DNA from: Trueperella pyogenes | GTDB taxonomy: Bacteria > Actinomycetota > Actinomycetes > Actinomycetales > Actinomycetaceae | Assembly: GCF_900460345.1 (NCBI RefSeq) | Contig: NZ_UHHW01000002.1 | Coordinates: 1,798,001 to 1,862,000, forward strand | DNA: 64,000 nt | Direction of reading: 5' to 3' | Shown here: positions 1-64,000 of the stretch, piece by piece | Position numbering within the stretch: the stretch's first letter is position 1 | How the letters are laid out: every line of letters begins with the position of its first letter | Notes under the pieces: generated by a model | The model's input: only the letters and a program-made list of their open reading frames with translations | Told to the model about the DNA's origin: nothing | Databases searched by the model: none | Program-made: the position numbers and the translations under genes

Positions 1-521
1 GCCTAGTCGTCCAGAGCCTTGCCCGCTGGGACGTCCTCAACCCGCGCGTCATCCGCTGGCGCCTGTCTGGGCCACAGGGCGACCGCCAGATGCGCTCACT
101 GATCGACCTGCGCGAGGCCATTGAGCCCATGGCAGCCGAGCTCGCCGCCCAGTTTGCCCCGCGCGACCTCCGCGATGAACTCCTCAACCTCGCCGCCGAA
201 CTGACCCGACTTGGCTCCGTAGCCTCTTCTGCAGAATTCATGGACGCCGACGTCCGATTCCACACCCTCATCCTCGAAGCTTCAGGCAACGAAATGTTCG
301 TCTCCCTCGGCTCCACGATTGAAGCGATGCTCAAGTGGCGCGCCGAAAACATGCTCATGCCGCCGCGCCCCGAACCGCGCGCACTGCGCGACCACGAGGC
401 GATCGCCCGCGCCATCTACACGGGCGACGCCATCACCGCTCGCGAAGCCATGCGCGATATCGTCGTCGAGGTGCGCACGGCCTTCAACTCCCGCAAGCCT
501 AACGTCTTGCGCTTCGATTAG
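1..521 (+). CDS. FadR-subfamily GntR transcriptional regulator, C-terminal part
   Basis: The gene is open at the left edge; the reading frame runs from base 3 and stops with TAG at 519-521. What remains is the all-alpha FCD ligand-binding domain typical of the FadR branch of GntR regulators, recognisable from the stretch LIDLREAIEPMAAELAA and the metal-binding type acid and His residues around DVRFHTLI and DHEAIARAI. The winged-helix DNA-binding domain lies outside the window. It is followed by a gntP-type permease gene in the same direction, so it is probably the regulator of gluconate or sugar-acid uptake (inference). The palindrome at 689-711 is a candidate target. Confidence 0.85.
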   Translation, partial: LVVQSLARWDVLNPRVIRWRLSGPQGDRQMRSLIDLREAIEPMAAELAAQFAPRDLRDELLNLAAELTRLGSVASSAEFMDADVRFHTLILEASGNEMFVSLGSTIEAMLKWRAENMLMPPRPEPRALRDHEAIARAIYTGDAITAREAMRDIVVEVRTAFNSRKPNVLRFD

Positions 522-545
522 CACAGCTCAGGCTTCGATTAGCAC
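511..545. repeat. 14-bp direct repeat across the regulator stop codon
   Basis: The 14-mer GCTTCGATTAGCAC occurs at 511-524 and again at 532-545, 21 bases apart. The first copy contains the stop codon of the upstream regulator. It looks like a small local tandem duplication; no function is evident. Confidence 0.7.
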
Positions 546-688
546 GGCGCCCTCCCAGCGACGCGGATCTGACGATAAGCAGGATTTTCACAGGAAACAC
601 GCGGCCGGGCAGCGGTATTCGGTTCAGCTATGTTTGACATTCATTCCACCTTTGCAAAGAAATGGCTTCATTTCGCTCCCTATAAGTT

Positions 689-711
689 GTACGATAACGA
701 ATAATTCGTAC
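689..711. promoter_or_regulatory. candidate operator upstream of gntP
   Basis: A perfect palindrome ACGAAT-A-ATTCGT (697-709) is nested in outer arms GTACGA (689-694) and TCGTAC (706-711). It lies about 90 bases before the permease start and just after a TATAAG hexamer (681-686) that could be a -10 box. Location and symmetry fit a GntR/FadR operator, so autoregulation plus control of gntP is plausible. No other copy was noticed. Confidence 0.45.
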
Positions 712-801
712 TACCATAAGCGAATTGTTTTAGAAGCTCTAGGCAAAGATGCCTAAGCATCCATCTCAAAGTCGAGTGAACCCTCCACGGATAGGAACAT
801 C

Positions 802-2181
802 ATGGAAAACTGGGAACAGACGCTGTCAGCAGGTCCGCTCCTCGGCATCGCCGCCGCAGGTATCCTGCTCATCCTCGTGCTCATCATCAAACTTAAGCTG
901 CACGCTTTCGTCACGCTTGTCCTCGTATCGGTACTGACCGCAATCGCCGCGGGGATCCCCACAAGCGAGCTCTACAACGTCGTCATGGGTGGCTTCCGCA
1001 GCACCCTCGGCGACGTCGGTATCCTTGTTGGCCTCGGAGCCATGCTCGGCAAACTGATTGAGCATTCCGGTGGAGCACAGGCTCTCGCGGATGCGATGAT
1101 TGACAAGTTCGGAGAAAAACGCGCTCCCCTCGCACTCGGTGTCGCCTCTCTCCTGCTCGGCTTCCCGATGTTCTTCGACGCCGGCCTCGTCGTCATGCTC
1201 CCCATTGTTTTTGCGGTGGCTGCCCGCCTCGGCGGCCCGATCTTGCTCTACGCATTCCCCACAGCAGGTGCATTCTCGGTCATGCATGTCTTCGTGCCAC
1301 CCCATCCTGGGCCGGTGGCCGCCTCCACCTTCTTCGGCACCAACCTAGGTCTACTTGTCCTCATTGCACTCATCGTCGCTTTACCGACCTTCTATGTCAC
1401 CGGTTATCTGTGGGGCAAGTATGTGGGCAAGAAATACAACGTTACTGATGCAGTAGGCGCAATCTTTGGTCGCGACGGTCACGATGTGAAGAATCCGCCC
1501 AAAGCATCCACAATCATCATGATCCTGCTCCTGCCTATGCTCCTGATCTTCCTCAATACCGGCGTAGACTTTGCCGCTAAGGCCGGTGTGATTGCAGGCA
1601 CCGAAATCTGGGCGCAGGCTTTCACATTCGTGGGCAAGTCGGGCATCGCCCTTTTGATCTCCCTCCTCGTTGCCCTGCCCATTCTTGGAACAACACGCGG
1701 CCTCACCGGCACCGCACTTGAGAAGCTCATTGACTCTTCACTCGGCCCAATTGCTTCGGTAGTGTTCATCACCGGTGCAGGTGGCATGTACGGTGGCGTT
1801 TTGCGCGCTTCGGGCATTGGCAAGGCTATTGCCACCCAGATGGAGAGCATCGGCATCCCCGTCATACTTGCCGTCTACTTGGTGGCCGTCGTTTTGCGCG
1901 TGGCACAGGGATCAGCCACGGTCGCGCTCACCACTGCCGCAGGCCTCATGGCTCCCGCCGTCCTCGCCGGCAACTTCTCCGCCGTGCAAATCGCCGCCAT
2001 CACGATTGCGTGTGCGGCAGGATCGGTGTTCGCTTCCCACGTCAACGACTCCGGCTTCTGGCTGGTCGGCAGGCTCCTGGGCATGGACGTCAAGACCACT
2101 CTCAAGACCTGGACCGTCCAGCAAGCGCTCGAATCACTCATGGGCTTTGCACTCGCCCTCATCATCTTCGCTATCTTCTAG
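802..2181 (+). CDS. gntP: GntP-family gluconate:H+ symporter
   Basis: This 459-residue polytopic membrane protein has the usual GntP length and about 12 hydrophobic segments from start to end. Family hallmarks include GLGAMLGKLIEHSGGAQ near residue 75, the conserved FFDAGLVVMLPIVF stretch near residue 123, and the late segments AQGSATVALTTAAGL and NDSGFWLV. GntP permeases import gluconate or related sugar acids with protons. The gene follows a FadR-type regulator and precedes a dehydrogenase remnant, a context typical of gluconate/idonate-type catabolism; no gluconate kinase is in the window. A GGA upstream of ATG 802 is a modest ribosome-binding site. The precise substrate cannot be told from sequence alone. 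Confidence 0.9.
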   Translation: MENWEQTLSAGPLLGIAAAGILLILVLIIKLKLHAFVTLVLVSVLTAIAAGIPTSELYNVVMGGFRSTLGDVGILVGLGAMLGKLIEHSGGAQALADAMIDKFGEKRAPLALGVASLLLGFPMFFDAGLVVMLPIVFAVAARLGGPILLYAFPTAGAFSVMHVFVPPHPGPVAASTFFGTNLGLLVLIALIVALPTFYVTGYLWGKYVGKKYNVTDAVGAIFGRDGHDVKNPPKASTIIMILLLPMLLIFLNTGVDFAAKAGVIAGTEIWAQAFTFVGKSGIALLISLLVALPILGTTRGLTGTALEKLIDSSLGPIASVVFITGAGGMYGGVLRASGIGKAIATQMESIGIPVILAVYLVAVVLRVAQGSATVALTTAAGLMAPAVLAGNFSAVQIAAITIACAAGSVFASHVNDSGFWLVGRLLGMDVKTTLKTWTVQQALESLMGFALALIIFAIF

Positions 2182-2188
2182 GAGCACC

Positions 2189-2326
2189 ATGCGCGCAGTA
2201 AGAATTCACAGAAAAGATAACCTCAACGTCGAGGAAGTACCCGCTCCCGACGTCGGCAAAGCCGCACAAGCTCTCGCCGTCGTGCAGAAGTCAGCACTGC
2301 CGCGCAAGGCGCTTGTAGGGATGTAG
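2189..2326 (+). pseudogene. remnant of a zinc-type (MDR) alcohol/polyol dehydrogenase
   Basis: A 45-codon frame starts 8 bases after the gntP stop behind a GGAG box. Its first 22 residues (MRAVRIHRKDNLNVEEVPAP...) match the N-terminus of medium-chain dehydrogenases of the idonate/butanediol type. They then jump directly to an Ala/Lys-rich tail (ALAVVQKSALPRKALVGM) that could derive from the end of such a protein. The catalytic zinc region and Rossmann fold are missing. The simplest reading is an internal deletion of a former gntP-linked dehydrogenase gene. A functional 45-residue peptide is less likely. Confidence 0.6.
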
Positions 2327-2353
2327 AAGCTGGCGTCGATTACGTCGGCTTGC

Positions 2354-2391
2354 GAGGGGAGGCCGGATAGTCGGGATTCCCGCCTCCCCTC
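2354..2391 (+). terminator. hairpin terminator after gntP and the dehydrogenase remnant
   Basis: A perfect 10-bp stem pairs GAGGGGAGGC (2354-2363) with GCCTCCCCTC (2382-2391) around an 18-base loop. It lies 28 bases after the remnant stop codon. No clear T-run follows, so termination efficiency is uncertain. Confidence 0.65.
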
Positions 2392-2583
2392 TTGGCAAAA
2401 CTAGTCCACCGCGCTGGGGGAATGTGCCGGCCGAGAGCGCAAGCTCACGCGTTTACACGTGCGCATTGTCTAAGCAATGTTCGCGCTAAGGGCTAGGCGG
2501 TACGGTTACAGAACTAGACACGTAGAATGGACAAGACAGAACATATATGCATGAATAATCGCGAGAAAGTGGGCGAATATCGA

Positions 2584-3588
2584 ATGACGTCAAACAGGCC
2601 AACAATGGCTGATGTCGCAAAGATTGCCGACGTTTCTAAAGCAACTGTATCGCGAGTTCTTAAAGGTAATTACCCGGTGTCGGAGGAAACCCGTAAGACC
2701 GTTTTTGACGCCGTACAGAAGTTGAACTACATTCCTTCTCACCAGGCATCTGCGCTTGCCACAGGACGATCGAATATTATCGGGATTCTCATCACCGAGC
2801 GCTTCGATCTCTTCTTTGAAGATCCCACATTCAGAACCATTATCCGCGGCGTCCTTTCGGCTCTTTCATCCTCTCCTCTCGTTCCCGTGATGCTGCAAAT
2901 GACCAATTCTGAAGAGCAAAGAAAAGCAATCCACTTATTCGAAAATGGCATGATCGACGGGGTTATACACGTCTCTCCGTGGGGAGACACATCGTTGCTC
3001 GATAGCATGGCTCAACGTGGATTCCCAGTTGTTGTATGTGGCCAGCTAGCACCAAAGTACCAGGGTCGTAGGATTTCAGCTGTCTATACAGATGATCAGA
3101 TTGGTGCCAATCTGATCGCGAGCTATCTCAAGGAAAAAACAGTTTCTCGTCCCTGTACGATTCTCGGAGATAGCTCTCAGCCGGCATCTGCGGGACGCCT
3201 GTCCGGGTTCCGCGATCAGTTCCCCATTCTCGACTCTCGCAGCCGGGTTTTCCTCGGAGATTGGACCAGCGAGACCGGAAAGGCTGGAGTCAAGAGATTT
3301 TTGGCCGATGGTGTGGTATTCGATTCCCTACTTTGCGGATCTGACGCCATTGCACGGGGCGCGATTGAAGAGTTACACAAGCATGGTAGGACAGTTCCTG
3401 GAGATATTCTCGTGACAGGGTACGACGACGCCAAGATCGCCGCCAAAGATCCCGGCATCACAACGATTGCACAACCAATGACTGACCAAGGCATCGAGGC
3501 AGTTGCGGCTCTGACACGCCTCCTAGACGGCGGCGCTCAGGAGCTGATTGAACTGCCGGTCAAACTTGTGGTTCGGCAAAGTGCGTAA
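2584..3588 (+). CDS. LacI-family transcriptional repressor, next to ebgCA
   Basis: This is a 334-residue regulator with an N-terminal LacI helix-turn-helix (TMADVAKIADVSKATVSRVL) followed by a periplasmic-binding-protein-like sensor domain; the end motif GYDDAKIAAKDPGITTIAQP is typical. The frame extends upstream to ATG 2527, but LacI proteins normally begin just before the TxxDVA motif, so ATG 2584 is preferred. The gene converges on ebgC with only 15 bases between stop codons, so it most likely controls the beta-galactosidase pair. The palindromes at 7108-7115 and 7430-7437 (AACCGGTT with a central CG) fit a LacI-type operator. Confidence 0.88.
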   Translation: MTSNRPTMADVAKIADVSKATVSRVLKGNYPVSEETRKTVFDAVQKLNYIPSHQASALATGRSNIIGILITERFDLFFEDPTFRTIIRGVLSALSSSPLVPVMLQMTNSEEQRKAIHLFENGMIDGVIHVSPWGDTSLLDSMAQRGFPVVVCGQLAPKYQGRRISAVYTDDQIGANLIASYLKEKTVSRPCTILGDSSQPASAGRLSGFRDQFPILDSRSRVFLGDWTSETGKAGVKRFLADGVVFDSLLCGSDAIARGAIEELHKHGRTVPGDILVTGYDDAKIAAKDPGITTIAQPMTDQGIEAVAALTRLLDGGAQELIELPVKLVVRQSA

Positions 3589-3603
3589 GAGGTTCCAGCA
3601 AGT

Positions 3604-4053
3604 TTACTTGTTTGGGAAGCCTCTTCCCTCGACAGTCACGTGGAGGCTAACGACGTCGCCATCTCCCCCAAGAACACGATAAGCTTCATCAATTTCAACA
3701 ATCCCAATCGCCCCTGCGTCTAATCTTGTGCGTTGGCCACAGCCTTTGAACAATTCGGTATCCGAAAGGTCCGAGTAGGCTCGCGTCCTTTCTAGTCCCG
3801 CTTTCTTGGAGATGCCAATGTAGAGGGCGCCGCTGACGACGTAGATAACCGCGTGATACCGTCTCCTGCCAACGAAGCTCTCCGTGACCAGTTCGGAAGC
3901 AGGTGTAATCCGATAGGTCAAGCTGTCACCAACTGAATAACTTGCTCCTCTCCTGATTGAGCCGCAGTTATTGATTGCCTCCAATGTTCGAAGCCACCGA
4001 CGTTCACCACCGAATTGGTTCGAGAACTGATCGAGAGTCGAAAACACCAACAC
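3604..4053 (-). CDS. ebgC: EbgC-like beta subunit of evolved beta-galactosidase (YhcH/YjgK/YiaL fold)
   Basis: The 149-residue product has the same length as E. coli EbgC and shares its landmarks: SVGDSLTYRI, GRRRYHAVIYVVSGALYIGI, a KGCGQ segment and the C-terminal EIDEAYRVL followed by a VTVEGRGFPNK end. EbgC is a small cupin-like protein that binds the large EbgA chain and is needed for full activity in E. coli. The gene starts 18 bases after the ebgA stop and is evidently co-transcribed with it. The start used is GTG 4053, which has GAGGTGAG upstream; GTG 4047 is an alternative. Confidence 0.9.
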   Translation of the reverse strand: MLVFSTLDQFSNQFGGERRWLRTLEAINNCGSIRRGASYSVGDSLTYRITPASELVTESFVGRRRYHAVIYVVSGALYIGISKKAGLERTRAYSDLSDTELFKGCGQRTRLDAGAIGIVEIDEAYRVLGGDGDVVSLHVTVEGRGFPNK

Positions 4054-4071
4054 GACTTTCTCACCTCGTCT

Positions 4072-7463
<3,392 letters not shown>

Positions 7464-8348
7464 ATGCGCCAAAGCGTGCAACCGAGATTATCTTCGATGC
7501 TACCGATGATTTCGCTCATCGGCGTCACCGCTGTGTGGGGCTCAACCTTCTTCATGATCAAGGGTTTACTCAATGAGATCTCTGCGCTCGATTTCCTTTC
7601 GGTACGTTTCATTCTAGCCAGTGTGGTCTCCGCGGTTGTTATGTTTCCAAGGCTCAGGGGTGCGAAGCGCCAGACGTGGATACACGGTTTAACACTCGGC
7701 CTCATCTACGCAATGGCACAGATCTTTCAAACCATCGGCTTGCAGTACACCGATGCCTCTGTCTCTGGCTTTATTACGGGCATGTACGTTGTCTTGACCC
7801 CTATCGCCCTCTTGATCCTATTTAAAGCACGAATATCGCCCAGAGCGTGGGGGACGGTCATCCTAGCTACCATCGGCATTGCGGTACTGAGCCTCACCGG
7901 GCTAACAGTCGGCGCTGGTGAGTTCATCACCTTGATAGGCTCCGCCTTCTATGCTGTTCACATCGCTTTCCTAGGCCAGTGGGCCAAAGACGACGATCCG
8001 TTGACTCTTGGGGTCATTCAGATATTTGGAATCGCGATTTTCTGCACCTTGGGAGCCCTCCCCGGCGGTATCAGTTTGCCACAAAGTGGAGGCTCTTGGT
8101 TCGCGCTTGCCTTCATGTCTCTCATTGCCGGTTTAGGTGCGCTTTTAACCCAAACCTGGGCACAGTCAAAGATCTCTGCAACCAGCGCGGCAATCATCAT
8201 GACTACCGAGCCCGTATTTGCTTCCCTCTTCGCGATTTTGTGTGGAGGGGAGAGCTTGACACCTCGACTCGTAATCGGGGGTGGCCTGATTGTCTCAGCA
8301 ATGTTACTGGCAGAACTATCACACAGCACAAAGTCGGATTCTCATTAA
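7464..8348 (+). CDS. DMT-superfamily (EamA) transporter
   Basis: A 294-residue integral membrane protein with about ten hydrophobic segments arranged as two EamA repeats. The first begins at MISLIGVTAVWGSTFFMIKG (residues about 13-32) and the second near residue 150. The N-terminal AVWGSTF motif is characteristic of the drug/metabolite transporter family. ATG 7464 has AGGAG five bases upstream. Substrates of such exporters or permeases vary from amino acids to nucleosides, and nothing here fixes one. It is divergent from ebgA and shares the AACCGGTT element, so it may be co-regulated with beta-galactoside use. Confidence 0.88.
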   Translation: MRQSVQPRLSSMLPMISLIGVTAVWGSTFFMIKGLLNEISALDFLSVRFILASVVSAVVMFPRLRGAKRQTWIHGLTLGLIYAMAQIFQTIGLQYTDASVSGFITGMYVVLTPIALLILFKARISPRAWGTVILATIGIAVLSLTGLTVGAGEFITLIGSAFYAVHIAFLGQWAKDDDPLTLGVIQIFGIAIFCTLGALPGGISLPQSGGSWFALAFMSLIAGLGALLTQTWAQSKISATSAAIIMTTEPVFASLFAILCGGESLTPRLVIGGGLIVSAMLLAELSHSTKSDSH

Positions 8349-8409
8349 AGAAGCCACACTGCATACCTGTTTACAAATTCCCAACAGCGATATTTCTCAA
8401 GGAGGAGAA

Positions 8410-9714
8410 ATGAAAAATAGGAATCTCAGAAAAGTATTGGCGTTTTCCTTAGGTGCGGCACTCACCGCAGGAATGCTCTCAGCCTGCAGCGGCAGCTCAA
8501 ACGGATCTGACGGGAAAGGGACTGTCACATGGTCGACGTGGGGAACTCCTGATGAGCTAAAGGTATTCGAACAGTTCAATGCAGAGTTCGAAAAACGACA
8601 CCCTAATATCAAGATCAACTTCCAGCCCGTAGCGTCCTACAGCGATTACCACTCGAAATTGAATACACAGCTCACGTCCGGAACAGCGCCTGATGTTTTC
8701 TATGTGGGGGATGATCAGATCGCAAACCTGGTCGCAAAAGGTGCGCTAGAACCGATTGATTCCTACATTGAGGGCACAGATTCGCCAATCTCGCTCGCTG
8801 ATTTCTCTGAATCTATCTATCAGGTCGCCCAGCTTCGTGGCCAGACGTATGGTTTACCTAACGACGTCAACGCTGATGCGTTCTGGTACGACAAGCAGGC
8901 TCTAGCCACGGCAGGGATCACGGATGATCCGGCTGAGCTTGCCGCTAACGACTCGTGGACCACTGAGAGGTTCTTCAAAATGGCTGACGCGCTGCAGAGC
9001 GCGAACATGACTGGTGCAGCCTTTTGGAACTACTGGTCCACGACAGACTCGATTATTGTCTCGCAAGGAGGAAAAGTCTACGACGAGACCGGGCAGTACG
9101 CCGCGAATACTGACAGCACCTCTGTAAAAGCACTTGAGCAATGGGCACAAAGGTTTGCCGATGGCCAGTTTGCTGTAGCAGATACTATGCCTGCTGGACA
9201 GGACCCGGACACCCTCTTTGCTCAGCACAAGCTCGGTTTCCTCGTTCAGGGGCGTTACACGATTGCCTCGATCGAGGGAGCAGGAAATTCGACTGAAGAT
9301 TACGACGTCGTCCGCTGGCCGACCCCAGACGGTAAAGCTGCACCGTCGGGCGTCGCTTCGTCATTCCTTGCAATCAACAAAAATGCCGCAGATAAGGACG
9401 CAGCTTTCATTTTCTTCTCCGAATTTCTGTCGAAAGATGGGCAGACCCTACGTCTTTCCAACAATGGAAACGCTCTTCCGTCTATCGCCGGAATTGACGA
9501 GATCGTAACTTCGACAAACAAACCGGCCCATGTAGGATCGCTGATCGATATGCGAGATATGGGATTCTCGAACTTCCGGATCGAAGCGGCAGTTCCGGGT
9601 TTGTCACAACAGATTTCGAACGATTACATGCTCCCGCTCTATCAGGGTAAAGGCTCTGCACAGGAGACTTTAGATGGGATTGCTAAGCTGGTCGCCCAAG
9701 AAACATCGAAGTGA
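8410..9714 (+). CDS. sugar ABC transporter substrate-binding lipoprotein (CUT1), importer A
   Basis: This 434-residue binding protein begins with a lipoprotein signal (MKNRNLRKVLAFSLGAALTA... ending in the lipobox LSAC, Cys about 22). The mature part has the features of family-1 solute-binding proteins: VTWSTWGTPDELKVFEQFNAEFEKRHPNIKI, GTAPDVFYVGDD and KLGFLVQGRYTIAS. It would capture an oligosaccharide outside the cell for the two permeases that follow. The frame extends upstream, but ATG 8410 with AAGGAGGAG is clearly the start. It is the first gene of a four-gene unit ending in a glycosidase. Confidence 0.92.
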   Translation: MKNRNLRKVLAFSLGAALTAGMLSACSGSSNGSDGKGTVTWSTWGTPDELKVFEQFNAEFEKRHPNIKINFQPVASYSDYHSKLNTQLTSGTAPDVFYVGDDQIANLVAKGALEPIDSYIEGTDSPISLADFSESIYQVAQLRGQTYGLPNDVNADAFWYDKQALATAGITDDPAELAANDSWTTERFFKMADALQSANMTGAAFWNYWSTTDSIIVSQGGKVYDETGQYAANTDSTSVKALEQWAQRFADGQFAVADTMPAGQDPDTLFAQHKLGFLVQGRYTIASIEGAGNSTEDYDVVRWPTPDGKAAPSGVASSFLAINKNAADKDAAFIFFSEFLSKDGQTLRLSNNGNALPSIAGIDEIVTSTNKPAHVGSLIDMRDMGFSNFRIEAAVPGLSQQISNDYMLPLYQGKGSAQETLDGIAKLVAQETSK

Positions 9715-9720
9715 TTCCAC

Positions 9721-10674
9721 ATGTCTGTCGTTACCCAGAAGGAAGAACTCGGGGCAGATCCAGCACAACCCAGAGAGTTCATCTTAAATCCCGACCCCCG
9801 ATGGAGGAAACGTGATAGCGCCTGGGCTGCGTTCTTTCTAGCACCACAGGCAATCGGAATCTTCCTCTTTACCGTCCTACCATTCGGTTTTGCCTTCATC
9901 TTGGCGTTCACTGATTGGAACGGTTTCGGGTCGCTGAATTTCATCGGTTTCGAAAATTTCAAGAATCAGATCTCCGATCCCCTCTTCCTCAGAGCCGTGT
10001 TAAATACGCTGGCCATCGCTGCTCTCACGGTACCCATTGGTCTTTTCCTCGCAATTGTCGTAGCAGTGTTAATCAATAGGTTGAAGCACAAGACCATCTA
10101 CATGATCTTGTTCTTCGCTCCTGTTGTCACGTCCTCAGTGGCAATTGCCCTCATCTGGCAGCAATTACTGCGTCAAGATGGATTGATCTCCGCTGCAATC
10201 TCTTCGCTCTTCAGAGTGGCGCCTGCGGACTGGTTGGGGAACCCGAAACTCACATTGCTCGCAGTGTGCGCTGTAACAATCTGGTCTTCGCTCGGGCTCA
10301 ACGTGGTAATTTTTCAAGCTGGATTGCAAAATGTGAACCCCTCTGTTCTTGAGGCTGCCTCAATTGACGGAGCAAGCGACTTCAAGATCTTTCGCTCGAT
10401 TACTCTTCCGATCCTGTCACCGACTATTTTCTTTCAGTCCGTCATTGCTTTCATCTCTTCCCTGCAGACGTTCGATATTGTCTTCGTGCTCGTCAAGAAC
10501 GCGGGACCAGAGAATGCAACGAGGACGATCGTTTATCACATCTACGATCTCGGAATTCAGAAAGGTCAGTTCGGCGTCTCCTCGGCAGCAGCAATCTTCT
10601 TGATGTTGCTCGCTGTGATCATTACCGTCGTCCAGTTCGGATTCGAGAAGAAGTGGGTGCACTATGAACACTAA
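9721..10674 (+). CDS. sugar ABC permease, MalF/UgpA type, importer A
   Basis: A 317-residue membrane protein with a hydrophilic N-terminus and six predicted membrane segments. The cytoplasmic EAA loop that contacts the ATPase is visible as EAASIDGASDFKIFRSI near residue 217. It starts 6 bases after the binding-protein stop, and its end overlaps the next permease by 11 bases, so translation is coupled. No ATP-binding subunit is encoded in the operon. Confidence 0.92.
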   Translation: MSVVTQKEELGADPAQPREFILNPDPRWRKRDSAWAAFFLAPQAIGIFLFTVLPFGFAFILAFTDWNGFGSLNFIGFENFKNQISDPLFLRAVLNTLAIAALTVPIGLFLAIVVAVLINRLKHKTIYMILFFAPVVTSSVAIALIWQQLLRQDGLISAAISSLFRVAPADWLGNPKLTLLAVCAVTIWSSLGLNVVIFQAGLQNVNPSVLEAASIDGASDFKIFRSITLPILSPTIFFQSVIAFISSLQTFDIVFVLVKNAGPENATRTIVYHIYDLGIQKGQFGVSSAAAIFLMLLAVIITVVQFGFEKKWVHYEH

Positions 10675-11575
10675 AGTTGAAGCTCAGCCTGCCTCGGATA
10701 CTCCGGTCGAGAATAAGACACATGCGGCATCGAGCTCTGTGAGACTGTGGTTGCGCCGTCATCACCTACTCACCAATGCTGTGTTGATTCTGGCCTCGGT
10801 CACAATGTTCGGGCCTTTCGTATGGATGGCACTGACAGGGTTTAAGACATTGCCGCAGATCTTAAAAGATCCGTTGTCTTTCATCCCCGATCCCGTAACG
10901 CTTTCAAACTTCACAGACGCATGGTCCCAAGCCCCTTTTGGGCGTGCCTACCTCAATTCCGTCTACATTGCTGTCCTAATCGTCATCGGAGCGGTTATAA
11001 CGAGTTCAATGGCGGGATATGCGTTTGCACGAATTCCGTTCAAAGGTTCAAAGGCAATTTTCTCGATTGTGCTCGTTGCTCAAATGATTCCAAAGCAAGT
11101 CACACTCGTCCCATTCTACCTGCTGATGGCAAAGCTCGGATGGGTGGACTCTCACCTTGCCCTCATTATCCCAGGTATTCTCGTAAACCCGTTCGGCATC
11201 TTTTTGGCGCGACAATTCGTCTTATCGATTCCGAAAGAGTTGGAGGAAGCAGCAACTATCGACGGAGCTTCCCGTGTCAGGATTTTCTTGCAAGTCATCA
11301 TGCCCATGATCCGTCCAGGACTTGGCGCCCTGGCTATTATCGTCGCGCTAGATACCTGGAATAACTTCCTGATGCCATTGATCTTGCTCAACAGTCCCGA
11401 CTTATTTACCGTCCCATTGCTCCTGGCACAGTTCCAAGGACAATTTGGCGGTATCAATACAGGTCTGATCATGGCAGCCACCGCTGTATCGACGATCCCG
11501 ATGTTGATCGTTTTTGTCATAGGTCAGAAGCAGATCGTGTCGAGTCTGGCAACCGCAGGTCTCGGTGGCCGCTGA
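10664..11575 (+). CDS. sugar ABC permease, MalG/UgpE type, importer A
   Basis: A 303-residue inner-membrane permease with six hydrophobic segments and the EAA loop EEAATIDGASRVRIFLQV near residue 190. The sequence VWMALTGFKT after the first segment is typical of the MalG branch. It pairs with the preceding MalF-type subunit to form the channel. The gene overlaps both neighbours, which indicates tight co-expression with the glycosidase that follows. Confidence 0.92.
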   Translation: MNTKVEAQPASDTPVENKTHAASSSVRLWLRRHHLLTNAVLILASVTMFGPFVWMALTGFKTLPQILKDPLSFIPDPVTLSNFTDAWSQAPFGRAYLNSVYIAVLIVIGAVITSSMAGYAFARIPFKGSKAIFSIVLVAQMIPKQVTLVPFYLLMAKLGWVDSHLALIIPGILVNPFGIFLARQFVLSIPKELEEAATIDGASRVRIFLQVIMPMIRPGLGALAIIVALDTWNNFLMPLILLNSPDLFTVPLLLAQFQGQFGGINTGLIMAATAVSTIPMLIVFVIGQKQIVSSLATAGLGGR

Positions 11576-13247
11576 TAACGGAAAAAATATGGATTTAGAC
11601 TTTGTAGATTTTGATGGCGTCCCCTTCACAGTGCCTGAGTCAAACTTTGTAGTCTTCCGTGCTGAAAACTCCTTAGAGATCTATTGCGTCGAGTACGAGA
11701 GGCCTCTCACTGATTGTCTGGTTGCAGAGATTCACCCATCGCCCAGAAACATGGAATTCGATGCCCAAGCCCGTGATGGTCACTTCAGGTTCGGCACTTG
11801 CGAAGTGGCAGTTTACAAGAATTCCCTCTGGATTCACTCAACGGATGCGATCGTGGTGAAAAAGAATCAAAATCGCCTCTCCCAAACAGTGTCATTCCAT
11901 GATGTCAGCGATGATCCAGAAGCTAGAGATGTAAGGATTTCTTACTCAGGCGCCCTTGTACCCGCTGATGGAGAAGTTCCCACATCGTGGCTCGCCTTCC
12001 GCGAAATCGCGGATGCTGTTGTCGAGCGCTGGATGGAGAAGATGCCACGAGTTTCTGAGCGGCGCATACCCATGGCACGCCAGTGCTGGTGGGTACTCGG
12101 TGGGAACCAGGTGAGATTTGCTGGCTCTGACGGGGAAATACTCCGTGGCATCGTTCCTTCGAAGCTCGGATACGTAGGACTCTGGCAGTGGGATGCTTAT
12201 TTCATCGCAGTAGGAATCGCTAACGGTGATCTCAATATCGCTCTGGAACAGCTACGAAATGTCGTTAAGTTCCAGACCGATACCGGACAGCTTCCGGACG
12301 TGGTCTTTCCCGGAGGCGTCCTCATAGATTCCTCAGATCTGCCGGAGGCGGACCGTAAAAAACTGGAAGCAGACGGTTCACCCACAGTTGGTGGGCGTAC
12401 TGTCCCGCTGACTAAGCCTCCATTGTTGGCCTGGACTATCGAGCAGATTCTTACAGGCCGCAGCGATACAGTGCGTCATCAGCTTATAAAAGAATTTGCA
12501 GTCATCGTTGCTAATAATCAGGAGTGGTGGTTCAGTCATTCGGATATCCGAGGTGAGGGATTACCGGAATATCTACACCCATACTCGTCTGGACTCGACG
12601 ATTCACCTGTTTTCGACCACCAGGTTCCAGTCCCTACGGCAGACTTAGCCGCGTATCTCAGCGTTCAAGACCTCATCCTGAGTGACTGGTTCTTAGACCA
12701 TCCTGAGCAGTCGATAGTCTATGCAGAGAGAAGCCAACGGACGCATAAGAAATTGCTCGATTTGTGGGACGAAGACCTGGGGATGTTCAGGTGCGGGTAC
12801 GATGTGCAGACCCTTCAACACCGGACAATCGTCTCATTGCTCGGGGTATTCGACGGACGGCTCCCCGCACCAATGATCAAAGGCGTACTGAACGATATCC
12901 AGGTTCCCACGCGATTTGCAGCAAATTATCCACTTCCCACAGTGTCTTTCGATGATATCGGGTATCGAGAGGACACCATGTGGAGGGGACCTACGTGGAT
13001 CAACACGACCTTTCTCGTTGCCGACGGCTTAGACCGTCATGGTTACTCAGCAGAAGCTCGGCGACTGCGTGTTGCAATCCTTGATAGCCTTGAACGAGCG
13101 GGCGGCCCGGTCGAGTACCTGGATTCGACCTCCGGCAATCGTTGTGACACCGCAGTTAGAAACTTTTCGTGGTCTGCGGCTCTGTACATAGAGTGTGCGG
13201 TTCGCGAGTTTTCTGAATCGCCATACCGAAGAGCATCCGATGCGTAA
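11565..13247 (+). CDS. six-hairpin (alpha/alpha)6 glycoside hydrolase, GH63/trehalase-like
   Basis: About 560 residues, with no signal peptide, so it acts in the cytoplasm on the sugar brought in by importer A. Residues about 1-150 form a beta-rich N-terminal part; from about 180 on the toroid glycosidase motifs appear: GYVGLWQWDAYFIAVG, LPEYLHPYSSGLDDSPVFD (the Asp pair is the usual general-acid region), and near the C-terminus REDTMWRGPTWINTTF. This pattern matches the GH63/MGH1-like group, whose members cleave alpha-glucosides or alpha-mannosyl compounds. The linkage cannot be read from sequence. GTG 11565 overlaps the permease by 11 bases; ATG 11589 is an equally possible start. Confidence 0.82.
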   Translation: MAADNGKNMDLDFVDFDGVPFTVPESNFVVFRAENSLEIYCVEYERPLTDCLVAEIHPSPRNMEFDAQARDGHFRFGTCEVAVYKNSLWIHSTDAIVVKKNQNRLSQTVSFHDVSDDPEARDVRISYSGALVPADGEVPTSWLAFREIADAVVERWMEKMPRVSERRIPMARQCWWVLGGNQVRFAGSDGEILRGIVPSKLGYVGLWQWDAYFIAVGIANGDLNIALEQLRNVVKFQTDTGQLPDVVFPGGVLIDSSDLPEADRKKLEADGSPTVGGRTVPLTKPPLLAWTIEQILTGRSDTVRHQLIKEFAVIVANNQEWWFSHSDIRGEGLPEYLHPYSSGLDDSPVFDHQVPVPTADLAAYLSVQDLILSDWFLDHPEQSIVYAERSQRTHKKLLDLWDEDLGMFRCGYDVQTLQHRTIVSLLGVFDGRLPAPMIKGVLNDIQVPTRFAANYPLPTVSFDDIGYREDTMWRGPTWINTTFLVADGLDRHGYSAEARRLRVAILDSLERAGGPVEYLDSTSGNRCDTAVRNFSWSAALYIECAVREFSESPYRRASDA

Positions 13248-13292
13248 AGTCGGCGTATGTCAGCGAGTAGAAAAGTAGGCCATCTAAGTTAA

Positions 13293-14321
13293 CTATCGAG
13301 ACGTCGATTCTCTCACTAACAATTCGTATCCAACAGTCACGTCAGATAGCCTCACATCCGGCGTCTCGAACAAGATTTGTAAGCCTTCAACTGCCTTGCG
13401 TGCGATTACGGAGATATCGGCCGAGATTGTCGTGATTGACGGCGTCGAGTAGGCGGCGAATGGGATATTATCCCAACCCGAAATCATCACATCACCCGGT
13501 ATCCTGAGACCAGCCTCCTGGCATGCGCGTTGTGCACCAAGCGCCAGTAAATCATTCATACATATAATGACATCCGGAAGTGGCTCTTTGCCCAGATAAG
13601 CAGCGACTGTATCGTAGCCATTGACCATTGTCCATGGGGATGCGGGAAGCTGTCTCCAAGAATTAGAAGTGAATCCGTGCGCTTCGGCAGTCGCGAGAAA
13701 GCCTTCCATTCTGAACCGGCCAGCAGATCGAGTAGCCATCGTATCGGAATCCCCCACTATCCAAAATGATTGCGCACCGCCATCAATGAGATGACCCATC
13801 ATTTTCTTAGCAGCGCTCACATTGTCAATCGATAGATGTAGCAGACCGGCGTCGCGAATTCTCTCCCCCAGGAGGACGACTGGTATCCCCAGCTCCAATT
13901 CACGAAGTTCTCGTCCAGATAGCTCAATGGGGGAGATAATAAGTCCGTCCACGGAGCCCATATAGAAATTTTGCAGTACCTGACGCTCAATATTCGCACT
14001 ACCACGCGTTTCTCGCACAATAAGTGTCAGCCCAGCGCGTGTTGCCTCATCCTGAATAGCCTGGGCCAACATAGAAAAATAAGGCCACGTAATGTCAGGC
14101 ACTGCAAGCGCAATCAGCTTCGTGCGTCCTGTCCGCAGTCGACGAGCAGCTTCGTTTGGACGATATCCGATTTCGTCAATAGCTTTAAGCACACGTTCGC
14201 GCGTGTATGGTGAAACGTGGCGGTAGTTACGAACGACATTAGAAACCGTACGCTGCGAGACGCCGGCCTTCTCGGCGACATCCTTCATATTAGGTATGCG
14301 CATCTGCCTCCGGTCAGTCAC
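13293..14321 (-). CDS. LacI-family transcriptional repressor, GH2 operon
   Basis: This 342-residue protein has a clear LacI head (NMKDVAEKAGVSQRTVSNVV, then YRHVSPYTRERVLKAIDEIGYRPNEAARRL) and a sugar-sensing core ending in VMISGWDNIPFAAYSTPSITTIS. It lies downstream of the CUT1 importer B operon on the same strand, beyond a hairpin, and converges with the importer A glycosidase gene. It could regulate either cluster; same-strand adjacency favours importer B and the GH2 enzyme. The start is GTG 14321 with GGGGGAG nearby; ATG 14303 with GGAGG is an alternative. Confidence 0.88.
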   Translation of the reverse strand: MTDRRQMRIPNMKDVAEKAGVSQRTVSNVVRNYRHVSPYTRERVLKAIDEIGYRPNEAARRLRTGRTKLIALAVPDITWPYFSMLAQAIQDEATRAGLTLIVRETRGSANIERQVLQNFYMGSVDGLIISPIELSGRELRELELGIPVVLLGERIRDAGLLHLSIDNVSAAKKMMGHLIDGGAQSFWIVGDSDTMATRSAGRFRMEGFLATAEAHGFTSNSWRQLPASPWTMVNGYDTVAAYLGKEPLPDVIICMNDLLALGAQRACQEAGLRIPGDVMISGWDNIPFAAYSTPSITTISADISVIARKAVEGLQILFETPDVRLSDVTVGYELLVRESTSR

Positions 14322-14355
14322 TCACTCCCCCTTGTTTTTCACCCCCTACGATAGC

Positions 14356-14386
14356 GGTGGGCCAAGCTGCCCTAGCTTGGCCCACC
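14356..14386 (-). terminator. hairpin after importer B binding protein
   Basis: A perfect 12-bp stem pairs GGTGGGCCAAGC (14356-14367) with GCTTGGCCCACC (14375-14386) around a 7-base loop. It sits 9 bases past the stop codon of the binding-protein gene, and would end the GH2-importer transcript before the regulator gene. Confidence 0.75.
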
Positions 14387-14395
14387 AGGCTACAC

Positions 14396-15781
14396 TCACT
14401 TCAGCGAATTCTCGATCGCTTTTTGCATGTTTTCGAGTGCAGTATCGACAGGCGTCTTGTTAAGCCACGTCGATTCTACATGCTGTTGTATCTCGGCGCT
14501 GATGGCCGGCCATTCCACCAGCCTTGGCTGCATGCGCGCGTACTCCATCGCGGTCTTGAGGTATTCTTCACGGTGCGGAGCATTCTTGTATTCCTCTGAC
14601 AGAAGGGCGGTTTTCGCGGACGCCATATGGCCTGTGGCCACGGCCCACTCACCGGTGTGCTCGTACAGGAACTTAACGAACTCAACTGCGGCACGGTATT
14701 TCACTGGATTGGCCTTAGCCTGGACTGGAATTGCCCACGTGTGCGAGTTCGCCCATGTGGCTGCCTTGGAAAACAGCATCGGAGCATCCGCCACTTGGTA
14801 TTTAAAAGGCGCTTCCTTCGAATACTGGTCAACAGCCCACACTCCGTTGTACATCATCGCCGAGTCACCACGCAGGAACGCCTGCTGCGAGGCGTCGTAG
14901 TCGTGAGTAGGAGTGGTATAGCCCTTATTCACGAGCTCGTTGATGAAACCTAGCGCAACTTTGGCCGATTCAGACGTCGCATTCGCTGACTTAGAATAAG
15001 CGTCAATAAAGTCTTCGCCTTGTTGCCAGACAAGAGCCATCCACAGGCGCGATCCCATCGGATCGTTAGATAGTGCGATGTCGATGAAATTCTTGCCTGT
15101 CTTCGCCTTGACCTGCTCTGCGTCAGCGAGGAATTTCTCCGGCGTCGTTGGCATTTCGTACGTTCCGTCAGGCTTTGTCAGACCCGCTTCCTTCAGAATA
15201 TCCATATTGAGATGCGCGACTGTAGCGTGGATATCAAAAGGTACCGCGTAGTTCTTCCCACCGAACTTTACGGCATCGGCAGCTGCATCGGTTGCATCTT
15301 TCAGATCGACGCCGATTTTGTCGTTCAATTCGAGCAAAGCTCCGCGCGATGCATAGTCCGGAAGGTTTGACCCATGCATAACGGTTACATCCGGCCGATC
15401 TGCACTGGCGAGGGCTGCATTCAAACCGTCGTAAAAAGAGTGCCAGGTTGCCCCACCCAGGCGTTCAACCTTAATCCCCCATTTATTTTCGTCAACAAAC
15501 TGATTCGTGAGAATCTGAATAGCCTCACACTCATTAGTGGCTTTGGCAATATCTGTCACGCCCATTGTCGTATCATCACAATCACCAAAGAAACGCGCCA
15601 ACGTAATACTCTGCCCCTTGAGTTGATCGTCTGTCACTGCACCAATGCCTTCGACGACCTTCATCGGGTCATCTGCGCTAGCCGCGCTAGATGAGTCTTT
15701 CGCGCCACCGTTCATGCCGCACCCGCTCAGAGCCAGCGCAAAGCCAACAACCCCTACCATTATCTTCTTCGTCAACTTCAT
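14396..15781 (-). CDS. sugar ABC substrate-binding lipoprotein (CUT1), importer B
   Basis: A 461-residue lipoprotein whose true start is ATG 15781, with AAAGGA upstream; the open frame extends further but is unrelated sequence that overlaps the permease. The signal peptide MKLTKKIMVGVVGFALALSG leads to the lipobox Cys in SGCG (Cys about 21). A TDIAKATNECEAIQILTNQF region, RPDVTVMHGSNLPDYA and AMMYNGVWAVDQ are typical of extracellular sugar-binding proteins. It is the last gene of a GH2-permease-permease-binding protein operon, an inverted order compared with importer A. Confidence 0.9.
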   Translation of the reverse strand: MKLTKKIMVGVVGFALALSGCGMNGGAKDSSSAASADDPMKVVEGIGAVTDDQLKGQSITLARFFGDCDDTTMGVTDIAKATNECEAIQILTNQFVDENKWGIKVERLGGATWHSFYDGLNAALASADRPDVTVMHGSNLPDYASRGALLELNDKIGVDLKDATDAAADAVKFGGKNYAVPFDIHATVAHLNMDILKEAGLTKPDGTYEMPTTPEKFLADAEQVKAKTGKNFIDIALSNDPMGSRLWMALVWQQGEDFIDAYSKSANATSESAKVALGFINELVNKGYTTPTHDYDASQQAFLRGDSAMMYNGVWAVDQYSKEAPFKYQVADAPMLFSKAATWANSHTWAIPVQAKANPVKYRAAVEFVKFLYEHTGEWAVATGHMASAKTALLSEEYKNAPHREEYLKTAMEYARMQPRLVEWPAISAEIQQHVESTWLNKTPVDTALENMQKAIENSLK

Positions 15782-15800
15782 TGTTGATTCCTTTCCTGTT

Positions 15801-16700
15801 TTACTTTCCGCCGCTAGACATCGAGATCCCCCGCATGAGGTACTTTTGCAAAAGCAGAAATACCAACAACAGCGGAAGTGAACCGAGGATGCCTCTCGCC
15901 ATAAGTGATCCCAGCTCCGTAGCCTGGGCAAAGTTACCCTGCATGGAAGCGAGGCCCGTTGTAATCGTGAACATCTCGGGCTTAGTCGCCGAGACAAGAG
16001 GCCAGAGATAGTCATTCCAACTCTGGATAAAGGTGAATGTAGCCAAGGCAATCATGGAAGGTACTGCCATCGGCAACATCACCGAATAGAAAACTCGCCA
16101 TTGAGAAGCACCATCAACTCGAGCTGCCTCTTCCATCTCTTTAGGAACCTGTGAGAAGAACTGCGTCATGATGAAGACGCCCAAAGGAAAAGTTACTCGT
16201 GGCGCTATCAGGGCGGTGTATGTGTTGTGCAGGTCCGCGTCGGCAAACATCATAAAGAGCGGGATAAACATCGCTTCTTTCGGCACCATCATGCCCGCCA
16301 AGGTCAGGCCATAAACTGCCAACTTACCGGGGAAACTCAGCTTAGAAAACGCATATCCGGCAGTTGCGCACACAAACACCGTAAGAACCGTCGCGATCAG
16401 TGTAACTACCGCGGAGTTGATGAACCACTGTATCGTCAAGCCGTTGTGCAGCACATCCGCATAATTGCTGAGTGTAAAGCCCTGCGGAATAATCCTTTGA
16501 GAATCGACCTTCAATAACTCATTCGGCGTCAGGGACAAGGAAAAAATCCAAATTAAGGGAAGAGTCCAGAATAGACAGAGCACAATCATTGCCACGTGAT
16601 ACATGCGTTCCCCGATCCGACTCCGCGTGGCCGCAGGCTCGTCCGCTTTCATCAATATAGCTGGCTTATGCACTCTGGAACGGTACTTTTCCATAATCAT
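15801..16700 (-). CDS. sugar ABC permease, MalG type, importer B
   Basis: A 299-residue membrane protein with six hydrophobic segments and the EAA loop EMEEAARVDGASQWRVFY near residue 190. The phrase IFSLSLTPNE after segment one corresponds to the SF/SL-K-x-E/P region of MalG-type subunits. Its ATG overlaps the stop of the upstream permease in an ATGA arrangement, which implies coupled translation. Confidence 0.92.
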   Translation of the reverse strand: MIMEKYRSRVHKPAILMKADEPAATRSRIGERMYHVAMIVLCLFWTLPLIWIFSLSLTPNELLKVDSQRIIPQGFTLSNYADVLHNGLTIQWFINSAVVTLIATVLTVFVCATAGYAFSKLSFPGKLAVYGLTLAGMMVPKEAMFIPLFMMFADADLHNTYTALIAPRVTFPLGVFIMTQFFSQVPKEMEEAARVDGASQWRVFYSVMLPMAVPSMIALATFTFIQSWNDYLWPLVSATKPEMFTITTGLASMQGNFAQATELGSLMARGILGSLPLLLVFLLLQKYLMRGISMSSGGK

Positions 16701-17773
16701 CGGAGCTTCCTTTCACGCGACATGAGAAATTGGATGAAGGACACCAACACCATCACCACGAATAGGAAGAGCGACATCGCCGATGCATAGCCCAGTTCCA
16801 TGTCCCGAAAACCTGTTTGATAGATGTAGCGCACAATGACATCCGTCGTATTTCCCGGCCCACCGCCAGTCATAATGTTGACCTGCCCAAAGATCTGAAA
16901 GGAAGCGATTATTTGGGTCACCATGACGAGTAGCGTGACATGGCTTAATCCAGGGAGGGTGATGTAGCGAAATCGCATCCATCTACCGGCACCGTCAATT
17001 TCGGCTGCCTCGTACAAGGCGGGATCGATATCTTGCAAGCCAGCGCCGAAAAGGATCATGTTGAAACCGACAGTCCACCACACTGTCGTTAAGATTATTG
17101 CCCCCATCGCAAACCTTGGATCGGAAAGCCAGGCAATCGGCGTTTGACCGACGATCTCTGTCAGTTTTCCAATGAGTCCGCGAGAGGGGTTGAGGAGATA
17201 GCCCCATATCAGAGTCGCAACCGAGACGGGCAAAATATAGGGGACAAATAGCGCCGCACGATAAAGCCCCGTCATTCTCCGTTTTGGTTTGTTCAACAAT
17301 AAGGCGAATATCAGCCCCAAAGTGGCGATAATCGGCGTCGAGACGACTGTGAAGACCACTGTATTCCGAAACGCATTCCAGAAACGTGGATCGTTCCATG
17401 ACCCGCCTTCCCCAGGGTGAAAGCCCATCAAAAGAACGACGAGAACTACGCCAACGATTAACGTGATGTCACCAACGTTGTACTCGCGCCTCGATCTCCA
17501 CCCCCAAAAGACGGCAAACGCGAGGAGGACTAAGCGTGCCTGCCACTGGGCTGTTATTGACCAGACAATGTGTTCTCCACCCAACATACGCAGATAGTTA
17601 TCGATCCCTAGCCATTGAGGGGCATTTCCCAAGAGTGGCCAGTCGAATAAACTCATCAGCACTGCCTGAACGACCGGGTAAAGTATGAACGCTATATAGA
17701 AAACCAAGAACGGGACAACGAAGCTGAAATTCACTAACCATTCTTTGCGCCTGTTTTTCGACGTCGCAAACAC
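16697..17773 (-). CDS. sugar ABC permease, MalF type, importer B
   Basis: A 358-residue permease, longer than usual because of an insertion between the first and second hydrophobic blocks (about residues 70-125) that adds extra membrane segments around RLVLLAFAVFWGW and VGVVLVVLLMGFH. The EAA loop ALYEAAEIDGAGRWMRFRYI lies near residue 258. It starts at GTG 17773, sharing one base with the TAG stop of the GH2 gene. The partner is the MalG-type permease that follows. Confidence 0.9.
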   Translation of the reverse strand: MFATSKNRRKEWLVNFSFVVPFLVFYIAFILYPVVQAVLMSLFDWPLLGNAPQWLGIDNYLRMLGGEHIVWSITAQWQARLVLLAFAVFWGWRSRREYNVGDITLIVGVVLVVLLMGFHPGEGGSWNDPRFWNAFRNTVVFTVVSTPIIATLGLIFALLLNKPKRRMTGLYRAALFVPYILPVSVATLIWGYLLNPSRGLIGKLTEIVGQTPIAWLSDPRFAMGAIILTTVWWTVGFNMILFGAGLQDIDPALYEAAEIDGAGRWMRFRYITLPGLSHVTLLVMVTQIIASFQIFGQVNIMTGGGPGNTTDVIVRYIYQTGFRDMELGYASAMSLFLFVVMVLVSFIQFLMSRERKLR

Positions 17774-19602
17774 TACTCCTCACCTCCAGTCAACTGGTTA
17801 AATCGCCGTGGGCGGATCTGTTCATGGAACTTATCGCCCAAAACAAACGTTCGGATACGCTCAAGTGGTATCTTGGGCACGCGTTCCTCGGTGAGTAAGC
17901 CGTTCGTTTCCTGGAGTGTGTCGGTTAACTGCGTGTAGCACCAACCCGTCAAGACAGTTGATGTATAAAGCCCTTCAAAGAGCGACGAGACCGCATCGGC
18001 AAACTCTGCAGGACTGCCCACGATCGCATAGCCCCACGAGGACTCTTCACTTTCTTTTAGAGAGATGCCTCCGAATTCGGTGACCATTACCGGCCGACCT
18101 TCAATGTCTCCAGACAGAAGAATTGGCCTACCTTGTGGCCCAACGCCATGCACCGTCTTGTTGATCTCCTCTAGCCCACGATATGCAACAGCGAGCTCTT
18201 CGCCCGTCGTTGCATAGTCATGAGTAGAGACAATGTCCGTATCTAGCTGCTCCCAACCGTCGTTAGCCACAACGAGTCGGGTCGCATCCTTTGCTCGCGT
18301 AAGCTCGATGATCGAATTCACGAAGTGTCTCTGGCTAGGATTGGTTGAGACGAGATCTACGCCCCAACTCTCGTTAAATGGCATCCAGACCACGATAGAT
18401 GGACTTGATGCATCACGATCGAGGATTGAATTCCACTGTGCCATCGTCCAGTTGACAGCTCGGCGCGAATACTCGAAAGCTGCCGGAAACTCGGCCCACA
18501 CCATAATCCCCAGATGGTCAGCCATTGCAAGATAACGCCGATCGGGCGTTCGTTGGTGAACGCGGACTGTGTTGAAGCCCATGTCGACGGTAAGCCTGAG
18601 ATCGTCCAACTGTTTTTCTAAACTTGGCGCGGTGAAGAAACTCTCCCGCCAGTAGCCCTGGTCAAGAACACCACGAACGAAAATGGGCTTACGGTTAATC
18701 CGCAAATACCCCTTAGCTGTGTCTACTGAGCGCAGACCCACATAGGAGAAAACTCGATCATACGAACCTGGCACCTCGAGTTCGACTTCTGCATCGACCA
18801 GATTGGGGTTGCCAGGAAACCACAAAAGCTCATGCCAATCCGTGCGATTGCGCGCCTGTGGAATCTCTACTGCCACGGTTGCTGACAGGCCAGTAACAGA
18901 AGCTGTCACATGAGCCAACTTCCGCTCCCGCAAGGATAGAGAAACGGAAATATTTCCTTCAGAAACCCACGTCGAAAAAGCGACCTCTGCACTTAGCCGT
19001 GCACTGTCGAGATCGAATGCCCAATAAATCTGCTCAATAGCAATGCGCGGGACGGCCTCAACCCAAACATCTCGCCAGATACCAGTTGTACGTCGATACC
19101 AGATCCCATGAGGCGCCTCCGACCAGTCTTGTTTGCCCCGTGGCTGGCTCTTATCAAACCGCCGATCTTGTGCCCGAACCACAACCGTGTATTCTGACCC
19201 CTCTGGGAGATCTACGGAAAAGGATGTACCACCACCAACGTGAGCGATGAGATGGTCTCCATTGACCCACACGTCCGTCTCAAAATCCACAGCTTCAAAG
19301 TTCAGGCGGTGTACTCGATCACTGCTTTTTGCTGGAAGATCTTCATCCGTGATGACCTTTCGATACCACACGATGTCGCAATCAGAGAAGTCTTCCCGCT
19401 CCGACAGCCGACTTCCAGGGGGAAAAGGAACGGTAATCTCTTCCTGATATGGATCGACGATGTCGAACCAACGCTCCAGGAGTCCCCTATCATCTGGATC
19501 TTCAGCAAACTGCCAATCGCCGTTCAAACTGACCCAATCTTTTCGACGCAATTGGGGACGAGGATGCACTAGTAATGAGTGTAAATCTTCATTGATCAAC
19601 AT
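17773..19602 (-). CDS. GH2 beta-glycosidase (beta-galactosidase/beta-glucuronidase type)
   Basis: This 609-residue cytoplasmic GH2 enzyme belongs to the short group lacking the LacZ C-terminal domain. The sugar-binding domain covers about 20-190 (SLNGDWQFAEDPDD, then RRTTGIWRDVWVE), an Ig-like domain about 190-290, and the TIM barrel about 290-600. The acid/base Glu is residue 411 in FNESWG and the nucleophile is Glu 509 in VTEFGG. It leads the importer B operon, so it most likely hydrolyses the beta-linked oligosaccharide imported by that system. Terminal specificity (galactose, glucuronic acid, mannose or arabinose) is not resolvable by eye. Confidence 0.9.
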   Translation of the reverse strand: MLINEDLHSLLVHPRPQLRRKDWVSLNGDWQFAEDPDDRGLLERWFDIVDPYQEEITVPFPPGSRLSEREDFSDCDIVWYRKVITDEDLPAKSSDRVHRLNFEAVDFETDVWVNGDHLIAHVGGGTSFSVDLPEGSEYTVVVRAQDRRFDKSQPRGKQDWSEAPHGIWYRRTTGIWRDVWVEAVPRIAIEQIYWAFDLDSARLSAEVAFSTWVSEGNISVSLSLRERKLAHVTASVTGLSATVAVEIPQARNRTDWHELLWFPGNPNLVDAEVELEVPGSYDRVFSYVGLRSVDTAKGYLRINRKPIFVRGVLDQGYWRESFFTAPSLEKQLDDLRLTVDMGFNTVRVHQRTPDRRYLAMADHLGIMVWAEFPAAFEYSRRAVNWTMAQWNSILDRDASSPSIVVWMPFNESWGVDLVSTNPSQRHFVNSIIELTRAKDATRLVVANDGWEQLDTDIVSTHDYATTGEELAVAYRGLEEINKTVHGVGPQGRPILLSGDIEGRPVMVTEFGGISLKESEESSWGYAIVGSPAEFADAVSSLFEGLYTSTVLTGWCYTQLTDTLQETNGLLTEERVPKIPLERIRTFVLGDKFHEQIRPRRFNQLTGGEE

Positions 19603-19622
19603 GTCGCCATGCTATTACGAAT

Positions 19623-19640
19623 ATTTGCTACGTGGCAAAT
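19623..19640. promoter_or_regulatory. candidate LacI-type operator upstream of the GH2 operon
   Basis: An 18-bp near-perfect palindrome, ATTTGCTAC/GTGGCAAAT, with one mismatch and a central CG. It lies 20 bases upstream of the GH2 start, exactly where a repressor would block transcription. The LacI protein encoded at 13293-14321 is the obvious candidate ligand. Confidence 0.5.
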
Positions 19641-19702
19641 CTATGCGGCAACTCACACCATAAAGTTAGGAGCAGCCTTTAAATGAAGATTTCTAGCCGC
19701 TA

Positions 19703-20614
19703 CTACATCTGTGTGACGCGGCAACGGACCTCGGCATGAAGCTTGCTCATCTCGCCGGGTTCACGAAGGATCTGGGAGACGATCTCGGGTCGATTGTAGG
19801 AATCTGTCATCGCTGCACACGGTTCGATCGCAACTGATGCATTCCTCCCACGTATGAGGTTCCCGCCCGAGTACAGATGGAAGAGGGCTCTTCCAAGAGC
19901 TTGCGGCGCATCATCGGCATTGAAAGAGACCGCTAGCATTCGATCCGGCATCTTCAACGTCGCCGTGTAGGATCCGTCCATCGCCGATAAACCAGTGACA
20001 GCGAAGTCGTCGTCAGGGTCAAGTGCGAAGGTACGCTCCGATAGCTTTACAAACGCTTCCTCTCCGGGCAGGGGGATCAGCGCACGGTCCACCAAGATCC
20101 GATAGTCTCCAGGAACCGTCACCACGGCGTCGTCTAATGATTCGACCAAAAAATACGGATGCCAGCCCAAGGTGATTGGAGCTCGACGATCCGAGTTGTT
20201 GGTCGTGGTCAGAGAAAAGCGAAGCAGATCGCCCTCGATCTCGTAACGAACACAAACCGAGATATCGAACGGATACACATCATCTGCCTGACGTCCTCCA
20301 TTCAGCTCTACCCAGTTCTTTCCTCGAACATATTGAAAATCGTAGGTGGTAAATAGGCCATGTAGTCCTTCATCGCCGCAGATAGGTTCCACGTCGTGTA
20401 CGACGGCGTCGTCGTCAATCCACCTGGCCCCGGCGAGTCGATTCGACCAGGGCGTCAAGACGGCGCAACGGTAGCCGTCCAAAGTGCGCAACTCAGTCTC
20501 GTCTACGTACCCGTCGATAACTTCGCGACCAGCGACATTCCACGACAAAAGTGTGGCGCCGATACTCGAGACCTTCGCATACGAAGTACCGTCAGTCAGT
20601 TCAATAATCACCAT
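19703..20614 (-). CDS. aldose 1-epimerase (galactose mutarotase family)
   Basis: A 303-residue mutarotase-fold protein. Landmarks are the N-terminal SIGATLLSWNVAGREVIDGY, the PWSNRLAGARW stretch, the His-containing GDEGLHGL, a central LGWHPYFLV (catalytic His) and a C-terminal AVSIEPC-like segment (SVAIEPCAAMTDSYNRPE) with the catalytic acid. It interconverts alpha and beta anomers of aldoses, supporting beta-galactoside or beta-glycoside breakdown. It precedes the GH2 gene on the same strand with a 100-base gap containing the operator candidate. A hairpin just upstream (20633-20674) leaves little room for a promoter of its own. Confidence 0.9.
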   Translation of the reverse strand: MVIIELTDGTSYAKVSSIGATLLSWNVAGREVIDGYVDETELRTLDGYRCAVLTPWSNRLAGARWIDDDAVVHDVEPICGDEGLHGLFTTYDFQYVRGKNWVELNGGRQADDVYPFDISVCVRYEIEGDLLRFSLTTTNNSDRRAPITLGWHPYFLVESLDDAVVTVPGDYRILVDRALIPLPGEEAFVKLSERTFALDPDDDFAVTGLSAMDGSYTATLKMPDRMLAVSFNADDAPQALGRALFHLYSGGNLIRGRNASVAIEPCAAMTDSYNRPEIVSQILREPGEMSKLHAEVRCRVTQM

Positions 20615-20632
20615 TCATACTTTCTCTACGGA

Positions 20633-20674
20633 CCCTGTATGGGTGCGACCGAATTCGAGCACACCCATACAGGG
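20633..20674 (-). terminator. hairpin terminator after nhaC
   Basis: A perfect 13-bp stem pairs CCCTGTATGGGTG (20633-20645) with CACCCATACAGGG (20662-20674), with a 16-base loop. It lies 14 bases past the nhaC stop codon and would separate that unit from the mutarotase gene. Confidence 0.75.
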
Positions 20675-20688
20675 CCAATGGCAAGGGC

Positions 20689-22206
20689 TTACTTGCCTGC
20701 AACAATAATGTGGTTCTCGGTAAGTCCTTCGTCGGCTAACATGGCAACCTGCTCATTACGAGTCAAGTACGTGATACCGATGCCGGTTCCGGCTAGAACC
20801 AGTGCAATGATCATGCCAGACCAATTGAAAATCGCCCACGGAAGGTATTCGAGCGTAGCTACTCCCAGTGTTCCTGCCATGTAGGCGCCAGCCGCAGTCC
20901 ATGGCAGGAGACACTCCGTGACGGACACAGAGTCCTCCAGCGTACGAGATAGCACCTTCGGAGCGAGCCCCCGACGAATATACGCCGGGCGCAGAACCTC
21001 TCCGGGCATGATGATCGAGATTTGGCCGTTGGATGTCACTCCAGTGGTTCCCAAGCAGATACCAATTGTGGAGGCGACAAGACCCAACCGTGATTTGACT
21101 TTACCCAGTACACGCTCCGTAATCGTCTCCAGCGAGCCAGATATCGCCATAATGCCAGCAAAGAAAATTGCGCAGAAACAAATCAATAGGGTACCGAGCA
21201 TTGAGTTCATACCTCCTCGTTCAAGGAGACGCGACATGTCCGCAAGTGGTTCAATATTGCCCCACTCGGGACGAGTGATCTTGTCCAGAGTAAAACCATT
21301 GAGGATCGACTGAATCGTAGTTTGGAGCGTCTGATGCTGGAAGATAAGCGCATTAGCGATAGCCAACACTGACGACACAAACATCACTGGAATCGTTGGG
21401 AACCTCATCGCCGCACCGACAATGACGACGAGCACCGGAACAATTGCAATGAGATTCAGGTTAAAGGCAGCTTCTAGCTGGCTCAACATGACGTTGACCT
21501 TGTCAGGAATCGCCGCATTCGTATCGTTAGTCAGGCCGATTATTAGATAGACGACCAAAGCGATAACAAACGCCGGGCCCGATGTCCAGAGCATGTTCTT
21601 GATATGCGCAAAGATATCCACGCGCGTGATCATCGATGCGAGGTTCGTCGTATCTGATAGCGGGGACATCTTGTCACCAAAGTATGCGCCGGCAACGACA
21701 GCACCAGCCACCATTGGGAGATTTGCGTCCATACCAATGGCAACACCCATGAACGCGACGCCGATCGTTCCTGCTGAACCCCACGAGGTTCCCGTACAGA
21801 CAGACACAATCGCCGTGACAATCAGCGCGATAAACGCAAGATACTGTGGATCAATAATCTTCAAACCCCAGTAGATCATGAACGGGATAGACCCGCCCGC
21901 CATCCACGCACCAATTAGGAATCCAACCATCAGAAGGATCAAAAGCGCCGGCCACGCTTTTGCCATCTTCTGAGAGACGGATTGCAACATCTCATCCCAC
22001 GAGTATCCCAAACGCTGGGCAATCAGTGCTGCCACAACGGCTGAAAGAATAATCATGGGTTCGACAGGCATGTCGAAAGCTAAGTATCCGCCACCGATGA
22101 AAACGGCCAGCGCAATGATCGGGATAAGCGCTTCCAATAGTGAGGGGCTGCGCCTTTCCTGATCTGCAGTCACATCATCGTGACCGGCTGAAATCGTCTC
22201 AGACAT
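20689..22206 (-). CDS. nhaC: NhaC-family Na+/H+ antiporter-like permease
   Basis: A 505-residue membrane protein with about 11-12 hydrophobic segments. NhaC hallmarks are IVSVCTGTSWGSAGTIGVAFMGV, the following GAYFGDKMSPLSDTTNLA and the late TSNGQISIIMPGEVL. The family exchanges Na+ for H+, and some members exchange organic acids such as malate and lactate. ATG 22206 follows the malY stop with only one base between (TGAAATG), with AAAGGA as Shine-Dalgarno sequence, so the two are coupled. Pairing with a C-S lyase suggests it could instead move an amino acid or organic acid linked to that enzyme (inference). Confidence 0.88.
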   Translation of the reverse strand: MSETISAGHDDVTADQERRSPSLLEALIPIIALAVFIGGGYLAFDMPVEPMIILSAVVAALIAQRLGYSWDEMLQSVSQKMAKAWPALLILLMVGFLIGAWMAGGSIPFMIYWGLKIIDPQYLAFIALIVTAIVSVCTGTSWGSAGTIGVAFMGVAIGMDANLPMVAGAVVAGAYFGDKMSPLSDTTNLASMITRVDIFAHIKNMLWTSGPAFVIALVVYLIIGLTNDTNAAIPDKVNVMLSQLEAAFNLNLIAIVPVLVVIVGAAMRFPTIPVMFVSSVLAIANALIFQHQTLQTTIQSILNGFTLDKITRPEWGNIEPLADMSRLLERGGMNSMLGTLLICFCAIFFAGIMAISGSLETITERVLGKVKSRLGLVASTIGICLGTTGVTSNGQISIIMPGEVLRPAYIRRGLAPKVLSRTLEDSVSVTECLLPWTAAGAYMAGTLGVATLEYLPWAIFNWSGMIIALVLAGTGIGITYLTRNEQVAMLADEGLTENHIIVAGK

Positions 22207-22207
22207 T

Positions 22208-23389
22208 TCAATCCTTTCGCATTGCATTTATTTGGTTTTTGAGTCTGCCAACAGCGATGCGCAGTCGCGGTCGTGGCAAAGCAACACCGATACGGAAATA
22301 TCCGTTCCATTCCGAACCGAAGTTCTCACCTGGGCTGATAAGTACCCTCGCGCGACGAGATAGCTCGTGGCAGGCACTCGCATCGGGCAGTAAGTCAGGA
22401 GCGTGTCCCCAGAGAAGATAGGTCGACTCTGGCCGGTACAAGGTAATTTGGGGATCACCGTCCCCTAGCTCTGCGACTGTAAAGTCACTGTTCGCAGCGA
22501 GGTATTTGTTCAGACTGCGCAGCCACGTTCCATCCGAATTCCATGCTGCTAAAGCCGCAGGGATGGCAAAATAGTTGGGGTTGTGAATCCCCGACATCTG
22601 CAACGCGTCAAAGACGCGTTCGCGCAGATCCGAATGAGAAATGACGGCCGCTGCCGCCTCGAGGCCGGCCATGTTGAAGCTCTTCGCTGGCGAGACGCAC
22701 GTGATGACGTCAGCATCAATCGATTCCTCAGAACACAGTTGCGCGATGGGCCTCCACGTCGCACCAGTCGACACGATATCGCAATGGATATCGTCGGAAA
22801 TTATAAGAACACCATTCTCCCGTGCTGCTTTCGCAATGTGTGTAAGCTCCTGCTCTGACCAGACCCGCCCCGTTGGGTTATGCGGATTCGTCAGCAAGAA
22901 AATGTCAATCTCTGTAAACAAAGCAGACACTTCTGCCTCGTCAAAGCGCCAAACACCTTCTGGGTCTGGCGAGAGAGAACAGGTCAGAACGCCTCCTTCG
23001 GTTTTACGGATAGTCTGGACGATAGGCCCATAGAACGGAGAGAAAGTTCCAACCCTGGCCCGTGGAATAACATGATTAACAATTGCGGCAATCAGCTCGA
23101 TAATGCGCGGCGAAAAAAGCACGTGCGAGTCTGGGAAACTCCACCCGTGTACGCTTTTGAACCAGTGACTGCACGCTTGGCCGAACTCATGGGGGATGTC
23201 AGTGTATGAATATACTCCGTATTCGGTTGCCTGACGTACGGCCTTGCGCACGTCAGGGCACGTGAGGATATCCATCTCGGCAATAGCTAGCGAGATGACC
23301 TCTTCACCGTACGCGTGAGCCATGAAGTCATAGCTCGCGCTATAGGAGCCACGCCGATCGACGACGTCGTCAAAATAATAATTCTCCAT
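22208..23389 (-). CDS. MalY/PatB-family PLP-dependent aminotransferase / C-S beta-lyase
   Basis: About 393 residues starting MENYYFDDVVDRRGSYSASYDF, which aligns with the MalY start; the frame continues upstream to ATG 23422 and 23494, but without homology. Fold type I motifs are visible: TNPHNPTGRVW, the SDDIHCDIV region with the Asp that holds the PLP ring, and SPAKSFNMAG with the Schiff-base Lys. Family members are usually cystathionine beta-lyases that release homocysteine or H2S; E. coli MalY additionally represses the maltose system. Transcribed with nhaC. The hairpin at 23459-23534 separates it from the xylose operon. Confidence 0.87.
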   Translation of the reverse strand: MENYYFDDVVDRRGSYSASYDFMAHAYGEEVISLAIAEMDILTCPDVRKAVRQATEYGVYSYTDIPHEFGQACSHWFKSVHGWSFPDSHVLFSPRIIELIAAIVNHVIPRARVGTFSPFYGPIVQTIRKTEGGVLTCSLSPDPEGVWRFDEAEVSALFTEIDIFLLTNPHNPTGRVWSEQELTHIAKAARENGVLIISDDIHCDIVSTGATWRPIAQLCSEESIDADVITCVSPAKSFNMAGLEAAAAVISHSDLRERVFDALQMSGIHNPNYFAIPAALAAWNSDGTWLRSLNKYLAANSDFTVAELGDGDPQITLYRPESTYLLWGHAPDLLPDASACHELSRRARVLISPGENFGSEWNGYFRIGVALPRPRLRIAVGRLKNQINAMRKD

Positions 23390-23458
23390 TGTCACAGTTT
23401 TGCTCCCTCTTCCATTTCCCATACTTATTTCCCGTTCTTGTCCGAGATATTCCAAGAT

Positions 23459-23534
23459 GAAAGCGTGGCACCGGTACATGACACCGTCACCCAAAACGTG
23501 TCATTAGCCAGTTCAGAACCGGTGCCACACTTTC
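23459..23534 (-). terminator. large nested hairpin between the xylose operon and malY
   Basis: Outer arms 23459-23475 and 23518-23534 pair at 16 of 17 positions, and an inner perfect 7-bp stem (ATGACAC 23478-23484 with GTGTCAT 23498-23504) lies within the loop. It begins 18 bases after the mmsB stop codon. The likely role is termination or attenuation of the xylose transcript before malY-nhaC. Confidence 0.65.
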
Positions 23535-23552
23535 ACGCGTCGAGCCGAGGAG

Positions 23553-24707
23553 CTAGCTACGACGCTTCTGAGTAGCAAGATCAAAGGCGACGGCGAAGAG
23601 GACGACCAAGCCCTTGATTGCTTGCTGGTAAGCCGAATCCACAGACAGAATGGAAAGGCCCATGTTGATAACACCCATGACCAAGGCTCCGACAATCGCG
23701 CCGGAGACCTTACCGATACCACCAGATACAGCGGCGCCACCTATGTAGGCCGCTGCGATCGCATCAAGCTCGTAGGTGTTACCCGCCGTCGCTACGGCTG
23801 CACCCGCACGCGACGTCGTCACGATACCCGCGAACGCGGATAGTACCCCCATATTGACGAATACGAGGAAATCCACACGTTTCGTACGAATACCAGAAAG
23901 CTGAGCCGCCTTCAGGTTACCGCCAACGGCGTAAACATGACGACCAAAACGCGTGTAATTCATGATGAACGTGTAGACAATGACTAGGAAACCAATGATC
24001 ACCAAAATGATCGGGGTTCCACCTGCCGAGAGCGCGAGGAGATAAGCCAAATAGCCAATGAGCGCAGAGATGAGGATCAGACGCCCCAAAAACAACCCCA
24101 TGGACTCGGCCATTCCCTCACGAGCCCGGACAGCACGGCCACGGAACTGAACAACTGCCAGCGCAACAATCGTCATAAGACCAATAGCCAGAGTCATGAC
24201 GTCTAGTTGGCCCACGAACCCAAAAGAATTCGGGACAGAACCGTTAGCAATCTTGACAAACCCGGTTGGTAGACCAGAAACTGTGCGCTCTACCAGCACA
24301 ATCGCCAGGCCACGGAAGATCAACATTCCTGCGAGTGTGACGATAAAAGCCGGGATGCCCACATAGGCAACCCAGAAGCCCTGCCAACAACCAATCAATG
24401 CACCGATGGCCACACCAACGAGTACCGCAGGAAACCATGGGAGTTGCAGGTCGTACATGAGTAGAGCAACGACACCACCTACGAAGGCGACGACCGAACC
24501 GACAGATAGGTCGATATGGCGAGCCACGATGACCATCACCATGCCGATGGCCAAGATCATCACATACGCATTCTGCTGAATCAGGCTCGCAACGTTGTTC
24601 GGGTTAAGAAGCAGTCCCTTTGTTAGGACTTGGAAAAGTACGACGATGACAACCAGCGCAAGCAGCAGTCCATATTGTTTCAGTGCTTGGGAAATTACCG
24701 ACTTCAC
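23553..24707 (-). CDS. monosaccharide ABC permease (CUT2; XylH/MmsB type)
   Basis: A 384-residue permease of the ribose/xylose (CUT2) class with about 10 hydrophobic segments. Characteristic features are VIVARHIDLSVGSVVAFVGG near residue 60, QGFWVAYVGIPAFIVTLAGMLIFRG near 110 and YAVGGNLKAAQLSGIRTKRV near 260. It closes the order xylA-xylB-binding protein-ATPase-permease, so D-xylose is the expected substrate, although close relatives (GguB/MmsB) transport several monosaccharides. Stop codon 23553 is followed by the large hairpin. Confidence 0.9.
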   Translation of the reverse strand: MKSVISQALKQYGLLLALVVIVVLFQVLTKGLLLNPNNVASLIQQNAYVMILAIGMVMVIVARHIDLSVGSVVAFVGGVVALLMYDLQLPWFPAVLVGVAIGALIGCWQGFWVAYVGIPAFIVTLAGMLIFRGLAIVLVERTVSGLPTGFVKIANGSVPNSFGFVGQLDVMTLAIGLMTIVALAVVQFRGRAVRAREGMAESMGLFLGRLILISALIGYLAYLLALSAGGTPIILVIIGFLVIVYTFIMNYTRFGRHVYAVGGNLKAAQLSGIRTKRVDFLVFVNMGVLSAFAGIVTTSRAGAAVATAGNTYELDAIAAAYIGGAAVSGGIGKVSGAIVGALVMGVINMGLSILSVDSAYQQAIKGLVVLFAVAFDLATQKRRS

Positions 24708-24722
24708 TGTAAATCACGCTTT

Positions 24723-26246
24723 CTATGCAGTCATAAGAGTCATCAGAGACTCTTGCGTTGCTTCCTTGGCAGGCACAACACCTGTTATGGACCCGTGGCT
24801 CATGGTGTAGATCCGATCGCAGACGCCGAGAAGCTCCGGCAACTCCGACGAGATCATGAGGATGGCATGGCCAGCGTCGGCCAGCTCATTAACAATCTCG
24901 TAAATCTCGTATTTGGCTCCCACATCAATCCCACGAGTAGGCTCGTCAAGAATAAGAATCTGTGGATCCGTATACATCCACTTTGCTAGCACGACCTTTT
25001 GCTGGTTGCCACCTGAAAGGGAAGAAACAGGGTTCTCCAGACTTGCAGCCTTTAGCGACAGTCGCTTCTTGTAAGTCTTTGCTACCTCGTTTTCAATACT
25101 GTGACGAACTATTCCCTTCCGCACAATCTTACCGAGGGCGGCAGCGGTCATATTCGTCTTGATGGACTGAATTAAATTCAGTCCCAGAGACTTACGGTCC
25201 TCTGGCACGTAGGCAAGACCAGACTCAATCGCATCCGGCACGGTGCTCACGTTTATCGCCACACCGTTCTTGAGGACAGTTCCAGAAATATTTGAGCCGT
25301 ACTGCTTGCCGAAGACACTCATTGCTAGTTCAGTACGCCCGGCACCCATCAACCCGGCAAGACCTGTAATCTCGCCCTTTCGTAGTACGAGATTCGCACC
25401 GTCAACTACCTTGCGCTGCACATCGATCGGATGATGGACCGTCCAATCCTTAATCTCGAGAATGGGCTCCCCCACATTCGACTCATGGTCAGGATAGCGG
25501 GATGACAGTTCACGTCCAACCATGTGTCTGATGATCTCTTCCTCACTGACCTCTTCCGAACGATGCATATCCAGGGTGGTGATCGTCTGGCCATCCCGAA
25601 TCACCGTTGTAGAGTCAGCAATTTCCGCGATCTCGTTGAGCTTGTGAGAGATAATAATCATCGTCACGCCCTCGTCACGCAGCTGCCGCATAAGTTCAAG
25701 AAGATGCGCAGAGTCGTCGTCGTTCAGCGCCGCCGTCGGCTCATCCAGGATCAATAGGCTGACATCCTTAGAAATCGCCTTAGCAATCTCAACGAGTTGT
25801 TGCTGACCGACCCCTAGCTCGACAACCGGCATCATCGGGTTCACCGCCAGCCCAACTTTGGCACAGTATATCTGGCCGCGAGCCCGCGTTTCTTCCCAAT
25901 CAACCAAGCCTCGCTTAGTTTTTTCATTTCCCAGGAAGATGTTTTCTACGACGGACAGATAAGGGCTTAGCGCCAGCTCCTGGTGAATGATCGCAATTCC
26001 GGCAGTTTCAGAATCGGGAATACCAGAGAACTGACATTCCTTACCCTTGAAAACGATCTGCCCAGAATATGTGCCGTGAGGGTATACCCCGGACAGAACG
26101 TTCATCAAAGTGGACTTTCCCGCCCCATTTTCTCCGCAGATTGCATGCACTTCACCTCGGCGTACCTTGAGATTGACGTTATCGAGAGCTTTCACTCCCG
26201 AGAACTCCTTAGTTATGGAGTTCATCTCCAGGACGTACTCTTCCAT
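24723..26246 (-). CDS. monosaccharide ABC ATPase (CUT2; XylG/MmsA type)
   Basis: A 507-residue double ATPase. The first domain has Walker A GENGAGKST (about residue 38), the signature-like ELGVGQQQLVEIAKA and Walker B LLILDEPTAAL. The second has the degenerate P-loop GLMGAGRTEL, signature LSGGNQQKV and Walker B ILILDEPTRGIDVGAK. This two-domain layout is specific to CUT2 importers such as XylG, RbsA and GguA. It energises the permease encoded 15 bases downstream. It is the only ABC ATPase in the window, and its family does not serve CUT1 permeases. Confidence 0.94.
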   Translation of the reverse strand: MEEYVLEMNSITKEFSGVKALDNVNLKVRRGEVHAICGENGAGKSTLMNVLSGVYPHGTYSGQIVFKGKECQFSGIPDSETAGIAIIHQELALSPYLSVVENIFLGNEKTKRGLVDWEETRARGQIYCAKVGLAVNPMMPVVELGVGQQQLVEIAKAISKDVSLLILDEPTAALNDDDSAHLLELMRQLRDEGVTMIIISHKLNEIAEIADSTTVIRDGQTITTLDMHRSEEVSEEEIIRHMVGRELSSRYPDHESNVGEPILEIKDWTVHHPIDVQRKVVDGANLVLRKGEITGLAGLMGAGRTELAMSVFGKQYGSNISGTVLKNGVAINVSTVPDAIESGLAYVPEDRKSLGLNLIQSIKTNMTAAALGKIVRKGIVRHSIENEVAKTYKKRLSLKAASLENPVSSLSGGNQQKVVLAKWMYTDPQILILDEPTRGIDVGAKYEIYEIVNELADAGHAILMISSELPELLGVCDRIYTMSHGSITGVVPAKEATQESLMTLMTA

Positions 26247-26278
26247 GCCACTACCTCACCATCTGCGCAGAATTGACT

Positions 26279-27394
26279 TTAAAGACCGAGGTCAGACGCC
26301 TTGTAGAAACCAGAATCAACTAGCTTCTGCTGAACGTTGTCTTTGGTGATAGTTACCGGCGCCAGAAGATACGACGGAACGACCTTTTTGCCATTATCGT
26401 AGGACTTGGTGTCATTTACCTCCACCTCTTCGCCCTTCATAATCTGGTCAACCATCTTGGCAACCTGATCGCCGAGAGAACGAGTGTCCTTCCACACGGT
26501 CATTGACTGCTTGCCGGCAAGGATACTCTGGACGTTTGCCTGATCGGCGTCCTGTCCCGTGATAACCGGCATCTTGTCGGCAGTGTAACCAGCCGCTTCA
26601 AGAGCCTGAGTAATACCCAATGCCAGTGCATCGTTAGGAGCGAGCACGGCGTCAACCTTCTTATCGGAGTAGAAGGAATTCAAGCGGGTCTCCATCTCGG
26701 CCTGCGCTGTCGGGGCCATCCATGCCTGGATACCAATCGATTGCCAGTCGTCTACTGATTTCGGATCTTTGCCCGAAGGCACTACAAGCTTGCCGGAATC
26801 AATGTACGGTTTGAGAATGTCCCAGGCCCCTGCAAAGAAGAAACGCGCGTTATTGTCGTCCGGCGAACCTGAGAACGGCTCAAAATTGAACGGACCAGGA
26901 GCGTTGTCCAGATCAAGCGCATCACGAATGAATTCGCCCTGCATCTTGCCAACGCTGTAGTTATCGAAAGTAGCATAGTAATCGACAGCCGAGGTGTCAT
27001 TGATCAAGCGATCGTATGCGATGACCTTGATTCCCTTAGCAGACGCAGCGTCCAATACGGGAGCCAACGCCGAGCCATCGATCGAACCGACAACGAGGAC
27101 TTTAACATCCTTATTTACCATGTTCTGGATCTGATCAATCTGCAACTGTACCTTATTATCCGCATATTGAAGATCTGCCTGGTACCCCTTCGCTTTAAGA
27201 TTTTCTACGAGACTGGCACCATCCCGGCTCCACCTTTCGAGGGACTTTGTCGGCATCGAAATACCAATCGTGCCGGATGTGGTCCCTTCGGAACCGCTTG
27301 CGCTGGGGTTATGACGCTCCGAGGAGCAGGCGCCCACGGAGAGAGCGAGAAAGGTGGCTGAAACACCAGCCATGAGTCTTTTCAACTTCGACAT
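26279..27394 (-). CDS. xylose/multiple-sugar binding lipoprotein (ChvE/XylF type)
   Basis: A 371-residue protein starting with a signal peptide and lipobox (MSKLKRLMAGVSATFLALSVGAC, Cys 23). The mature protein is a periplasmic-binding-protein type 1 domain with GTIGISMPTKSLERWSRDG, the IAYDRLI strand-turn motif and PVITGQDADQANVQSILAGKQSMTVWKDT, all typical of ChvE/XylF. It delivers xylose (possibly also glucose, galactose or arabinose) to the CUT2 system. The neighbouring xylA and xylB favour xylose. Confidence 0.92.
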   Translation of the reverse strand: MSKLKRLMAGVSATFLALSVGACSSERHNPSASGSEGTTSGTIGISMPTKSLERWSRDGASLVENLKAKGYQADLQYADNKVQLQIDQIQNMVNKDVKVLVVGSIDGSALAPVLDAASAKGIKVIAYDRLINDTSAVDYYATFDNYSVGKMQGEFIRDALDLDNAPGPFNFEPFSGSPDDNNARFFFAGAWDILKPYIDSGKLVVPSGKDPKSVDDWQSIGIQAWMAPTAQAEMETRLNSFYSDKKVDAVLAPNDALALGITQALEAAGYTADKMPVITGQDADQANVQSILAGKQSMTVWKDTRSLGDQVAKMVDQIMKGEEVEVNDTKSYDNGKKVVPSYLLAPVTITKDNVQQKLVDSGFYKASDLGL

Positions 27395-27436
27395 TTTGGC
27401 CTCCTTGCCTCATAAATTGCCGATATCAGTTCATAA

Positions 27437-28837
27437 CTAGGAGCCCCGATGAGTCCTCAAAGAAATTGCATCCTGGTAACGCTCCCACGCGCCGTCATCT
27501 CCTTGGGGATCAAATCGAGTCATGTTAGGTGCCCAGGGCTGAAGGTCTGGCACCCGAAGCCGCATCGCCTGCCAAGCGGCACCAAGCGCCACGTATTCTG
27601 CAGGCTGCGGAACCTCCACCGGGATGTGGAGAATGTTTGCCATCATCTGCTGAACGATCTGGGACTTCGCACCTCCGCCGATGAGGACAGCCGAATCGAT
27701 CCTGGCCCCACCGCGGATCAATGCCTCCATCGCGCCACGTAGTAAGCAACACATCCCTTCAACGGCACCACGAGCGAAAGCAGCTGGAGTAGCAGTGGCC
27801 GGAGTCAGACCGACAATAGCCGCCTGTGCCGACGGAAGATTCGGGGTGCGTTCGCCTTCGAAGTACGGGATCAATACCAGCCCCGAAGGGCTGGCACTGG
27901 CCGCAAGCTCGTCGAACTCTGCGTACGAGACGCTGAGGATGTTCTTCACGTAATCAACGATCCGGCTGCCATTGATCGTACACGCGAGCGGCAACCAGTT
28001 TCCGGTTGCGTCCATGAATCCGGTGACCTCGCCGGCGTCGTCGATCACTGGCTCATTCGAAACGCACGCTACTACGCCAGAAGTACCAAGCGATACGGAA
28101 GCCTGCCCCGGTCGGAGCCCAAGACCAAGCGCGGCAGCCGCGTTGTCGCCACATCCCGGACCGAGCTTTGCCGAGCCAAATTCGGCTGAAAGACTCCCTA
28201 CCGTTTCAAAGGGCTCAGCGATACGCGGAAGCACAATCGCCTTTGCCTCGTCCTCACTTCTGCGCAGCGCACGTGCCAGGAGATCGAACCGATACTGCCC
28301 TGTTCGACAATCCACATAGCCAGTACCGGAGGCGTCCGAACGATCCGTCACAAGATCGCGAATATCCGTGCTCCCCGACAGCTTCCAGGTTAGCCAATCG
28401 TGTGGCAGGCAGATCGCAGCGATACGATCCGCAACCTCCGGATCGTTGTCTGCAACCCAGCGAACCTTTGATACCGTGAGCGACGCTACCGGCGCAGAAC
28501 CGCAGGCATTGACCCAGAACTCTACCGAGTCTTCGTCAATGAGGTCTGCCGCGCTAGACGCCGAACGCAGATCGTTCCACAGTAAAGCGGGGCGAAGGAC
28601 TTCGCCTTGGGTATCCAAGCAGATCAGGCCGTGCTGTTGGCCTGCCACGCTGACTGCTTCACAGTCGGCAATCCCTCCGGCGTCGGCAATTGCCGCCTTC
28701 AGCGCCTCCCACCAGAGCTGGGGATCGACCTCAGTTCCATCTGGGTGAGAAGCACGTCCAGATCGAATCACGACGCCGTCGTCCACGACGACAACTTTTG
28801 TTGACTGTGTAGACGAATCAATACCTGCAACTCGCAT
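27437..28837 (-). CDS. xylB: xylulokinase
   Basis: This 466-residue FGGY kinase phosphorylates D-xylulose to xylulose 5-phosphate. The N-terminal nucleotide motif MRVAGIDSSTQSTKVVVVDD, the substrate motif VAGQQHGLICLD (about residues 64-75), the catalytic Asp in GPGCGDNAAAALG and the C-terminal LIGGGAKSQ are all present. It is slightly shorter than E. coli XylB. It lies directly after xylA (22 bases) and before the binding protein in one operon. Confidence 0.95.
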   Translation of the reverse strand: MRVAGIDSSTQSTKVVVVDDGVVIRSGRASHPDGTEVDPQLWWEALKAAIADAGGIADCEAVSVAGQQHGLICLDTQGEVLRPALLWNDLRSASSAADLIDEDSVEFWVNACGSAPVASLTVSKVRWVADNDPEVADRIAAICLPHDWLTWKLSGSTDIRDLVTDRSDASGTGYVDCRTGQYRFDLLARALRRSEDEAKAIVLPRIAEPFETVGSLSAEFGSAKLGPGCGDNAAAALGLGLRPGQASVSLGTSGVVACVSNEPVIDDAGEVTGFMDATGNWLPLACTINGSRIVDYVKNILSVSYAEFDELAASASPSGLVLIPYFEGERTPNLPSAQAAIVGLTPATATPAAFARGAVEGMCCLLRGAMEALIRGGARIDSAVLIGGGAKSQIVQQMMANILHIPVEVPQPAEYVALGAAWQAMRLRVPDLQPWAPNMTRFDPQGDDGAWERYQDAISLRTHRGS

Positions 28838-28859
28838 AACTCGGCCCTACTTCATATTT

Positions 28860-30032
28860 TTAGCCAATAAGGAAACGAAGAGCTTGCTGGTTGAGCTCAA
28901 CGTAGTGATATTCGCGCTCAGCAGCCTCATCCGGATCGATCTCGGCCGGGGCGGCAACAAAGTCACTCAGGGATTCGCCCGGTTTGAGTGTCGGAACGGC
29001 GAGCTCGGGAATCGAAGCAGCCTGCATGAGCTCCTGGGTGTATGCATCCGCACGGAAGGCCTTGGCCTTCTCGGAAAGCATGATGTACATTTCCATGTTT
29101 GCCTTGGCCGACTCCCACACACCTTTCATTCCCTCGGTGCGTGTGGGCTTGTAGTCGAAATGAATCGGACCGTCGTAGCGCGGACCGCCATTGGAGAAAC
29201 CATTGACGAGCAGATCTACAGTAAAGAATGCGGAGAGCAAATCGCCGTGCCCGAAGACCTTATCCTGGTCATACTTAATTCCCGACTGACCATTGAGGTC
29301 AATATGGAAGAGCTTTCCCGCATTAAGCGCTTGCGCAAGAGCATGGGTGTAATTCAAACCTGCCATCTGCTCATGGCCAGTCTCTGGATTCAGGCCAACG
29401 ACGTCGCCGTTATCCAGCTCTGCGATGAGAGCCAAGGCATGGCCGACTGTCGGAAGGAAAATGTCACCGCGTGGCTCGTTCGGCTTTGGCTCGAGACCAA
29501 TGCGCAGGTTGTATCCCTGCTCTTTGATGTAACCAGCAACGGTATCGAGACCCTCCTTATAGCGCTCGAAGGCCGCGTTGAGATCTTTGGACGAGTCATA
29601 CTCCGCACCCTCACGGCCACCCCACATAACAAAGGTGGTTGCCCCCATCTCCGCAGCAAGATCGACGTTGCGCAGGATCTTCCTGAGGCCAAAGCGGCGA
29701 ATTGAGCGATCGTTGTTTGTCAGACCGCCGTCCTTAAAGATCGGGTGAGTGAAGGTATTCGTCGTGACCATCTCGATCGTGACACCAGCAGCGTCCGCCG
29801 CACTCTTGAACTTAGTAACGACGTCGGCACGTTCCGCATCGGTGGCGTCGAATGGGAACACATCGTTGTCATGGAAGGTCACGCCCCACGCGCCGATCTC
29901 TCCAAGCTTGGTGACATAATCCCACGGAGCCAGCGGTTTACGGGTCGCTTCACCAAATGGATCGTTGGCAAGCCAGCCAACGGTCCACAGACCGAAGGAG
30001 AATTTATCTTCTGGTTGGGGCTGACGAATCAT
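28860..30032 (-). CDS. xylA: xylose isomerase
   Basis: About 390 residues, the class I size found in actinobacteria, with the group's opening [14 protein letters not shown]. Active-site features are present: the catalytic-base His in [12 protein letters not shown], the Glu and Lys metal/substrate ligands in [24 protein letters not shown], and the metal-binding HIDLNGQ. It converts D-xylose to D-xylulose. ATG 30032 is preferred over ATG 30044 because GGAG lies 6 bases before it. It is the first gene of the xylose operon, divergent from a pseudogenised ROK repressor. Confidence 0.96.
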
Positions 30033-30122
30033 GGGTATCTCCATTCGCTAACATCTTTGTTTTGTATCTAAATTAATCTCAAAATAGGACAATTGCAAGC
30101 CCTTTTCGAAGAAAACTCGATT

Positions 30123-30143
30123 TAAGTTTTTCAACGAAACTTA
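30123..30143. promoter_or_regulatory. candidate xyl operator in the xylA upstream region
   Basis: Perfect 7-bp arms TAAGTTT (30123-30129) and AAACTTA (30137-30143) flank a 7-base spacer. The shape recalls XylR (ROK) operators of Firmicutes, which also contain AGTTT/AAACT half-sites. It lies about 90 bases upstream of xylA in the 330-base gap before the dead repressor gene; the rest of that gap (30033-30364) contains no gene that I can recognise. Confidence 0.45.
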
Positions 30144-30364
30144 GCATGATGGTCGAATATTCTCGGTATGTGCAGAGCAGCTCCACATAATGCGCCCCTG
30201 TTGAGCCAACTAACGAGAAGATGACCCGCGTGATAACCGCAAACAGCTCACGATCTTGGAGGATAAGATAACGTCATCTGATTGTCCACCATTGATAGTG
30301 AGGATGGGCATTCGTATGCGCTCCCGATCTTCCGGACACCGAAGGGCAACAAGTGACAGGAACG

Positions 30365-31384
30365 ATGAAAACTCAGCCGGTTTGAGTAAGCCATACGTCT
30401 CTTGTCCTCAGAGCAATCCTTTATCCCGAAGAACCCATTACGCGCGCAGCCCTAGCAAACCTGACAGGATTCACTTGAGCGACTGTCTCGCAACTCGTTG
30501 ATGATTTACACAATTTATAGATTCTTGAGGAACTTGAGCCCAGCTCTTCCGCAGTCGGGCGCCCGTCGTTACCGCTAACAGCAAAACCGCTGTCATTCTT
30601 CACGATTGCGCTTGAACTCAGCGTCAACTACATCGCCATGCTAGTCATTGACCTCGCAGGAAATGTCCTCCACTCCGTCATGGAGGACGGGGATCTGCGC
30701 TCCTCAGATCCGCAAAGAACTCTGCCTCGCGCGGGTAGGATGCTCCAGGAAGAGACATCTCCCGCCAGCTTATAGGGCTTTGAGGGTTCGTAACGAAGCC
30801 GACTCAGCAGCATTCGCTTCGATATACTCCGCCCCTAGGCTGATTTGGATCTCATGACACCTTCCTTTTCTTTCATCAGACGTTGGCATCAGTTCAGCAA
30901 TTATGCTTGTGGCACACTGTTTGAAGGAAAACACTTCCGGACAGACGAATTCGGGCACACGCGTGTTGATCTGCCGGCCCCAGATGTACGTGTGGCGCCA
31001 ATGGGTACCTCGGACAGTACGTTGGCCAAGATGCGCTGCTTTCCGCAGCAAATCTCGCACTAGATCCCCCATCAACAACCTCATTGATCTCTTCGTTGCT
31101 GGTGACGCTGTATAGCCCACAGGACGCTAGACCAGGCAGGAACGAGCCTAGGACGCGCCATCGCGAACGCGCTGAACCTAATTGATATTGATCTTGTGAT
31201 CCTCGGTGGAGACCTTGCCCACCTACTTCCACATGTCGAAAAGCTGCTGTATTCCGAAGTCTCCTATCGTATGCTCGGTTCGCGTTGGGTGGAGACCGAG
31301 CTCGTCGCTGACACCCACGGTGCGCGCACTGCGGTCTTGGGAGCACGCCATGCAAGTTTCGAGGATTTTGTGGAAAACCCGTAG
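30365..31384 (+). pseudogene. degenerate ROK-family repressor (former xylR)
   Basis: Conceptual translation from ATG 30365 (AGGA upstream) gives a ROK protein interrupted by in-frame stops: TGA at 30383, TGA after NLTGFT, and TAG after DLHN-L. It then continues in frame through VGRPSLPLTA and IALELSVNYIAMLVIDLAGN. Later pieces in other frames are GTLFEGKHFRTDEFGH (sugar-site region) and, at 31142-31384, TSLGRAIANALNLIDIDLVILGG through to VENP. Each block aligns with the intact ROK protein encoded at 39011-40174. Two of the stops fall where the relative has Arg (CGA to TGA transitions). The zinc-Cys motif is destroyed and part of the middle is missing. Confidence 0.85.
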
Positions 31385-31507
31385 CACTGTGCATAGCAAA
31401 ATCCTTCCTTAACAGAGTTTTCGGAAGCTGGAGATTCACCATCTTCAGTTGCCCTATCCCGTTGAATCAATCACTGAAAGAGTGGAGTGGAGCGCTCTCA
31501 ATAATGG

Positions 31508-32716
31508 TTACGAGCGTTCAGACAATGCCTTTGCGAGGCCTACCCCGAATGGCAACTCGCAGTAGAGCGCCGCTTGATAAATGTGGTACAGGTCTGGCTT
31601 TCCTTGCCACGTACGTGAGATTGGCTTCAAACCGTCATCCAATTCATAGAACCATCCTGAGTTCTGGTGGTCTATAAGGTACGAATCGGCAAACTGCCAT
31701 AGCTCTCTGTAAGCATCCTTGTACCGAGAATTATCCGTGTGCTGAGCAAGCAAGTGCGCGGCTCCCATAGCTTCAGTTACTGGCCACCAGAACCGATAAG
31801 ATACTATCGGAGCTCCGTCCCAATCTACGGTGTAGGCGAAGCCCGGTAACCATGCATCTCGATATGCGCCCTCAAATAAGTCTTTTGCCGCTGCGACTGC
31901 CCAGTCTTGACTTCGATCTATGGCAAAGATCTGCATAATCAACTTTGCCCACTCTAGCCAGTGGCCTGGAGTTGAACCATACGGTTTGAAAGGATGATCC
32001 GGGTAATCTCGGTTAAAGTTCGGCGTTGGTTTCCACTGCTCATCATAATGTTCAACCAATCGATATCGGCCGCTCAATACTGGCTTCCTCACGAGAAAGC
32101 TTGCGATCCCTACAGCCATATCAAACAACCGTTTCTTGCCAGTTGCCTCGTAAGCTGCAAGGAGCGCCTCCGTCAGATGCATATTGGCGTTGAGCCCACG
32201 ATATGCATCGACATGCGAGAACGAAGCATCATACGTGTCGAGCGCGAGCCCCCACTCGCTCTCCCAGTACTTCGATTCCAACAGTTCCAATGCCTCGGAC
32301 AACAGACTCTCAGCGTTGTTTATCCCCGCGACGCTCGCTGATGCGCTCGCCAGAATAACATGCGCAAGCCCGTAGAGATCCTTCTTTCCTGAACCGACAC
32401 CGTCCTTTACGATCTCATGCCAACCACCACAATCTCGATCACGTCCTGCTCCGGAATAGTAGAAATCGACACCTTGCTGGGCAACCTCAAACGCACCCGG
32501 CCTGCCATCCAGATGTGCAAGGGAGAAACAATGGATCATTCGCGCCGACAACCACAGTTGGATGCCTTTCTCTGGTAACGGGATACCATCAGAACCAAGC
32601 CACCAAAATCCGCCCGAAGGATTTACAACCCGCGTTTGGTAGAAGTCAAGTAACTCAGACCGATATTTTCTCATGAGCAAGCGATGCTCAGCCGTGTTCC
32701 ACGTATAACAATTCAT
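31508..32716 (-). CDS. AGE-family aldose-ketose isomerase (mannose isomerase-like; YihS fold)
   Basis: A 402-residue (alpha/alpha)6-barrel protein of the N-acylglucosamine 2-epimerase superfamily. Active-site landmarks are LWLSARMIH (Arg about 58), NANMH, the catalytic His 252 in STPGHWLEW and His 378 in KPDLYH. Overall it resembles E. coli YihS, which isomerises sulfoquinovose and also mannose. However, the positions corresponding to the YihS sulfonate-binding Arg238 and Gln362 are Pro 242 and Tyr here, which favours D-mannose (or another neutral aldose) to ketose isomerisation. Its ATG overlaps the kinase stop (ATGA). It is the last gene of a six-gene import-catabolism operon. Confidence 0.85.
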   Translation of the reverse strand: MNCYTWNTAEHRLLMRKYRSELLDFYQTRVVNPSGGFWWLGSDGIPLPEKGIQLWLSARMIHCFSLAHLDGRPGAFEVAQQGVDFYYSGAGRDRDCGGWHEIVKDGVGSGKKDLYGLAHVILASASASVAGINNAESLLSEALELLESKYWESEWGLALDTYDASFSHVDAYRGLNANMHLTEALLAAYEATGKKRLFDMAVGIASFLVRKPVLSGRYRLVEHYDEQWKPTPNFNRDYPDHPFKPYGSTPGHWLEWAKLIMQIFAIDRSQDWAVAAAKDLFEGAYRDAWLPGFAYTVDWDGAPIVSYRFWWPVTEAMGAAHLLAQHTDNSRYKDAYRELWQFADSYLIDHQNSGWFYELDDGLKPISRTWQGKPDLYHIYQAALYCELPFGVGLAKALSERS

Positions 32717-33909
32717 CGATAGTCTCCTATTCCAAACTCTAGTCTTGCTAGATCGACGACAGCAGATACAAAGCCACCGATAAACGAATCTCCTAGCCCT
32801 ATCGTCGTCGGATTAGTTATCTGGAGACGCGGTGTCTCGATAAAGTTCCAGCCCGATAGCGACTCCAGGCTAGTCACGAAAGTTGAGCGAACGCCACCAG
32901 ATATCTTGGCACGCATTTTGTCTATATCTAGGACCGTTACAGCGTCCCCTTGAACATACCGCGCCGCCGAAGTGGCAACAGCGCACATCAATGCCGGGAG
33001 AAGATCATCTTTCCGTTTCCCTCCAATGGCGCTCCAATCAGCCGTATGGATGAGAATTGTCTTATCAGGAAAGCTGCCAGACAGTTCGGTCAAGGCGTCC
33101 GCGATCATCCCACAGTCTTTAAAATCGACATCACGCCTAAGTCTTGTTGATAGCTCATCCTCATTGAATGACAGGCAATGCGCAAACTTTTCTGCAGACT
33201 CGAGGACAAGGTCATGCAACTCTTCGTTGTGGAATGCCGCGTCTTCATAGACGATGAACGTCTCCGCAGCAGCTGCCGCAGCTGCTTTTTCAACATCTCT
33301 TAGTCGTACAAGAAGCTCTGTCTTGTCATCCATAGCGTTAAAACCACTCATCAGAACAACCACAGCTTGTCGAAAATACATCGGCAAATTGCAAGACAGC
33401 GGCAGAGTAGAGTTGGCGGCATCGCCGGTCAGTATTATTCGATTCGCTCGTTGAGTAATAAATATATGCTCTCCAACTTTCAGGTTTGCGCCTTTGGGAT
33501 ATTGGATGATCACATGCGGAGACGAAGTCACGTGAGACTGCTCATCCCAAACGAAATCGACGCCTACTGGAAGGAGATTTCGATACTTTGACGGTTCATC
33601 TACGACATGTAGACGGACATTCTTGTCTAAAAGTAACGCGATGAGCGCAGCACGTGCTGCCGTGCCCCCAAGAGTTTCTTGATAGGTAAAGGCCGAATAG
33701 ATCATTTCCAGGTCTTCCTGGCGGGGAACTGAAAACTCAGCGCCTTTACCAGAGAGCATGATCTTCAGAATCCGATGAAGAAGGGTGTCTCCGTCGGTGG
33801 ATGTAACTCCATTTCTTGCCAAAAGCGCGGCAAATGATTCCTCATCCCAGCAAAGTTCATAGTCAATGTTGGCACCTAACCCAAGGAACAAAGGGGGCAC
33901 GGATAACAT
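32713..33909 (-). CDS. ADP-dependent phosphofructokinase/glucokinase-family sugar kinase
   Basis: A 398-residue ribokinase-fold protein resembling the archaeal ADP-dependent glucokinase/phosphofructokinase family. Evidence: the N-terminal FLGLGANIDYELCWD, the GGTAARAALIALLL helix, AVVVLMSGFNAM (compare VLSGLQ-type strand), the NxxE magnesium motif in SFNEDELS, and the GLGD catalytic loop with Asp 374 near the C-terminus. The HxE motif is only partly kept (VYE). ATG 33909 has AAGGAA upstream and follows the aldolase stop by one base; the frame also extends upstream into the aldolase. The expected reaction is phosphorylation of the ketose made by the neighbouring isomerase. Whether ADP or ATP is the donor is unknown. 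Confidence 0.78.
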   Translation of the reverse strand: MLSVPPLFLGLGANIDYELCWDEESFAALLARNGVTSTDGDTLLHRILKIMLSGKGAEFSVPRQEDLEMIYSAFTYQETLGGTAARAALIALLLDKNVRLHVVDEPSKYRNLLPVGVDFVWDEQSHVTSSPHVIIQYPKGANLKVGEHIFITQRANRIILTGDAANSTLPLSCNLPMYFRQAVVVLMSGFNAMDDKTELLVRLRDVEKAAAAAAAETFIVYEDAAFHNEELHDLVLESAEKFAHCLSFNEDELSTRLRRDVDFKDCGMIADALTELSGSFPDKTILIHTADWSAIGGKRKDDLLPALMCAVATSAARYVQGDAVTVLDIDKMRAKISGGVRSTFVTSLESLSGWNFIETPRLQITNPTTIGLGDSFIGGFVSAVVDLARLEFGIGDYR

Positions 33910-33910
33910 T

Positions 33911-34771
33911 TCAGTATTCCTTCGCCATTCCCTCAGCGCCAAAAAGTCGAATTTTGTGTGCAGCAACGCTCTTCATCGCTTCACGAGCAGGAGGCTGAAT
34001 AACATTCGGCTCGCGCAGTGCAGTATCCTGAAGGACCTCGCGCATCTTGACGTAATAGGCAACTTTAATATCAGACGAAATGTTAATCTTGTTGATTCCA
34101 CGCTTTGCAGCCTGACCTATTTCGTCATCTGGATTGTTAGACCCACCGTGCAAAACGAGCGGTACATCAACAATTCCGTCGATTTCATCGAGTAGATCCA
34201 GCCGCAACTCTGGTTGGAGATCTGCAGGATATAATCCGTGGCGAGTTCCAATTGCTATCGCCAGCGAATCAGTACCTGTATATTCAACAAAGCGTGCAGC
34301 ATCTTCAGGGACAGTGTAAATAATGTCATCCGATCCAGCTTCGGCGTATCCATCCGTTTTTCCGATGGTGCCCAGCTCAGCTTCTACAGAGACCCCTACA
34401 GCGTGTGCAGCCTCGACAACCTTCTTGGTCAACTCCATATTCTCTTCAAAGGGTTTCATAGAAGCGTCGATCATGACTGATGTGAAACCATATTGAAACG
34501 CCATGAGCATTTCTTCGTAGGTCGCACCGTGATCCCAATGTATCGCAGTAGGGACAGATGATCTCATAGCCCGTTCGATAATTGACGACATCAGATCCCT
34601 ACGAATATGTTTCATTTCATCGGGATGAATCGCCACGATATGCGGAGCTTCTAGCTCCTCGCAGATATCGAAAATGCCTAACATCATTGAGTAGTCGGAT
34701 ATATTAAAAGCGGGTACGGCAAATCCTTTGTCCGACGCTACTTCAAGAATTTCTTGACCGGAAACTAGCAT
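33911..34771 (-). CDS. class II ketose-(bis)phosphate aldolase
   Basis: This 286-residue zinc-dependent aldolase belongs to the FbaA/GatY/KbaY family. Catalytic Asp and zinc His are in IHWDHGATYEE (about residues 78-88), with further zinc ligands in IGTRHGLY and LHGGSNNPDDE; the phosphate-binding end NKINISSDIKVAYY is present. It would cleave a ketose 1-phosphate or 1,6-bisphosphate to dihydroxyacetone phosphate plus an aldehyde. It is encoded between the ABC permeases and the kinase and is coupled to the latter. ATG 34771 has AAAGG upstream. Confidence 0.9.
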   Translation of the reverse strand: MLVSGQEILEVASDKGFAVPAFNISDYSMMLGIFDICEELEAPHIVAIHPDEMKHIRRDLMSSIIERAMRSSVPTAIHWDHGATYEEMLMAFQYGFTSVMIDASMKPFEENMELTKKVVEAAHAVGVSVEAELGTIGKTDGYAEAGSDDIIYTVPEDAARFVEYTGTDSLAIAIGTRHGLYPADLQPELRLDLLDEIDGIVDVPLVLHGGSNNPDDEIGQAAKRGINKINISSDIKVAYYVKMREVLQDTALREPNVIQPPAREAMKSVAAHKIRLFGAEGMAKEY

Positions 34772-34825
34772 GTTATTACCTTTCTAGAATAACTGAATCA
34801 TTTTTCTTTGCACTGGGGACGGTGT

Positions 34826-35671
34826 TTAGTCTTTAATCGCGCCTGCCGTCATACCTCCAATAAAGAACCTTTGAAAAAGAACGAAAAGCAAAACGACAGG
34901 AATTGAACCGAGCACACTCATCGCCATCATCTCGTTCCACTCGTATGAATGTTGTCCCATCAAAAGTTGGATACCGATGGGGACTGTACGCATGCTGATC
35001 GACTGCGTCAGAGTCAGCGCAAATAGATACTCATTCCATGCAATCATGAAAGTGTAGATACCAACTGAGGTAATCCCCGGGATTGATAGTGGCACGAGCA
35101 CTCTCCACAGGGTGCGGAAAGAGCTGCAACCATCAACTTTCGCAGCCTCGTCCAGTGAAGTCGGGAGGGTGTTGAAGTACCCCGTCATCATGATGATTGC
35201 GTATGGCAGAGTAAAGATCATATAGGTAAATATCAGCCCCCTATATGTGTCATACATCCGTAATGCAACTACAAGACCAAAGTATGGGATCAACAAGGTA
35301 ATTGGCGGCACAGCTTGAACCGACACGACAATCACATTGATGGCTCGTTTTCCTGGAAAGCTGTAGCGCGAGAATGCATAGGCTGCCAAGATGGCGACCA
35401 TTAGCGTCAGTACCGTCACGCTTCCAGCTACAAAATAGGAGTTTAAAAAGAAGCGGATCTTCTCACTGTCATTCAGAATAGACTTATACGCCTCGAGAGA
35501 GAAGCTCTCAGTAACCAGTTTCGGCGGCCAGGCAAATATTTCTGGATTCGACTTAAATGATGAGGAAATCATCCATACCACCGGCGCGGCAGCAAACAAC
35601 GCGCCAAGAATTAGGCCAACTGTCACCCCTATGGTCTTAACAATCCTGCGATTCTTTCGCGAGATTTCCAT
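34826..35671 (-). CDS. sugar ABC permease, MalG type, importer C
   Basis: A 281-residue permease with six hydrophobic segments. The EAA loop SLDEAAKVDGCSSFRTLWRV lies near residue 173 and MISSSFKSNPEIF near residue 35 marks the MalG branch. It shares one base with the stop of the upstream MalF-type gene. A 54-base gap then precedes the aldolase gene. Confidence 0.92.
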   Translation of the reverse strand: MEISRKNRRIVKTIGVTVGLILGALFAAAPVVWMISSSFKSNPEIFAWPPKLVTESFSLEAYKSILNDSEKIRFFLNSYFVAGSVTVLTLMVAILAAYAFSRYSFPGKRAINVIVVSVQAVPPITLLIPYFGLVVALRMYDTYRGLIFTYMIFTLPYAIIMMTGYFNTLPTSLDEAAKVDGCSSFRTLWRVLVPLSIPGITSVGIYTFMIAWNEYLFALTLTQSISMRTVPIGIQLLMGQHSYEWNEMMAMSVLGSIPVVLLFVLFQRFFIGGMTAGAIKD

Positions 35672-36567
35672 TAGTTACTCGCTTTCTGGTGGCGAACATA
35701 AAAGGCTGCCATGATCATTGAAAGAATCAGGATAATGACTGCGCTCGCCGAGGCTAAGGAAAACTGATAAGTAGAGAACGCTAACTTATAGGTGTATGTA
35801 GGTAACACTTCCGTTCTGTCAATCGGCCCGCCGCCCGTCGTCATCCAAATCAGGGCAAATTGCTGGGACGTCCAGATGACGTCGAGCAATGCCATAGAGA
35901 TAAGAATCGGACGCAGCTGCGGCAACGTAATGGAAAGAAATTTTCTGATAGCTCCCGCCCCATCGACCTCAGCTGCCTCATACAGCTGAGTCGGAATACC
36001 TTGCAAGCCCGCCAAAAGACTGATCATAAAAAATGGATACCCTGCCCAGATATTTATGACGCACAATGCGACAAGTGCAGTATTAGGATCGCTGAGCCAT
36101 TCATTATTTGCATCTATCACCCCCAAGGACACAAGTAGATAGTTGGCAACGCCGTTCGGATTGAGAATCAGCCTCCACAAGACAGCAATAATTGCAACCG
36201 TTAGAAGCCATGGGAGGACATAAAGTGTGCGGAAAAAAGTCAGAGCGGCTCTAGGTAGCAGCGAAGTATTGAGCATCATCGCAAATGCCAGGCCAATACT
36301 CATATGGGCGAGCACCGAAGCAACGATGAAAATCGCGCTATTTTTTACCGCTGTGAGGAAAACGGGATCAGCGAGTACTTGTGCATAATTATCAAACCCG
36401 ACAAACTGAGGATTTTTATTCATGATGACGTTGTCCATCAAGGAATACCACATCACCATGCCGATAGGGATTGCCATCAATACGACGAGAAGAACCAGCA
36501 CGGGACTCAGGTAGATATAAGGTACGGCACCCCTGAACTTTTTCTTGTATCTCGGTATCCTCACCAT
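35671..36567 (-). CDS. sugar ABC permease, MalF type, importer C
   Basis: A 298-residue permease starting at ATG 36567, behind GGGAG; the frame reaches 36630 without a ribosome-binding site. Six membrane segments and the EAA loop LYEAAEVDGAGAIRKFLSI near residue 198 are visible. The periplasmic-side pattern WMTTGGGPIDRTEVLPTYTY is typical of this subunit. It forms the importer with the MalG-type partner and the binding protein encoded just upstream. Confidence 0.9.
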   Translation of the reverse strand: MVRIPRYKKKFRGAVPYIYLSPVLVLLVVLMAIPIGMVMWYSLMDNVIMNKNPQFVGFDNYAQVLADPVFLTAVKNSAIFIVASVLAHMSIGLAFAMMLNTSLLPRAALTFFRTLYVLPWLLTVAIIAVLWRLILNPNGVANYLLVSLGVIDANNEWLSDPNTALVALCVINIWAGYPFFMISLLAGLQGIPTQLYEAAEVDGAGAIRKFLSITLPQLRPILISMALLDVIWTSQQFALIWMTTGGGPIDRTEVLPTYTYKLAFSTYQFSLASASAVIILILSMIMAAFYVRHQKASN

Positions 36568-36636
36568 TTCTGTCACTCCCACACTGGCCTCCCGCCGTAA
36601 TTGACAACAACTGTTATTGGTTAACACCACAGCTGA

Positions 36637-37917
36637 CTAGAATTTGCTTTCCCATTCCGATTGCACCGCTTTCAATGCGTCATCGATAGAGATGCTGCCT
36701 TCAAGGGCCTTCTGAAGGTTCTGGCTGAACGCACGCATTAGTTCCTCTGCTACTGGCAACCCCGTAAACTCATTCGCAGGAACGCCGTCGGACCAAATCT
36801 GGAAAGCTTTCTGGAACAGCGGGTCTTCCGAATCGAAGTTAGGCTTTGCCCTAACATTTCCAGGGAAAGCATGCGCTTGTTCACATAGCTTGGCATTTGC
36901 TTCGGGCGAAAGAAGGAACTCAACCAATTTCCATGCAGCGTCCTGGTACTTTGTATTAGCTGAGACCCCAATACCCCAAGATGCATAAGCCATTCCGCGC
37001 TTGCCAGAATAATTGTCCGTTGCTGGCATCGCGGAAATATCGAAGTTGAGGTTCGGGTTATTCTTACGAATAAGATTAATATGTGCGAGGGAATCAATCA
37101 TCATAGCCACACGGCCGTTCGAGAATTCCTCAACTTTGTCCTGCTCCTTCATGGTGTAGGCACCAGGAGCTACAACACCATCATCCCAGAGCGTTTTGAT
37201 GAATTCGAGTGTCGACTTAACTTCATTGTTAGTCACAGCAGGCTTTCCTCCCGTCAGCATCGAGCCACCTGTTGCCCAAACCCATGACATCACGTCATTT
37301 TGGACCCCGTTAGGTGCTTCAAGAGAGAGAGGAATGACCCAACCATTTGCACCAGTAGAACTCTTTACTTTCTTCGCAGTTTCTGCAAAATCAGCACGGG
37401 TATCAGGGGCTTTTTCTACTCCAGCCTTCTTGAGTAGGTCAGTATTGGTGAACATTGGATACGCAAAGTTGACAACTGGAATCATGAATGTCTTATCGTC
37501 AACTTTGATTTGACTCGCGAGCTGCTTCTCATCGTAACCAGCGCCTGACATGATGCTGCTCAGGTCGGCAATTGCGCCCTGCTTGGCGAAATCGCTGACC
37601 CACGCGCCATCCAAACCGACCACATCGGCCATAGTGTGCGATGCGGCACCTGCTACCATCTGTTCCTTTGTGCTTGCGTAGGGGCCAGAGATTAGCTCAA
37701 CCTTAATTCCAGGATTGTCCTTTTCGAACTGATCCATCAGGCCCCGTAAAGAACCTTCTGGAAGCTCGGGTTCCCACCACTGCGAGAACTTTAGTGTAAT
37801 TTCTCCGTTCTTCTCTGAAGCAGAATTATTTGACTCTCCGCCACATCCACTAAGACCTAGTGCGAGAGCCGCTGCGGCTCCGATAGCGACTGCACGCGAC
37901 AGCCTTGGCACTTTCAT
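36637..37917 (-). CDS. sugar ABC substrate-binding lipoprotein (CUT1), importer C
   Basis: A 426-residue lipoprotein with a signal peptide ending in LSGCGG (Cys about 25). The mature protein shows ITLKFSQWWEPELPEGSLRGLMDQFEKDNPGIKV, SHTMADVVGLDGAWV and GRVAMMIDSLAHI, typical of sugar-binding components. It is the first gene of the operon that continues with two permeases, aldolase, kinase and isomerase. It is transcribed divergently from a DeoR regulator, with a palindromic operator candidate between them. Confidence 0.92.
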   Translation of the reverse strand: MKVPRLSRAVAIGAAAALALGLSGCGGESNNSASEKNGEITLKFSQWWEPELPEGSLRGLMDQFEKDNPGIKVELISGPYASTKEQMVAGAASHTMADVVGLDGAWVSDFAKQGAIADLSSIMSGAGYDEKQLASQIKVDDKTFMIPVVNFAYPMFTNTDLLKKAGVEKAPDTRADFAETAKKVKSSTGANGWVIPLSLEAPNGVQNDVMSWVWATGGSMLTGGKPAVTNNEVKSTLEFIKTLWDDGVVAPGAYTMKEQDKVEEFSNGRVAMMIDSLAHINLIRKNNPNLNFDISAMPATDNYSGKRGMAYASWGIGVSANTKYQDAAWKLVEFLLSPEANAKLCEQAHAFPGNVRAKPNFDSEDPLFQKAFQIWSDGVPANEFTGLPVAEELMRAFSQNLQKALEGSISIDDALKAVQSEWESKF

Positions 37918-37983
37918 TGCAGTACTCCATTCTCAAGCTCATACACGCCTTCGTGTACGTGCACAATGCTAACGAGATTTGCG

Positions 37984-38006
37984 GCACTAAACAACTAGTT
38001 TAGTGC
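37984..38006. promoter_or_regulatory. palindromic operator candidate between importer C operon and deoR-type gene
   Basis: Perfect 9-bp arms GCACTAAAC (37984-37992) and GTTTAGTGC (37998-38006) flank a 5-base spacer. The element lies centrally in the 190-base divergent region, 67 bases from the binding-protein start. Two tandem copies of ATTCCCGCA follow at about 38009-38027. Control by the adjacent DeoR-family protein is the natural hypothesis. Confidence 0.6.
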
Positions 38007-38109
38007 ATATTCCCGCAGATTCCCGCATTTATCTGCAGATTTACACGCAAAATTAAGCTATATGCCCTGGAAGACTGCCCATATCCGCATCTCGTACTAT
38101 CATGAACTC

Positions 38110-38907
38110 ATGGTTGACCAACGATTACTGCCTCGCACACGTCAAGCTGAGTTAGCAAAGCGCATTTTAAGCGAGGGGCATATGACTGTAGCTGATCTTG
38201 CTGCTGAATTTGATGTCTCCGCCGATACGATCCGTCGAGATCTTTACGTACTCGATAAAGCGGGAACAATTGTACGCGCGCACGGTGGAGCCATGAATCC
38301 ACTTTCCATCGCAAAACCAGACACCCGAGTCGATGTCCGACTGAAATTCAAGAATGACGAGAAGATCGCTATTGCAAAAACTGTTGCGGATCTGATCCCC
38401 GATCAGTCAACGTTAATCGTCAACGGCGGAACTACCACGCTCCAGCTTGCACATGCTCTCCGTGATCATCGAGATCTCACAATTGCCACTAACAATCTAC
38501 GATTTCCCCAGATAATCCCTGCTAACTGCTTCCAGGACTTATATGTTTTCGGCGGACGCGTCCGTTCTCAAATGGAGACCACTGTAGGCAAACTTGAGCT
38601 TCCGCACGGAGATCTCACACAGCCCGTTGATTTCAAGGCAGATTATGCGGTAATTGGCGTAGGGGGAATCGTCACGGATGGCTACGTTACGTCTAACCTC
38701 GCAGAAGGTGGCATGATCGCGGAGATGATTGCCCATTCTGCTATCCCGATTATCGTCGCTGATGACACGAAGTTTAATCGAAGTCTTTTTGCGAATATCG
38801 GCCCCCTTTCGGTTGCAAAATATCTAGTTACAAATGCAGAGCCACCCGAGGATCTCAATACAGCGTTGATATCAAACGGTGTAAAAGTTGTAATCGCATC
38901 TCTTTAA
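38110..38907 (+). CDS. DeoR-family transcriptional regulator
   Basis: About 265 residues from ATG 38110 (MVDQRLLPRTRQ); the frame also opens at ATG 38062, and neither start has a clear ribosome-binding site. The N-terminal winged helix contains MTVADLAAEFDVSADTIRRDLYVLDKAGTIVRAHGGA, the standard DeoR signature. The rest is the DeoRC sugar-phosphate sensor (VNGGTTTLQLAHAL, IGVGGI, IVADDTKFNRS). DeoR proteins of this group usually respond to phosphorylated sugars, so a ketose phosphate produced by the divergent operon is a likely effector. Confidence 0.88.
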   Translation: MVDQRLLPRTRQAELAKRILSEGHMTVADLAAEFDVSADTIRRDLYVLDKAGTIVRAHGGAMNPLSIAKPDTRVDVRLKFKNDEKIAIAKTVADLIPDQSTLIVNGGTTTLQLAHALRDHRDLTIATNNLRFPQIIPANCFQDLYVFGGRVRSQMETTVGKLELPHGDLTQPVDFKADYAVIGVGGIVTDGYVTSNLAEGGMIAEMIAHSAIPIIVADDTKFNRSLFANIGPLSVAKYLVTNAEPPEDLNTALISNGVKVVIASL

Positions 38908-39010
38908 TTTACAACGCCCAAAAGCTCATTTGAATCGAAAAACTACCCTTGTCTTCAACTTCTACCCCTCGGGGCTTCCACTAATTCTCAGTCACTGACT
39001 GGGTTACGGT

Positions 39011-40174
39011 TCAGCTTTCACCGACGACAGGCTCGCGCAGAAAACTGTGGAAGGCCATCAGACAAGCACCACGAGCTGCGGTTAATTGCCCGTGCTTTGA
39101 TGTACGAATTCGCAAGTTAGACCAGCGCGAGGAAAGAACACGATATTGAATCTCGGCCGACAGGAGATTTTCCATATGCGGGAACAGGATACTTAAATTT
39201 CCGCCCAGGATAACCAGATCTAGATCCAGTAAGTTGAGAGCATTTGCTAAAGCCCGACCGAGGGAAGTACTTGCTAGATCGACCGCATCTCGGGCGATAC
39301 TACTACCGTGTTTAAATGCCATCACAAGATCATTAACCGATGTCCCTGCCGGGAAATTGCGCAAGAGGCTAGCTTCTCCCGCATACTGTTCCAAACAGCC
39401 GTTAGCCCCACAGCCACACTGAGGGCCATTTGGGTCGATACACATATGCCCAATCTCGCCCGCCCAGCCATTCTTACCTGTGAATAGTTCTCCGTTTATT
39501 GCGATGGATGCCCCAATTCCTACTTCACCCGACATGTATACGAAAGACTGTTCGGAAGACGGAGCTCCTGGCCTCTCATACAAAAACGAGAAAGCGCTAG
39601 CATCAGCCTCATTGACCACCTGCTTTTGTGCAGAAACGCCAAATATAGGAAGCGTATCTGTCTTTACTTGCTCCCAACCCAGATTAGGCGCAGTGATGAT
39701 CGTTGAAGTCTGCTTATCAACGAGCCCCGGCACGCACAAGGTGACGCCAACGATACGAGTAGACGCTGGATATTGCCATTGTGACAGTAAAGTCTCTAAC
39801 TCGTTGAATACCACTTTAGGGGTTGAATTTCGATAGTTTCCAGACTTTATTGCGGAAAACGCCACCATTCCAGAAAGATCGAGTACTACTACGGAAAGGT
39901 AGTGAATATTTATCTCTAAGCCGATGCACACATACGTCAAGCTGCTTGCAGTGAGCGGCACCGAGGGACGTCCTGTCGCTCCTGCTAGTGCAGGAAGTTC
40001 TGTCAGTAGATTCCAGTCGACGAGGTCGCTTACTAATCGAGAAACCGTCGCACGAGTTAAATCCGTTCGTTGCGCAACTTGCGCGCGAGAGATAGGACTT
40101 TCGGCGCTTAGAATTGTCCGTAACACGAGAGACAAATTGGAGATGCGGAGATTCTGTGATGTGGCCGCAGGCAT
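39011..40174 (-). CDS. ROK-family transcriptional repressor (XylR/NagC type)
   Basis: A 387-residue ROK regulator with an N-terminal winged helix (ILSAESPISRAQVAQRTDLTRATVSRLVSDL) and an ATPase-fold sugar sensor. The sensor contains ASIAINGELFTGKNGWAGEIGHMCIDPNG and the zinc-binding CGCGANGCLEQYAG, followed by GRALANALNLLDLDLVILGGNLS. It diverges from the alpha-xylosidase gene, so it probably represses the GH31-importer D operon in the absence of a xyloside or xylose. It is the closest relative in the window of the degenerate repressor next to xylA. ATG 40174 has AAAGGA upstream. Confidence 0.9.
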   Translation of the reverse strand: MPAATSQNLRISNLSLVLRTILSAESPISRAQVAQRTDLTRATVSRLVSDLVDWNLLTELPALAGATGRPSVPLTASSLTYVCIGLEINIHYLSVVVLDLSGMVAFSAIKSGNYRNSTPKVVFNELETLLSQWQYPASTRIVGVTLCVPGLVDKQTSTIITAPNLGWEQVKTDTLPIFGVSAQKQVVNEADASAFSFLYERPGAPSSEQSFVYMSGEVGIGASIAINGELFTGKNGWAGEIGHMCIDPNGPQCGCGANGCLEQYAGEASLLRNFPAGTSVNDLVMAFKHGSSIARDAVDLASTSLGRALANALNLLDLDLVILGGNLSILFPHMENLLSAEIQYRVLSSRWSNLRIRTSKHGQLTAARGACLMAFHSFLREPVVGES

Positions 40175-40320
40175 AGCGTAAATTCCTTTTATTCCCTGGT
40201 CGTATGTCTCTGCTTTGAATCATACTGCTTTCTGCTGTTTAAACGTGAACCCATACTACCGATCGCGGAAACATGATTTCACGGAAATGGAATACTGTCA
40301 CAGCGCAGAATAACAGAGAC

Positions 40321-40362
40321 TTTGTTTTATTGATTGACAAACAATTATTCGTCATTCATGCT
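40321..40362 (+). promoter_or_regulatory. promoter and ROK operator candidate of the alpha-xylosidase operon
   Basis: TTGACA (40334-40339) and CATGCT (40357-40362) with 17 bases between them form a plausible promoter. Arms TTGTTT (40322-40327) and AAACAA (40339-40344) overlap the -35 box, a position suited to a repressor. A second symmetric element, GTTTAAAC (40237-40244), lies nearer the ROK gene. Confidence 0.4.
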
Positions 40363-40397
40363 TGTCTTGTTAGCACGTTTCAAAGGAGTGGGTGCAC

Positions 40398-42665
40398 ATG
40401 AAGTTTACGGACGGTTATTGGCTCTACCGCAATGGCTGGTCTGTGCTACATCCACGCACCATTCAACGCATTGAGAAGATTGAACGCGGTATACGTATTT
40501 ATGCCCCTACTTCGTATTTAGTTGAACGAGGAGATGAAGTCGGCGCTACGATCTTGACGATCTCCATAACAGCTGTTGCCGAGGGAATTGTTAAGACAAA
40601 AATTGAGCACTTCTATGGCTACCTCAACCCGCAACCAGTCTTCGATATCGCGCAGGATCAAGCCCCCAACTATTCCGTCAGAATAGTTGGGACGGAAGGG
40701 GTGTTAGCTTCTGGAGATCTTAGAGTGAAAATCGGATCATCCGACGGCTTTCGCATTGAGTATTATCGAGGGGACGAACTCCTCACAGCTTCCATACCGC
40801 GCTCTACTGGCCTTGCAGTATCTCCCAAAGGGGAAAAGTTTTTACACGAACAGCTTCTCGTTCAGCCAAATGAATTTGTTTATGGGCTTGGTGAACGATT
40901 TGGGCCAACAATCAAAAATGGTCAACATATCGAGATGTGGAATGCAGATGGCGGGACAGCCACCCAACAGGCGTACAAGAACGTTCCGTTTTACCTCACG
41001 AATCGAAATTACGGCGTGCTGGTCAATCATCCGGAGAAGGTTGAATACGAAGTCTGCTCGGAGATCAATTCAAGAGTACAGTTCTCAGTTCCTGGCGACA
41101 GCCTTGAGTATTTTGTTATTACAGGTGCAGATCCTAAAGATGTCATAAAAAGATACACTGATCTGACAGGCAAACCGCCACACGTGCCAGAATGGTCTTA
41201 TGGATTGTGGCTATCAACGTCTTTCCGAACCGACTACTCAGAGGAAACCGTTACAGGCTTCCTCGACGAAATGGACAAGCTTGGCATTTCTGTCTCAGTG
41301 TTACACCTCGACTGCTATTGGATGAGGCCATCCCACTGGTGTGACCTCGTTTGGGATCCCGAAAAGTTCCCTGACCCAGATCGCATGCTCCGCAACTATC
41401 ATGAGCGTGGAATCAAGGTGTGCGTATGGATCAATCCTTATCTGGGGCAGCAGTCAGATGTCTGGAGCGAGGCCAAGGTTAAAGGATACCTGCTTAAGGC
41501 TACCGATGGCTCTGTTCGACAGTGGGATCACTGGCAAAGCGGACTTTCCTGGATTGATTTCACAAATCCCGAAGCCACCGAATGGTGGAAATCCAAATTA
41601 AAAGAATTACTCCGTCAAGGCGTGGACTGCTTTAAAACAGATTTTGGAGAGCGCGTGCCAACTGATGTCATTTGGCACGACGGCTCCGATCCAATGCGCA
41701 TGCATAACTACTACACCTATCTCTACAATCGTGCGGCCTATGAGGCTATTGCGGAAGAACGTGGCGAGCAGGAGGCATTGGTATTCGCGCGCTCGGCGAC
41801 CGTCGGAAGCCAAACACTCCCCGTTCACTGGGGAGGCGATTCGGAACCTACATTTGTATCGATGGCTGAGACTTTACGGGGAGGTTTAGGATTTGGCCTT
41901 ACCGGATTCCCGTACTGGTCACACGATATGGGAGGTTTTGAGGGGCAACCTGATCCTGTTCTGTTCAGCCGCTGGTTCGCTTTCGGCATGTTTTCCTCCC
42001 ATTCTCGTTTACACGGATCGAATAGTTATCGGGTGCCGTGGATTTATGGTGAGGACGCGGTACGGGTCGCAAAGAAATTTACACAAATAAAACGAATGTT
42101 GCTTCCATATCTCAGGCAGCTGGAGAATGATGCAACAGAACTGTCCATACCGTTTATTCGCCATATGATTCTAGAATTCCCGAACGACCTTGGCAGTGCC
42201 ACTGTGGACACTCAATATATGTTTGGCCCAAACATCCTTGTAGCACCAGTTTTTAACAATGCTGGTGACGCCGATGTGTATCTCCCGACGGCGGGGTGGA
42301 CGTCTCTGCTGACTGGCGAGCGATACGAGGAACGCGGCTGGTTCAGGCAGCAATATGCGATTGATGTTCTTCCGTTGCTTGTTCCAGATGGAGCCGTCAT
42401 TCCTCTCCTACTCGAGGATGGGAGGAAAGTATTAGCGCTCTTTGCCCCTCAGGACGGGGAAACTGAGATTACGGTCGAATGGAAAGAAGGTGAGCGAGAA
42501 AAGATAGTTCTGCAAGTTTTCGGCGAAAACGTTGATGTCACCTCACCTGATTGTGGAGTTGCTGCGCTCGCAATCTATAACGCTTCGAGCAATGAACTCG
42601 TAGATTCCACAACGAATGAGCTTTTACCTTTGGCGGCACCGAAAATTTGGAAAACGCTGAAATAA
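40398..42665 (+). CDS. yicI: alpha-xylosidase (GH31, YicI type)
   Basis: A 755-residue GH31 enzyme that is extensively similar to E. coli YicI. Shared blocks include MKFTDGYWL at the N-terminus, VYGLGERFGP, EMWNADGGTATQQAYKNVPFY, WSYGLWLSTSFRT and FARSATVGSQ. The nucleophile is Asp 415 in FKTDFGER and the acid/base is Asp 481 in HWGGDSE. YicI releases alpha-linked xylose from isoprimeverose and similar xylosides. Start ATG 40398 is chosen over GTG 40392 because AAAGGAG lies 9 bases before it. There is no signal peptide, so it acts on imported substrate, presumably delivered by importer D encoded just downstream. Confidence 0.95.
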   Translation: MKFTDGYWLYRNGWSVLHPRTIQRIEKIERGIRIYAPTSYLVERGDEVGATILTISITAVAEGIVKTKIEHFYGYLNPQPVFDIAQDQAPNYSVRIVGTEGVLASGDLRVKIGSSDGFRIEYYRGDELLTASIPRSTGLAVSPKGEKFLHEQLLVQPNEFVYGLGERFGPTIKNGQHIEMWNADGGTATQQAYKNVPFYLTNRNYGVLVNHPEKVEYEVCSEINSRVQFSVPGDSLEYFVITGADPKDVIKRYTDLTGKPPHVPEWSYGLWLSTSFRTDYSEETVTGFLDEMDKLGISVSVLHLDCYWMRPSHWCDLVWDPEKFPDPDRMLRNYHERGIKVCVWINPYLGQQSDVWSEAKVKGYLLKATDGSVRQWDHWQSGLSWIDFTNPEATEWWKSKLKELLRQGVDCFKTDFGERVPTDVIWHDGSDPMRMHNYYTYLYNRAAYEAIAEERGEQEALVFARSATVGSQTLPVHWGGDSEPTFVSMAETLRGGLGFGLTGFPYWSHDMGGFEGQPDPVLFSRWFAFGMFSSHSRLHGSNSYRVPWIYGEDAVRVAKKFTQIKRMLLPYLRQLENDATELSIPFIRHMILEFPNDLGSATVDTQYMFGPNILVAPVFNNAGDADVYLPTAGWTSLLTGERYEERGWFRQQYAIDVLPLLVPDGAVIPLLLEDGRKVLALFAPQDGETEITVEWKEGEREKIVLQVFGENVDVTSPDCGVAALAIYNASSNELVDSTTNELLPLAAPKIWKTLK

Positions 42666-42705
42666 ACATTTGAATCACCAATAGTTCTTCACAAAGGAGA
42701 GAAGG

Positions 42706-43953
42706 ATGAACAAGACAAGGTTGTCGCGTTCCGCGGCGCTCATTGGAGCTGCTGCACTCGTAGGCGTTTCCCTCACGGGGTGTGGGGGCACTAAGGAGAC
42801 AGATACTAGTTCCAAGGGATCTGAAAATCAGGTCACTCTGGAAGTCTGGGATTATCTAGGCCAAGGAGTTTCAAATGAAGCCATGGAAGCGTCAGTTGCG
42901 GCATTTGAAAAGGCTAATCCGAATATCAAAATCAAGCGTACGTCATTTGCGTATGCAGACCTATCTACGTCAATTGTACAGGGTGGAATTGGTGGTTCAC
43001 TTCCCGATGTAGCTATCGCTGATGTCGTCGATACTCAGAATTTTGCCTCGCTAACATTGCTGATGGACGTGACAGATAATTTTGCTGAAAAATCGAACGA
43101 GTTTTTCGATGGGCCATGGAGCTCAACACAATTTAATGGCAAAACTGTGGCGCTGCCTTTGAATTCCAATAACCTCGCCCTTTACTACAACAAGGCTATG
43201 TTCAAGGAAGCCGGAGTAGAAGTCCCCACAACATGGCAAGAGCTTCATGATACTGGCAAAGTTCTCGCTAGAGACGGGAAGAGTGCACTGGCGATATCTG
43301 CGATTAAGTCTGAGCAAGGATCATTCCAGGTTTTGCCCTTTGTTTGGCAGACTGGAGGAGACCTAAAGAATTATGATAAGTCCGGTGCCGAAGCCCTTAC
43401 TTACCTTAAGCGTCTTATTGATGATGGAGTCATGTCTTCCTCAGTTACGAACTACACTCAGGAGGACGCGCGGACACAGTTTGTTACTGAAAACGTCGCG
43501 ATGATGATTAATGGTCCGTGGGAACTGCAGAACCTAAAAGCGGAGAATATTGATTTCGGAGTCGCAATGTTGCCGAAAGGGGCAGAATCCGCCACCGGAC
43601 TTGGGGGCGAGAATATCCTTGCTTTTGCAGGCAGCAAGCATCCTGAAGAAGCCAAGAAATTCATGGAATTCATGGCACTGGGCCAAGGAACCAAGACGTA
43701 CCTCGACAAATCAGGACAGCTCACAGCTCGTAAGGATCTAAGCGGAGCCCTTGAGACTTCTAAAGACGAAAATATGGCTGTCTTTGAAGCACAAATGGAA
43801 TACGCGCGTGCGCGTGCATATGGAGGCGAATATAATAAAATCTCTGAAGCGATCCAAATCTCGATCCAGGCTGCTTTAACTGGTAGCTCGTCTCCGGAAG
43901 ATGCCGCAAAAACGGCTGCCGATACTATTAAACCGTTACTGCCTACGAAATGA
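42706..43953 (+). CDS. sugar ABC substrate-binding lipoprotein (CUT1), importer D
   Basis: A 415-residue lipoprotein with lipobox LTGCG (Cys about 26). The mature region begins VTLEVWDYLGQGVSNEAMEASVAAFEKANPNIKI and later shows GGSLPDVAIADV and NVAMMINGPWELQ, as in maltose/oligosaccharide binding proteins. The gene starts 40 bases after the alpha-xylosidase stop with AAAGGAGAG before the ATG. By context it binds an alpha-xylosidic oligosaccharide. Confidence 0.92.
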   Translation: MNKTRLSRSAALIGAAALVGVSLTGCGGTKETDTSSKGSENQVTLEVWDYLGQGVSNEAMEASVAAFEKANPNIKIKRTSFAYADLSTSIVQGGIGGSLPDVAIADVVDTQNFASLTLLMDVTDNFAEKSNEFFDGPWSSTQFNGKTVALPLNSNNLALYYNKAMFKEAGVEVPTTWQELHDTGKVLARDGKSALAISAIKSEQGSFQVLPFVWQTGGDLKNYDKSGAEALTYLKRLIDDGVMSSSVTNYTQEDARTQFVTENVAMMINGPWELQNLKAENIDFGVAMLPKGAESATGLGGENILAFAGSKHPEEAKKFMEFMALGQGTKTYLDKSGQLTARKDLSGALETSKDENMAVFEAQMEYARARAYGGEYNKISEAIQISIQAALTGSSSPEDAAKTAADTIKPLLPTK

Positions 43954-44909
43954 ACCTGATGACTACGGACAGAGACGCTGCCGTGGTTAAACCTCCCTCA
44001 ATGAGGAAGTTTGGCCGGACCATCTCAGAAAAGAGAATGGTCCGGCTCGGGTTGACCCTAGCAGCACCCGCGATTATTTACATTTTGGTATTTTTGGCGT
44101 TTCCGCTATTTTACAATCTCTTTATCTCCATAACGGACGCTAACGGCGCAAATCTGGTTCAAGGAACTTTTGTTTTCAATAGCTTTGCGAACTACAAAGT
44201 TACTTTGTTAGATCCAGAGTTTTGGAACAGCGTTACGCTGAGTGTGGTATTTACCGCTGCATGCCTAGTGGCTCAGTATATTTTTGGTTTTGGCCTGGCT
44301 CTATTCTTCCGTAAGCCGTTCGTGGGTAATGGATTTATTAGGGCTATCCTTCTTGTGGGCTGGATTCTTCCTCCAGTGGTCACGGGCACAATTTTCAGAT
44401 GGCTCTTCGATTCTGACTACGGAGTTTTCAACTTTTTTCTTCAAGGTATTGGGCTGATTGATCACCCTATTAAGTGGCTAACCGAGGGGGGAACTGCACT
44501 ATTTGCCGTTATCTTTGCGAACCTATGGGTGGGCATTCCTTTCAACATGTTGCTGCTGCTTTCGGGCTTGCAGGCGATTGACGAGGTGCTATACGAGGCT
44601 GCTGAAGTGGATGGCGCGAGTAGATGGAAACAGTTCTGGCACATAACTTTTCCTATGATGAAGCCTGTCTCCATATCGGTCTTGTTACTCGGAGTAATCA
44701 ACACATATAAGGTGTTTGATCTTATTTTCACCATGACGAAGGGAGGACCTGTGAATGCTACCCAAACGTTACCTTTGTATACGTATAACGAAACCTATCG
44801 TTTGTTCGAGTTTGGCAACGGTGCAGCCGCATCTACATTAACGCTGATTTTCCCTCTGATATTGGCGTGGTTCTATGTTAAAAGCTTGAGGGAAGAGGAC
44901 TCCCTATGA
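43950..44909 (+). CDS. sugar ABC permease, MalF type, importer D
   Basis: A 319-residue permease with six membrane segments and the EAA loop LYEAAEVDGASRWKQFWHI near residue 217; the distal MTKGGPVNATQTLPLYTY is typical. Its ATG overlaps the binding-protein stop (ATGA), so translation is coupled. Confidence 0.92.
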   Translation: MNLMTTDRDAAVVKPPSMRKFGRTISEKRMVRLGLTLAAPAIIYILVFLAFPLFYNLFISITDANGANLVQGTFVFNSFANYKVTLLDPEFWNSVTLSVVFTAACLVAQYIFGFGLALFFRKPFVGNGFIRAILLVGWILPPVVTGTIFRWLFDSDYGVFNFFLQGIGLIDHPIKWLTEGGTALFAVIFANLWVGIPFNMLLLLSGLQAIDEVLYEAAEVDGASRWKQFWHITFPMMKPVSISVLLLGVINTYKVFDLIFTMTKGGPVNATQTLPLYTYNETYRLFEFGNGAAASTLTLIFPLILAWFYVKSLREEDSL

Positions 44910-45793
44910 GGTCAATATCGCACACGAATGCTGGCATTGACGGATCGCATTTGGCAAGACCCAAGAGAGATCTGAAGATAGTCATCGGGAAACCGATTCT
45001 AGGGTGGGCTATCGCTGCAATCTACTTATTTCCAGTTTATTGGATGATTAATACATCCTTTAAAACGGGGAAGGCGATGTTTGTAAACCCGCCCCAGATG
45101 TATCCACACAAACCATACTTTGGCTCATACGACGCAGCGTTGAATGGCAACTACGGGGTTTGGCAGGCACTCCTAAATTCCATGTTTATTGCTCTATCAG
45201 TCCTATTCTTGACACTTTTAATCGCCATACCGGCGTCGTATGCTGTCGCCCGTATGCGAGGACGAGTCACGACATCCATGATGGTCATGCTCACGATCGT
45301 GCAGCTACTTCCTGCAATAGCAATTTCGATACCGATGTTTGTTATGTTCAGACAGGTTGGTCTGATTAATTCCTACATATCGATAATTGTCGCAGATATA
45401 TCTGTTACCTTGCCTTTTGCTGTGATCCTCTTGAGACCGTACTTTAAGATGTTTCCTTATGAGGTAGAAGAGGCTGCTCGCTTGGATGGTTTGTCGTCAG
45501 TAGGAACAATTGTCCGAGTGGTCATGCCTACGATCAGGCCAGGCCTCATTATGATCTCATCGTTCGCATTCCTCATGGCCTGGGGAGAGTTCACATTTGC
45601 ACTAACTCTATCGACTGATCAATCTATACAACCATTAACAGTCGCATTGAACCGATTGATTGGCCAGTACAGCACAAATTGGAATGACCTTATGGCTGTT
45701 GCCACCATTATTGCCCTGCCAGTTCTTGTAATATTCGTTGTACTTCAGCGTTATATTGTGGCAGGCCTTGCCGGTGGCGCTACTAAAGGCTGA
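44906..45793 (+). CDS. sugar ABC permease, MalG type, importer D
   Basis: A 295-residue permease with six hydrophobic segments, WMINTSFKTGKAMF early on and the EAA loop EVEEAARLDGLSSVGTIVRV near residue 190. It overlaps the preceding gene by 4 bases and ends the alpha-xylosidase operon; a very stable hairpin follows at 45865-45910. As in importers A-C, the ATPase gene is missing from the operon. Confidence 0.92.
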   Translation: MRSISHTNAGIDGSHLARPKRDLKIVIGKPILGWAIAAIYLFPVYWMINTSFKTGKAMFVNPPQMYPHKPYFGSYDAALNGNYGVWQALLNSMFIALSVLFLTLLIAIPASYAVARMRGRVTTSMMVMLTIVQLLPAIAISIPMFVMFRQVGLINSYISIIVADISVTLPFAVILLRPYFKMFPYEVEEAARLDGLSSVGTIVRVVMPTIRPGLIMISSFAFLMAWGEFTFALTLSTDQSIQPLTVALNRLIGQYSTNWNDLMAVATIIALPVLVIFVVLQRYIVAGLAGGATKG

Positions 45794-45864
45794 CCTAAGA
45801 ACACTACTCGGATCGGTGGTTGAAGCGTTTTGTCTACCGAGTTCAACGCACAACTCACTCTAGC

Positions 45865-45910
45865 CGCAGTTTAGGGGGCTTGTGCGGCTGCACAAGCCCC
45901 CTAAACTGCG
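45865..45910 (+). terminator. 21-bp perfect hairpin terminator after importer D
   Basis: Arms 45865-45885 and 45890-45910 are perfectly complementary over 21 bases around the loop GGCT. It starts 71 bases after the permease stop codon. This is the most stable simple hairpin in the window and would end the GH31-importer D transcript. The T-run is short. Confidence 0.8.
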
Positions 45911-46258
45911 TACCCCTAGTGGCAAGCCGTGCCCACACCCGGAAGATACGGATGGACATGGCCAACATTAGATAGGCACTCACATATACGACAGGAAACG
46001 AGCGCCAGGTCTATGACGATCCGGGAAGGAATCATCTTAGAACACATCTGACATGAGTCACGACTTCATGCCAACAATCTTCTGATCAAGTTGGCGAGGT
46101 GAGCTAGATATCAGCGATCACCAATACCAATCCTGGCAGCAATTACCACACCAGCCTTCCCAAAGCTGGCAAACGCCTCAGGACGACGACTTGTCATAGC
46201 ACACAAAGTTGATGAACCCCGTGAGCCCTGGCTAATACTCGACAGCCACCTAACAACG
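45911..46258. other. intergenic stretch without a recognisable gene
   Basis: About 350 bases between the hairpin and the toxin-antitoxin promoter hold only short, interrupted frames on either strand. I could not match any translated piece to a known family. The stretch may be decayed sequence. Confidence 0.5.
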
Positions 46259-46274
46259 TATTACATGTGTAATA
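46259..46274. promoter_or_regulatory. candidate autoregulatory operator of the relBE pair
   Basis: Arms TATTAC (46259-46264) and GTAATA (46269-46274) flank ATGT, 21 bases before the antitoxin start. Ribbon-helix-helix antitoxins commonly bind such short palindromes in their own promoter. Confidence 0.45.
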
Positions 46275-46295
46275 GCGACGGGAAGTGGTCATCCC

Positions 46296-46520
46296 ATGCC
46301 AACAATCAGCCTGCGAGTCCCCGATGAGGAGTTTGCTATTTTTAAGTCTTTCGCAAGACACAACAACACGAGTGTTTCCGAAATGATCCGTCAGACAATC
46401 CTCGAACGTATTGAGACAGAATACGACTTGAGCATTTTTGCCGAATACGAGGAACAAAAGGAATCTGGCGAACTCGATACACGTCCGATCAGCGAGCTGT
46501 GGGATGAGCTTGGCATATGA
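46296..46520 (+). CDS. RelB/DinJ-type ribbon-helix-helix antitoxin
   Basis: A 74-residue protein starting MPTISLRVPDEEFAIFKSFA, a ribbon-helix-helix DNA-binding head, followed by SVSEMIRQTILERIE and an acidic C-terminal tail (EYEEQKESGELDTRPISELWDELGI) that would wrap the toxin. Length, charge pattern and the 4-base overlap with the next gene are typical of type II antitoxins of the RelB group. It should neutralise a RelE toxin and repress its own promoter. Confidence 0.85.
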   Translation: MPTISLRVPDEEFAIFKSFARHNNTSVSEMIRQTILERIETEYDLSIFAEYEEQKESGELDTRPISELWDELGI

Positions 46521-46738
46521 GCTATGCGGTTCTGACAACTAATCGTTTTGATAAGGCATTCAAGAAACTCGACTCGCACACCCAGAAAATTATCAAAGGT
46601 TGGATCACAAAAACCTCATCGATTGCGCAGATCCTAGGGTCACGCGGCAAAGGCCTGACAGCGACGCGTGGCCATCCGTGGGCGTATCTCCGCGCTCAGC
46701 ACAGCGAGCCGCTCACAAAAACTATTCCGCGCCAATAG
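46517..46738 (+). pseudogene. RelE-type toxin, C-terminally truncated or frameshifted
   Basis: The first 50 or so residues (MSYAVLTTNRFDKAFKKLDSHTQ, then KGWITKT and SRGKGLTATRGHPW) match the start of RelE mRNA interferases. After HPWAY the sequence (LRAQHSEPLTKTIPRQ) loses the family's usual continuation, in which a WRYRxGDYR-like strand and the final basic residues form the active site. The product has 73 residues instead of about 85-90. Another frame downstream (NRCIIYDACRPHLEIL) could be the displaced end, but it runs antisense into the sulfatase gene. The toxin is most likely inactive. Confidence 0.65.
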
Positions 46739-46743
46739 ATGCA

Positions 46744-48165
46744 TCATTTACGATGCGTGTCGTCCCCATCTAGAGATTCTTCTTCAAACACGTAGAGCCG
46801 AGAATCTGCATAGCCTGTGCTCGGCGGATGCACCTGCCCGCGCCCACGGATATCCCGACCAAAGGCTCGATTAACTTCCGTCTCGTGGGCTGCGAACCAG
46901 TCGGCCAGCCAGGCAGTGAGTTGCGCCTGAATCTCACGATATTCGGCAGTATCTGCGACATTGTTGCGTTCTTCAGGGTCGACTCGGAAGTCATACAATT
47001 CGCGCGGTCCATTGAAGCGGTCAATGTATTTGTAGTCGCCGTAGCGAATCATGCGCCCGCCTCCGTATTCGTCGAACACCATGACAGGGCCTGCGTTTTC
47101 TGCCGCCTCTCCACGCACGAGCGCAGCGACCGACCCAGCAGCTCGCAATGGGTCTTCCGGAGCTTGCACACCTGCCAGCTCACAGACAGTTTCGAAGAAT
47201 GAGCACGCCGACACATGCTCAATGACGGTACGCCGTTCAGATTGCCCCGGAAGATGCATCAGACATGGCACACGGACTGAGTTCTCCCAGAAGTTGAGCG
47301 GATAGGTGCCGTTGCCTTTACCCCAAAGGCCGTGCTGGCCGCAGCTAAATCCATTATCCGCCATGTAGATGAACACGGTGTCGTCATGAAGACCATGCTC
47401 GGTGAGGGCATCGTTTATCTGGCCGATCGCACGATCGACTCCGCTCAACGACGCCGCATACCCACGCAAGCTAGGAACCGGATCTGCGAAAGCGTCGGCA
47501 AAATCGTTGTAGGTCTGTGTCCACGGATGCGGCGTTTCACGCGGAATCGAGGGAAAATCTGTGTCTTTGTACAGGTCAAGCAGGTCACGTGGGTGGTTGT
47601 CGATCCACGGAGAGTGGGGAGCGGTGAAGTTTACGAGGAGGAAGAAGGGTTTAGTTTGATCACGCTGTGACAGAAAATCGCATGCGCGATCGGCCACTGC
47701 ATACGTGAAATACTGTGGCTCGCTCGCCTCTTGCCCATTTTCGTCCCAAATAGGCGCCTCGTAGTACGGCCCGCCTCCGTAGCGGTGTGCGTACCAATAG
47801 TCGAAGCCTGCCGCAGGCTGTTTGGAGGTGCCCACATGCCACTTTCCTACCATGGCGCAGGTGTAACCGCTGCCGCTCAGCACTTCTGGCAACGTGGCGA
47901 CGTCGGAAAGGAAATTCTCTTCTCGGTCGTCTGGGTGACGCCCGCCCACGAGCCAGTCGTGAATACCATGTGCAGACGGCATCCGCCCGGTAAGCAGGGA
48001 ACCACGCGCTGGCGAGCACACAGGTGAAGCACAATAGTAATTTTCGAAAACCGTCGATTGAGAGCAGAGCGCATCAAGATTCGGCGTCTGGAGTTCAGGC
48101 CAGTGCTCGCTGGTTGCCCACGGCCCCTGGTCGTCGGTTACTACGACCACAAAGTTAGTTGTCAT
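46744..48165 (-). CDS. type I (formylglycine) sulfatase
   Basis: This 473-residue arylsulfatase-superfamily enzyme has metal-binding Asp residues in VVVVTDDQG (Asp 11, Asp 12) and the modification motif C-S-P-A-R (Cys 50), converted to formylglycine after translation. GKWHVG, the APHSPW region and MADNGFSCGQHG supply the remaining active-site residues. There is no signal peptide, so it acts in the cytoplasm on an imported sulfate ester. ATG 48165 (AGGA upstream) is preferred to ATG 48195, since sulfatases begin just before the TDDQG motif. It diverges from a LacI gene. The maturase is encoded in the same cluster. The substrate is not deducible, though N-acetylglucosamine or other hexose sulfates are possible. 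Confidence 0.92.
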   Translation of the reverse strand: MTTNFVVVVTDDQGPWATSEHWPELQTPNLDALCSQSTVFENYYCASPVCSPARGSLLTGRMPSAHGIHDWLVGGRHPDDREENFLSDVATLPEVLSGSGYTCAMVGKWHVGTSKQPAAGFDYWYAHRYGGGPYYEAPIWDENGQEASEPQYFTYAVADRACDFLSQRDQTKPFFLLVNFTAPHSPWIDNHPRDLLDLYKDTDFPSIPRETPHPWTQTYNDFADAFADPVPSLRGYAASLSGVDRAIGQINDALTEHGLHDDTVFIYMADNGFSCGQHGLWGKGNGTYPLNFWENSVRVPCLMHLPGQSERRTVIEHVSACSFFETVCELAGVQAPEDPLRAAGSVAALVRGEAAENAGPVMVFDEYGGGRMIRYGDYKYIDRFNGPRELYDFRVDPEERNNVADTAEYREIQAQLTAWLADWFAAHETEVNRAFGRDIRGRGQVHPPSTGYADSRLYVFEEESLDGDDTHRK

Positions 48166-48236
48166 TGCTATATCCTGATTTTTCTTGTCTAACATCTACA
48201 TGAGAGGGTTTTCACCCGTGTGGAAGTGAGGTTGCG

Positions 48237-49235
48237 ATGCCGCGAGCTACCCGGAAGGACGTTGCCAAACTAGCTGGTGTATCCGTAGCCACAGTTTCTC
48301 ACATCTTAAATGGCCGAGGCGAGGAGCTTGGCTTCTCGCCTGATACCGCAATCCGGGTGAAAACTGCCGCGAAGCAGGTGGGGTACATCGCGCATCCGTC
48401 GGCGCGCAACTTCCGATACCAAAAGAGCCAAGTTATTGCCTTATTTACCACCGAAGTGCCTGCCTCCCTCAAGCTTCCAGTATTCAACGAATTGCTTACC
48501 TCGGTTATCGATCGCACACTTGCCGCGGGCTACTTTGTCTTGCCGGTACCGATTACGCAGGACCCGTATAAAACAATTGAATCGACGCTACGCGAGGTCT
48601 ACCTTGCTGGCGCGATTATTCGTGACGATCTTGCGCTGCGAAATATCGCTCCTTTACTTGAACTCAATGACATACCCTCCGTTTGGATCAACACCGGCCT
48701 TGCGACTGCGCCGTCGCCGAACCTGACGACGGTGGTCATCGACGAAAAGCCGGGCGTCGCTGAAGTCATTACAGCCATTGAGACAGCCGCGGCGCGAAAC
48801 CAGCTGCTCGTACACGGCCCTGGCGAACCGTCTGGCCGAAATGAAGAGTTTTTGCGCCATTTCCCCACGGCCACTGAGCTTGAGCTTCCCGGATGGATCT
48901 ATCGCGACGGCTATGCGGCTGGCGAGGCAGTCCTCGCAGCGGACCCGAATCTGATCTTTGCAACGAACGATCACATCGCATATGGCCTACTACAGTATTT
49001 CCGCGAGCGCAGTATTAGCTTTACTGCGGACTTCCAACTCTTCGGTTTCGGTGACGCCGAACAGAGCCCGACCCCGCCCGGCCAGCTGACTACCGTCACC
49101 TGGCCGTTGCCACAAGCTGCGGCGATTGCAGTAGATCTGCTGCTTTCGCACTTGCGGGATGGCCAACCGCTGGCCAAAGGCGTGCAGCAGGTCTTGCCCA
49201 CCACTGCACGGCTGCGCAAAACAACCGTGCAGTGA
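48237..49235 (+). CDS. LacI-family transcriptional regulator of the sulfatase cluster
   Basis: A 332-residue LacI protein beginning MPRATRKDVAKLAGVSVATVSHILNG with a normal helix-turn-helix and hinge. The effector domain ends with FQLFGFGDAEQSPTPPGQLTTV. ATG 48237 has GAGG upstream. It lies between the divergent sulfatase and the convergent MFS gene, so it probably controls the whole block. The perfect palindrome at 50688-50703 has the CG centre expected of its operators. Confidence 0.87.
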   Translation: MPRATRKDVAKLAGVSVATVSHILNGRGEELGFSPDTAIRVKTAAKQVGYIAHPSARNFRYQKSQVIALFTTEVPASLKLPVFNELLTSVIDRTLAAGYFVLPVPITQDPYKTIESTLREVYLAGAIIRDDLALRNIAPLLELNDIPSVWINTGLATAPSPNLTTVVIDEKPGVAEVITAIETAAARNQLLVHGPGEPSGRNEEFLRHFPTATELELPGWIYRDGYAAGEAVLAADPNLIFATNDHIAYGLLQYFRERSISFTADFQLFGFGDAEQSPTPPGQLTTVTWPLPQAAAIAVDLLLSHLRDGQPLAKGVQQVLPTTARLRKTTVQ

Positions 49236-49265
49236 TTATGGCACACCGCGACCTTCTGCGGCGCG

Positions 49266-50633
49266 TTACCTGTTCACGACGTCGATGTCCCCCTCAGAGA
49301 CGTCCTCGAGGCTCTCAGCGGTGGACGCAAGCCACGGATTTGCCCACACCAAGACGAACATCAAGAGGTAAACGACGGCGAATGGTGCGATTGCGTAGTA
49401 CCCGTACTGTGCTACTAGCACCGGGACAAGGAACGATACCGTCGCGGACATGACGCGCGCCATTGACTGAGTGAATCCAGCGCCGAAGCCGCGCAGCTCC
49501 GTCGGATAGGCCTCCACGGACCACACCAGCGCCAGCATTCCTGGCCCGAAGTAGGTGGTGAAGCTCCACACTACGAAAGCGCTGAAGAGGATGACGTGAG
49601 TCGTCGACCCAAAAAGACCGAGCGTTGCCGCTGCCGCCGCCAAGATGAGGGCGGTGATCATACCGAGCTTGCGGCGGTTGACCCGATCGATGAAGAATGC
49701 GCCGATGAAGAGCGCGAGGAAGGCGACGACGTTTGCCATCAAGGAAACCGTCAGATTCGCCGACGCCGCCACACCAGTTTGTTCAAAGATCACCGGGCCG
49801 AGAAAGGAGACAACCGGGCCGGCAGTCGAGTTGAGCATGAAGAAGGCAGTACACACCAGGACGCGGCGGCGCGCATCCCCCTTGAAGAGCTTGCGATATT
49901 CGCGGTTAGTCTTGCGCTTTGGCTGCGCTTGGGACATCTCCTCTTCGAGACCTAGGGCGCGAATGATCTTCCACGCTTTTTCAACCTGACCACTTTGGAT
50001 CAGCCACCGCGGCGATTCGGGAAGACGCTTGCGCAAGAAGAGCACGATTGCAGCGGGCACAGCGGCAAAGGCAAACATTCCGCGCCAGATCCAGTCGTGA
50101 TGGTCTGCCGGGACCGCCCAGTAGAGGAACATCGCAAGGAGAATTGCGAACATCGCGCCCAGCACCATCATCATGTTCAACAAAGAACCGGTAATTCTGC
50201 CGCGACGAGCCTTCGGGGCTATCTCTGCCAGGTAGGCCGCCGACGTGGACAAGTCCATTCCGATGGCCACGCCGATCAGGAAACGCAGTGCCCACAGCAT
50301 CCACACGTGCGTAATTGCCGCTGCCAGTAGCGCGGTAATAATGAAGATCCACAGGTTAAAGGCAAAGACTTTCTTTCTGCCGATCCGGTCGGACAAATCG
50401 CCAAAGACAATCAGTCCGACCGCAGTGCCAAGAAACGATATTGCTACGAGCAATCCCTTGTCCCCTGGGGTCAGGGAAAATGACGAACTCAAGAAGACCA
50501 TTGCTACGCCAATGACCGCAAGGTCGTAGCCGTCGATAAACTCACCGAACGCAATGAGCGTCGATGAATGCTTTTTTATGAAGCGAGCGTCTTTTTCCGA
50601 GATTTCCCCCGCTGCGAGATTTCGTGAACTCAT
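49266..50633 (-). CDS. MFS sugar porter
   Basis: A 455-residue major facilitator with 12 hydrophobic segments. Sugar-porter signatures are GDLSDRIGRKKVF after segment 2, PESPRWLIQSG before the central loop and DRVNRRK in the second half. ATG 50633 with AAAGGGGAG is the start; the frame extends upstream to 50714 without homology. It is divergent from the sulfatase-maturase gene and may import the sulfated sugar or the desulfated product (inference). Confidence 0.88.
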   Translation of the reverse strand: MSSRNLAAGEISEKDARFIKKHSSTLIAFGEFIDGYDLAVIGVAMVFLSSSFSLTPGDKGLLVAISFLGTAVGLIVFGDLSDRIGRKKVFAFNLWIFIITALLAAAITHVWMLWALRFLIGVAIGMDLSTSAAYLAEIAPKARRGRITGSLLNMMMVLGAMFAILLAMFLYWAVPADHHDWIWRGMFAFAAVPAAIVLFLRKRLPESPRWLIQSGQVEKAWKIIRALGLEEEMSQAQPKRKTNREYRKLFKGDARRRVLVCTAFFMLNSTAGPVVSFLGPVIFEQTGVAASANLTVSLMANVVAFLALFIGAFFIDRVNRRKLGMITALILAAAAATLGLFGSTTHVILFSAFVVWSFTTYFGPGMLALVWSVEAYPTELRGFGAGFTQSMARVMSATVSFLVPVLVAQYGYYAIAPFAVVYLLMFVLVWANPWLASTAESLEDVSEGDIDVVNR

Positions 50634-50687
50634 TCGAACTCCCCTTTGAGTGAATTGTAGATGTGAGTTATTATCTCGAAAGAAGGG

Positions 50688-50703
50688 ATTATCACGTGAT
50701 AAT
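50688..50703. promoter_or_regulatory. 16-bp perfect palindrome in the MFS / maturase divergent promoter
   Basis: ATTATCACGTGATAAT reads the same on both strands and has a central CG, as in LacI-family operators. It lies between the MFS start (50633) and the maturase start (50792). A looser relative, TTTTCACCCGTGTGGAA, occurs in the sulfatase/LacI promoter region (about 48209-48225). Confidence 0.55.
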
Positions 50704-50791
50704 AAATTCGCCAAACATCCTTATGGCAATGATTTAGCCTTAGAGTTATGTGGTCTCCTGCGAACTGACGAAGAGGTTGGTGGCAAACCTG

Positions 50792-52048
50792 ATGCATACA
50801 CAAACACGGCTACCCGTCTCCGTCGTCACAAAACCGACAGGGGCGTCGTGCAACCTGGACTGTTCATATTGCTTCTTCCTCTCGAAAGAACTCCTCTACA
50901 ACCAAAAGACGCAGCGAATGAGCGAAGAGACACTTGAACAGTTCGTGTACAGCTTCCTTGCCACAAATCCCGATGGCCCAGTGACGTTCCTTTGGCAAGG
51001 TGGGGAGCCGACACTGCGCGGCATTGATTTTTTCAAGCGGGCTGTTGAGCTCGGCAAACAGTACTGTCGCCCCGCCCAGATGGTCAGACACGCAATCCAA
51101 ACAAACGGCACACTTATCGATGAAGAGTGGGCGCAATTCTTCGCAGCAAACAACTTCCTCGTCGGCATTTCACTCGACGGGCCAGCGGCTCTTCACGATA
51201 TCTACCGAACTAACCGTGCAGGACGCGCCACCCACGCACAGGTAGTTCGTGGATGGCAGTATTTGCAAGATGCTGGGGTCGAAACAAACATTCTTAGCAC
51301 CGTCCACACGGCAAACCAAGATCACCCACTAGAAGTTTACCGATATTTTCGAGACGAACTACAGGCGCGTTATATCCAGTTCATTCCGATTGTCGAACGC
51401 GTGCGCGATCAACAGCTTCAAGCGGTAGAAAGAGGCTGGAACGCACAGACCGGAATCCTCTATCGCCAAGATGGCACGACGGTGACAAGTCGCAGCGTGT
51501 CTCCCGAAAAGTACGGCACTTTCCTTTCTACGATCTTCGACGAATGGATCAGGAACGACGTCGGCGATGTGTTCGTTCAAGACTTCGATTCGGCGCTTTC
51601 AGCGCTCTTCTTCCAGGCGACGGTATGTGTGCATGCACCCGAATGCGGAAACAACCTCGCGCTCGAATTCAATGGCGACGTTTACGCATGCGACCACTGG
51701 GTTGAACCAGATTGGAAACTCGGCAATATCCACCAATCGAGCTTGTCGACTCTCACCGAGACCGAAACAATGCGCACCTTCGCGCGAAAGAAGCGCACAG
51801 AGCTACCGCAAACGTGTCGCAGTTGCCCGGTAGTCCGATTCTGCAATGGCGGTTGCCCAAAGGACCGCTTTGTTAGGGCGGACGACGGCGCACCGAATAA
51901 CTATCTATGCGCGGGTTACCGCCATTTCTACACCCACATTGCGCCAGATCTCATTGCGATGGGCAGGCTCTTACAGGCAGGAAAGAGCGCCAGTCTTATT
52001 CGCGATCCGCACGTACGCGCTAGGATGCACCCAAAGGAGTACGAATGA
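50792..52048 (+). CDS. anaerobic sulfatase-maturating enzyme (radical SAM, SPASM domain)
   Basis: About 418 residues. The radical-SAM cluster motif CNLDCSYC (Cys 20, 24, 27) is at the N-terminus, preceded by VVTKPTGAS as in anSMEs; the central FLWQGGEPTLRG and GISLDGP are conserved in this family. C-terminal SPASM cysteines appear in CVHAPECG, VYACDHWV, CRSCPVVRFCNGGCPKD and YLCAGY. It oxidises the sulfatase Cys to formylglycine without oxygen, using SAM. The frame also opens at GTG 50750; ATG 50792 is preferred by homology. It overlaps the TauE/SafE gene by 4 bases. Confidence 0.93.
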   Translation: MHTQTRLPVSVVTKPTGASCNLDCSYCFFLSKELLYNQKTQRMSEETLEQFVYSFLATNPDGPVTFLWQGGEPTLRGIDFFKRAVELGKQYCRPAQMVRHAIQTNGTLIDEEWAQFFAANNFLVGISLDGPAALHDIYRTNRAGRATHAQVVRGWQYLQDAGVETNILSTVHTANQDHPLEVYRYFRDELQARYIQFIPIVERVRDQQLQAVERGWNAQTGILYRQDGTTVTSRSVSPEKYGTFLSTIFDEWIRNDVGDVFVQDFDSALSALFFQATVCVHAPECGNNLALEFNGDVYACDHWVEPDWKLGNIHQSSLSTLTETETMRTFARKKRTELPQTCRSCPVVRFCNGGCPKDRFVRADDGAPNNYLCAGYRHFYTHIAPDLIAMGRLLQAGKSASLIRDPHVRARMHPKEYE

Positions 52049-52797
52049 TTACGGCTAGTTTGACTGGAATCGTCGTCGGGATCGTCGTAGGAATGCTCGG
52101 AGCGGGCGGCGGAATCCTTGCTGTCCCGATTTTGGTATACGCGCTTGGGCAATCCCCACATAGCGCCACGGCTGAATCGCTCGTCATTGTAGGCCTCACG
52201 GCGTTAGTCGCGATGGCCACTCGGTGGCGCGCAGTTCATCTGCGAGAAGGTTTCATTTTCGGCTTCGGTGCCATCGTAGGGGCGGCAATCGGTTCACGGC
52301 TCAGCCCACTCGTTGACGGCCGCATTCTGCTCCTCCTCTTCTCCACATTCCTGTTTTGCGTTGGTACAGCGATGGCCATCAAAGCGCTGCCAGGCCGTGA
52401 GGTAGAAAAAACCAGCCCCCGCACACGCAAGCCCCTGGTAGCGGTTATATTCACCGCGCTCGGCACTGGAATCCTGACGGGTTTCTTCGGGGTAGGCGGC
52501 GGGTTCGTCGTCGTACCCGCCCTCATCCTCGTGCTCGGTATCCCCATCCGCTTCGCTTCAGCCACTTCCCTACTGGTCATGGTGCTGACGGCTACGTGCG
52601 GGCTGCTCGCCCGCATCGGCACCGACGTGTCTATCGACTGGAAAGTCACACTCGCGTTCGGATTGGCCTCAATGCTCGGCGGGCTCATCGGCGGACCACT
52701 TTCAAAGAAGCTACCAGCGAAAGCACTTACCGCTGCTTTCGCTGGGCTTCTCTTGAGCGTCGCTGTGTTCATTGCAGTGATGAATATGGGAAGCTGA
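52045..52797 (+). CDS. TauE/SafE-family sulfite/anion exporter
   Basis: This 250-residue membrane protein has about eight segments in two repeats, each carrying a glycine-rich motif: GMLGAGGGILAVPILV near residue 15 and GFFGVGGGFVVVPALI near 150. The family moves sulfite, sulfonates or other small anions. Coupled expression with the sulfatase maturase suggests it disposes of sulfate or a sulfur anion released by the sulfatase (inference). The start overlaps the maturase stop in an ATGA arrangement. Confidence 0.88.
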   Translation: MITASLTGIVVGIVVGMLGAGGGILAVPILVYALGQSPHSATAESLVIVGLTALVAMATRWRAVHLREGFIFGFGAIVGAAIGSRLSPLVDGRILLLLFSTFLFCVGTAMAIKALPGREVEKTSPRTRKPLVAVIFTALGTGILTGFFGVGGGFVVVPALILVLGIPIRFASATSLLVMVLTATCGLLARIGTDVSIDWKVTLAFGLASMLGGLIGGPLSKKLPAKALTAAFAGLLLSVAVFIAVMNMGS

Positions 52798-52924
52798 AAG
52801 CTCACTAGCACTGCACCTAGGCAGCTTGTGCCATTGCACTTAAGCGCAAGCATTCGCTATCAGTTATCTGCTCGAACAGCCGCCGATAGGATATAAGCGT
52901 TGCTACACCTCCGAAGGAGCAGGA

Positions 52925-53362
52925 ATGAAACTAGCATTTGGTTGTGACCCCAACGCCACCGCCCTGAAGCATGACCTCATGAAGAAGGCCGCCGAGCTCG
53001 GCCACGAAGTGGCTGACCTCGGATCCGATGATCCGATTTACGCGAACGTCGCTTTCGACGTCGCTACCGCAGTTACCAAAGGCGAATACGATCGCGGCGT
53101 GCTCGTGTGCGGCACCGGCATCGGCGTCTCAATCGCCGCGAACAAGGTGGAGGGTGCCTACTGCGCCTGCATCCACGATGTCTACCAAGCCGAGCGTGCC
53201 GTCTTGTCCAACAACGCGAACCTGATCGCGATGGGTTCGCAGGTGATCGGCAACAAGCTCGCTGAGAAGCTGCTTGAGGAGTACCTCAAGTACGACTACG
53301 ACCCAAACAGCCGTTCCAGGGACAAAGTCAACCGCATCTGTGAGTTCGAGCGCGGGGAGTAA
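52925..53362 (+). CDS. RpiB/LacAB-family sugar-phosphate isomerase, erythrulose-4-phosphate isomerase type
   Basis: This 145-residue protein shows the RpiB core GVLVCGTGIGVSIAANKVEGAYCA with the catalytic Cys. The usual N-terminal DHAG is replaced by GCDPNATALK, a substitution I associate with the tetrulose-phosphate branch (DerI/EryI-like) rather than ribose 5-phosphate isomerase. It converges on a polyol dehydrogenase and a DhaK-DhaL-type kinase, enzymes that together with it would turn a tetritol into erythrose 4-phosphate. GGAG precedes ATG 52925. Sub-specificity is inference. Confidence 0.8.
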   Translation: MKLAFGCDPNATALKHDLMKKAAELGHEVADLGSDDPIYANVAFDVATAVTKGEYDRGVLVCGTGIGVSIAANKVEGAYCACIHDVYQAERAVLSNNANLIAMGSQVIGNKLAEKLLEEYLKYDYDPNSRSRDKVNRICEFERGE

Positions 53363-53401
53363 AACTCGGCGTTCGCCGGCGATTGGTCGGCCGCCGGCCA
53401 G

Positions 53402-53542
53402 CAGCTACCGGCTAGCCGGTAGCTGTCAATTTCTCGGTACTTTCCGACGCTCGGGCTCACCTAAAACGCCGTTTGAAGTGAGCCCAAGCGTCGTTAGGTA
53501 CTGAGAAACGGGTCGCCGGTTCGCCGAGAAATTGGCGACCCG
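53402..53542. terminator. cluster of three hairpins between convergent genes
   Basis: First, a 24-base perfect palindrome spans 53402-53425. Second, arms 53430-53460 and 53478-53508 pair at 26 of 31 positions around a 17-base loop. Third, CGGGTCGCC (53509-53517) pairs with GGCGACCCG (53534-53542). The third would terminate the dehydrogenase transcript, whose stop codon is at 53544; the first two would serve the isomerase gene. Confidence 0.75.
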
Positions 53543-53543
53543 C

Positions 53544-54587
53544 CTATTCAGGCATGACCGCGATCTTCACGCCCACCCGGTCGCGCAGCGCCTGGTATGC
53601 ATCCACCACGCGGGAGAGCGGGAAAGTGTGGGTGACCATCTCATCGACGTCGATCACGCCGTCCGCGAGCAGCTTGATCGCCCGCTTTACGTCGCGCCTG
53701 CGTGCGTTCGATCCGCCCGTGACGGTCAGCTCCTTGTAATGGATGAGATTAGGTTCCATCTGCGACGTCGATCCCTTGGGAAAGCCCGCGAAATAGCTGA
53801 CCCGGCCGCCGTCACGCGCGAGGACGAGTGCGTCCTGGGCAAGCTGTTCTGCTCCGATGCACACGATCACGACGTCGGCGCCCGCGCCCTCGGTCGTATG
53901 CGTCACTCGCGCAGCCAGCTCGTCCGGCCCGACGCCGATGGCACCCAGCCGGTCGGCCACTTGGCGTCGCTCCTCGCCTCGGTTGGAGACGAACACGTGG
54001 CTCGCTCCGCTCGCGAGCGCGAGCTGAGCATGGATGAGGCCGATTGGCCCGGCGCCCAGGATGGCAACGGTCTCCCCCGCGTTGATCTTGAACTGGTCGA
54101 GCCCGTTCAGGCAACAGGACACGGGCTCGGCCAGGCAGAGCGCGCGCGGATCGAGCTCGGAGTCGGTCATGAGCAGATTGCCGCGACGTAGCGCTCGTTC
54201 GGGCACGATCATGTATTCTTGCAGGCCGCCGTCGATGCCGTAGCCGAATAGTCCGAGATTCAGGCACAGGTGCTCGCGGTCGCGCAGGCAGTTTCGGCAG
54301 TATCCGCACGAGACGACTATCGATACGGTAGCCTGCCTACCCACCTCGAGGCCGGGCAGGATATCCCCCGCCCCCTCGCCGAGTGCCTCAATTCGTCCGG
54401 CGAGCTCGTGACCAGGCACGACGCCGGGTCGCACGCCCGCCGTCTTGGCACCTGTGTAGAGGCGATAGTCGGTGCCGCACATGGTGTTGGCCTCAATCCT
54501 GAGCAGGACCTCACCCGGCCCGGGCTCGGGGCGCGGTTTGTTGACCAGCCGGAGGTCGTGAGGTGCGTTGAGTTGGGTGGCAAGCAT
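53544..54587 (-). CDS. zinc-dependent medium-chain polyol/alcohol dehydrogenase
   Basis: A 347-residue MDR enzyme. The catalytic zinc region is seen as CGTDYRLYTG and VPGHELAGRIE, structural zinc cysteines as CGYCRNCLRDREHLC, and the NAD(P) fold as ILGAGPIGLIHAQLA. It probably oxidises a sugar alcohol (tetritol, pentitol or similar) to a ketose, to be phosphorylated by the neighbouring DhaK-DhaL or FGGY kinases. ATG 54587 has AAAGGAG upstream. It is last on the minus strand in the polyol block, directly followed by the hairpin cluster. Confidence 0.88.
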   Translation of the reverse strand: MLATQLNAPHDLRLVNKPRPEPGPGEVLLRIEANTMCGTDYRLYTGAKTAGVRPGVVPGHELAGRIEALGEGAGDILPGLEVGRQATVSIVVSCGYCRNCLRDREHLCLNLGLFGYGIDGGLQEYMIVPERALRRGNLLMTDSELDPRALCLAEPVSCCLNGLDQFKINAGETVAILGAGPIGLIHAQLALASGASHVFVSNRGEERRQVADRLGAIGVGPDELAARVTHTTEGAGADVVIVCIGAEQLAQDALVLARDGGRVSYFAGFPKGSTSQMEPNLIHYKELTVTGGSNARRRDVKRAIKLLADGVIDVDEMVTHTFPLSRVVDAYQALRDRVGVKIAVMPE

Positions 54588-54605
54588 GGACTACTCCTTT
54601 GGCGG

Positions 54606-54637
54606 ACCTGGGTAGCAGGATTTCCCACTACCCAGGT
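54606..54637 (-). terminator. hairpin between the tetrulose kinase and dehydrogenase genes
   Basis: A perfect 10-bp stem pairs ACCTGGGTAG (54606-54615) with CTACCCAGGT (54628-54637), 13 bases after the kinase stop and immediately before the ribosome-binding site of the dehydrogenase. It may partly terminate transcription or lower translation of the last gene. Confidence 0.6.
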
Positions 54638-54650
54638 TAGTGGCCAGAAT

Positions 54651-56357
54651 TTATATGGCCTCGGGTACTACTGTCATGAGCATTGCGAAGGAGGTGGCGC
54701 CTGGATCGGGGGTCCCCACAGATTTGTTGCCGTGAGTGCGGGCGCGTCCCCTCTTCGCAGCGAAGTTGGCGGTGCCTGCGGCGGCTTCTTCGGCGGCGCG
54801 AGCGGCGGCGCCCCACACGTCCGCGAACGTGCCGTCGCCTACCTCGAGCGCGGCTGCGAATACCTCCGAGGCATCGACGATCGTCTTGTCGCCTACCTGG
54901 GCTCCGCCCATCGTGACAAACGATCGAGCTCCGTCCACGACGGCGTTCAACACGTCCGCTTCATCAGCAGCTTCTTCATCGGATAGGCCGGCGCCGACCT
55001 TGGCGAGTGCGCCTCCCCACAGTGCACCGGCGGTACCACCAGCGCCCTCGGACCAGGCGGCTCCCGCGCGGACGAGGAGCGTGCGCGCCCCGGCTCCGGC
55101 TTCGACGGCCTCGCGGGCGGCTTTCGCGGCCGCGGTCGCGCCCAGGACCATGCCCTGGCCGTGGTCGCCGTCGCCGGCCACCGCGTCCATGCGCCCGAGC
55201 TCGTGTTCGACCTCGCGCGCCTTGACCTCGAAGGCTTCCAGTACGCGCGCCACTACTTTGGCCAGTTTCGCCGACTCCGGTGAGCCTGCACGGATTTCCT
55301 CCGCCGCTTCCTCCACGACTACGCGTTTTTTGGTCGTCGTCGTCACGTTACCCACCCGGTAGGCAGGCGTGTTGGCGGGAGCGAGCCAGAGCTGCTCGAG
55401 CTCGTTGTCGAGGAACATGAGGGACAGCGAGATCCCGGCCATGTCGAGCGAGGTGACCTGCTCATCGACAACCGGACCCACGATGGTCAGGCCGCGCGCC
55501 TCCAGCAGGCGCTTGACCGCGCCGTAGAAGACGAACATTTCCTCATATTTCGTGGCGCCCAGGCCGTTGACCAGCACGGCCACGCGGCCGTCGTAGGGAT
55601 GCTCACCCTCGCCACGGTTCGGTTCCTCTTCCATGAGCTTGTCGATGATCATCGCCGCTATCTCGTCGGACGTCATCATCTCGTGCTCGGAGATTCCCGG
55701 CTCGCCGTGGATGCCCAGACCCAGGCCGAACGTGCCGGGCTCGACCTCAAACAACGGCTCCTGCGCGCCGGGAAACGTACACCCTGTGAACGCGACGCCG
55801 AGGGTACGGGTGCGCTCGTTGGCGCGGGTGGCGAGCGCCTCGACGTCGTCGATCGTCATAGCCGCGGCGGAGGCAGCGCCAGCCACTTTGACCACGAGGA
55901 GGTCACCGGCGATGCCGCGGCGGTCGAGATGATTCTCGGGCGTGTTGGAGGCGATGTCGTCGGAGATGGTGAAGATGCGCACGTCCTTGCCTTCTGCTCG
56001 CAGCTGCTCGGCCGCGTTGCCGAAGTGGAGGACGTCGCCGGCGTAGTTGCCGAACATGATGAGCGTGCCACCGCCGTTGTCCGCCGCTCGGCACACCGCC
56101 GTCGCCTGTGAGGCCGACGGCGAAGAGAAGATGTTGCCGCACACGGCGCCGTGGGCCATGCCTTCGCCCACCCAGCCGGCAAACGCGGGATAGTGGCCCG
56201 AGCCGCCGCCGACGACGATCGACACCTCACCCTGCGGGGATGCCCCCGCACGCACGACGCCACCGTGTACAGGCTGAACATAAGTCGAATAGGCGGCCGC
56301 GAAGCCTGCCACGACTTCGGCGGGGAACTTTTCGGGATCGTTAACCAAAAACGTCAT
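54651..56357 (-). CDS. fused DhaK-DhaL kinase (dihydroxyacetone / erythrulose kinase)
   Basis: This 568-residue ATP-dependent ketose kinase has the DhaK domain at residues 1 to about 330. It includes GGGSGHYPAFAGWVGEGMAHGAVCG and the covalent substrate-binding His in GLGIHGEPG. The DhaL domain runs from about 375 to the end, with the Mg-ADP site DAVAGDGDHGQGM and later PDPGATSFAML. True start ATG 56357 (AAAGGAAAC); the open frame extends upstream antisense to nothing useful. The linked RpiB-type isomerase and polyol dehydrogenase suggest D- or L-erythrulose rather than dihydroxyacetone, but both are possible. Confidence 0.9.
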   Translation of the reverse strand: MTFLVNDPEKFPAEVVAGFAAAYSTYVQPVHGGVVRAGASPQGEVSIVVGGGSGHYPAFAGWVGEGMAHGAVCGNIFSSPSASQATAVCRAADNGGGTLIMFGNYAGDVLHFGNAAEQLRAEGKDVRIFTISDDIASNTPENHLDRRGIAGDLLVVKVAGAASAAAMTIDDVEALATRANERTRTLGVAFTGCTFPGAQEPLFEVEPGTFGLGLGIHGEPGISEHEMMTSDEIAAMIIDKLMEEEPNRGEGEHPYDGRVAVLVNGLGATKYEEMFVFYGAVKRLLEARGLTIVGPVVDEQVTSLDMAGISLSLMFLDNELEQLWLAPANTPAYRVGNVTTTTKKRVVVEEAAEEIRAGSPESAKLAKVVARVLEAFEVKAREVEHELGRMDAVAGDGDHGQGMVLGATAAAKAAREAVEAGAGARTLLVRAGAAWSEGAGGTAGALWGGALAKVGAGLSDEEAADEADVLNAVVDGARSFVTMGGAQVGDKTIVDASEVFAAALEVGDGTFADVWGAAARAAEEAAAGTANFAAKRGRARTHGNKSVGTPDPGATSFAMLMTVVPEAI

Positions 56358-56432
56358 TGTTCTTGTTTCCTTTCTGTGGAGCAGATGCGCCTTGAGAAGT
56401 AAAGGATAAAGTTGGGCCGGATGAGATTGAGA

Positions 56433-56460
56433 GCGCCGACCACGACGACGTGGCCGGCGC
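56433..56460 (-). terminator. hairpin after the FGGY kinase gene
   Basis: GCGCCGACCACG (56433-56444) pairs with CGTGGCCGGCGC (56449-56460) at 11 of 12 positions around a 4-base loop, 7 bases past the FGGY stop. It could terminate the araB-araD-FGGY transcript before the DhaK-DhaL gene. Confidence 0.65.
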
Positions 56461-56467
56461 GGTCCAT

Positions 56468-57961
56468 CTACTTTTTGAGCTGGGCGAAGATATCGTTTAG
56501 CTTCGGATATATCTCCTGCTGGATGCGCGATATCTTTCCATAGCGCTCGTGTGCGTCGGCGTCGGGCTCCGTGCGCTCGATGAAGTTGGTCATGGCCGTT
56601 GCTGCGCTGGCGACATCGGGGAACGCACCCACTCCCACCAGGCCCATGATGGCCGCGCCTTGTGCACTGACCTCGTCCACGCCAGAGACGACGATCGGTT
56701 TGCCGGTGGCATCCGCAAAAATCTGCCGCCACAGTTTGTTGCGCGAACCGCCACCGGTGGCGCGCAGCTCCCGGATCTGCCGCCCGGTGGACGCTTCCAC
56801 CCTGCGGATATTTTCCCGCAGTTCGATGGCGATGCCCTCCATAATCGAGCGATACATGTGAGCGCGGGTGTGAGCCGAACCGAAGCCGAGCATGATTCCC
56901 TTTGCAAACGGCTCCCAGTAGGGGGATTGCACCGCATTCCAATACGGGATCGTGAGCAGCCCCTCGGCGCCGAGCGGAACATTTGCGGCCGCCTCGTCGA
57001 GAGCCGGGTCGATGCGGCCCTCGAGAGCGGGGTCGCCGAGTTCCTTGCGGAACCAGTTGAGTAATACCGAACCGGAGTTCTGCACGATCTCCAGCACGTA
57101 CTGGCCAGGGATGCCGGCAAGCAAGGTGCGGTAGGAGGGGTCGAAGGCGAAAGTGGTCGAGTGGATGCCACACACCACTGAGGTCCCAACGTTGACGTAG
57201 GCCACGTCCTCCTCGATCGCATTCGTGCCCAGACCCGCGGCCTGCCCGTCGCCAACGCCAGCAATGAGCACGACGCCGTCGAGCCCCCACTCTTTCGCCA
57301 GCTGTGGCTTCAATTCGCCGATCGTCTCGGTGGGCTTGGCCAGCTCAGCCATCTGGTCACGGCGCACGCCCGCGATCTGCAGCAGCTGTTCGGAGTAGTC
57401 CTGGGCTTTAATGTCCATGAGGTTGAGCGTGTCCGCCGATCCCATCGCGGAGACCCATCGGCCCACCAACTGGTAGGCGAGGTAGGCATGAACGTCCACA
57501 ACTTTCGCCGCCCGTTGCAGCACATCCGCTTCGTTCTCCTTCAGCCACGCCATCTTATACAACGCCGGGGTGGTGTCGGCTGGCTTGCCGGATAGCTCGT
57601 GAATCTGCGGCGAACCATATTTCTTGATCTGCGCCCCGGCGCGCGAATCGAGCCAGAGGATGGCTGGGCGGAGCGCGGCCCCGGCGTCGTCGACCAGGGC
57701 AAATGACTCGCGCTGATGCGTGATACAGATACCCTTGATGCGGCGCTTAACCTCTGCACTGAGATCCGCGAGTGCAGACGTGATCGCCGTGCGCGTCGAC
57801 TCCCACCACTGGCGCGGGTCGTGTTCGTAGCGATCCATCCCCGGCGTGAGCAGTTCAATTGGTGCGGCGCCCGAGGCGAGTACCGCGCCGGATTCATCTA
57901 CCACCACGGCTTTCGAGGCCGAGGTTGACGAATCAATCGCAATAATCAAAGCGTCACTCAT
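56468..57961 (-). CDS. FGGY-family pentulose kinase
   Basis: A 497-residue kinase with the N-terminal phosphate motif IIAIDSSTSASKAVVVDESG, substrate motif ITHQRESFALVDD, WLDSRAG, the catalytic Asp in IAGVGDGQAAGLG and C-terminal RATGGGSRNKLWRQIFAD. It resembles xylulokinase and L-xylulose-kinase-type enzymes, and phosphorylates a ketose or polyol. Its ATG shares one base with the AraD stop (TGATG), so it belongs to the araB-araD operon. Substrate not resolved. Confidence 0.87.
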   Translation of the reverse strand: MSDALIIAIDSSTSASKAVVVDESGAVLASGAAPIELLTPGMDRYEHDPRQWWESTRTAITSALADLSAEVKRRIKGICITHQRESFALVDDAGAALRPAILWLDSRAGAQIKKYGSPQIHELSGKPADTTPALYKMAWLKENEADVLQRAAKVVDVHAYLAYQLVGRWVSAMGSADTLNLMDIKAQDYSEQLLQIAGVRRDQMAELAKPTETIGELKPQLAKEWGLDGVVLIAGVGDGQAAGLGTNAIEEDVAYVNVGTSVVCGIHSTTFAFDPSYRTLLAGIPGQYVLEIVQNSGSVLLNWFRKELGDPALEGRIDPALDEAAANVPLGAEGLLTIPYWNAVQSPYWEPFAKGIMLGFGSAHTRAHMYRSIMEGIAIELRENIRRVEASTGRQIRELRATGGGSRNKLWRQIFADATGKPIVVSGVDEVSAQGAAIMGLVGVGAFPDVASAATAMTNFIERTEPDADAHERYGKISRIQQEIYPKLNDIFAQLKK

Positions 57962-58671
57962 CAGTTCCTCTCCTGGATCTGTCCGTAGACGTTCTGGTAA
58001 CGGTCGTGGAGTTTGTCCACATGTTCTTCGGCAATAGGCTGCGGCTGGCCAAGGCCCTCCGCGATCGCCACGGTCTTGGCCACTTCCTCCACCATGACGG
58101 CAGCCTTGACAGCTGCGGTAGCGTCCTTGCCCACCGTGAATGGGCCGTGATTGCCCATGAGTACCGCAGGCGAACGTGACCCCGCTAGGGTGTCCACGAT
58201 GCCGCGGCCGATCGAGTCGTCGCCGATGATGGCGAACGGGCCCACGGGCACCTCGCCCCCGAATTCGTCAGCCATCATCGTGAGCACACACGGGATCGGC
58301 CGGTGCACGGCGGCAAAGGCGCAGGCGTACGGCGAGTGCGTATGGACCACTCCCCCGACCTCAGGCATGTGGCGATAGACGTATGCGTGAGCCGCAGTAT
58401 CTGACGACGGCGTGAGCTCAGCTGGCGTCCCGTCCTCGATCTTGTCCCCATCCAGCGTGCACACCACCATGGTCTCTGGGGTCAGTTCCGCATAACGCAC
58501 GCCAGAAGGCTTGATGACGAACAGCTCCGCACCCGCCACACGCTGAGAGACGTTGCCTGCCGTCCAGACCACCAGGCCGCCGGCCGGTAGCTCGGCGTGA
58601 AGGTCGCACACTTCGCGCCGAGCTACCGCCACGTTTTCCTGCACGTGGGCAGGAAGATCGGTGAGTTTCAT
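57961..58671 (-). CDS. araD: L-ribulose-5-phosphate 4-epimerase (AraD family)
   Basis: A 236-residue class II aldolase-fold epimerase. Phosphate and zinc motifs are visible: AGNVSQRV, VIKPSGVRY, the zinc His pair in VVHTHSPYACAFA and a third ligand in GNHGPFTVG. The reaction interconverts L-ribulose 5-phosphate and D-xylulose 5-phosphate. It is encoded 7 bases after araB, and overlaps the next FGGY gene. Other members of this family act on fuculose or xylulose phosphates, but pairing with AraB supports AraD. Confidence 0.92.
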   Translation of the reverse strand: MKLTDLPAHVQENVAVARREVCDLHAELPAGGLVVWTAGNVSQRVAGAELFVIKPSGVRYAELTPETMVVCTLDGDKIEDGTPAELTPSSDTAAHAYVYRHMPEVGGVVHTHSPYACAFAAVHRPIPCVLTMMADEFGGEVPVGPFAIIGDDSIGRGIVDTLAGSRSPAVLMGNHGPFTVGKDATAAVKAAVMVEEVAKTVAIAEGLGQPQPIAEEHVDKLHDRYQNVYGQIQERN

Positions 58672-58678
58672 ACGCGCC

Positions 58679-60340
58679 CTACTTGTCGAAGGCTCGGGAG
58701 CGGATGTCCTTCAGCCGGTGCATGAGGAGGTTCTTCCCGCGGCCGAAGAAATCATGCAGCTCACGGTAGATGCCGTAGAGCTCTTCGTACTTGTTAGAGG
58801 CCTCCTCGTCGGGTACGTACTTGTGCTCGGTGACGTGGGACATCGCCTCGGCGGCCGCGTAGACGTCGTCGTAGACACCTGCCGCGACTGCCGCGAAGAT
58901 GGCCGAGCCAAGCGCGCCCGCCTGTTCCGCCTCCGAGATGGAGACGGGGCGGCGGGTGACGTCGGCGAGCATCTGCATAAAGTGGTGATTCTTCAGCAGG
59001 CCGCCGGCGGCCACGATTTCCGTCACGGGCACGCCGTGCTCCTCGAAGTTATCGATGATGACGCGGATCCCGAAGACCGTGCCTTCCATGAGCGCACGGT
59101 AGATGTCCTCCGGGCGAGTCTGCAGGGTCAAACCGATGATCGCACCCGAGAGGCGGGCGTCGGAGAGGATGGAACGGTTACCGTTGAGCCAGTCGAGGGC
59201 GACGAGGCCGTGTTCGCCGATCTCCAGCTCGAAGGCCTTGTCCATCATGTATTCGAGCACCGAGACGCCCGCGTCTCGTGCGGCCTGCTCGTAGCGCTCG
59301 GGCACGCCGTTGCCCTCGAACCATGCGAAGACGTCGCCGACGGCGGTCTGGCCGCCCTCAATACCCCACAAGCCAGCCACAGCGCCGCCGAGCACGTTGC
59401 CGAACACGCCCGGAACCGTGCGATATTCCTCGCTATTGAGGATGTAACAACCAGACGTGCCGATGATGGCGGTGAGTTGGCCGGGTGTGACGGCGTTCGC
59501 GCCGGCCACGACCACGTGGGCGTCGATGTTACCGGCGGCAACCGCGATCCCCTCCGGCAAGCCGGTGAGCTCAGCCGCCGCAGCCGACAGCACGCCCGCC
59601 TGCTCGCCGAGTTGCTTGATCGGCGCGTTCATCTTCTCTTCGAAGACACCACCGAACCCAGGAGCAAGCTGCTCACAGAATTCGCGGCTCGGGTACTCGC
59701 CGTCGGTCAGCATCCGCTTGTACCCCGAGTCCGAGGCCGAGAACGTCAGCTCGCCGGTCAGCTTCCAGGTGACCCAGTCGAGGAGGTTCACGACGACGTC
59801 GGCCGCGGCATACACCTCGGGTGCCTTCTCGAACGTCTCGAGAATCTTCGGGAAGAGCATCTCGGAGGACAAAATGCCGCCGTAACGCTCCAGCCATTCT
59901 TCTCCGCGCGCCTCGGCCAGCGCAATGATGCGGTCGGCCTGGTCCTGAGCACCGTGGTGCTTCCACAGCTTGACGTAGGCGTGCGGATTGGCGGCGAACT
60001 CCTCCTTCTCACACAGCGGGGTGCCCTCGGCGTCGGTGACGAAGACCGTGGCCGAGGTGGCGTCAATCCCGACGCCGACGATGTCGCTCGGCCTGACGCC
60101 CGCGTCCTCAATCGCCGCCGGGATTGCATTGGCCAGGACGTCGATGTAGTCGCGCGGGTTTTGAAGAGCGAACTCCGGTGGGAGTTTCTGGTTGTCTCCC
60201 GCAGTGAGGGTGCGGTCCATGACCGCGTGCTTGTAGGTGCTCACAGCGGTGCCGACCTGGAAACCGTCCGATGCACGTACCACCACAGCACGGCCGGACA
60301 GGGTTCCAAAGTCAACACCAACGAGGTACTTTTCAGTCAT
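58679..60340 (-). CDS. araB: L-ribulokinase
   Basis: A 553-residue AraB-type FGGY kinase: VGVDFGTLSGRAVVV at the N-terminus, the family-specific KLWKHHGAQDQADRI region, the AraB-like AAGNIDAHV, IIGTSGCYI and VAAGGLLKNHHFMQMLADV. It phosphorylates L-ribulose to L-ribulose 5-phosphate, which AraD then epimerises. The start ATG 60340 has AAAGGAG. No L-arabinose isomerase is in the window; L-ribulose could come from an AraA encoded beyond the right edge or from oxidation of L-arabitol or ribitol. Confidence 0.94.
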   Translation of the reverse strand: MTEKYLVGVDFGTLSGRAVVVRASDGFQVGTAVSTYKHAVMDRTLTAGDNQKLPPEFALQNPRDYIDVLANAIPAAIEDAGVRPSDIVGVGIDATSATVFVTDAEGTPLCEKEEFAANPHAYVKLWKHHGAQDQADRIIALAEARGEEWLERYGGILSSEMLFPKILETFEKAPEVYAAADVVVNLLDWVTWKLTGELTFSASDSGYKRMLTDGEYPSREFCEQLAPGFGGVFEEKMNAPIKQLGEQAGVLSAAAAELTGLPEGIAVAAGNIDAHVVVAGANAVTPGQLTAIIGTSGCYILNSEEYRTVPGVFGNVLGGAVAGLWGIEGGQTAVGDVFAWFEGNGVPERYEQAARDAGVSVLEYMMDKAFELEIGEHGLVALDWLNGNRSILSDARLSGAIIGLTLQTRPEDIYRALMEGTVFGIRVIIDNFEEHGVPVTEIVAAGGLLKNHHFMQMLADVTRRPVSISEAEQAGALGSAIFAAVAAGVYDDVYAAAEAMSHVTEHKYVPDEEASNKYEELYGIYRELHDFFGRGKNLLMHRLKDIRSRAFDK

Positions 60341-60371
60341 TCGAACGCTCCTTTGCGTCTTTCGCTAGCTG

Positions 60372-61739
60372 TTAGGCGGCATCCGGGTGCAGGTGGCGAC
60401 CCCAGAATCCGTCTTCGGAGAAGAGTTTGTCCACGACGTCGTCGAACAGGCCCAGATCCGTGAGGATGTCGAGAACCGTGTAGCGCGGGCGAATCATTTG
60501 TGCCTTGTAATGGGTCTCGCGGAAGCGATCCCAATCAATCTTCAGCATCTCCGGATGGTAGGGAGCACCGACCGTCTTGAGCATGTCCCACGCCTGCTGT
60601 GCGGGGATGATCTGAGCCGCGCAGCGCTCCTTGATGGTAGGCCACTTCTGCGTAAGCAGCCCGATGCGCTCACGCAACTCCTCCTCGCTGAGCAACTTAC
60701 CCACCGAGTGCTTGACCGCTTCCTCAGCGATTGTGGGGATGAGAGTGGCACGTACGTTGGCCGCTACTTCATCGGCGCTCTTCTGGGCGGCGACTGCGCG
60801 GTCGGCGTCGAAGTCCTTCTCAGTCAGCTTGAGGAACTCCTCCCAGATCGCGAGCGAGGCAACCGTCCCCACGCCCACCTTGTTGCCGTGGCTGAGCGGC
60901 GGTTCCCAATCGAGCCCGTGGCCCTCCATCTCCCACACGTGGGAGAATTGATGGCCCGCGCCTGAGGCGGGCCGGGAAGACTGATGTGCCTGCATAGCCA
61001 GGCCGGACATCAGCTGCCCCTCGCCCAGTTTGGCTATGGCATCGTGCTCGCACTCGTGCACGGCCTGCGGGTTGGCCAGCGAATCCATGAGCGGGCCTTG
61101 TACCAGGCTCCACACGTATTCGTCTATGGGTTCGATGCCCAGCTCGTCTGATAGGATCCAATCCGCGCCTGCGGGAATCTTCTCGATGAGATCACCGTAA
61201 CCAGTGGCAGTGAGGCGATAGGGCGCCTTCATCATCGTCTCGATATCCATCACCAGACCAGCGGGCGCCGGGCAGTTGCGCGTGATCTTAAAGCCGTCTT
61301 TCGATATCGAGGCGCCAAACGAGGCGAAGCCGTCCACGGACGCCGCCGTGCACACATTGATGTACTCGCGCCCCAACTCACCCGAGGCCAGCTTGGCGAT
61401 ATCGTTGAGCGTTCCACCGCCGATCGACAGCGCCACAGTGTTTTCGTAGGTGCGCAAGACCTCGCGCAGTTTCTCCACGTTCTCGTATCCAGCGTAAAGA
61501 GTCGGAGTTCCGGGAAAAATGTAGGGCTCGTCAGCGAACTCCACACCGGCCCTGCGCAAAGATTCGACGACGACGTCGCCCACGGCGTCGTACGTGTTCT
61601 CATCCGCAACCACCAGCACCTTCTGCCCAGGGTAAAGGCGCGCGAACAAAGGCCCGGCCTCCTTGTTTACATCATCGCCGAAAATGATGTCCTTCGTTTC
61701 CGTGGCAGTCTTGAGCGCCTGGTCAATGAGCTCGGACAT
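60372..61739 (-). CDS. sn-glycerol-1-phosphate dehydrogenase-like protein (AraM/EgsA family)
   Basis: About 455 residues, somewhat longer than Bacillus AraM. The iron/zinc-alcohol-dehydrogenase fold is indicated by VALSIGGGTLNDIAKLAS, AASVDGFASFGAS, the metal-binding region ASGAGHQFSHVWEMEG and PLSHGNKVGVG. Family members reduce dihydroxyacetone phosphate to glycerol 1-phosphate, but in sugar operons may act on other polyol phosphates. ATG 61739 (AAGGAAC upstream) overlaps the end of the DeoR gene by 17 bases. The presence of an araM relative next to araB and araD mirrors the Bacillus arabinose operon. Confidence 0.88.
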   Translation of the reverse strand: MSELIDQALKTATETKDIIFGDDVNKEAGPLFARLYPGQKVLVVADENTYDAVGDVVVESLRRAGVEFADEPYIFPGTPTLYAGYENVEKLREVLRTYENTVALSIGGGTLNDIAKLASGELGREYINVCTAASVDGFASFGASISKDGFKITRNCPAPAGLVMDIETMMKAPYRLTATGYGDLIEKIPAGADWILSDELGIEPIDEYVWSLVQGPLMDSLANPQAVHECEHDAIAKLGEGQLMSGLAMQAHQSSRPASGAGHQFSHVWEMEGHGLDWEPPLSHGNKVGVGTVASLAIWEEFLKLTEKDFDADRAVAAQKSADEVAANVRATLIPTIAEEAVKHSVGKLLSEEELRERIGLLTQKWPTIKERCAAQIIPAQQAWDMLKTVGAPYHPEMLKIDWDRFRETHYKAQMIRPRYTVLDILTDLGLFDDVVDKLFSEDGFWGRHLHPDAA

Positions 61740-62523
61740 TGTCCGTTCCTTCCTTGTTGGCAACAATAACGTTGGTGAATTCGCTTAAATCGTTCAATTC
61801 TTGGTCAGAGATCGAATCGTCGATGATCAAGTAGGAGAAATCTGAAAGGTCCGCGATACGGTTGAGCGCAACGCGGTTAAGTTTGGAAGCCGTGATGGCC
61901 AGAATGGGCATATCTGTCCTGGCAATTACCTCCTGTTTGAAGAGGGCTGCATCGCTAAAAGGGTGGTAGATGGACTTGCCTCGTAGGGCCGCCGCCCCGA
62001 AAATCGCCGTCTCGAACGCGAGCTCGTTGACCTGGCGCGTGGTGGCCGGGCCAAAGAATGCATCGAGCTGCCGGATGTGACGGCCGCCGAGCAGCGTCAG
62101 TGACTGATGCTCACCCGCACCGATGGCACGTGCCGCAGGTAACGCGTTCGTGATGAAAGCTTTAGCTTCGGGGATGTCGATGTGTTCAAGTGCGTAGTAG
62201 GCGCTTGACGAGTCGTCTATGAAGATCGTCGAGCAGGTGGCCACCAGTTTCGCCGCCGCCCGCGCCACGGACTCCTTCGCTTCCCTCTCCTGGCGGAGCC
62301 GGAAGGAGAAGGGTGCCTCTGAAATGGAGGAGACCAGGAGACAGACCGTGCCGCGGTGGCGCGAAATCATTTGGCGAGATTCAAGTGCTGCAAGATCGCG
62401 ATAGAGCGTCATCTGAGAAACACCGAAGTACTCGGAAAGATCCTCCACACGGAACGAGCCGCGATCTATGATCAGCTCGACGATGCGTGCTTGGCGCTCT
62501 TCTCGCGTCATCTTGGCAGTCAC
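61723..62523 (-). CDS. DeoR-family regulator of the polyol/pentulose operon
   Basis: A 266-residue protein with the DeoR winged helix (REERQARIVELI, FRVEDLSEYFGVSQMTLYRDLAALESRQMISRHRG) and a C-terminal sugar-phosphate-sensing domain. Within the latter, SIFIDDSSS-like (TIFIDDSSSAYYAL) and FGAAALRG stand where other DeoR proteins have G-G-T and G-x-G-G motifs. GTG 62523 is used, with AGGGGG upstream; ATG 62511 is an alternative. It is embedded in the operon it probably controls, between an FGGY kinase and the AraM-like gene. Confidence 0.87.
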   Translation of the reverse strand: MTAKMTREERQARIVELIIDRGSFRVEDLSEYFGVSQMTLYRDLAALESRQMISRHRGTVCLLVSSISEAPFSFRLRQEREAKESVARAAAKLVATCSTIFIDDSSSAYYALEHIDIPEAKAFITNALPAARAIGAGEHQSLTLLGGRHIRQLDAFFGPATTRQVNELAFETAIFGAAALRGKSIYHPFSDAALFKQEVIARTDMPILAITASKLNRVALNRIADLSDFSYLIIDDSISDQELNDLSEFTNVIVANKEGTDNVRAH

Positions 62524-62566
62524 GTCAACCCCCTACGCTTCAGCTGAGTCCAGTTCGAACCAGCAG

Positions 62567-64000
62567 TTATTTCCGATTCTCCGCCACGTAGTCAACCACG
62601 GCGTGGATGTGGTCCTGGTTGATCGCGAACTGTTCGATGTACTTGTCCGCGAAGAACTTGTACTCATCGTGGCGGTTCATGTTCGGCTCGATCCGTTCGC
62701 GCTCGTGAACCATCGCGTTGGCCGCATCCTGGACCGAGTCATACAAGCCGGCGCCGGCCGCCGCCAGGATGCACGAGCCGAGGGTGACGGCGTCGCCGAC
62801 CTCGGTCAAGGTGATGGGGATGCCGGTTACGTCGGCGTGCATCTGGATCCACTCGCGGGACTTGGTGGCACCACCGCAGGCCACGAACTGTTCCACGTCG
62901 AACCCAGCCTCGCGAAGCTTGCGCATCGACGCCTCCACGCCGTAGCACACGGCCTCCTGGATAGCGCGGTAGACGTGTTCGCGGGTATGCGACAGCGACA
63001 GGCCGGTGAAGACGCCTCGCGCTTTCGCATCCGACCACGGGGTGCGATTGCCCTGGAAGTACTCGTTGACGATGAGGCCATCGCAGCCAATCGGGATATC
63101 CCGCGCACGAGTATTCATGACGTCGTAAGCACCAATGCCGATCTCATTGGCCGCCTTCTCAATGTCCTGGCAGAACTGATCCTTAAACCACTTCAATACT
63201 GAGCCCGACGACGTCAACGACGTTTCGACAGTGTATTGACCAGGGACGACGCCGTCGGTGTAACCGCCGAAGAAACCCGGGCCAGAAACCGGCTTTTCAG
63301 CCTGGCCCGACATGACGTGAGAGGAGCCGGTGACCAGGGACATCTTGCCCGGCTGGAGGACGTTCAGGCCGATCTGACCGTGCCAGGCGTCGCCGCCGCC
63401 CTGCGCGACTGGCGTGCCGGGGATGAGACCGAGGGCCTCGGCCGCGCGCTTGGTTAGGCCACCAAGGTGAACGCCGAGGTCCACCACGCGCTCGGGCAGC
63501 TTATCGAAGACGTCGCCCGCACCGGCCTGCTCGTACAGATCCACAGGCCAGCCGCCGTTGTCGCGGTCGTAATAAGCGCGATGAGCTGCAGTATTAATGT
63601 TCTGGGTCCACTGGCCGGTGAGCTGAAAGGTCAGCCAGTCCGGGGCATCGAGGAGTTTGTAGGCCTTGTCGTAGACCTCGGGCTCGTTTTCTCTTAGCCA
63701 GGCAGCCTTGAAGGGATACCACTCGGCTGTCGGGGGCAGGGTGCCGCCTCCGGTGTACCGCGTGACCGGGGACGTCGAGTCCTTCACCCGTGCGGCTTGC
63801 TCAGTTGCGCGCACGTCCATCCACATGATGGCGTTACGCAGTGCATCGCCGTTTTCGTTCATCGGCACGACGGTCATTGTGGTGGCATCGTAGGAAATAC
63901 CCGCAATCTCTGGGGGCTCGATGCCCGCCCGCGCCATGACGCGGTGCGTAGACGCGATCAGTGCCTGCCACCAGTCCTCCGGGCTTTGCTCTGCCCACCC
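62567..64000 (-). CDS. FGGY-family carbohydrate kinase, truncated at the window edge
   Basis: The frame is open at the right edge; its first visible residues are GWAEQSPEDWWQALIASTHRVM and 477 codons are present. Motifs are IMWMDVRATEQA, LTFQLTGQWTQN, the catalytic-Asp region AQGGGDAWHGQIGLN, TGSSHVMSG, and VACGGATKSREWIQMHADV. The N-terminal phosphate-1 motif is lost. It resembles neither AraB nor XylB closely and may phosphorylate a polyol or unusual ketose. It is the first visible gene of the minus-strand polyol/pentulose operon, 43 bases before the DeoR gene. Confidence 0.87.
   Translation of the reverse strand, partial: GWAEQSPEDWWQALIASTHRVMARAGIEPPEIAGISYDATTMTVVPMNENGDALRNAIMWMDVRATEQAARVKDSTSPVTRYTGGGTLPPTAEWYPFKAAWLRENEPEVYDKAYKLLDAPDWLTFQLTGQWTQNINTAAHRAYYDRDNGGWPVDLYEQAGAGDVFDKLPERVVDLGVHLGGLTKRAAEALGLIPGTPVAQGGGDAWHGQIGLNVLQPGKMSLVTGSSHVMSGQAEKPVSGPGFFGGYTDGVVPGQYTVETSLTSSGSVLKWFKDQFCQDIEKAANEIGIGAYDVMNTRARDIPIGCDGLIVNEYFQGNRTPWSDAKARGVFTGLSLSHTREHVYRAIQEAVCYGVEASMRKLREAGFDVEQFVACGGATKSREWIQMHADVTGIPITLTEVGDAVTLGSCILAAAGAGLYDSVQDAANAMVHERERIEPNMNRHDEYKFFADKYIEQFAINQDHIHAVVDYVAENRK

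Follow-up and report, generated by a model that had tools for sequence, protein, structure and literature searches.

Genes at the locus and their conservation

The window, a stretch of 64,000 nucleotides of Trueperella pyogenes DNA, contains an operon of six genes that is transcribed on the minus strand from 37917 to 31508, and a divergent deoR gene. The features are as follows.

31508..32716, minus strand: AGE-family isomerase, D-mannose isomerase-like, 402 aa (PF07221, 320.3 bits)
32713..33909, minus strand: PF04587 sugar kinase, 398 aa, with glucokinase-type sugar residues (62.3 bits, cut-off 27)
33911..34771, minus strand: class II aldolase, 286 aa, probable ketose-1-phosphate aldolase (PF01116, 292.1 bits)
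34826..35671, minus strand: CUT1 permease, MalG-like (PF00528)
35671..36630, minus strand: CUT1 permease, MalF-like (PF00528)
36637..37917, minus strand: CUT1 solute-binding protein (SBP), 426 aa (PF01547; model pLDDT 87.0)
38005..38037, minus strand: probable (predicted) DeoR operator, a tandem pattern of four TGC in 10-bp steps
38062..38907, plus strand: DeoR-family regulator, 281 aa (PF08220 and PF00455)

The Pfam searches find all six genes in the families to which the sequence-only reading had assigned them, and the divergent DeoR gene that it had described is present just beyond the six genes (31508..37917). The distances between neighbours, from the isomerase to the SBP, are -4, 1, 54, -1 and 6 bases when the kinase is taken from its ATG. 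The kinase most likely starts at this ATG (33907-33909), which gives 398 aa as in the database copy P0001, and not at TTG 33966, and therefore does not overlap the aldolase. The operon is probably a self-contained set for the import of one free sugar, followed by its isomerisation, C1 phosphorylation and cleavage.

A search for related loci with the single kinase sequence as a query gives no match. A search with the kinase alignment A1 confirms 170 relatives, the best 80 of which were kept. The related actinomycete loci number 111, with L124, which is without a called kinase, left out, and with one species represented twice or more (L034 and L085 are of the same species). In 108 of them, all genes of the SBP-permease-permease-aldolase-kinase core are encoded on one strand. 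The conserved gene order is more than chance, because the exact order sbp-permease-permease-aldolase-kinase is found in 105 of the 111 loci and, when one locus is counted per group of kinases at least 80% identical, in 69 of 72, the aldolase and transporter being on the same strand in 72/72. deoR is nearby in 102/111 loci. The proposal was to fall if the enzyme families never co-occurred elsewhere; this was looked for and does not hold, an aldolase of the same family lying near the kinase in 109/111 loci. Of the 396 genomes sampled from the order of the host, 33 contain the operon, whereas a phylum sample of 396 genomes gives it once, in the own genome. Among the neighbours listed, no glycosidase or aldehyde enzyme recurs around the operon across genera, and no conserved aldehyde-handling enzyme accompanies it.

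The gap between sbp and deoR contains the four tandem TGC in 10-bp steps, and 70 of the 98 related intergenic regions have at least three TGC spaced by 10-11 bp (1.8 expected). The four-TGC pattern is found at two other sites only in the genome, over nuoL-like and TetR-like reading frames, and no sugar gene lies at these sites. This distribution fits a putative local regulon under DeoR, as had been predicted.

Residues of the kinase and aldolase

The kinase exceeds the Pfam cut-off of PF04587 and has the fold and the GXGD and NXXE motifs of this family. The Asp of GLGD is present in 111/111 kinase relatives and the Asn of NxxE in 109/111. Its current annotation is ADP-dependent glucokinase, and the term "ADP-dependent" is used here only as a family name. 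It differs from the archaeal ADP-dependent glucokinases and phosphofructokinases in length (398 residues versus 432-488 for the chains of the first 16 structures listed) and in being encoded with an aldolase and an importer; its identity to the archaeal ADP-dependent kinases is 15-22% for the same structures. Archaeal ADP-glucokinases phosphorylate glucose at C6. All 111 relatives have the equivalents of Glu90, of the His at 181 and of the Asp at 212, and none has that of Lys179; this pattern is, in the available part of PMC7948494, that of enzymes that bind glucose rather than fructose 6-phosphate.

The aldolase contains HGGS and belongs to PF01116, but has EPN in place of DPR. The Arg of DPR, which presumably binds the distal phosphate of a ketose bisphosphate, is missing from 109 of the 112 members of the family (DPR in 3/112), and the HGGS loop is kept in 111/112. 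The score of the aldolase with PRK08185 is 373.8 bits (cut-off 405). The aldolase is without the Arg of bisphosphate aldolases, yet keeps the loops read as the site of the DHAP phosphate. It is not the only class II aldolase of the genome, because a second PF01116 protein is encoded elsewhere.

The glucokinase-like residues of the kinase, and the action of its archaeal relatives at C6 of glucose, would also suit an ordinary use of mannose, in which glycolysis receives mannose or fructose 6-phosphate from the kinase, and the aldolase would be an extra copy of fructose-bisphosphate aldolase. This reading is unlikely, because the DPR Arg is missing from nearly all of the aldolases, the genome has its second class II aldolase, and the linked PMI-like enzyme described below is without Arg274.

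EPD replaces EPN in exactly four loci (L032, L034, L057 and L085), and the same four contain Dak1, Dak2 and EIIA-man/HPr proteins downstream (Pfam check in L034). This coincidence would be expected if the kinase produces a ketose 6-phosphate, the aldolase cleaves it into dihydroxyacetone and glyceraldehyde 3-phosphate, and a dihydroxyacetone kinase finishes the route. Such a route is highly improbable, because the presumed DHAP phosphate loops are kept, DhaK is linked in only 4/111 loci, and the substrate of the Dha proteins may be glyceraldehyde rather than dihydroxyacetone.

The isomerase step

The unit that is conserved is not the set of three enzymes with AGE as its isomerase, for AGE is linked in only 5 of the 111 loci besides the window. 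A divergent PMI-like cupin is linked in 58/111 loci (a lower count; the PMI-like ORF of L032 is missed by the second gene caller), and about half of the loci, the remaining ones, have neither beside the operon. The two folds appear to serve one step, because AGE is found at three separate positions in the tree and no locus has both it and the PMI-like enzyme (0/111), although, with three AGE clades only, this exclusion is statistically not strong. The sequence-only reading stands in its plan and was too narrow in admitting AGE alone as the isomerase.

In 43 named loci the kinase is not directly followed by a PMI-like gene, and 40 of these were searched (L080, L085 and L124 left out). AGE is present in 10 of these 40 operon genomes and lacking in 30, and neither AGE nor a PMI-like gene is found genome-wide in 13, among them genomes of Agreia, Subtercola, Cryobacterium and Rathayibacter, with at most 38 candidates per genome scored in the PMI-like search. 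The rule that a genome without the PMI-like gene always has AGE held in 15/15 genomes of the order sample, 4 of which also carry an unlinked PMI-like gene, and failed in the named set (10/40).

The AGE isomerase of the window keeps all three YihS His positions (His176, His248 and His383), and three His form the catalytic centre of an AGE-family D-mannose isomerase in the available part of PMC7762179. Its score with NF051846 is 327.7 bits, below the cut-off of 600 bits that none of the 396 order genomes passes. YihS Gln362 and Gln379, which we take to bind the sulfonate, are replaced by Tyr and Pro, in agreement with the earlier claim that the isomerase is without sulfonate-binding residues. 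L158 was in a wrong frame in this residue comparison and ignored there, and was taken anew for the AGE tree. E. coli ManA Arg274, an Arg of true PMIs, is replaced by Leu, Met or Ile in 58/58 PMI-like enzymes. The one member scored falls below TIGR00218, the type I phosphomannose isomerase model (62.8 bits, cut-off 116.2), and the PMI-like enzyme is distinct from the PF20511 ManA proteins, which are present in 32/36 genomes.

The SBP identity is 64.6-66.3% between isomerase classes and 67.5% and 67.7% within the two large classes. One ligand is probably common to the classes, because these values are about equal. The pathway might start from a ketose (fructose, psicose, tagatose, sorbose or xylulose), for which importer, kinase and aldolase suffice, with the isomerase as an optional addition by which the matching aldose is used too. 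The many loci with neither isomerase beside the operon (58 + 5 of 111 have one) and the 13 genomes that gave neither, taken with an SBP identity that is alike across the isomerase classes, are consistent with this start. It is nevertheless doubtful, because DUF4432 (PF14486), presumably a mutarotase-type protein, is linked in 14/111 loci and fits an aldose, the isomerase has been recruited repeatedly, and the 13 genomes could use an isomerase from a third family.

Proposed pathway, known systems and the sugar

The residue patterns argue against a 6-phosphate, because the kinase is glucokinase-like, the aldolase is without the Arg of bisphosphate aldolases, and the PMI-like enzyme is without the PMI Arg. 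We infer the order of the steps, C1 phosphorylation, regulation and every substrate as follows. Under the control of DeoR through the tandem TGC repeats, the ABC importer would deliver the sugar unphosphorylated, the AGE isomerase would convert the aldose into a ketose, the PF04587 kinase would phosphorylate the free ketose at C1, and the class II aldolase would cleave the resulting ketose 1-phosphate, giving DHAP plus an aldehyde that bears no phosphate. That the operon is dedicated to the catabolism of one free sugar, used in this way, has a probability of about 0.58. Against it stand the genomes that gave no AGE or gave neither isomerase, the FruK-like proteins of many carriers described below, and the lack of a conserved aldehyde-handling enzyme. 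The plan of import, isomerisation, phosphorylation and cleavage that had been proposed is supported, as is the suggested ketose 1-phosphate route; what is observed directly is the gene content, the conserved order, the protein families, the residue patterns and the tandem repeats. More tentatively, and at somewhat less than even odds, actinomycetes may share an undescribed aldolytic pathway, in which a bacterial PF04587 branch acts as ketose 1-kinase beside a class II ketose-1-phosphate aldolase, and the entry isomerase was acquired more than once, from two folds that are not related to each other, a PMI-cupin branch that is independent of phosphate and AGE barrels in three clades.

On the preferred reading, the operon works like sulfoglycolysis or liver fructolysis, yet it falls outside both sulfo-EMP pathways as their definitions were tested here. 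In mammalian liver, ketohexokinase fructolysis converts fructose through fructose 1-phosphate into DHAP and glyceraldehyde; it has the same steps only if the sugar is mannose or fructose, and its enzyme families differ. The E. coli ydj cluster likewise contains a class II aldolase, YdjI, which is annotated for ketose 1-phosphate and without DPR, beside a regulator and the sugar kinase YdjH, presumably of PfkB type, but has a long-chain substrate, no ABC importer and no isomerase listed. In sulfo-EMP2 of Bacillus urumqiensis, the aldolase SqiA acting on a ketose 1-phosphate is also class II (PF01116, matched by family only), whereas SqvD is of the FucI family (PF02952) and SqiK of the PfkA family (PF00365), unlike AGE and PF04587 here, as far as the available text of PMC9594981 goes. 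Sulfo-EMP (the E. coli yih cassette and its Arthrobacter variant) shares with this operon, in the available parts of PMC9594981 and PMC8873060, an AGE isomerase acting on the free sugar, a C1 kinase acting on the ketose and an aldolase producing DHAP and a C3 aldehyde, and its actinobacterial variant also has an ABC importer. Its kinase is PfkB (PF00294), whereas the one here matches PF04587 only in Pfam; its aldolase is the class I YihT (PF01791), whereas that here is class II; and the two YihS glutamines are not kept. No SLA reductase or dehydrogenase, as expected in a cluster of either sulfo-EMP pathway, is encoded among the six operon genes and deoR, which bears out the earlier statement that a sulfolactaldehyde enzyme is missing. 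Sulfoglycolysis as such was rejected on these differences from the two sulfo-EMP pathways.

The sugar could instead be a hexose modified at C6 (sulfo, deoxy or other), which the operon would convert, like sulfoglycolysis, to DHAP plus a C3 aldehyde that carries the modification. Three enzymes without a sign of 6-phosphate would be expected for such a sugar, as would hydrophobic residues or Tyr/Pro near the YihS glutamine positions of the window isomerase, and FruK is available for plain fructose 1-phosphate in many carriers. At E 1e-30, 30 of the 33 carriers of the operon have a match to FruK-like proteins, 14 of them over the cut-off, and therefore a separate fructose 1-phosphate aldolase looks redundant there; the own genome gives no FruK-like match. 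This possibility is real but clearly the less probable side of the question, because no sulfolactaldehyde or lactaldehyde enzyme is found among the assignable genes directly downstream, and the actinobacterial SQ clusters described in the available part of PMC8873060 consist of YihS, YihV, YihT and an SLA dehydrogenase.

Within the preferred aldose-to-ketose 1-phosphate reading, D-mannose, converted through fructose and fructose 1-phosphate into DHAP and glyceraldehyde, is a first guess with the odds against it, and the C5 or C6-modified relatives (D-lyxose, a 6-deoxy or other C6-substituted hexose) are together about as likely. The ligand is not readable from the SBP model, because dozens of CUT1 proteins match it about equally well (tied Z scores, 37.4 to 40.3 among the matches listed). 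No description of the gene set is found in searches of the open-licence literature for it or its parts, as far as the available text goes. If the proposed pathway is correct, one conserved operon degrades a sugar by enzymes with misleading names (ADP-dependent glucokinase and fructose-bisphosphate aldolase), the PF04587 family has a function beyond glycolysis, and sulfoglycolysis is joined by a second case in which the same three steps are built from different enzyme families. The ligand of the conserved SBP could reveal which sugar all of these operons serve.

The operon, its surroundings and its putative operator

The features of the operon (first two rows, gene calls; third row, tandem-repeat search) are as follows.

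37917 to 31508, minus strand: six-gene operon
start at 38062, divergent from the operon: DeoR gene
38005-38037, in the sbp-deoR gap: four TGC, putative operator

According to Pfam and NCBIfam, the operon encodes a CUT1 solute-binding protein (SBP), two permeases, a class II aldolase, a PF04587 kinase and a PF07221-family (AGE) isomerase. The kinase frame starting at 33966 is most likely too long: in its database copy, the kinase is 398 residues long, and the corresponding ATG is located at 33907-33909. The closest named kinase outside this genome is that of Mobiluncus curtisii (44% identity).

The operon is apparently enclosed by a separate system that looks like an alpha-xyloside island. One side of this island (27437-30044) encodes an FGGY kinase and a xylose-isomerase-like TIM barrel protein, which we take to be xylulokinase and xylose isomerase, and the other side (39011-44909) encodes a ROK protein/regulator, a GH31 alpha-xylosidase (1004.7 bits to NF007940, cut-off 606) and a second CUT1 importer. 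The ~1.46 kb that separate the xylose-isomerase-like gene from the AGE gene (30045-31507) contain no gene-like reading frame in the three minus-strand frames, and are possibly the remains of a gene.

When 98 sbp-deoR intergenic regions were scanned with a 60 bp flank on each side (the window region without flank), at least three TGC at 10 or 11 bp steps were detected in 70 of them, compared with 1.8 expected from shuffles keeping base composition only. A genome-wide search for four TGC at 10-bp steps gives five matches at three places: 38005-38037, a site where a nuoL-like frame starts, and one inside a TetR-like frame. The simplest reading of these motif positions is that the DeoR regulon would be local.

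Recurrence of the core and comparison with sulfoglycolysis

A profile built from 12 kinases detects the kinase in 33 of the 396 genomes sampled from the order, this genome included, and in one of 396 genomes of the phylum sample, which is this genome itself. Its distribution is patchy, since the three other genomes of the genus listed in the order sample lack it. A scan of named-species genomes confirmed 170 relatives, and the best 80 of these are from Cellulomonas, Microbacterium, Arthrobacter, Actinoplanes, Micromonospora, Nonomuraea, Actinomyces, Schaalia and others. Of 112 loci examined, 111 have a called kinase; 109 of these have the aldolase nearby, 108 both permeases and the SBP, and 102 a deoR gene, and 105 show the exact order sbp-permease-permease-aldolase-kinase. 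When one locus is kept per group of kinases at least 80% identical, 72 loci remain, of which all 72 have the aldolase and transporter, 69 the exact order and 69 deoR. The operon is real and recurrent. The import-isomerase-kinase-aldolase plan proposed in the sequence-only reading is right.

The overall plan is common to the operon, sulfo-EMP and sulfo-EMP2. By the definitions in PMC9594981, sulfo-EMP is ruled out by the kinase and aldolase families, and sulfo-EMP2 by the isomerase and kinase families. PMC8873060 describes actinobacterial sulfoquinovose clusters with YihS, YihV and YihT homologues and a sulfolactaldehyde dehydrogenase. As previously noted from the sequence, the operon genes include no sulfolactaldehyde enzyme. 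By analogy, the operon would act like sulfoglycolysis, but it has no known sulfonate end and does not belong to that pathway. A description of this gene set was not found in open-licence papers, and the operon is apparently new to the literature.

Putative entry isomerases

The same reading took the AGE protein as part of a fixed enzyme set, but this part is not supported: the pathway has several interchangeable entry enzymes, and the AGE isomerase is only one of them. A divergent cupin related to type I phosphomannose isomerase (PMI-like, 280-360 aa) is encoded among the genes directly downstream of the kinase at 54 of 111 loci, and upstream on the opposite strand at four more (58/111 in total). 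The PMI-like member scanned falls short of the TIGR00218 cut-off (62.8 of 116.2 bits) and has no PF20511 match at E 0.001; of 36 genomes searched, 32, this one among them, encode PF20511 proteins apart from the operon. Besides the window, an AGE gene is linked to the operon after the kinase at two loci (L061, L062) and after deoR at three (L070, L094, L120), and these linked isomerases, together with that of the window, appear to occupy three places among 86 AGE sequences in a FastTree tree. AGE and PMI-like genes occur together at none of the 111 loci.

An AGE match is present anywhere in the genome in 228 of 396 genomes of the order; among the 33 operon carriers, 28 have one by hand count. 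All five carriers without it (G065, G097, G107, G135, G251) have a PMI-like gene after the kinase. A simple rule, that carriers without this gene after the kinase have AGE, fails for 40 named carriers of this kind: only 10 have AGE, another 17 carry a PMI-like gene at some position in the genome (four as deoR-side copies), and neither was found in 13, although a weak match may be missed because the PMI-like search scored no more than 38 candidates for each genome. These 13 are five Agreia, two Subtercola, two Cryobacterium, two Rathayibacter, one further Microbacteriaceae genome and one Microbacterium MAG.

SBP identity, uncorrected for kinship, is similar between isomerase classes (64.6-66.3%) and inside the two large ones (67.5-67.7%), which suggests that one ligand is common to all classes. 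At two Promicromonospora loci (L091, L125), the operon is followed by genes for a xylose-isomerase-like TIM barrel protein and a GFO/IDH/MocA oxidoreductase; these may be an alternative entry route for the sugar. This genome encodes a second AGE-family protein (G000:C2:196003-197253), which matches the window AGE in two pieces at 39-40% identity. Three Brachybacterium proteins named oligoribonuclease (P0223, P0236, P0240) are fusions of an exonuclease (PF00929) with an AGE isomerase domain (PF07221).

Proposed pathway and candidate sugar

Gene content, gene order and residue patterns are observed; in the pathway most likely inferred from them, the importer would take up a free aldose, the isomerase would convert it to a free ketose, the PF04587 kinase would phosphorylate C1 of this ketose, and the class II aldolase would cleave the product to DHAP and an unphosphorylated aldehyde. 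D-mannose is a first guess for the sugar, because mannose/fructose chemistry is common to AGE isomerases and the PMI family, and because Schaalia vaccimaxillae encodes a relative of the window AGE (P0189, 48% identity; L177:7183-13354) beside ABC transporter genes and genes for a PfkB kinase and a mannitol dehydrogenase family protein. PMC7762179 describes a characterised AGE enzyme that interconverts mannose, fructose and glucose, as well as lyxose and xylulose. Two observations speak against D-mannose: FruK-like proteins, which would handle fructose 1-phosphate, are matched at E 1e-30 in 30 of the 33 carriers (14 above the cut-off; none found in this genome), and no glyceraldehyde function is conserved except Dha proteins in 4 of 111 loci.

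These Dha proteins (Dak1, Dak2, EIIA-man/HPr) are encoded downstream of the kinase in L032, L034, L057 and L085; the assignment was checked with Pfam in L034, which is from the same species as L085. Exactly these four loci have EPD, not the EPN of the window aldolase, in place of the DPR motif of bisphosphate aldolases. At three other loci (L056, L058, L060) the operon is richer, with a second aldolase, which keeps the DPR motif, a second PF04587 protein and a short-chain dehydrogenase.
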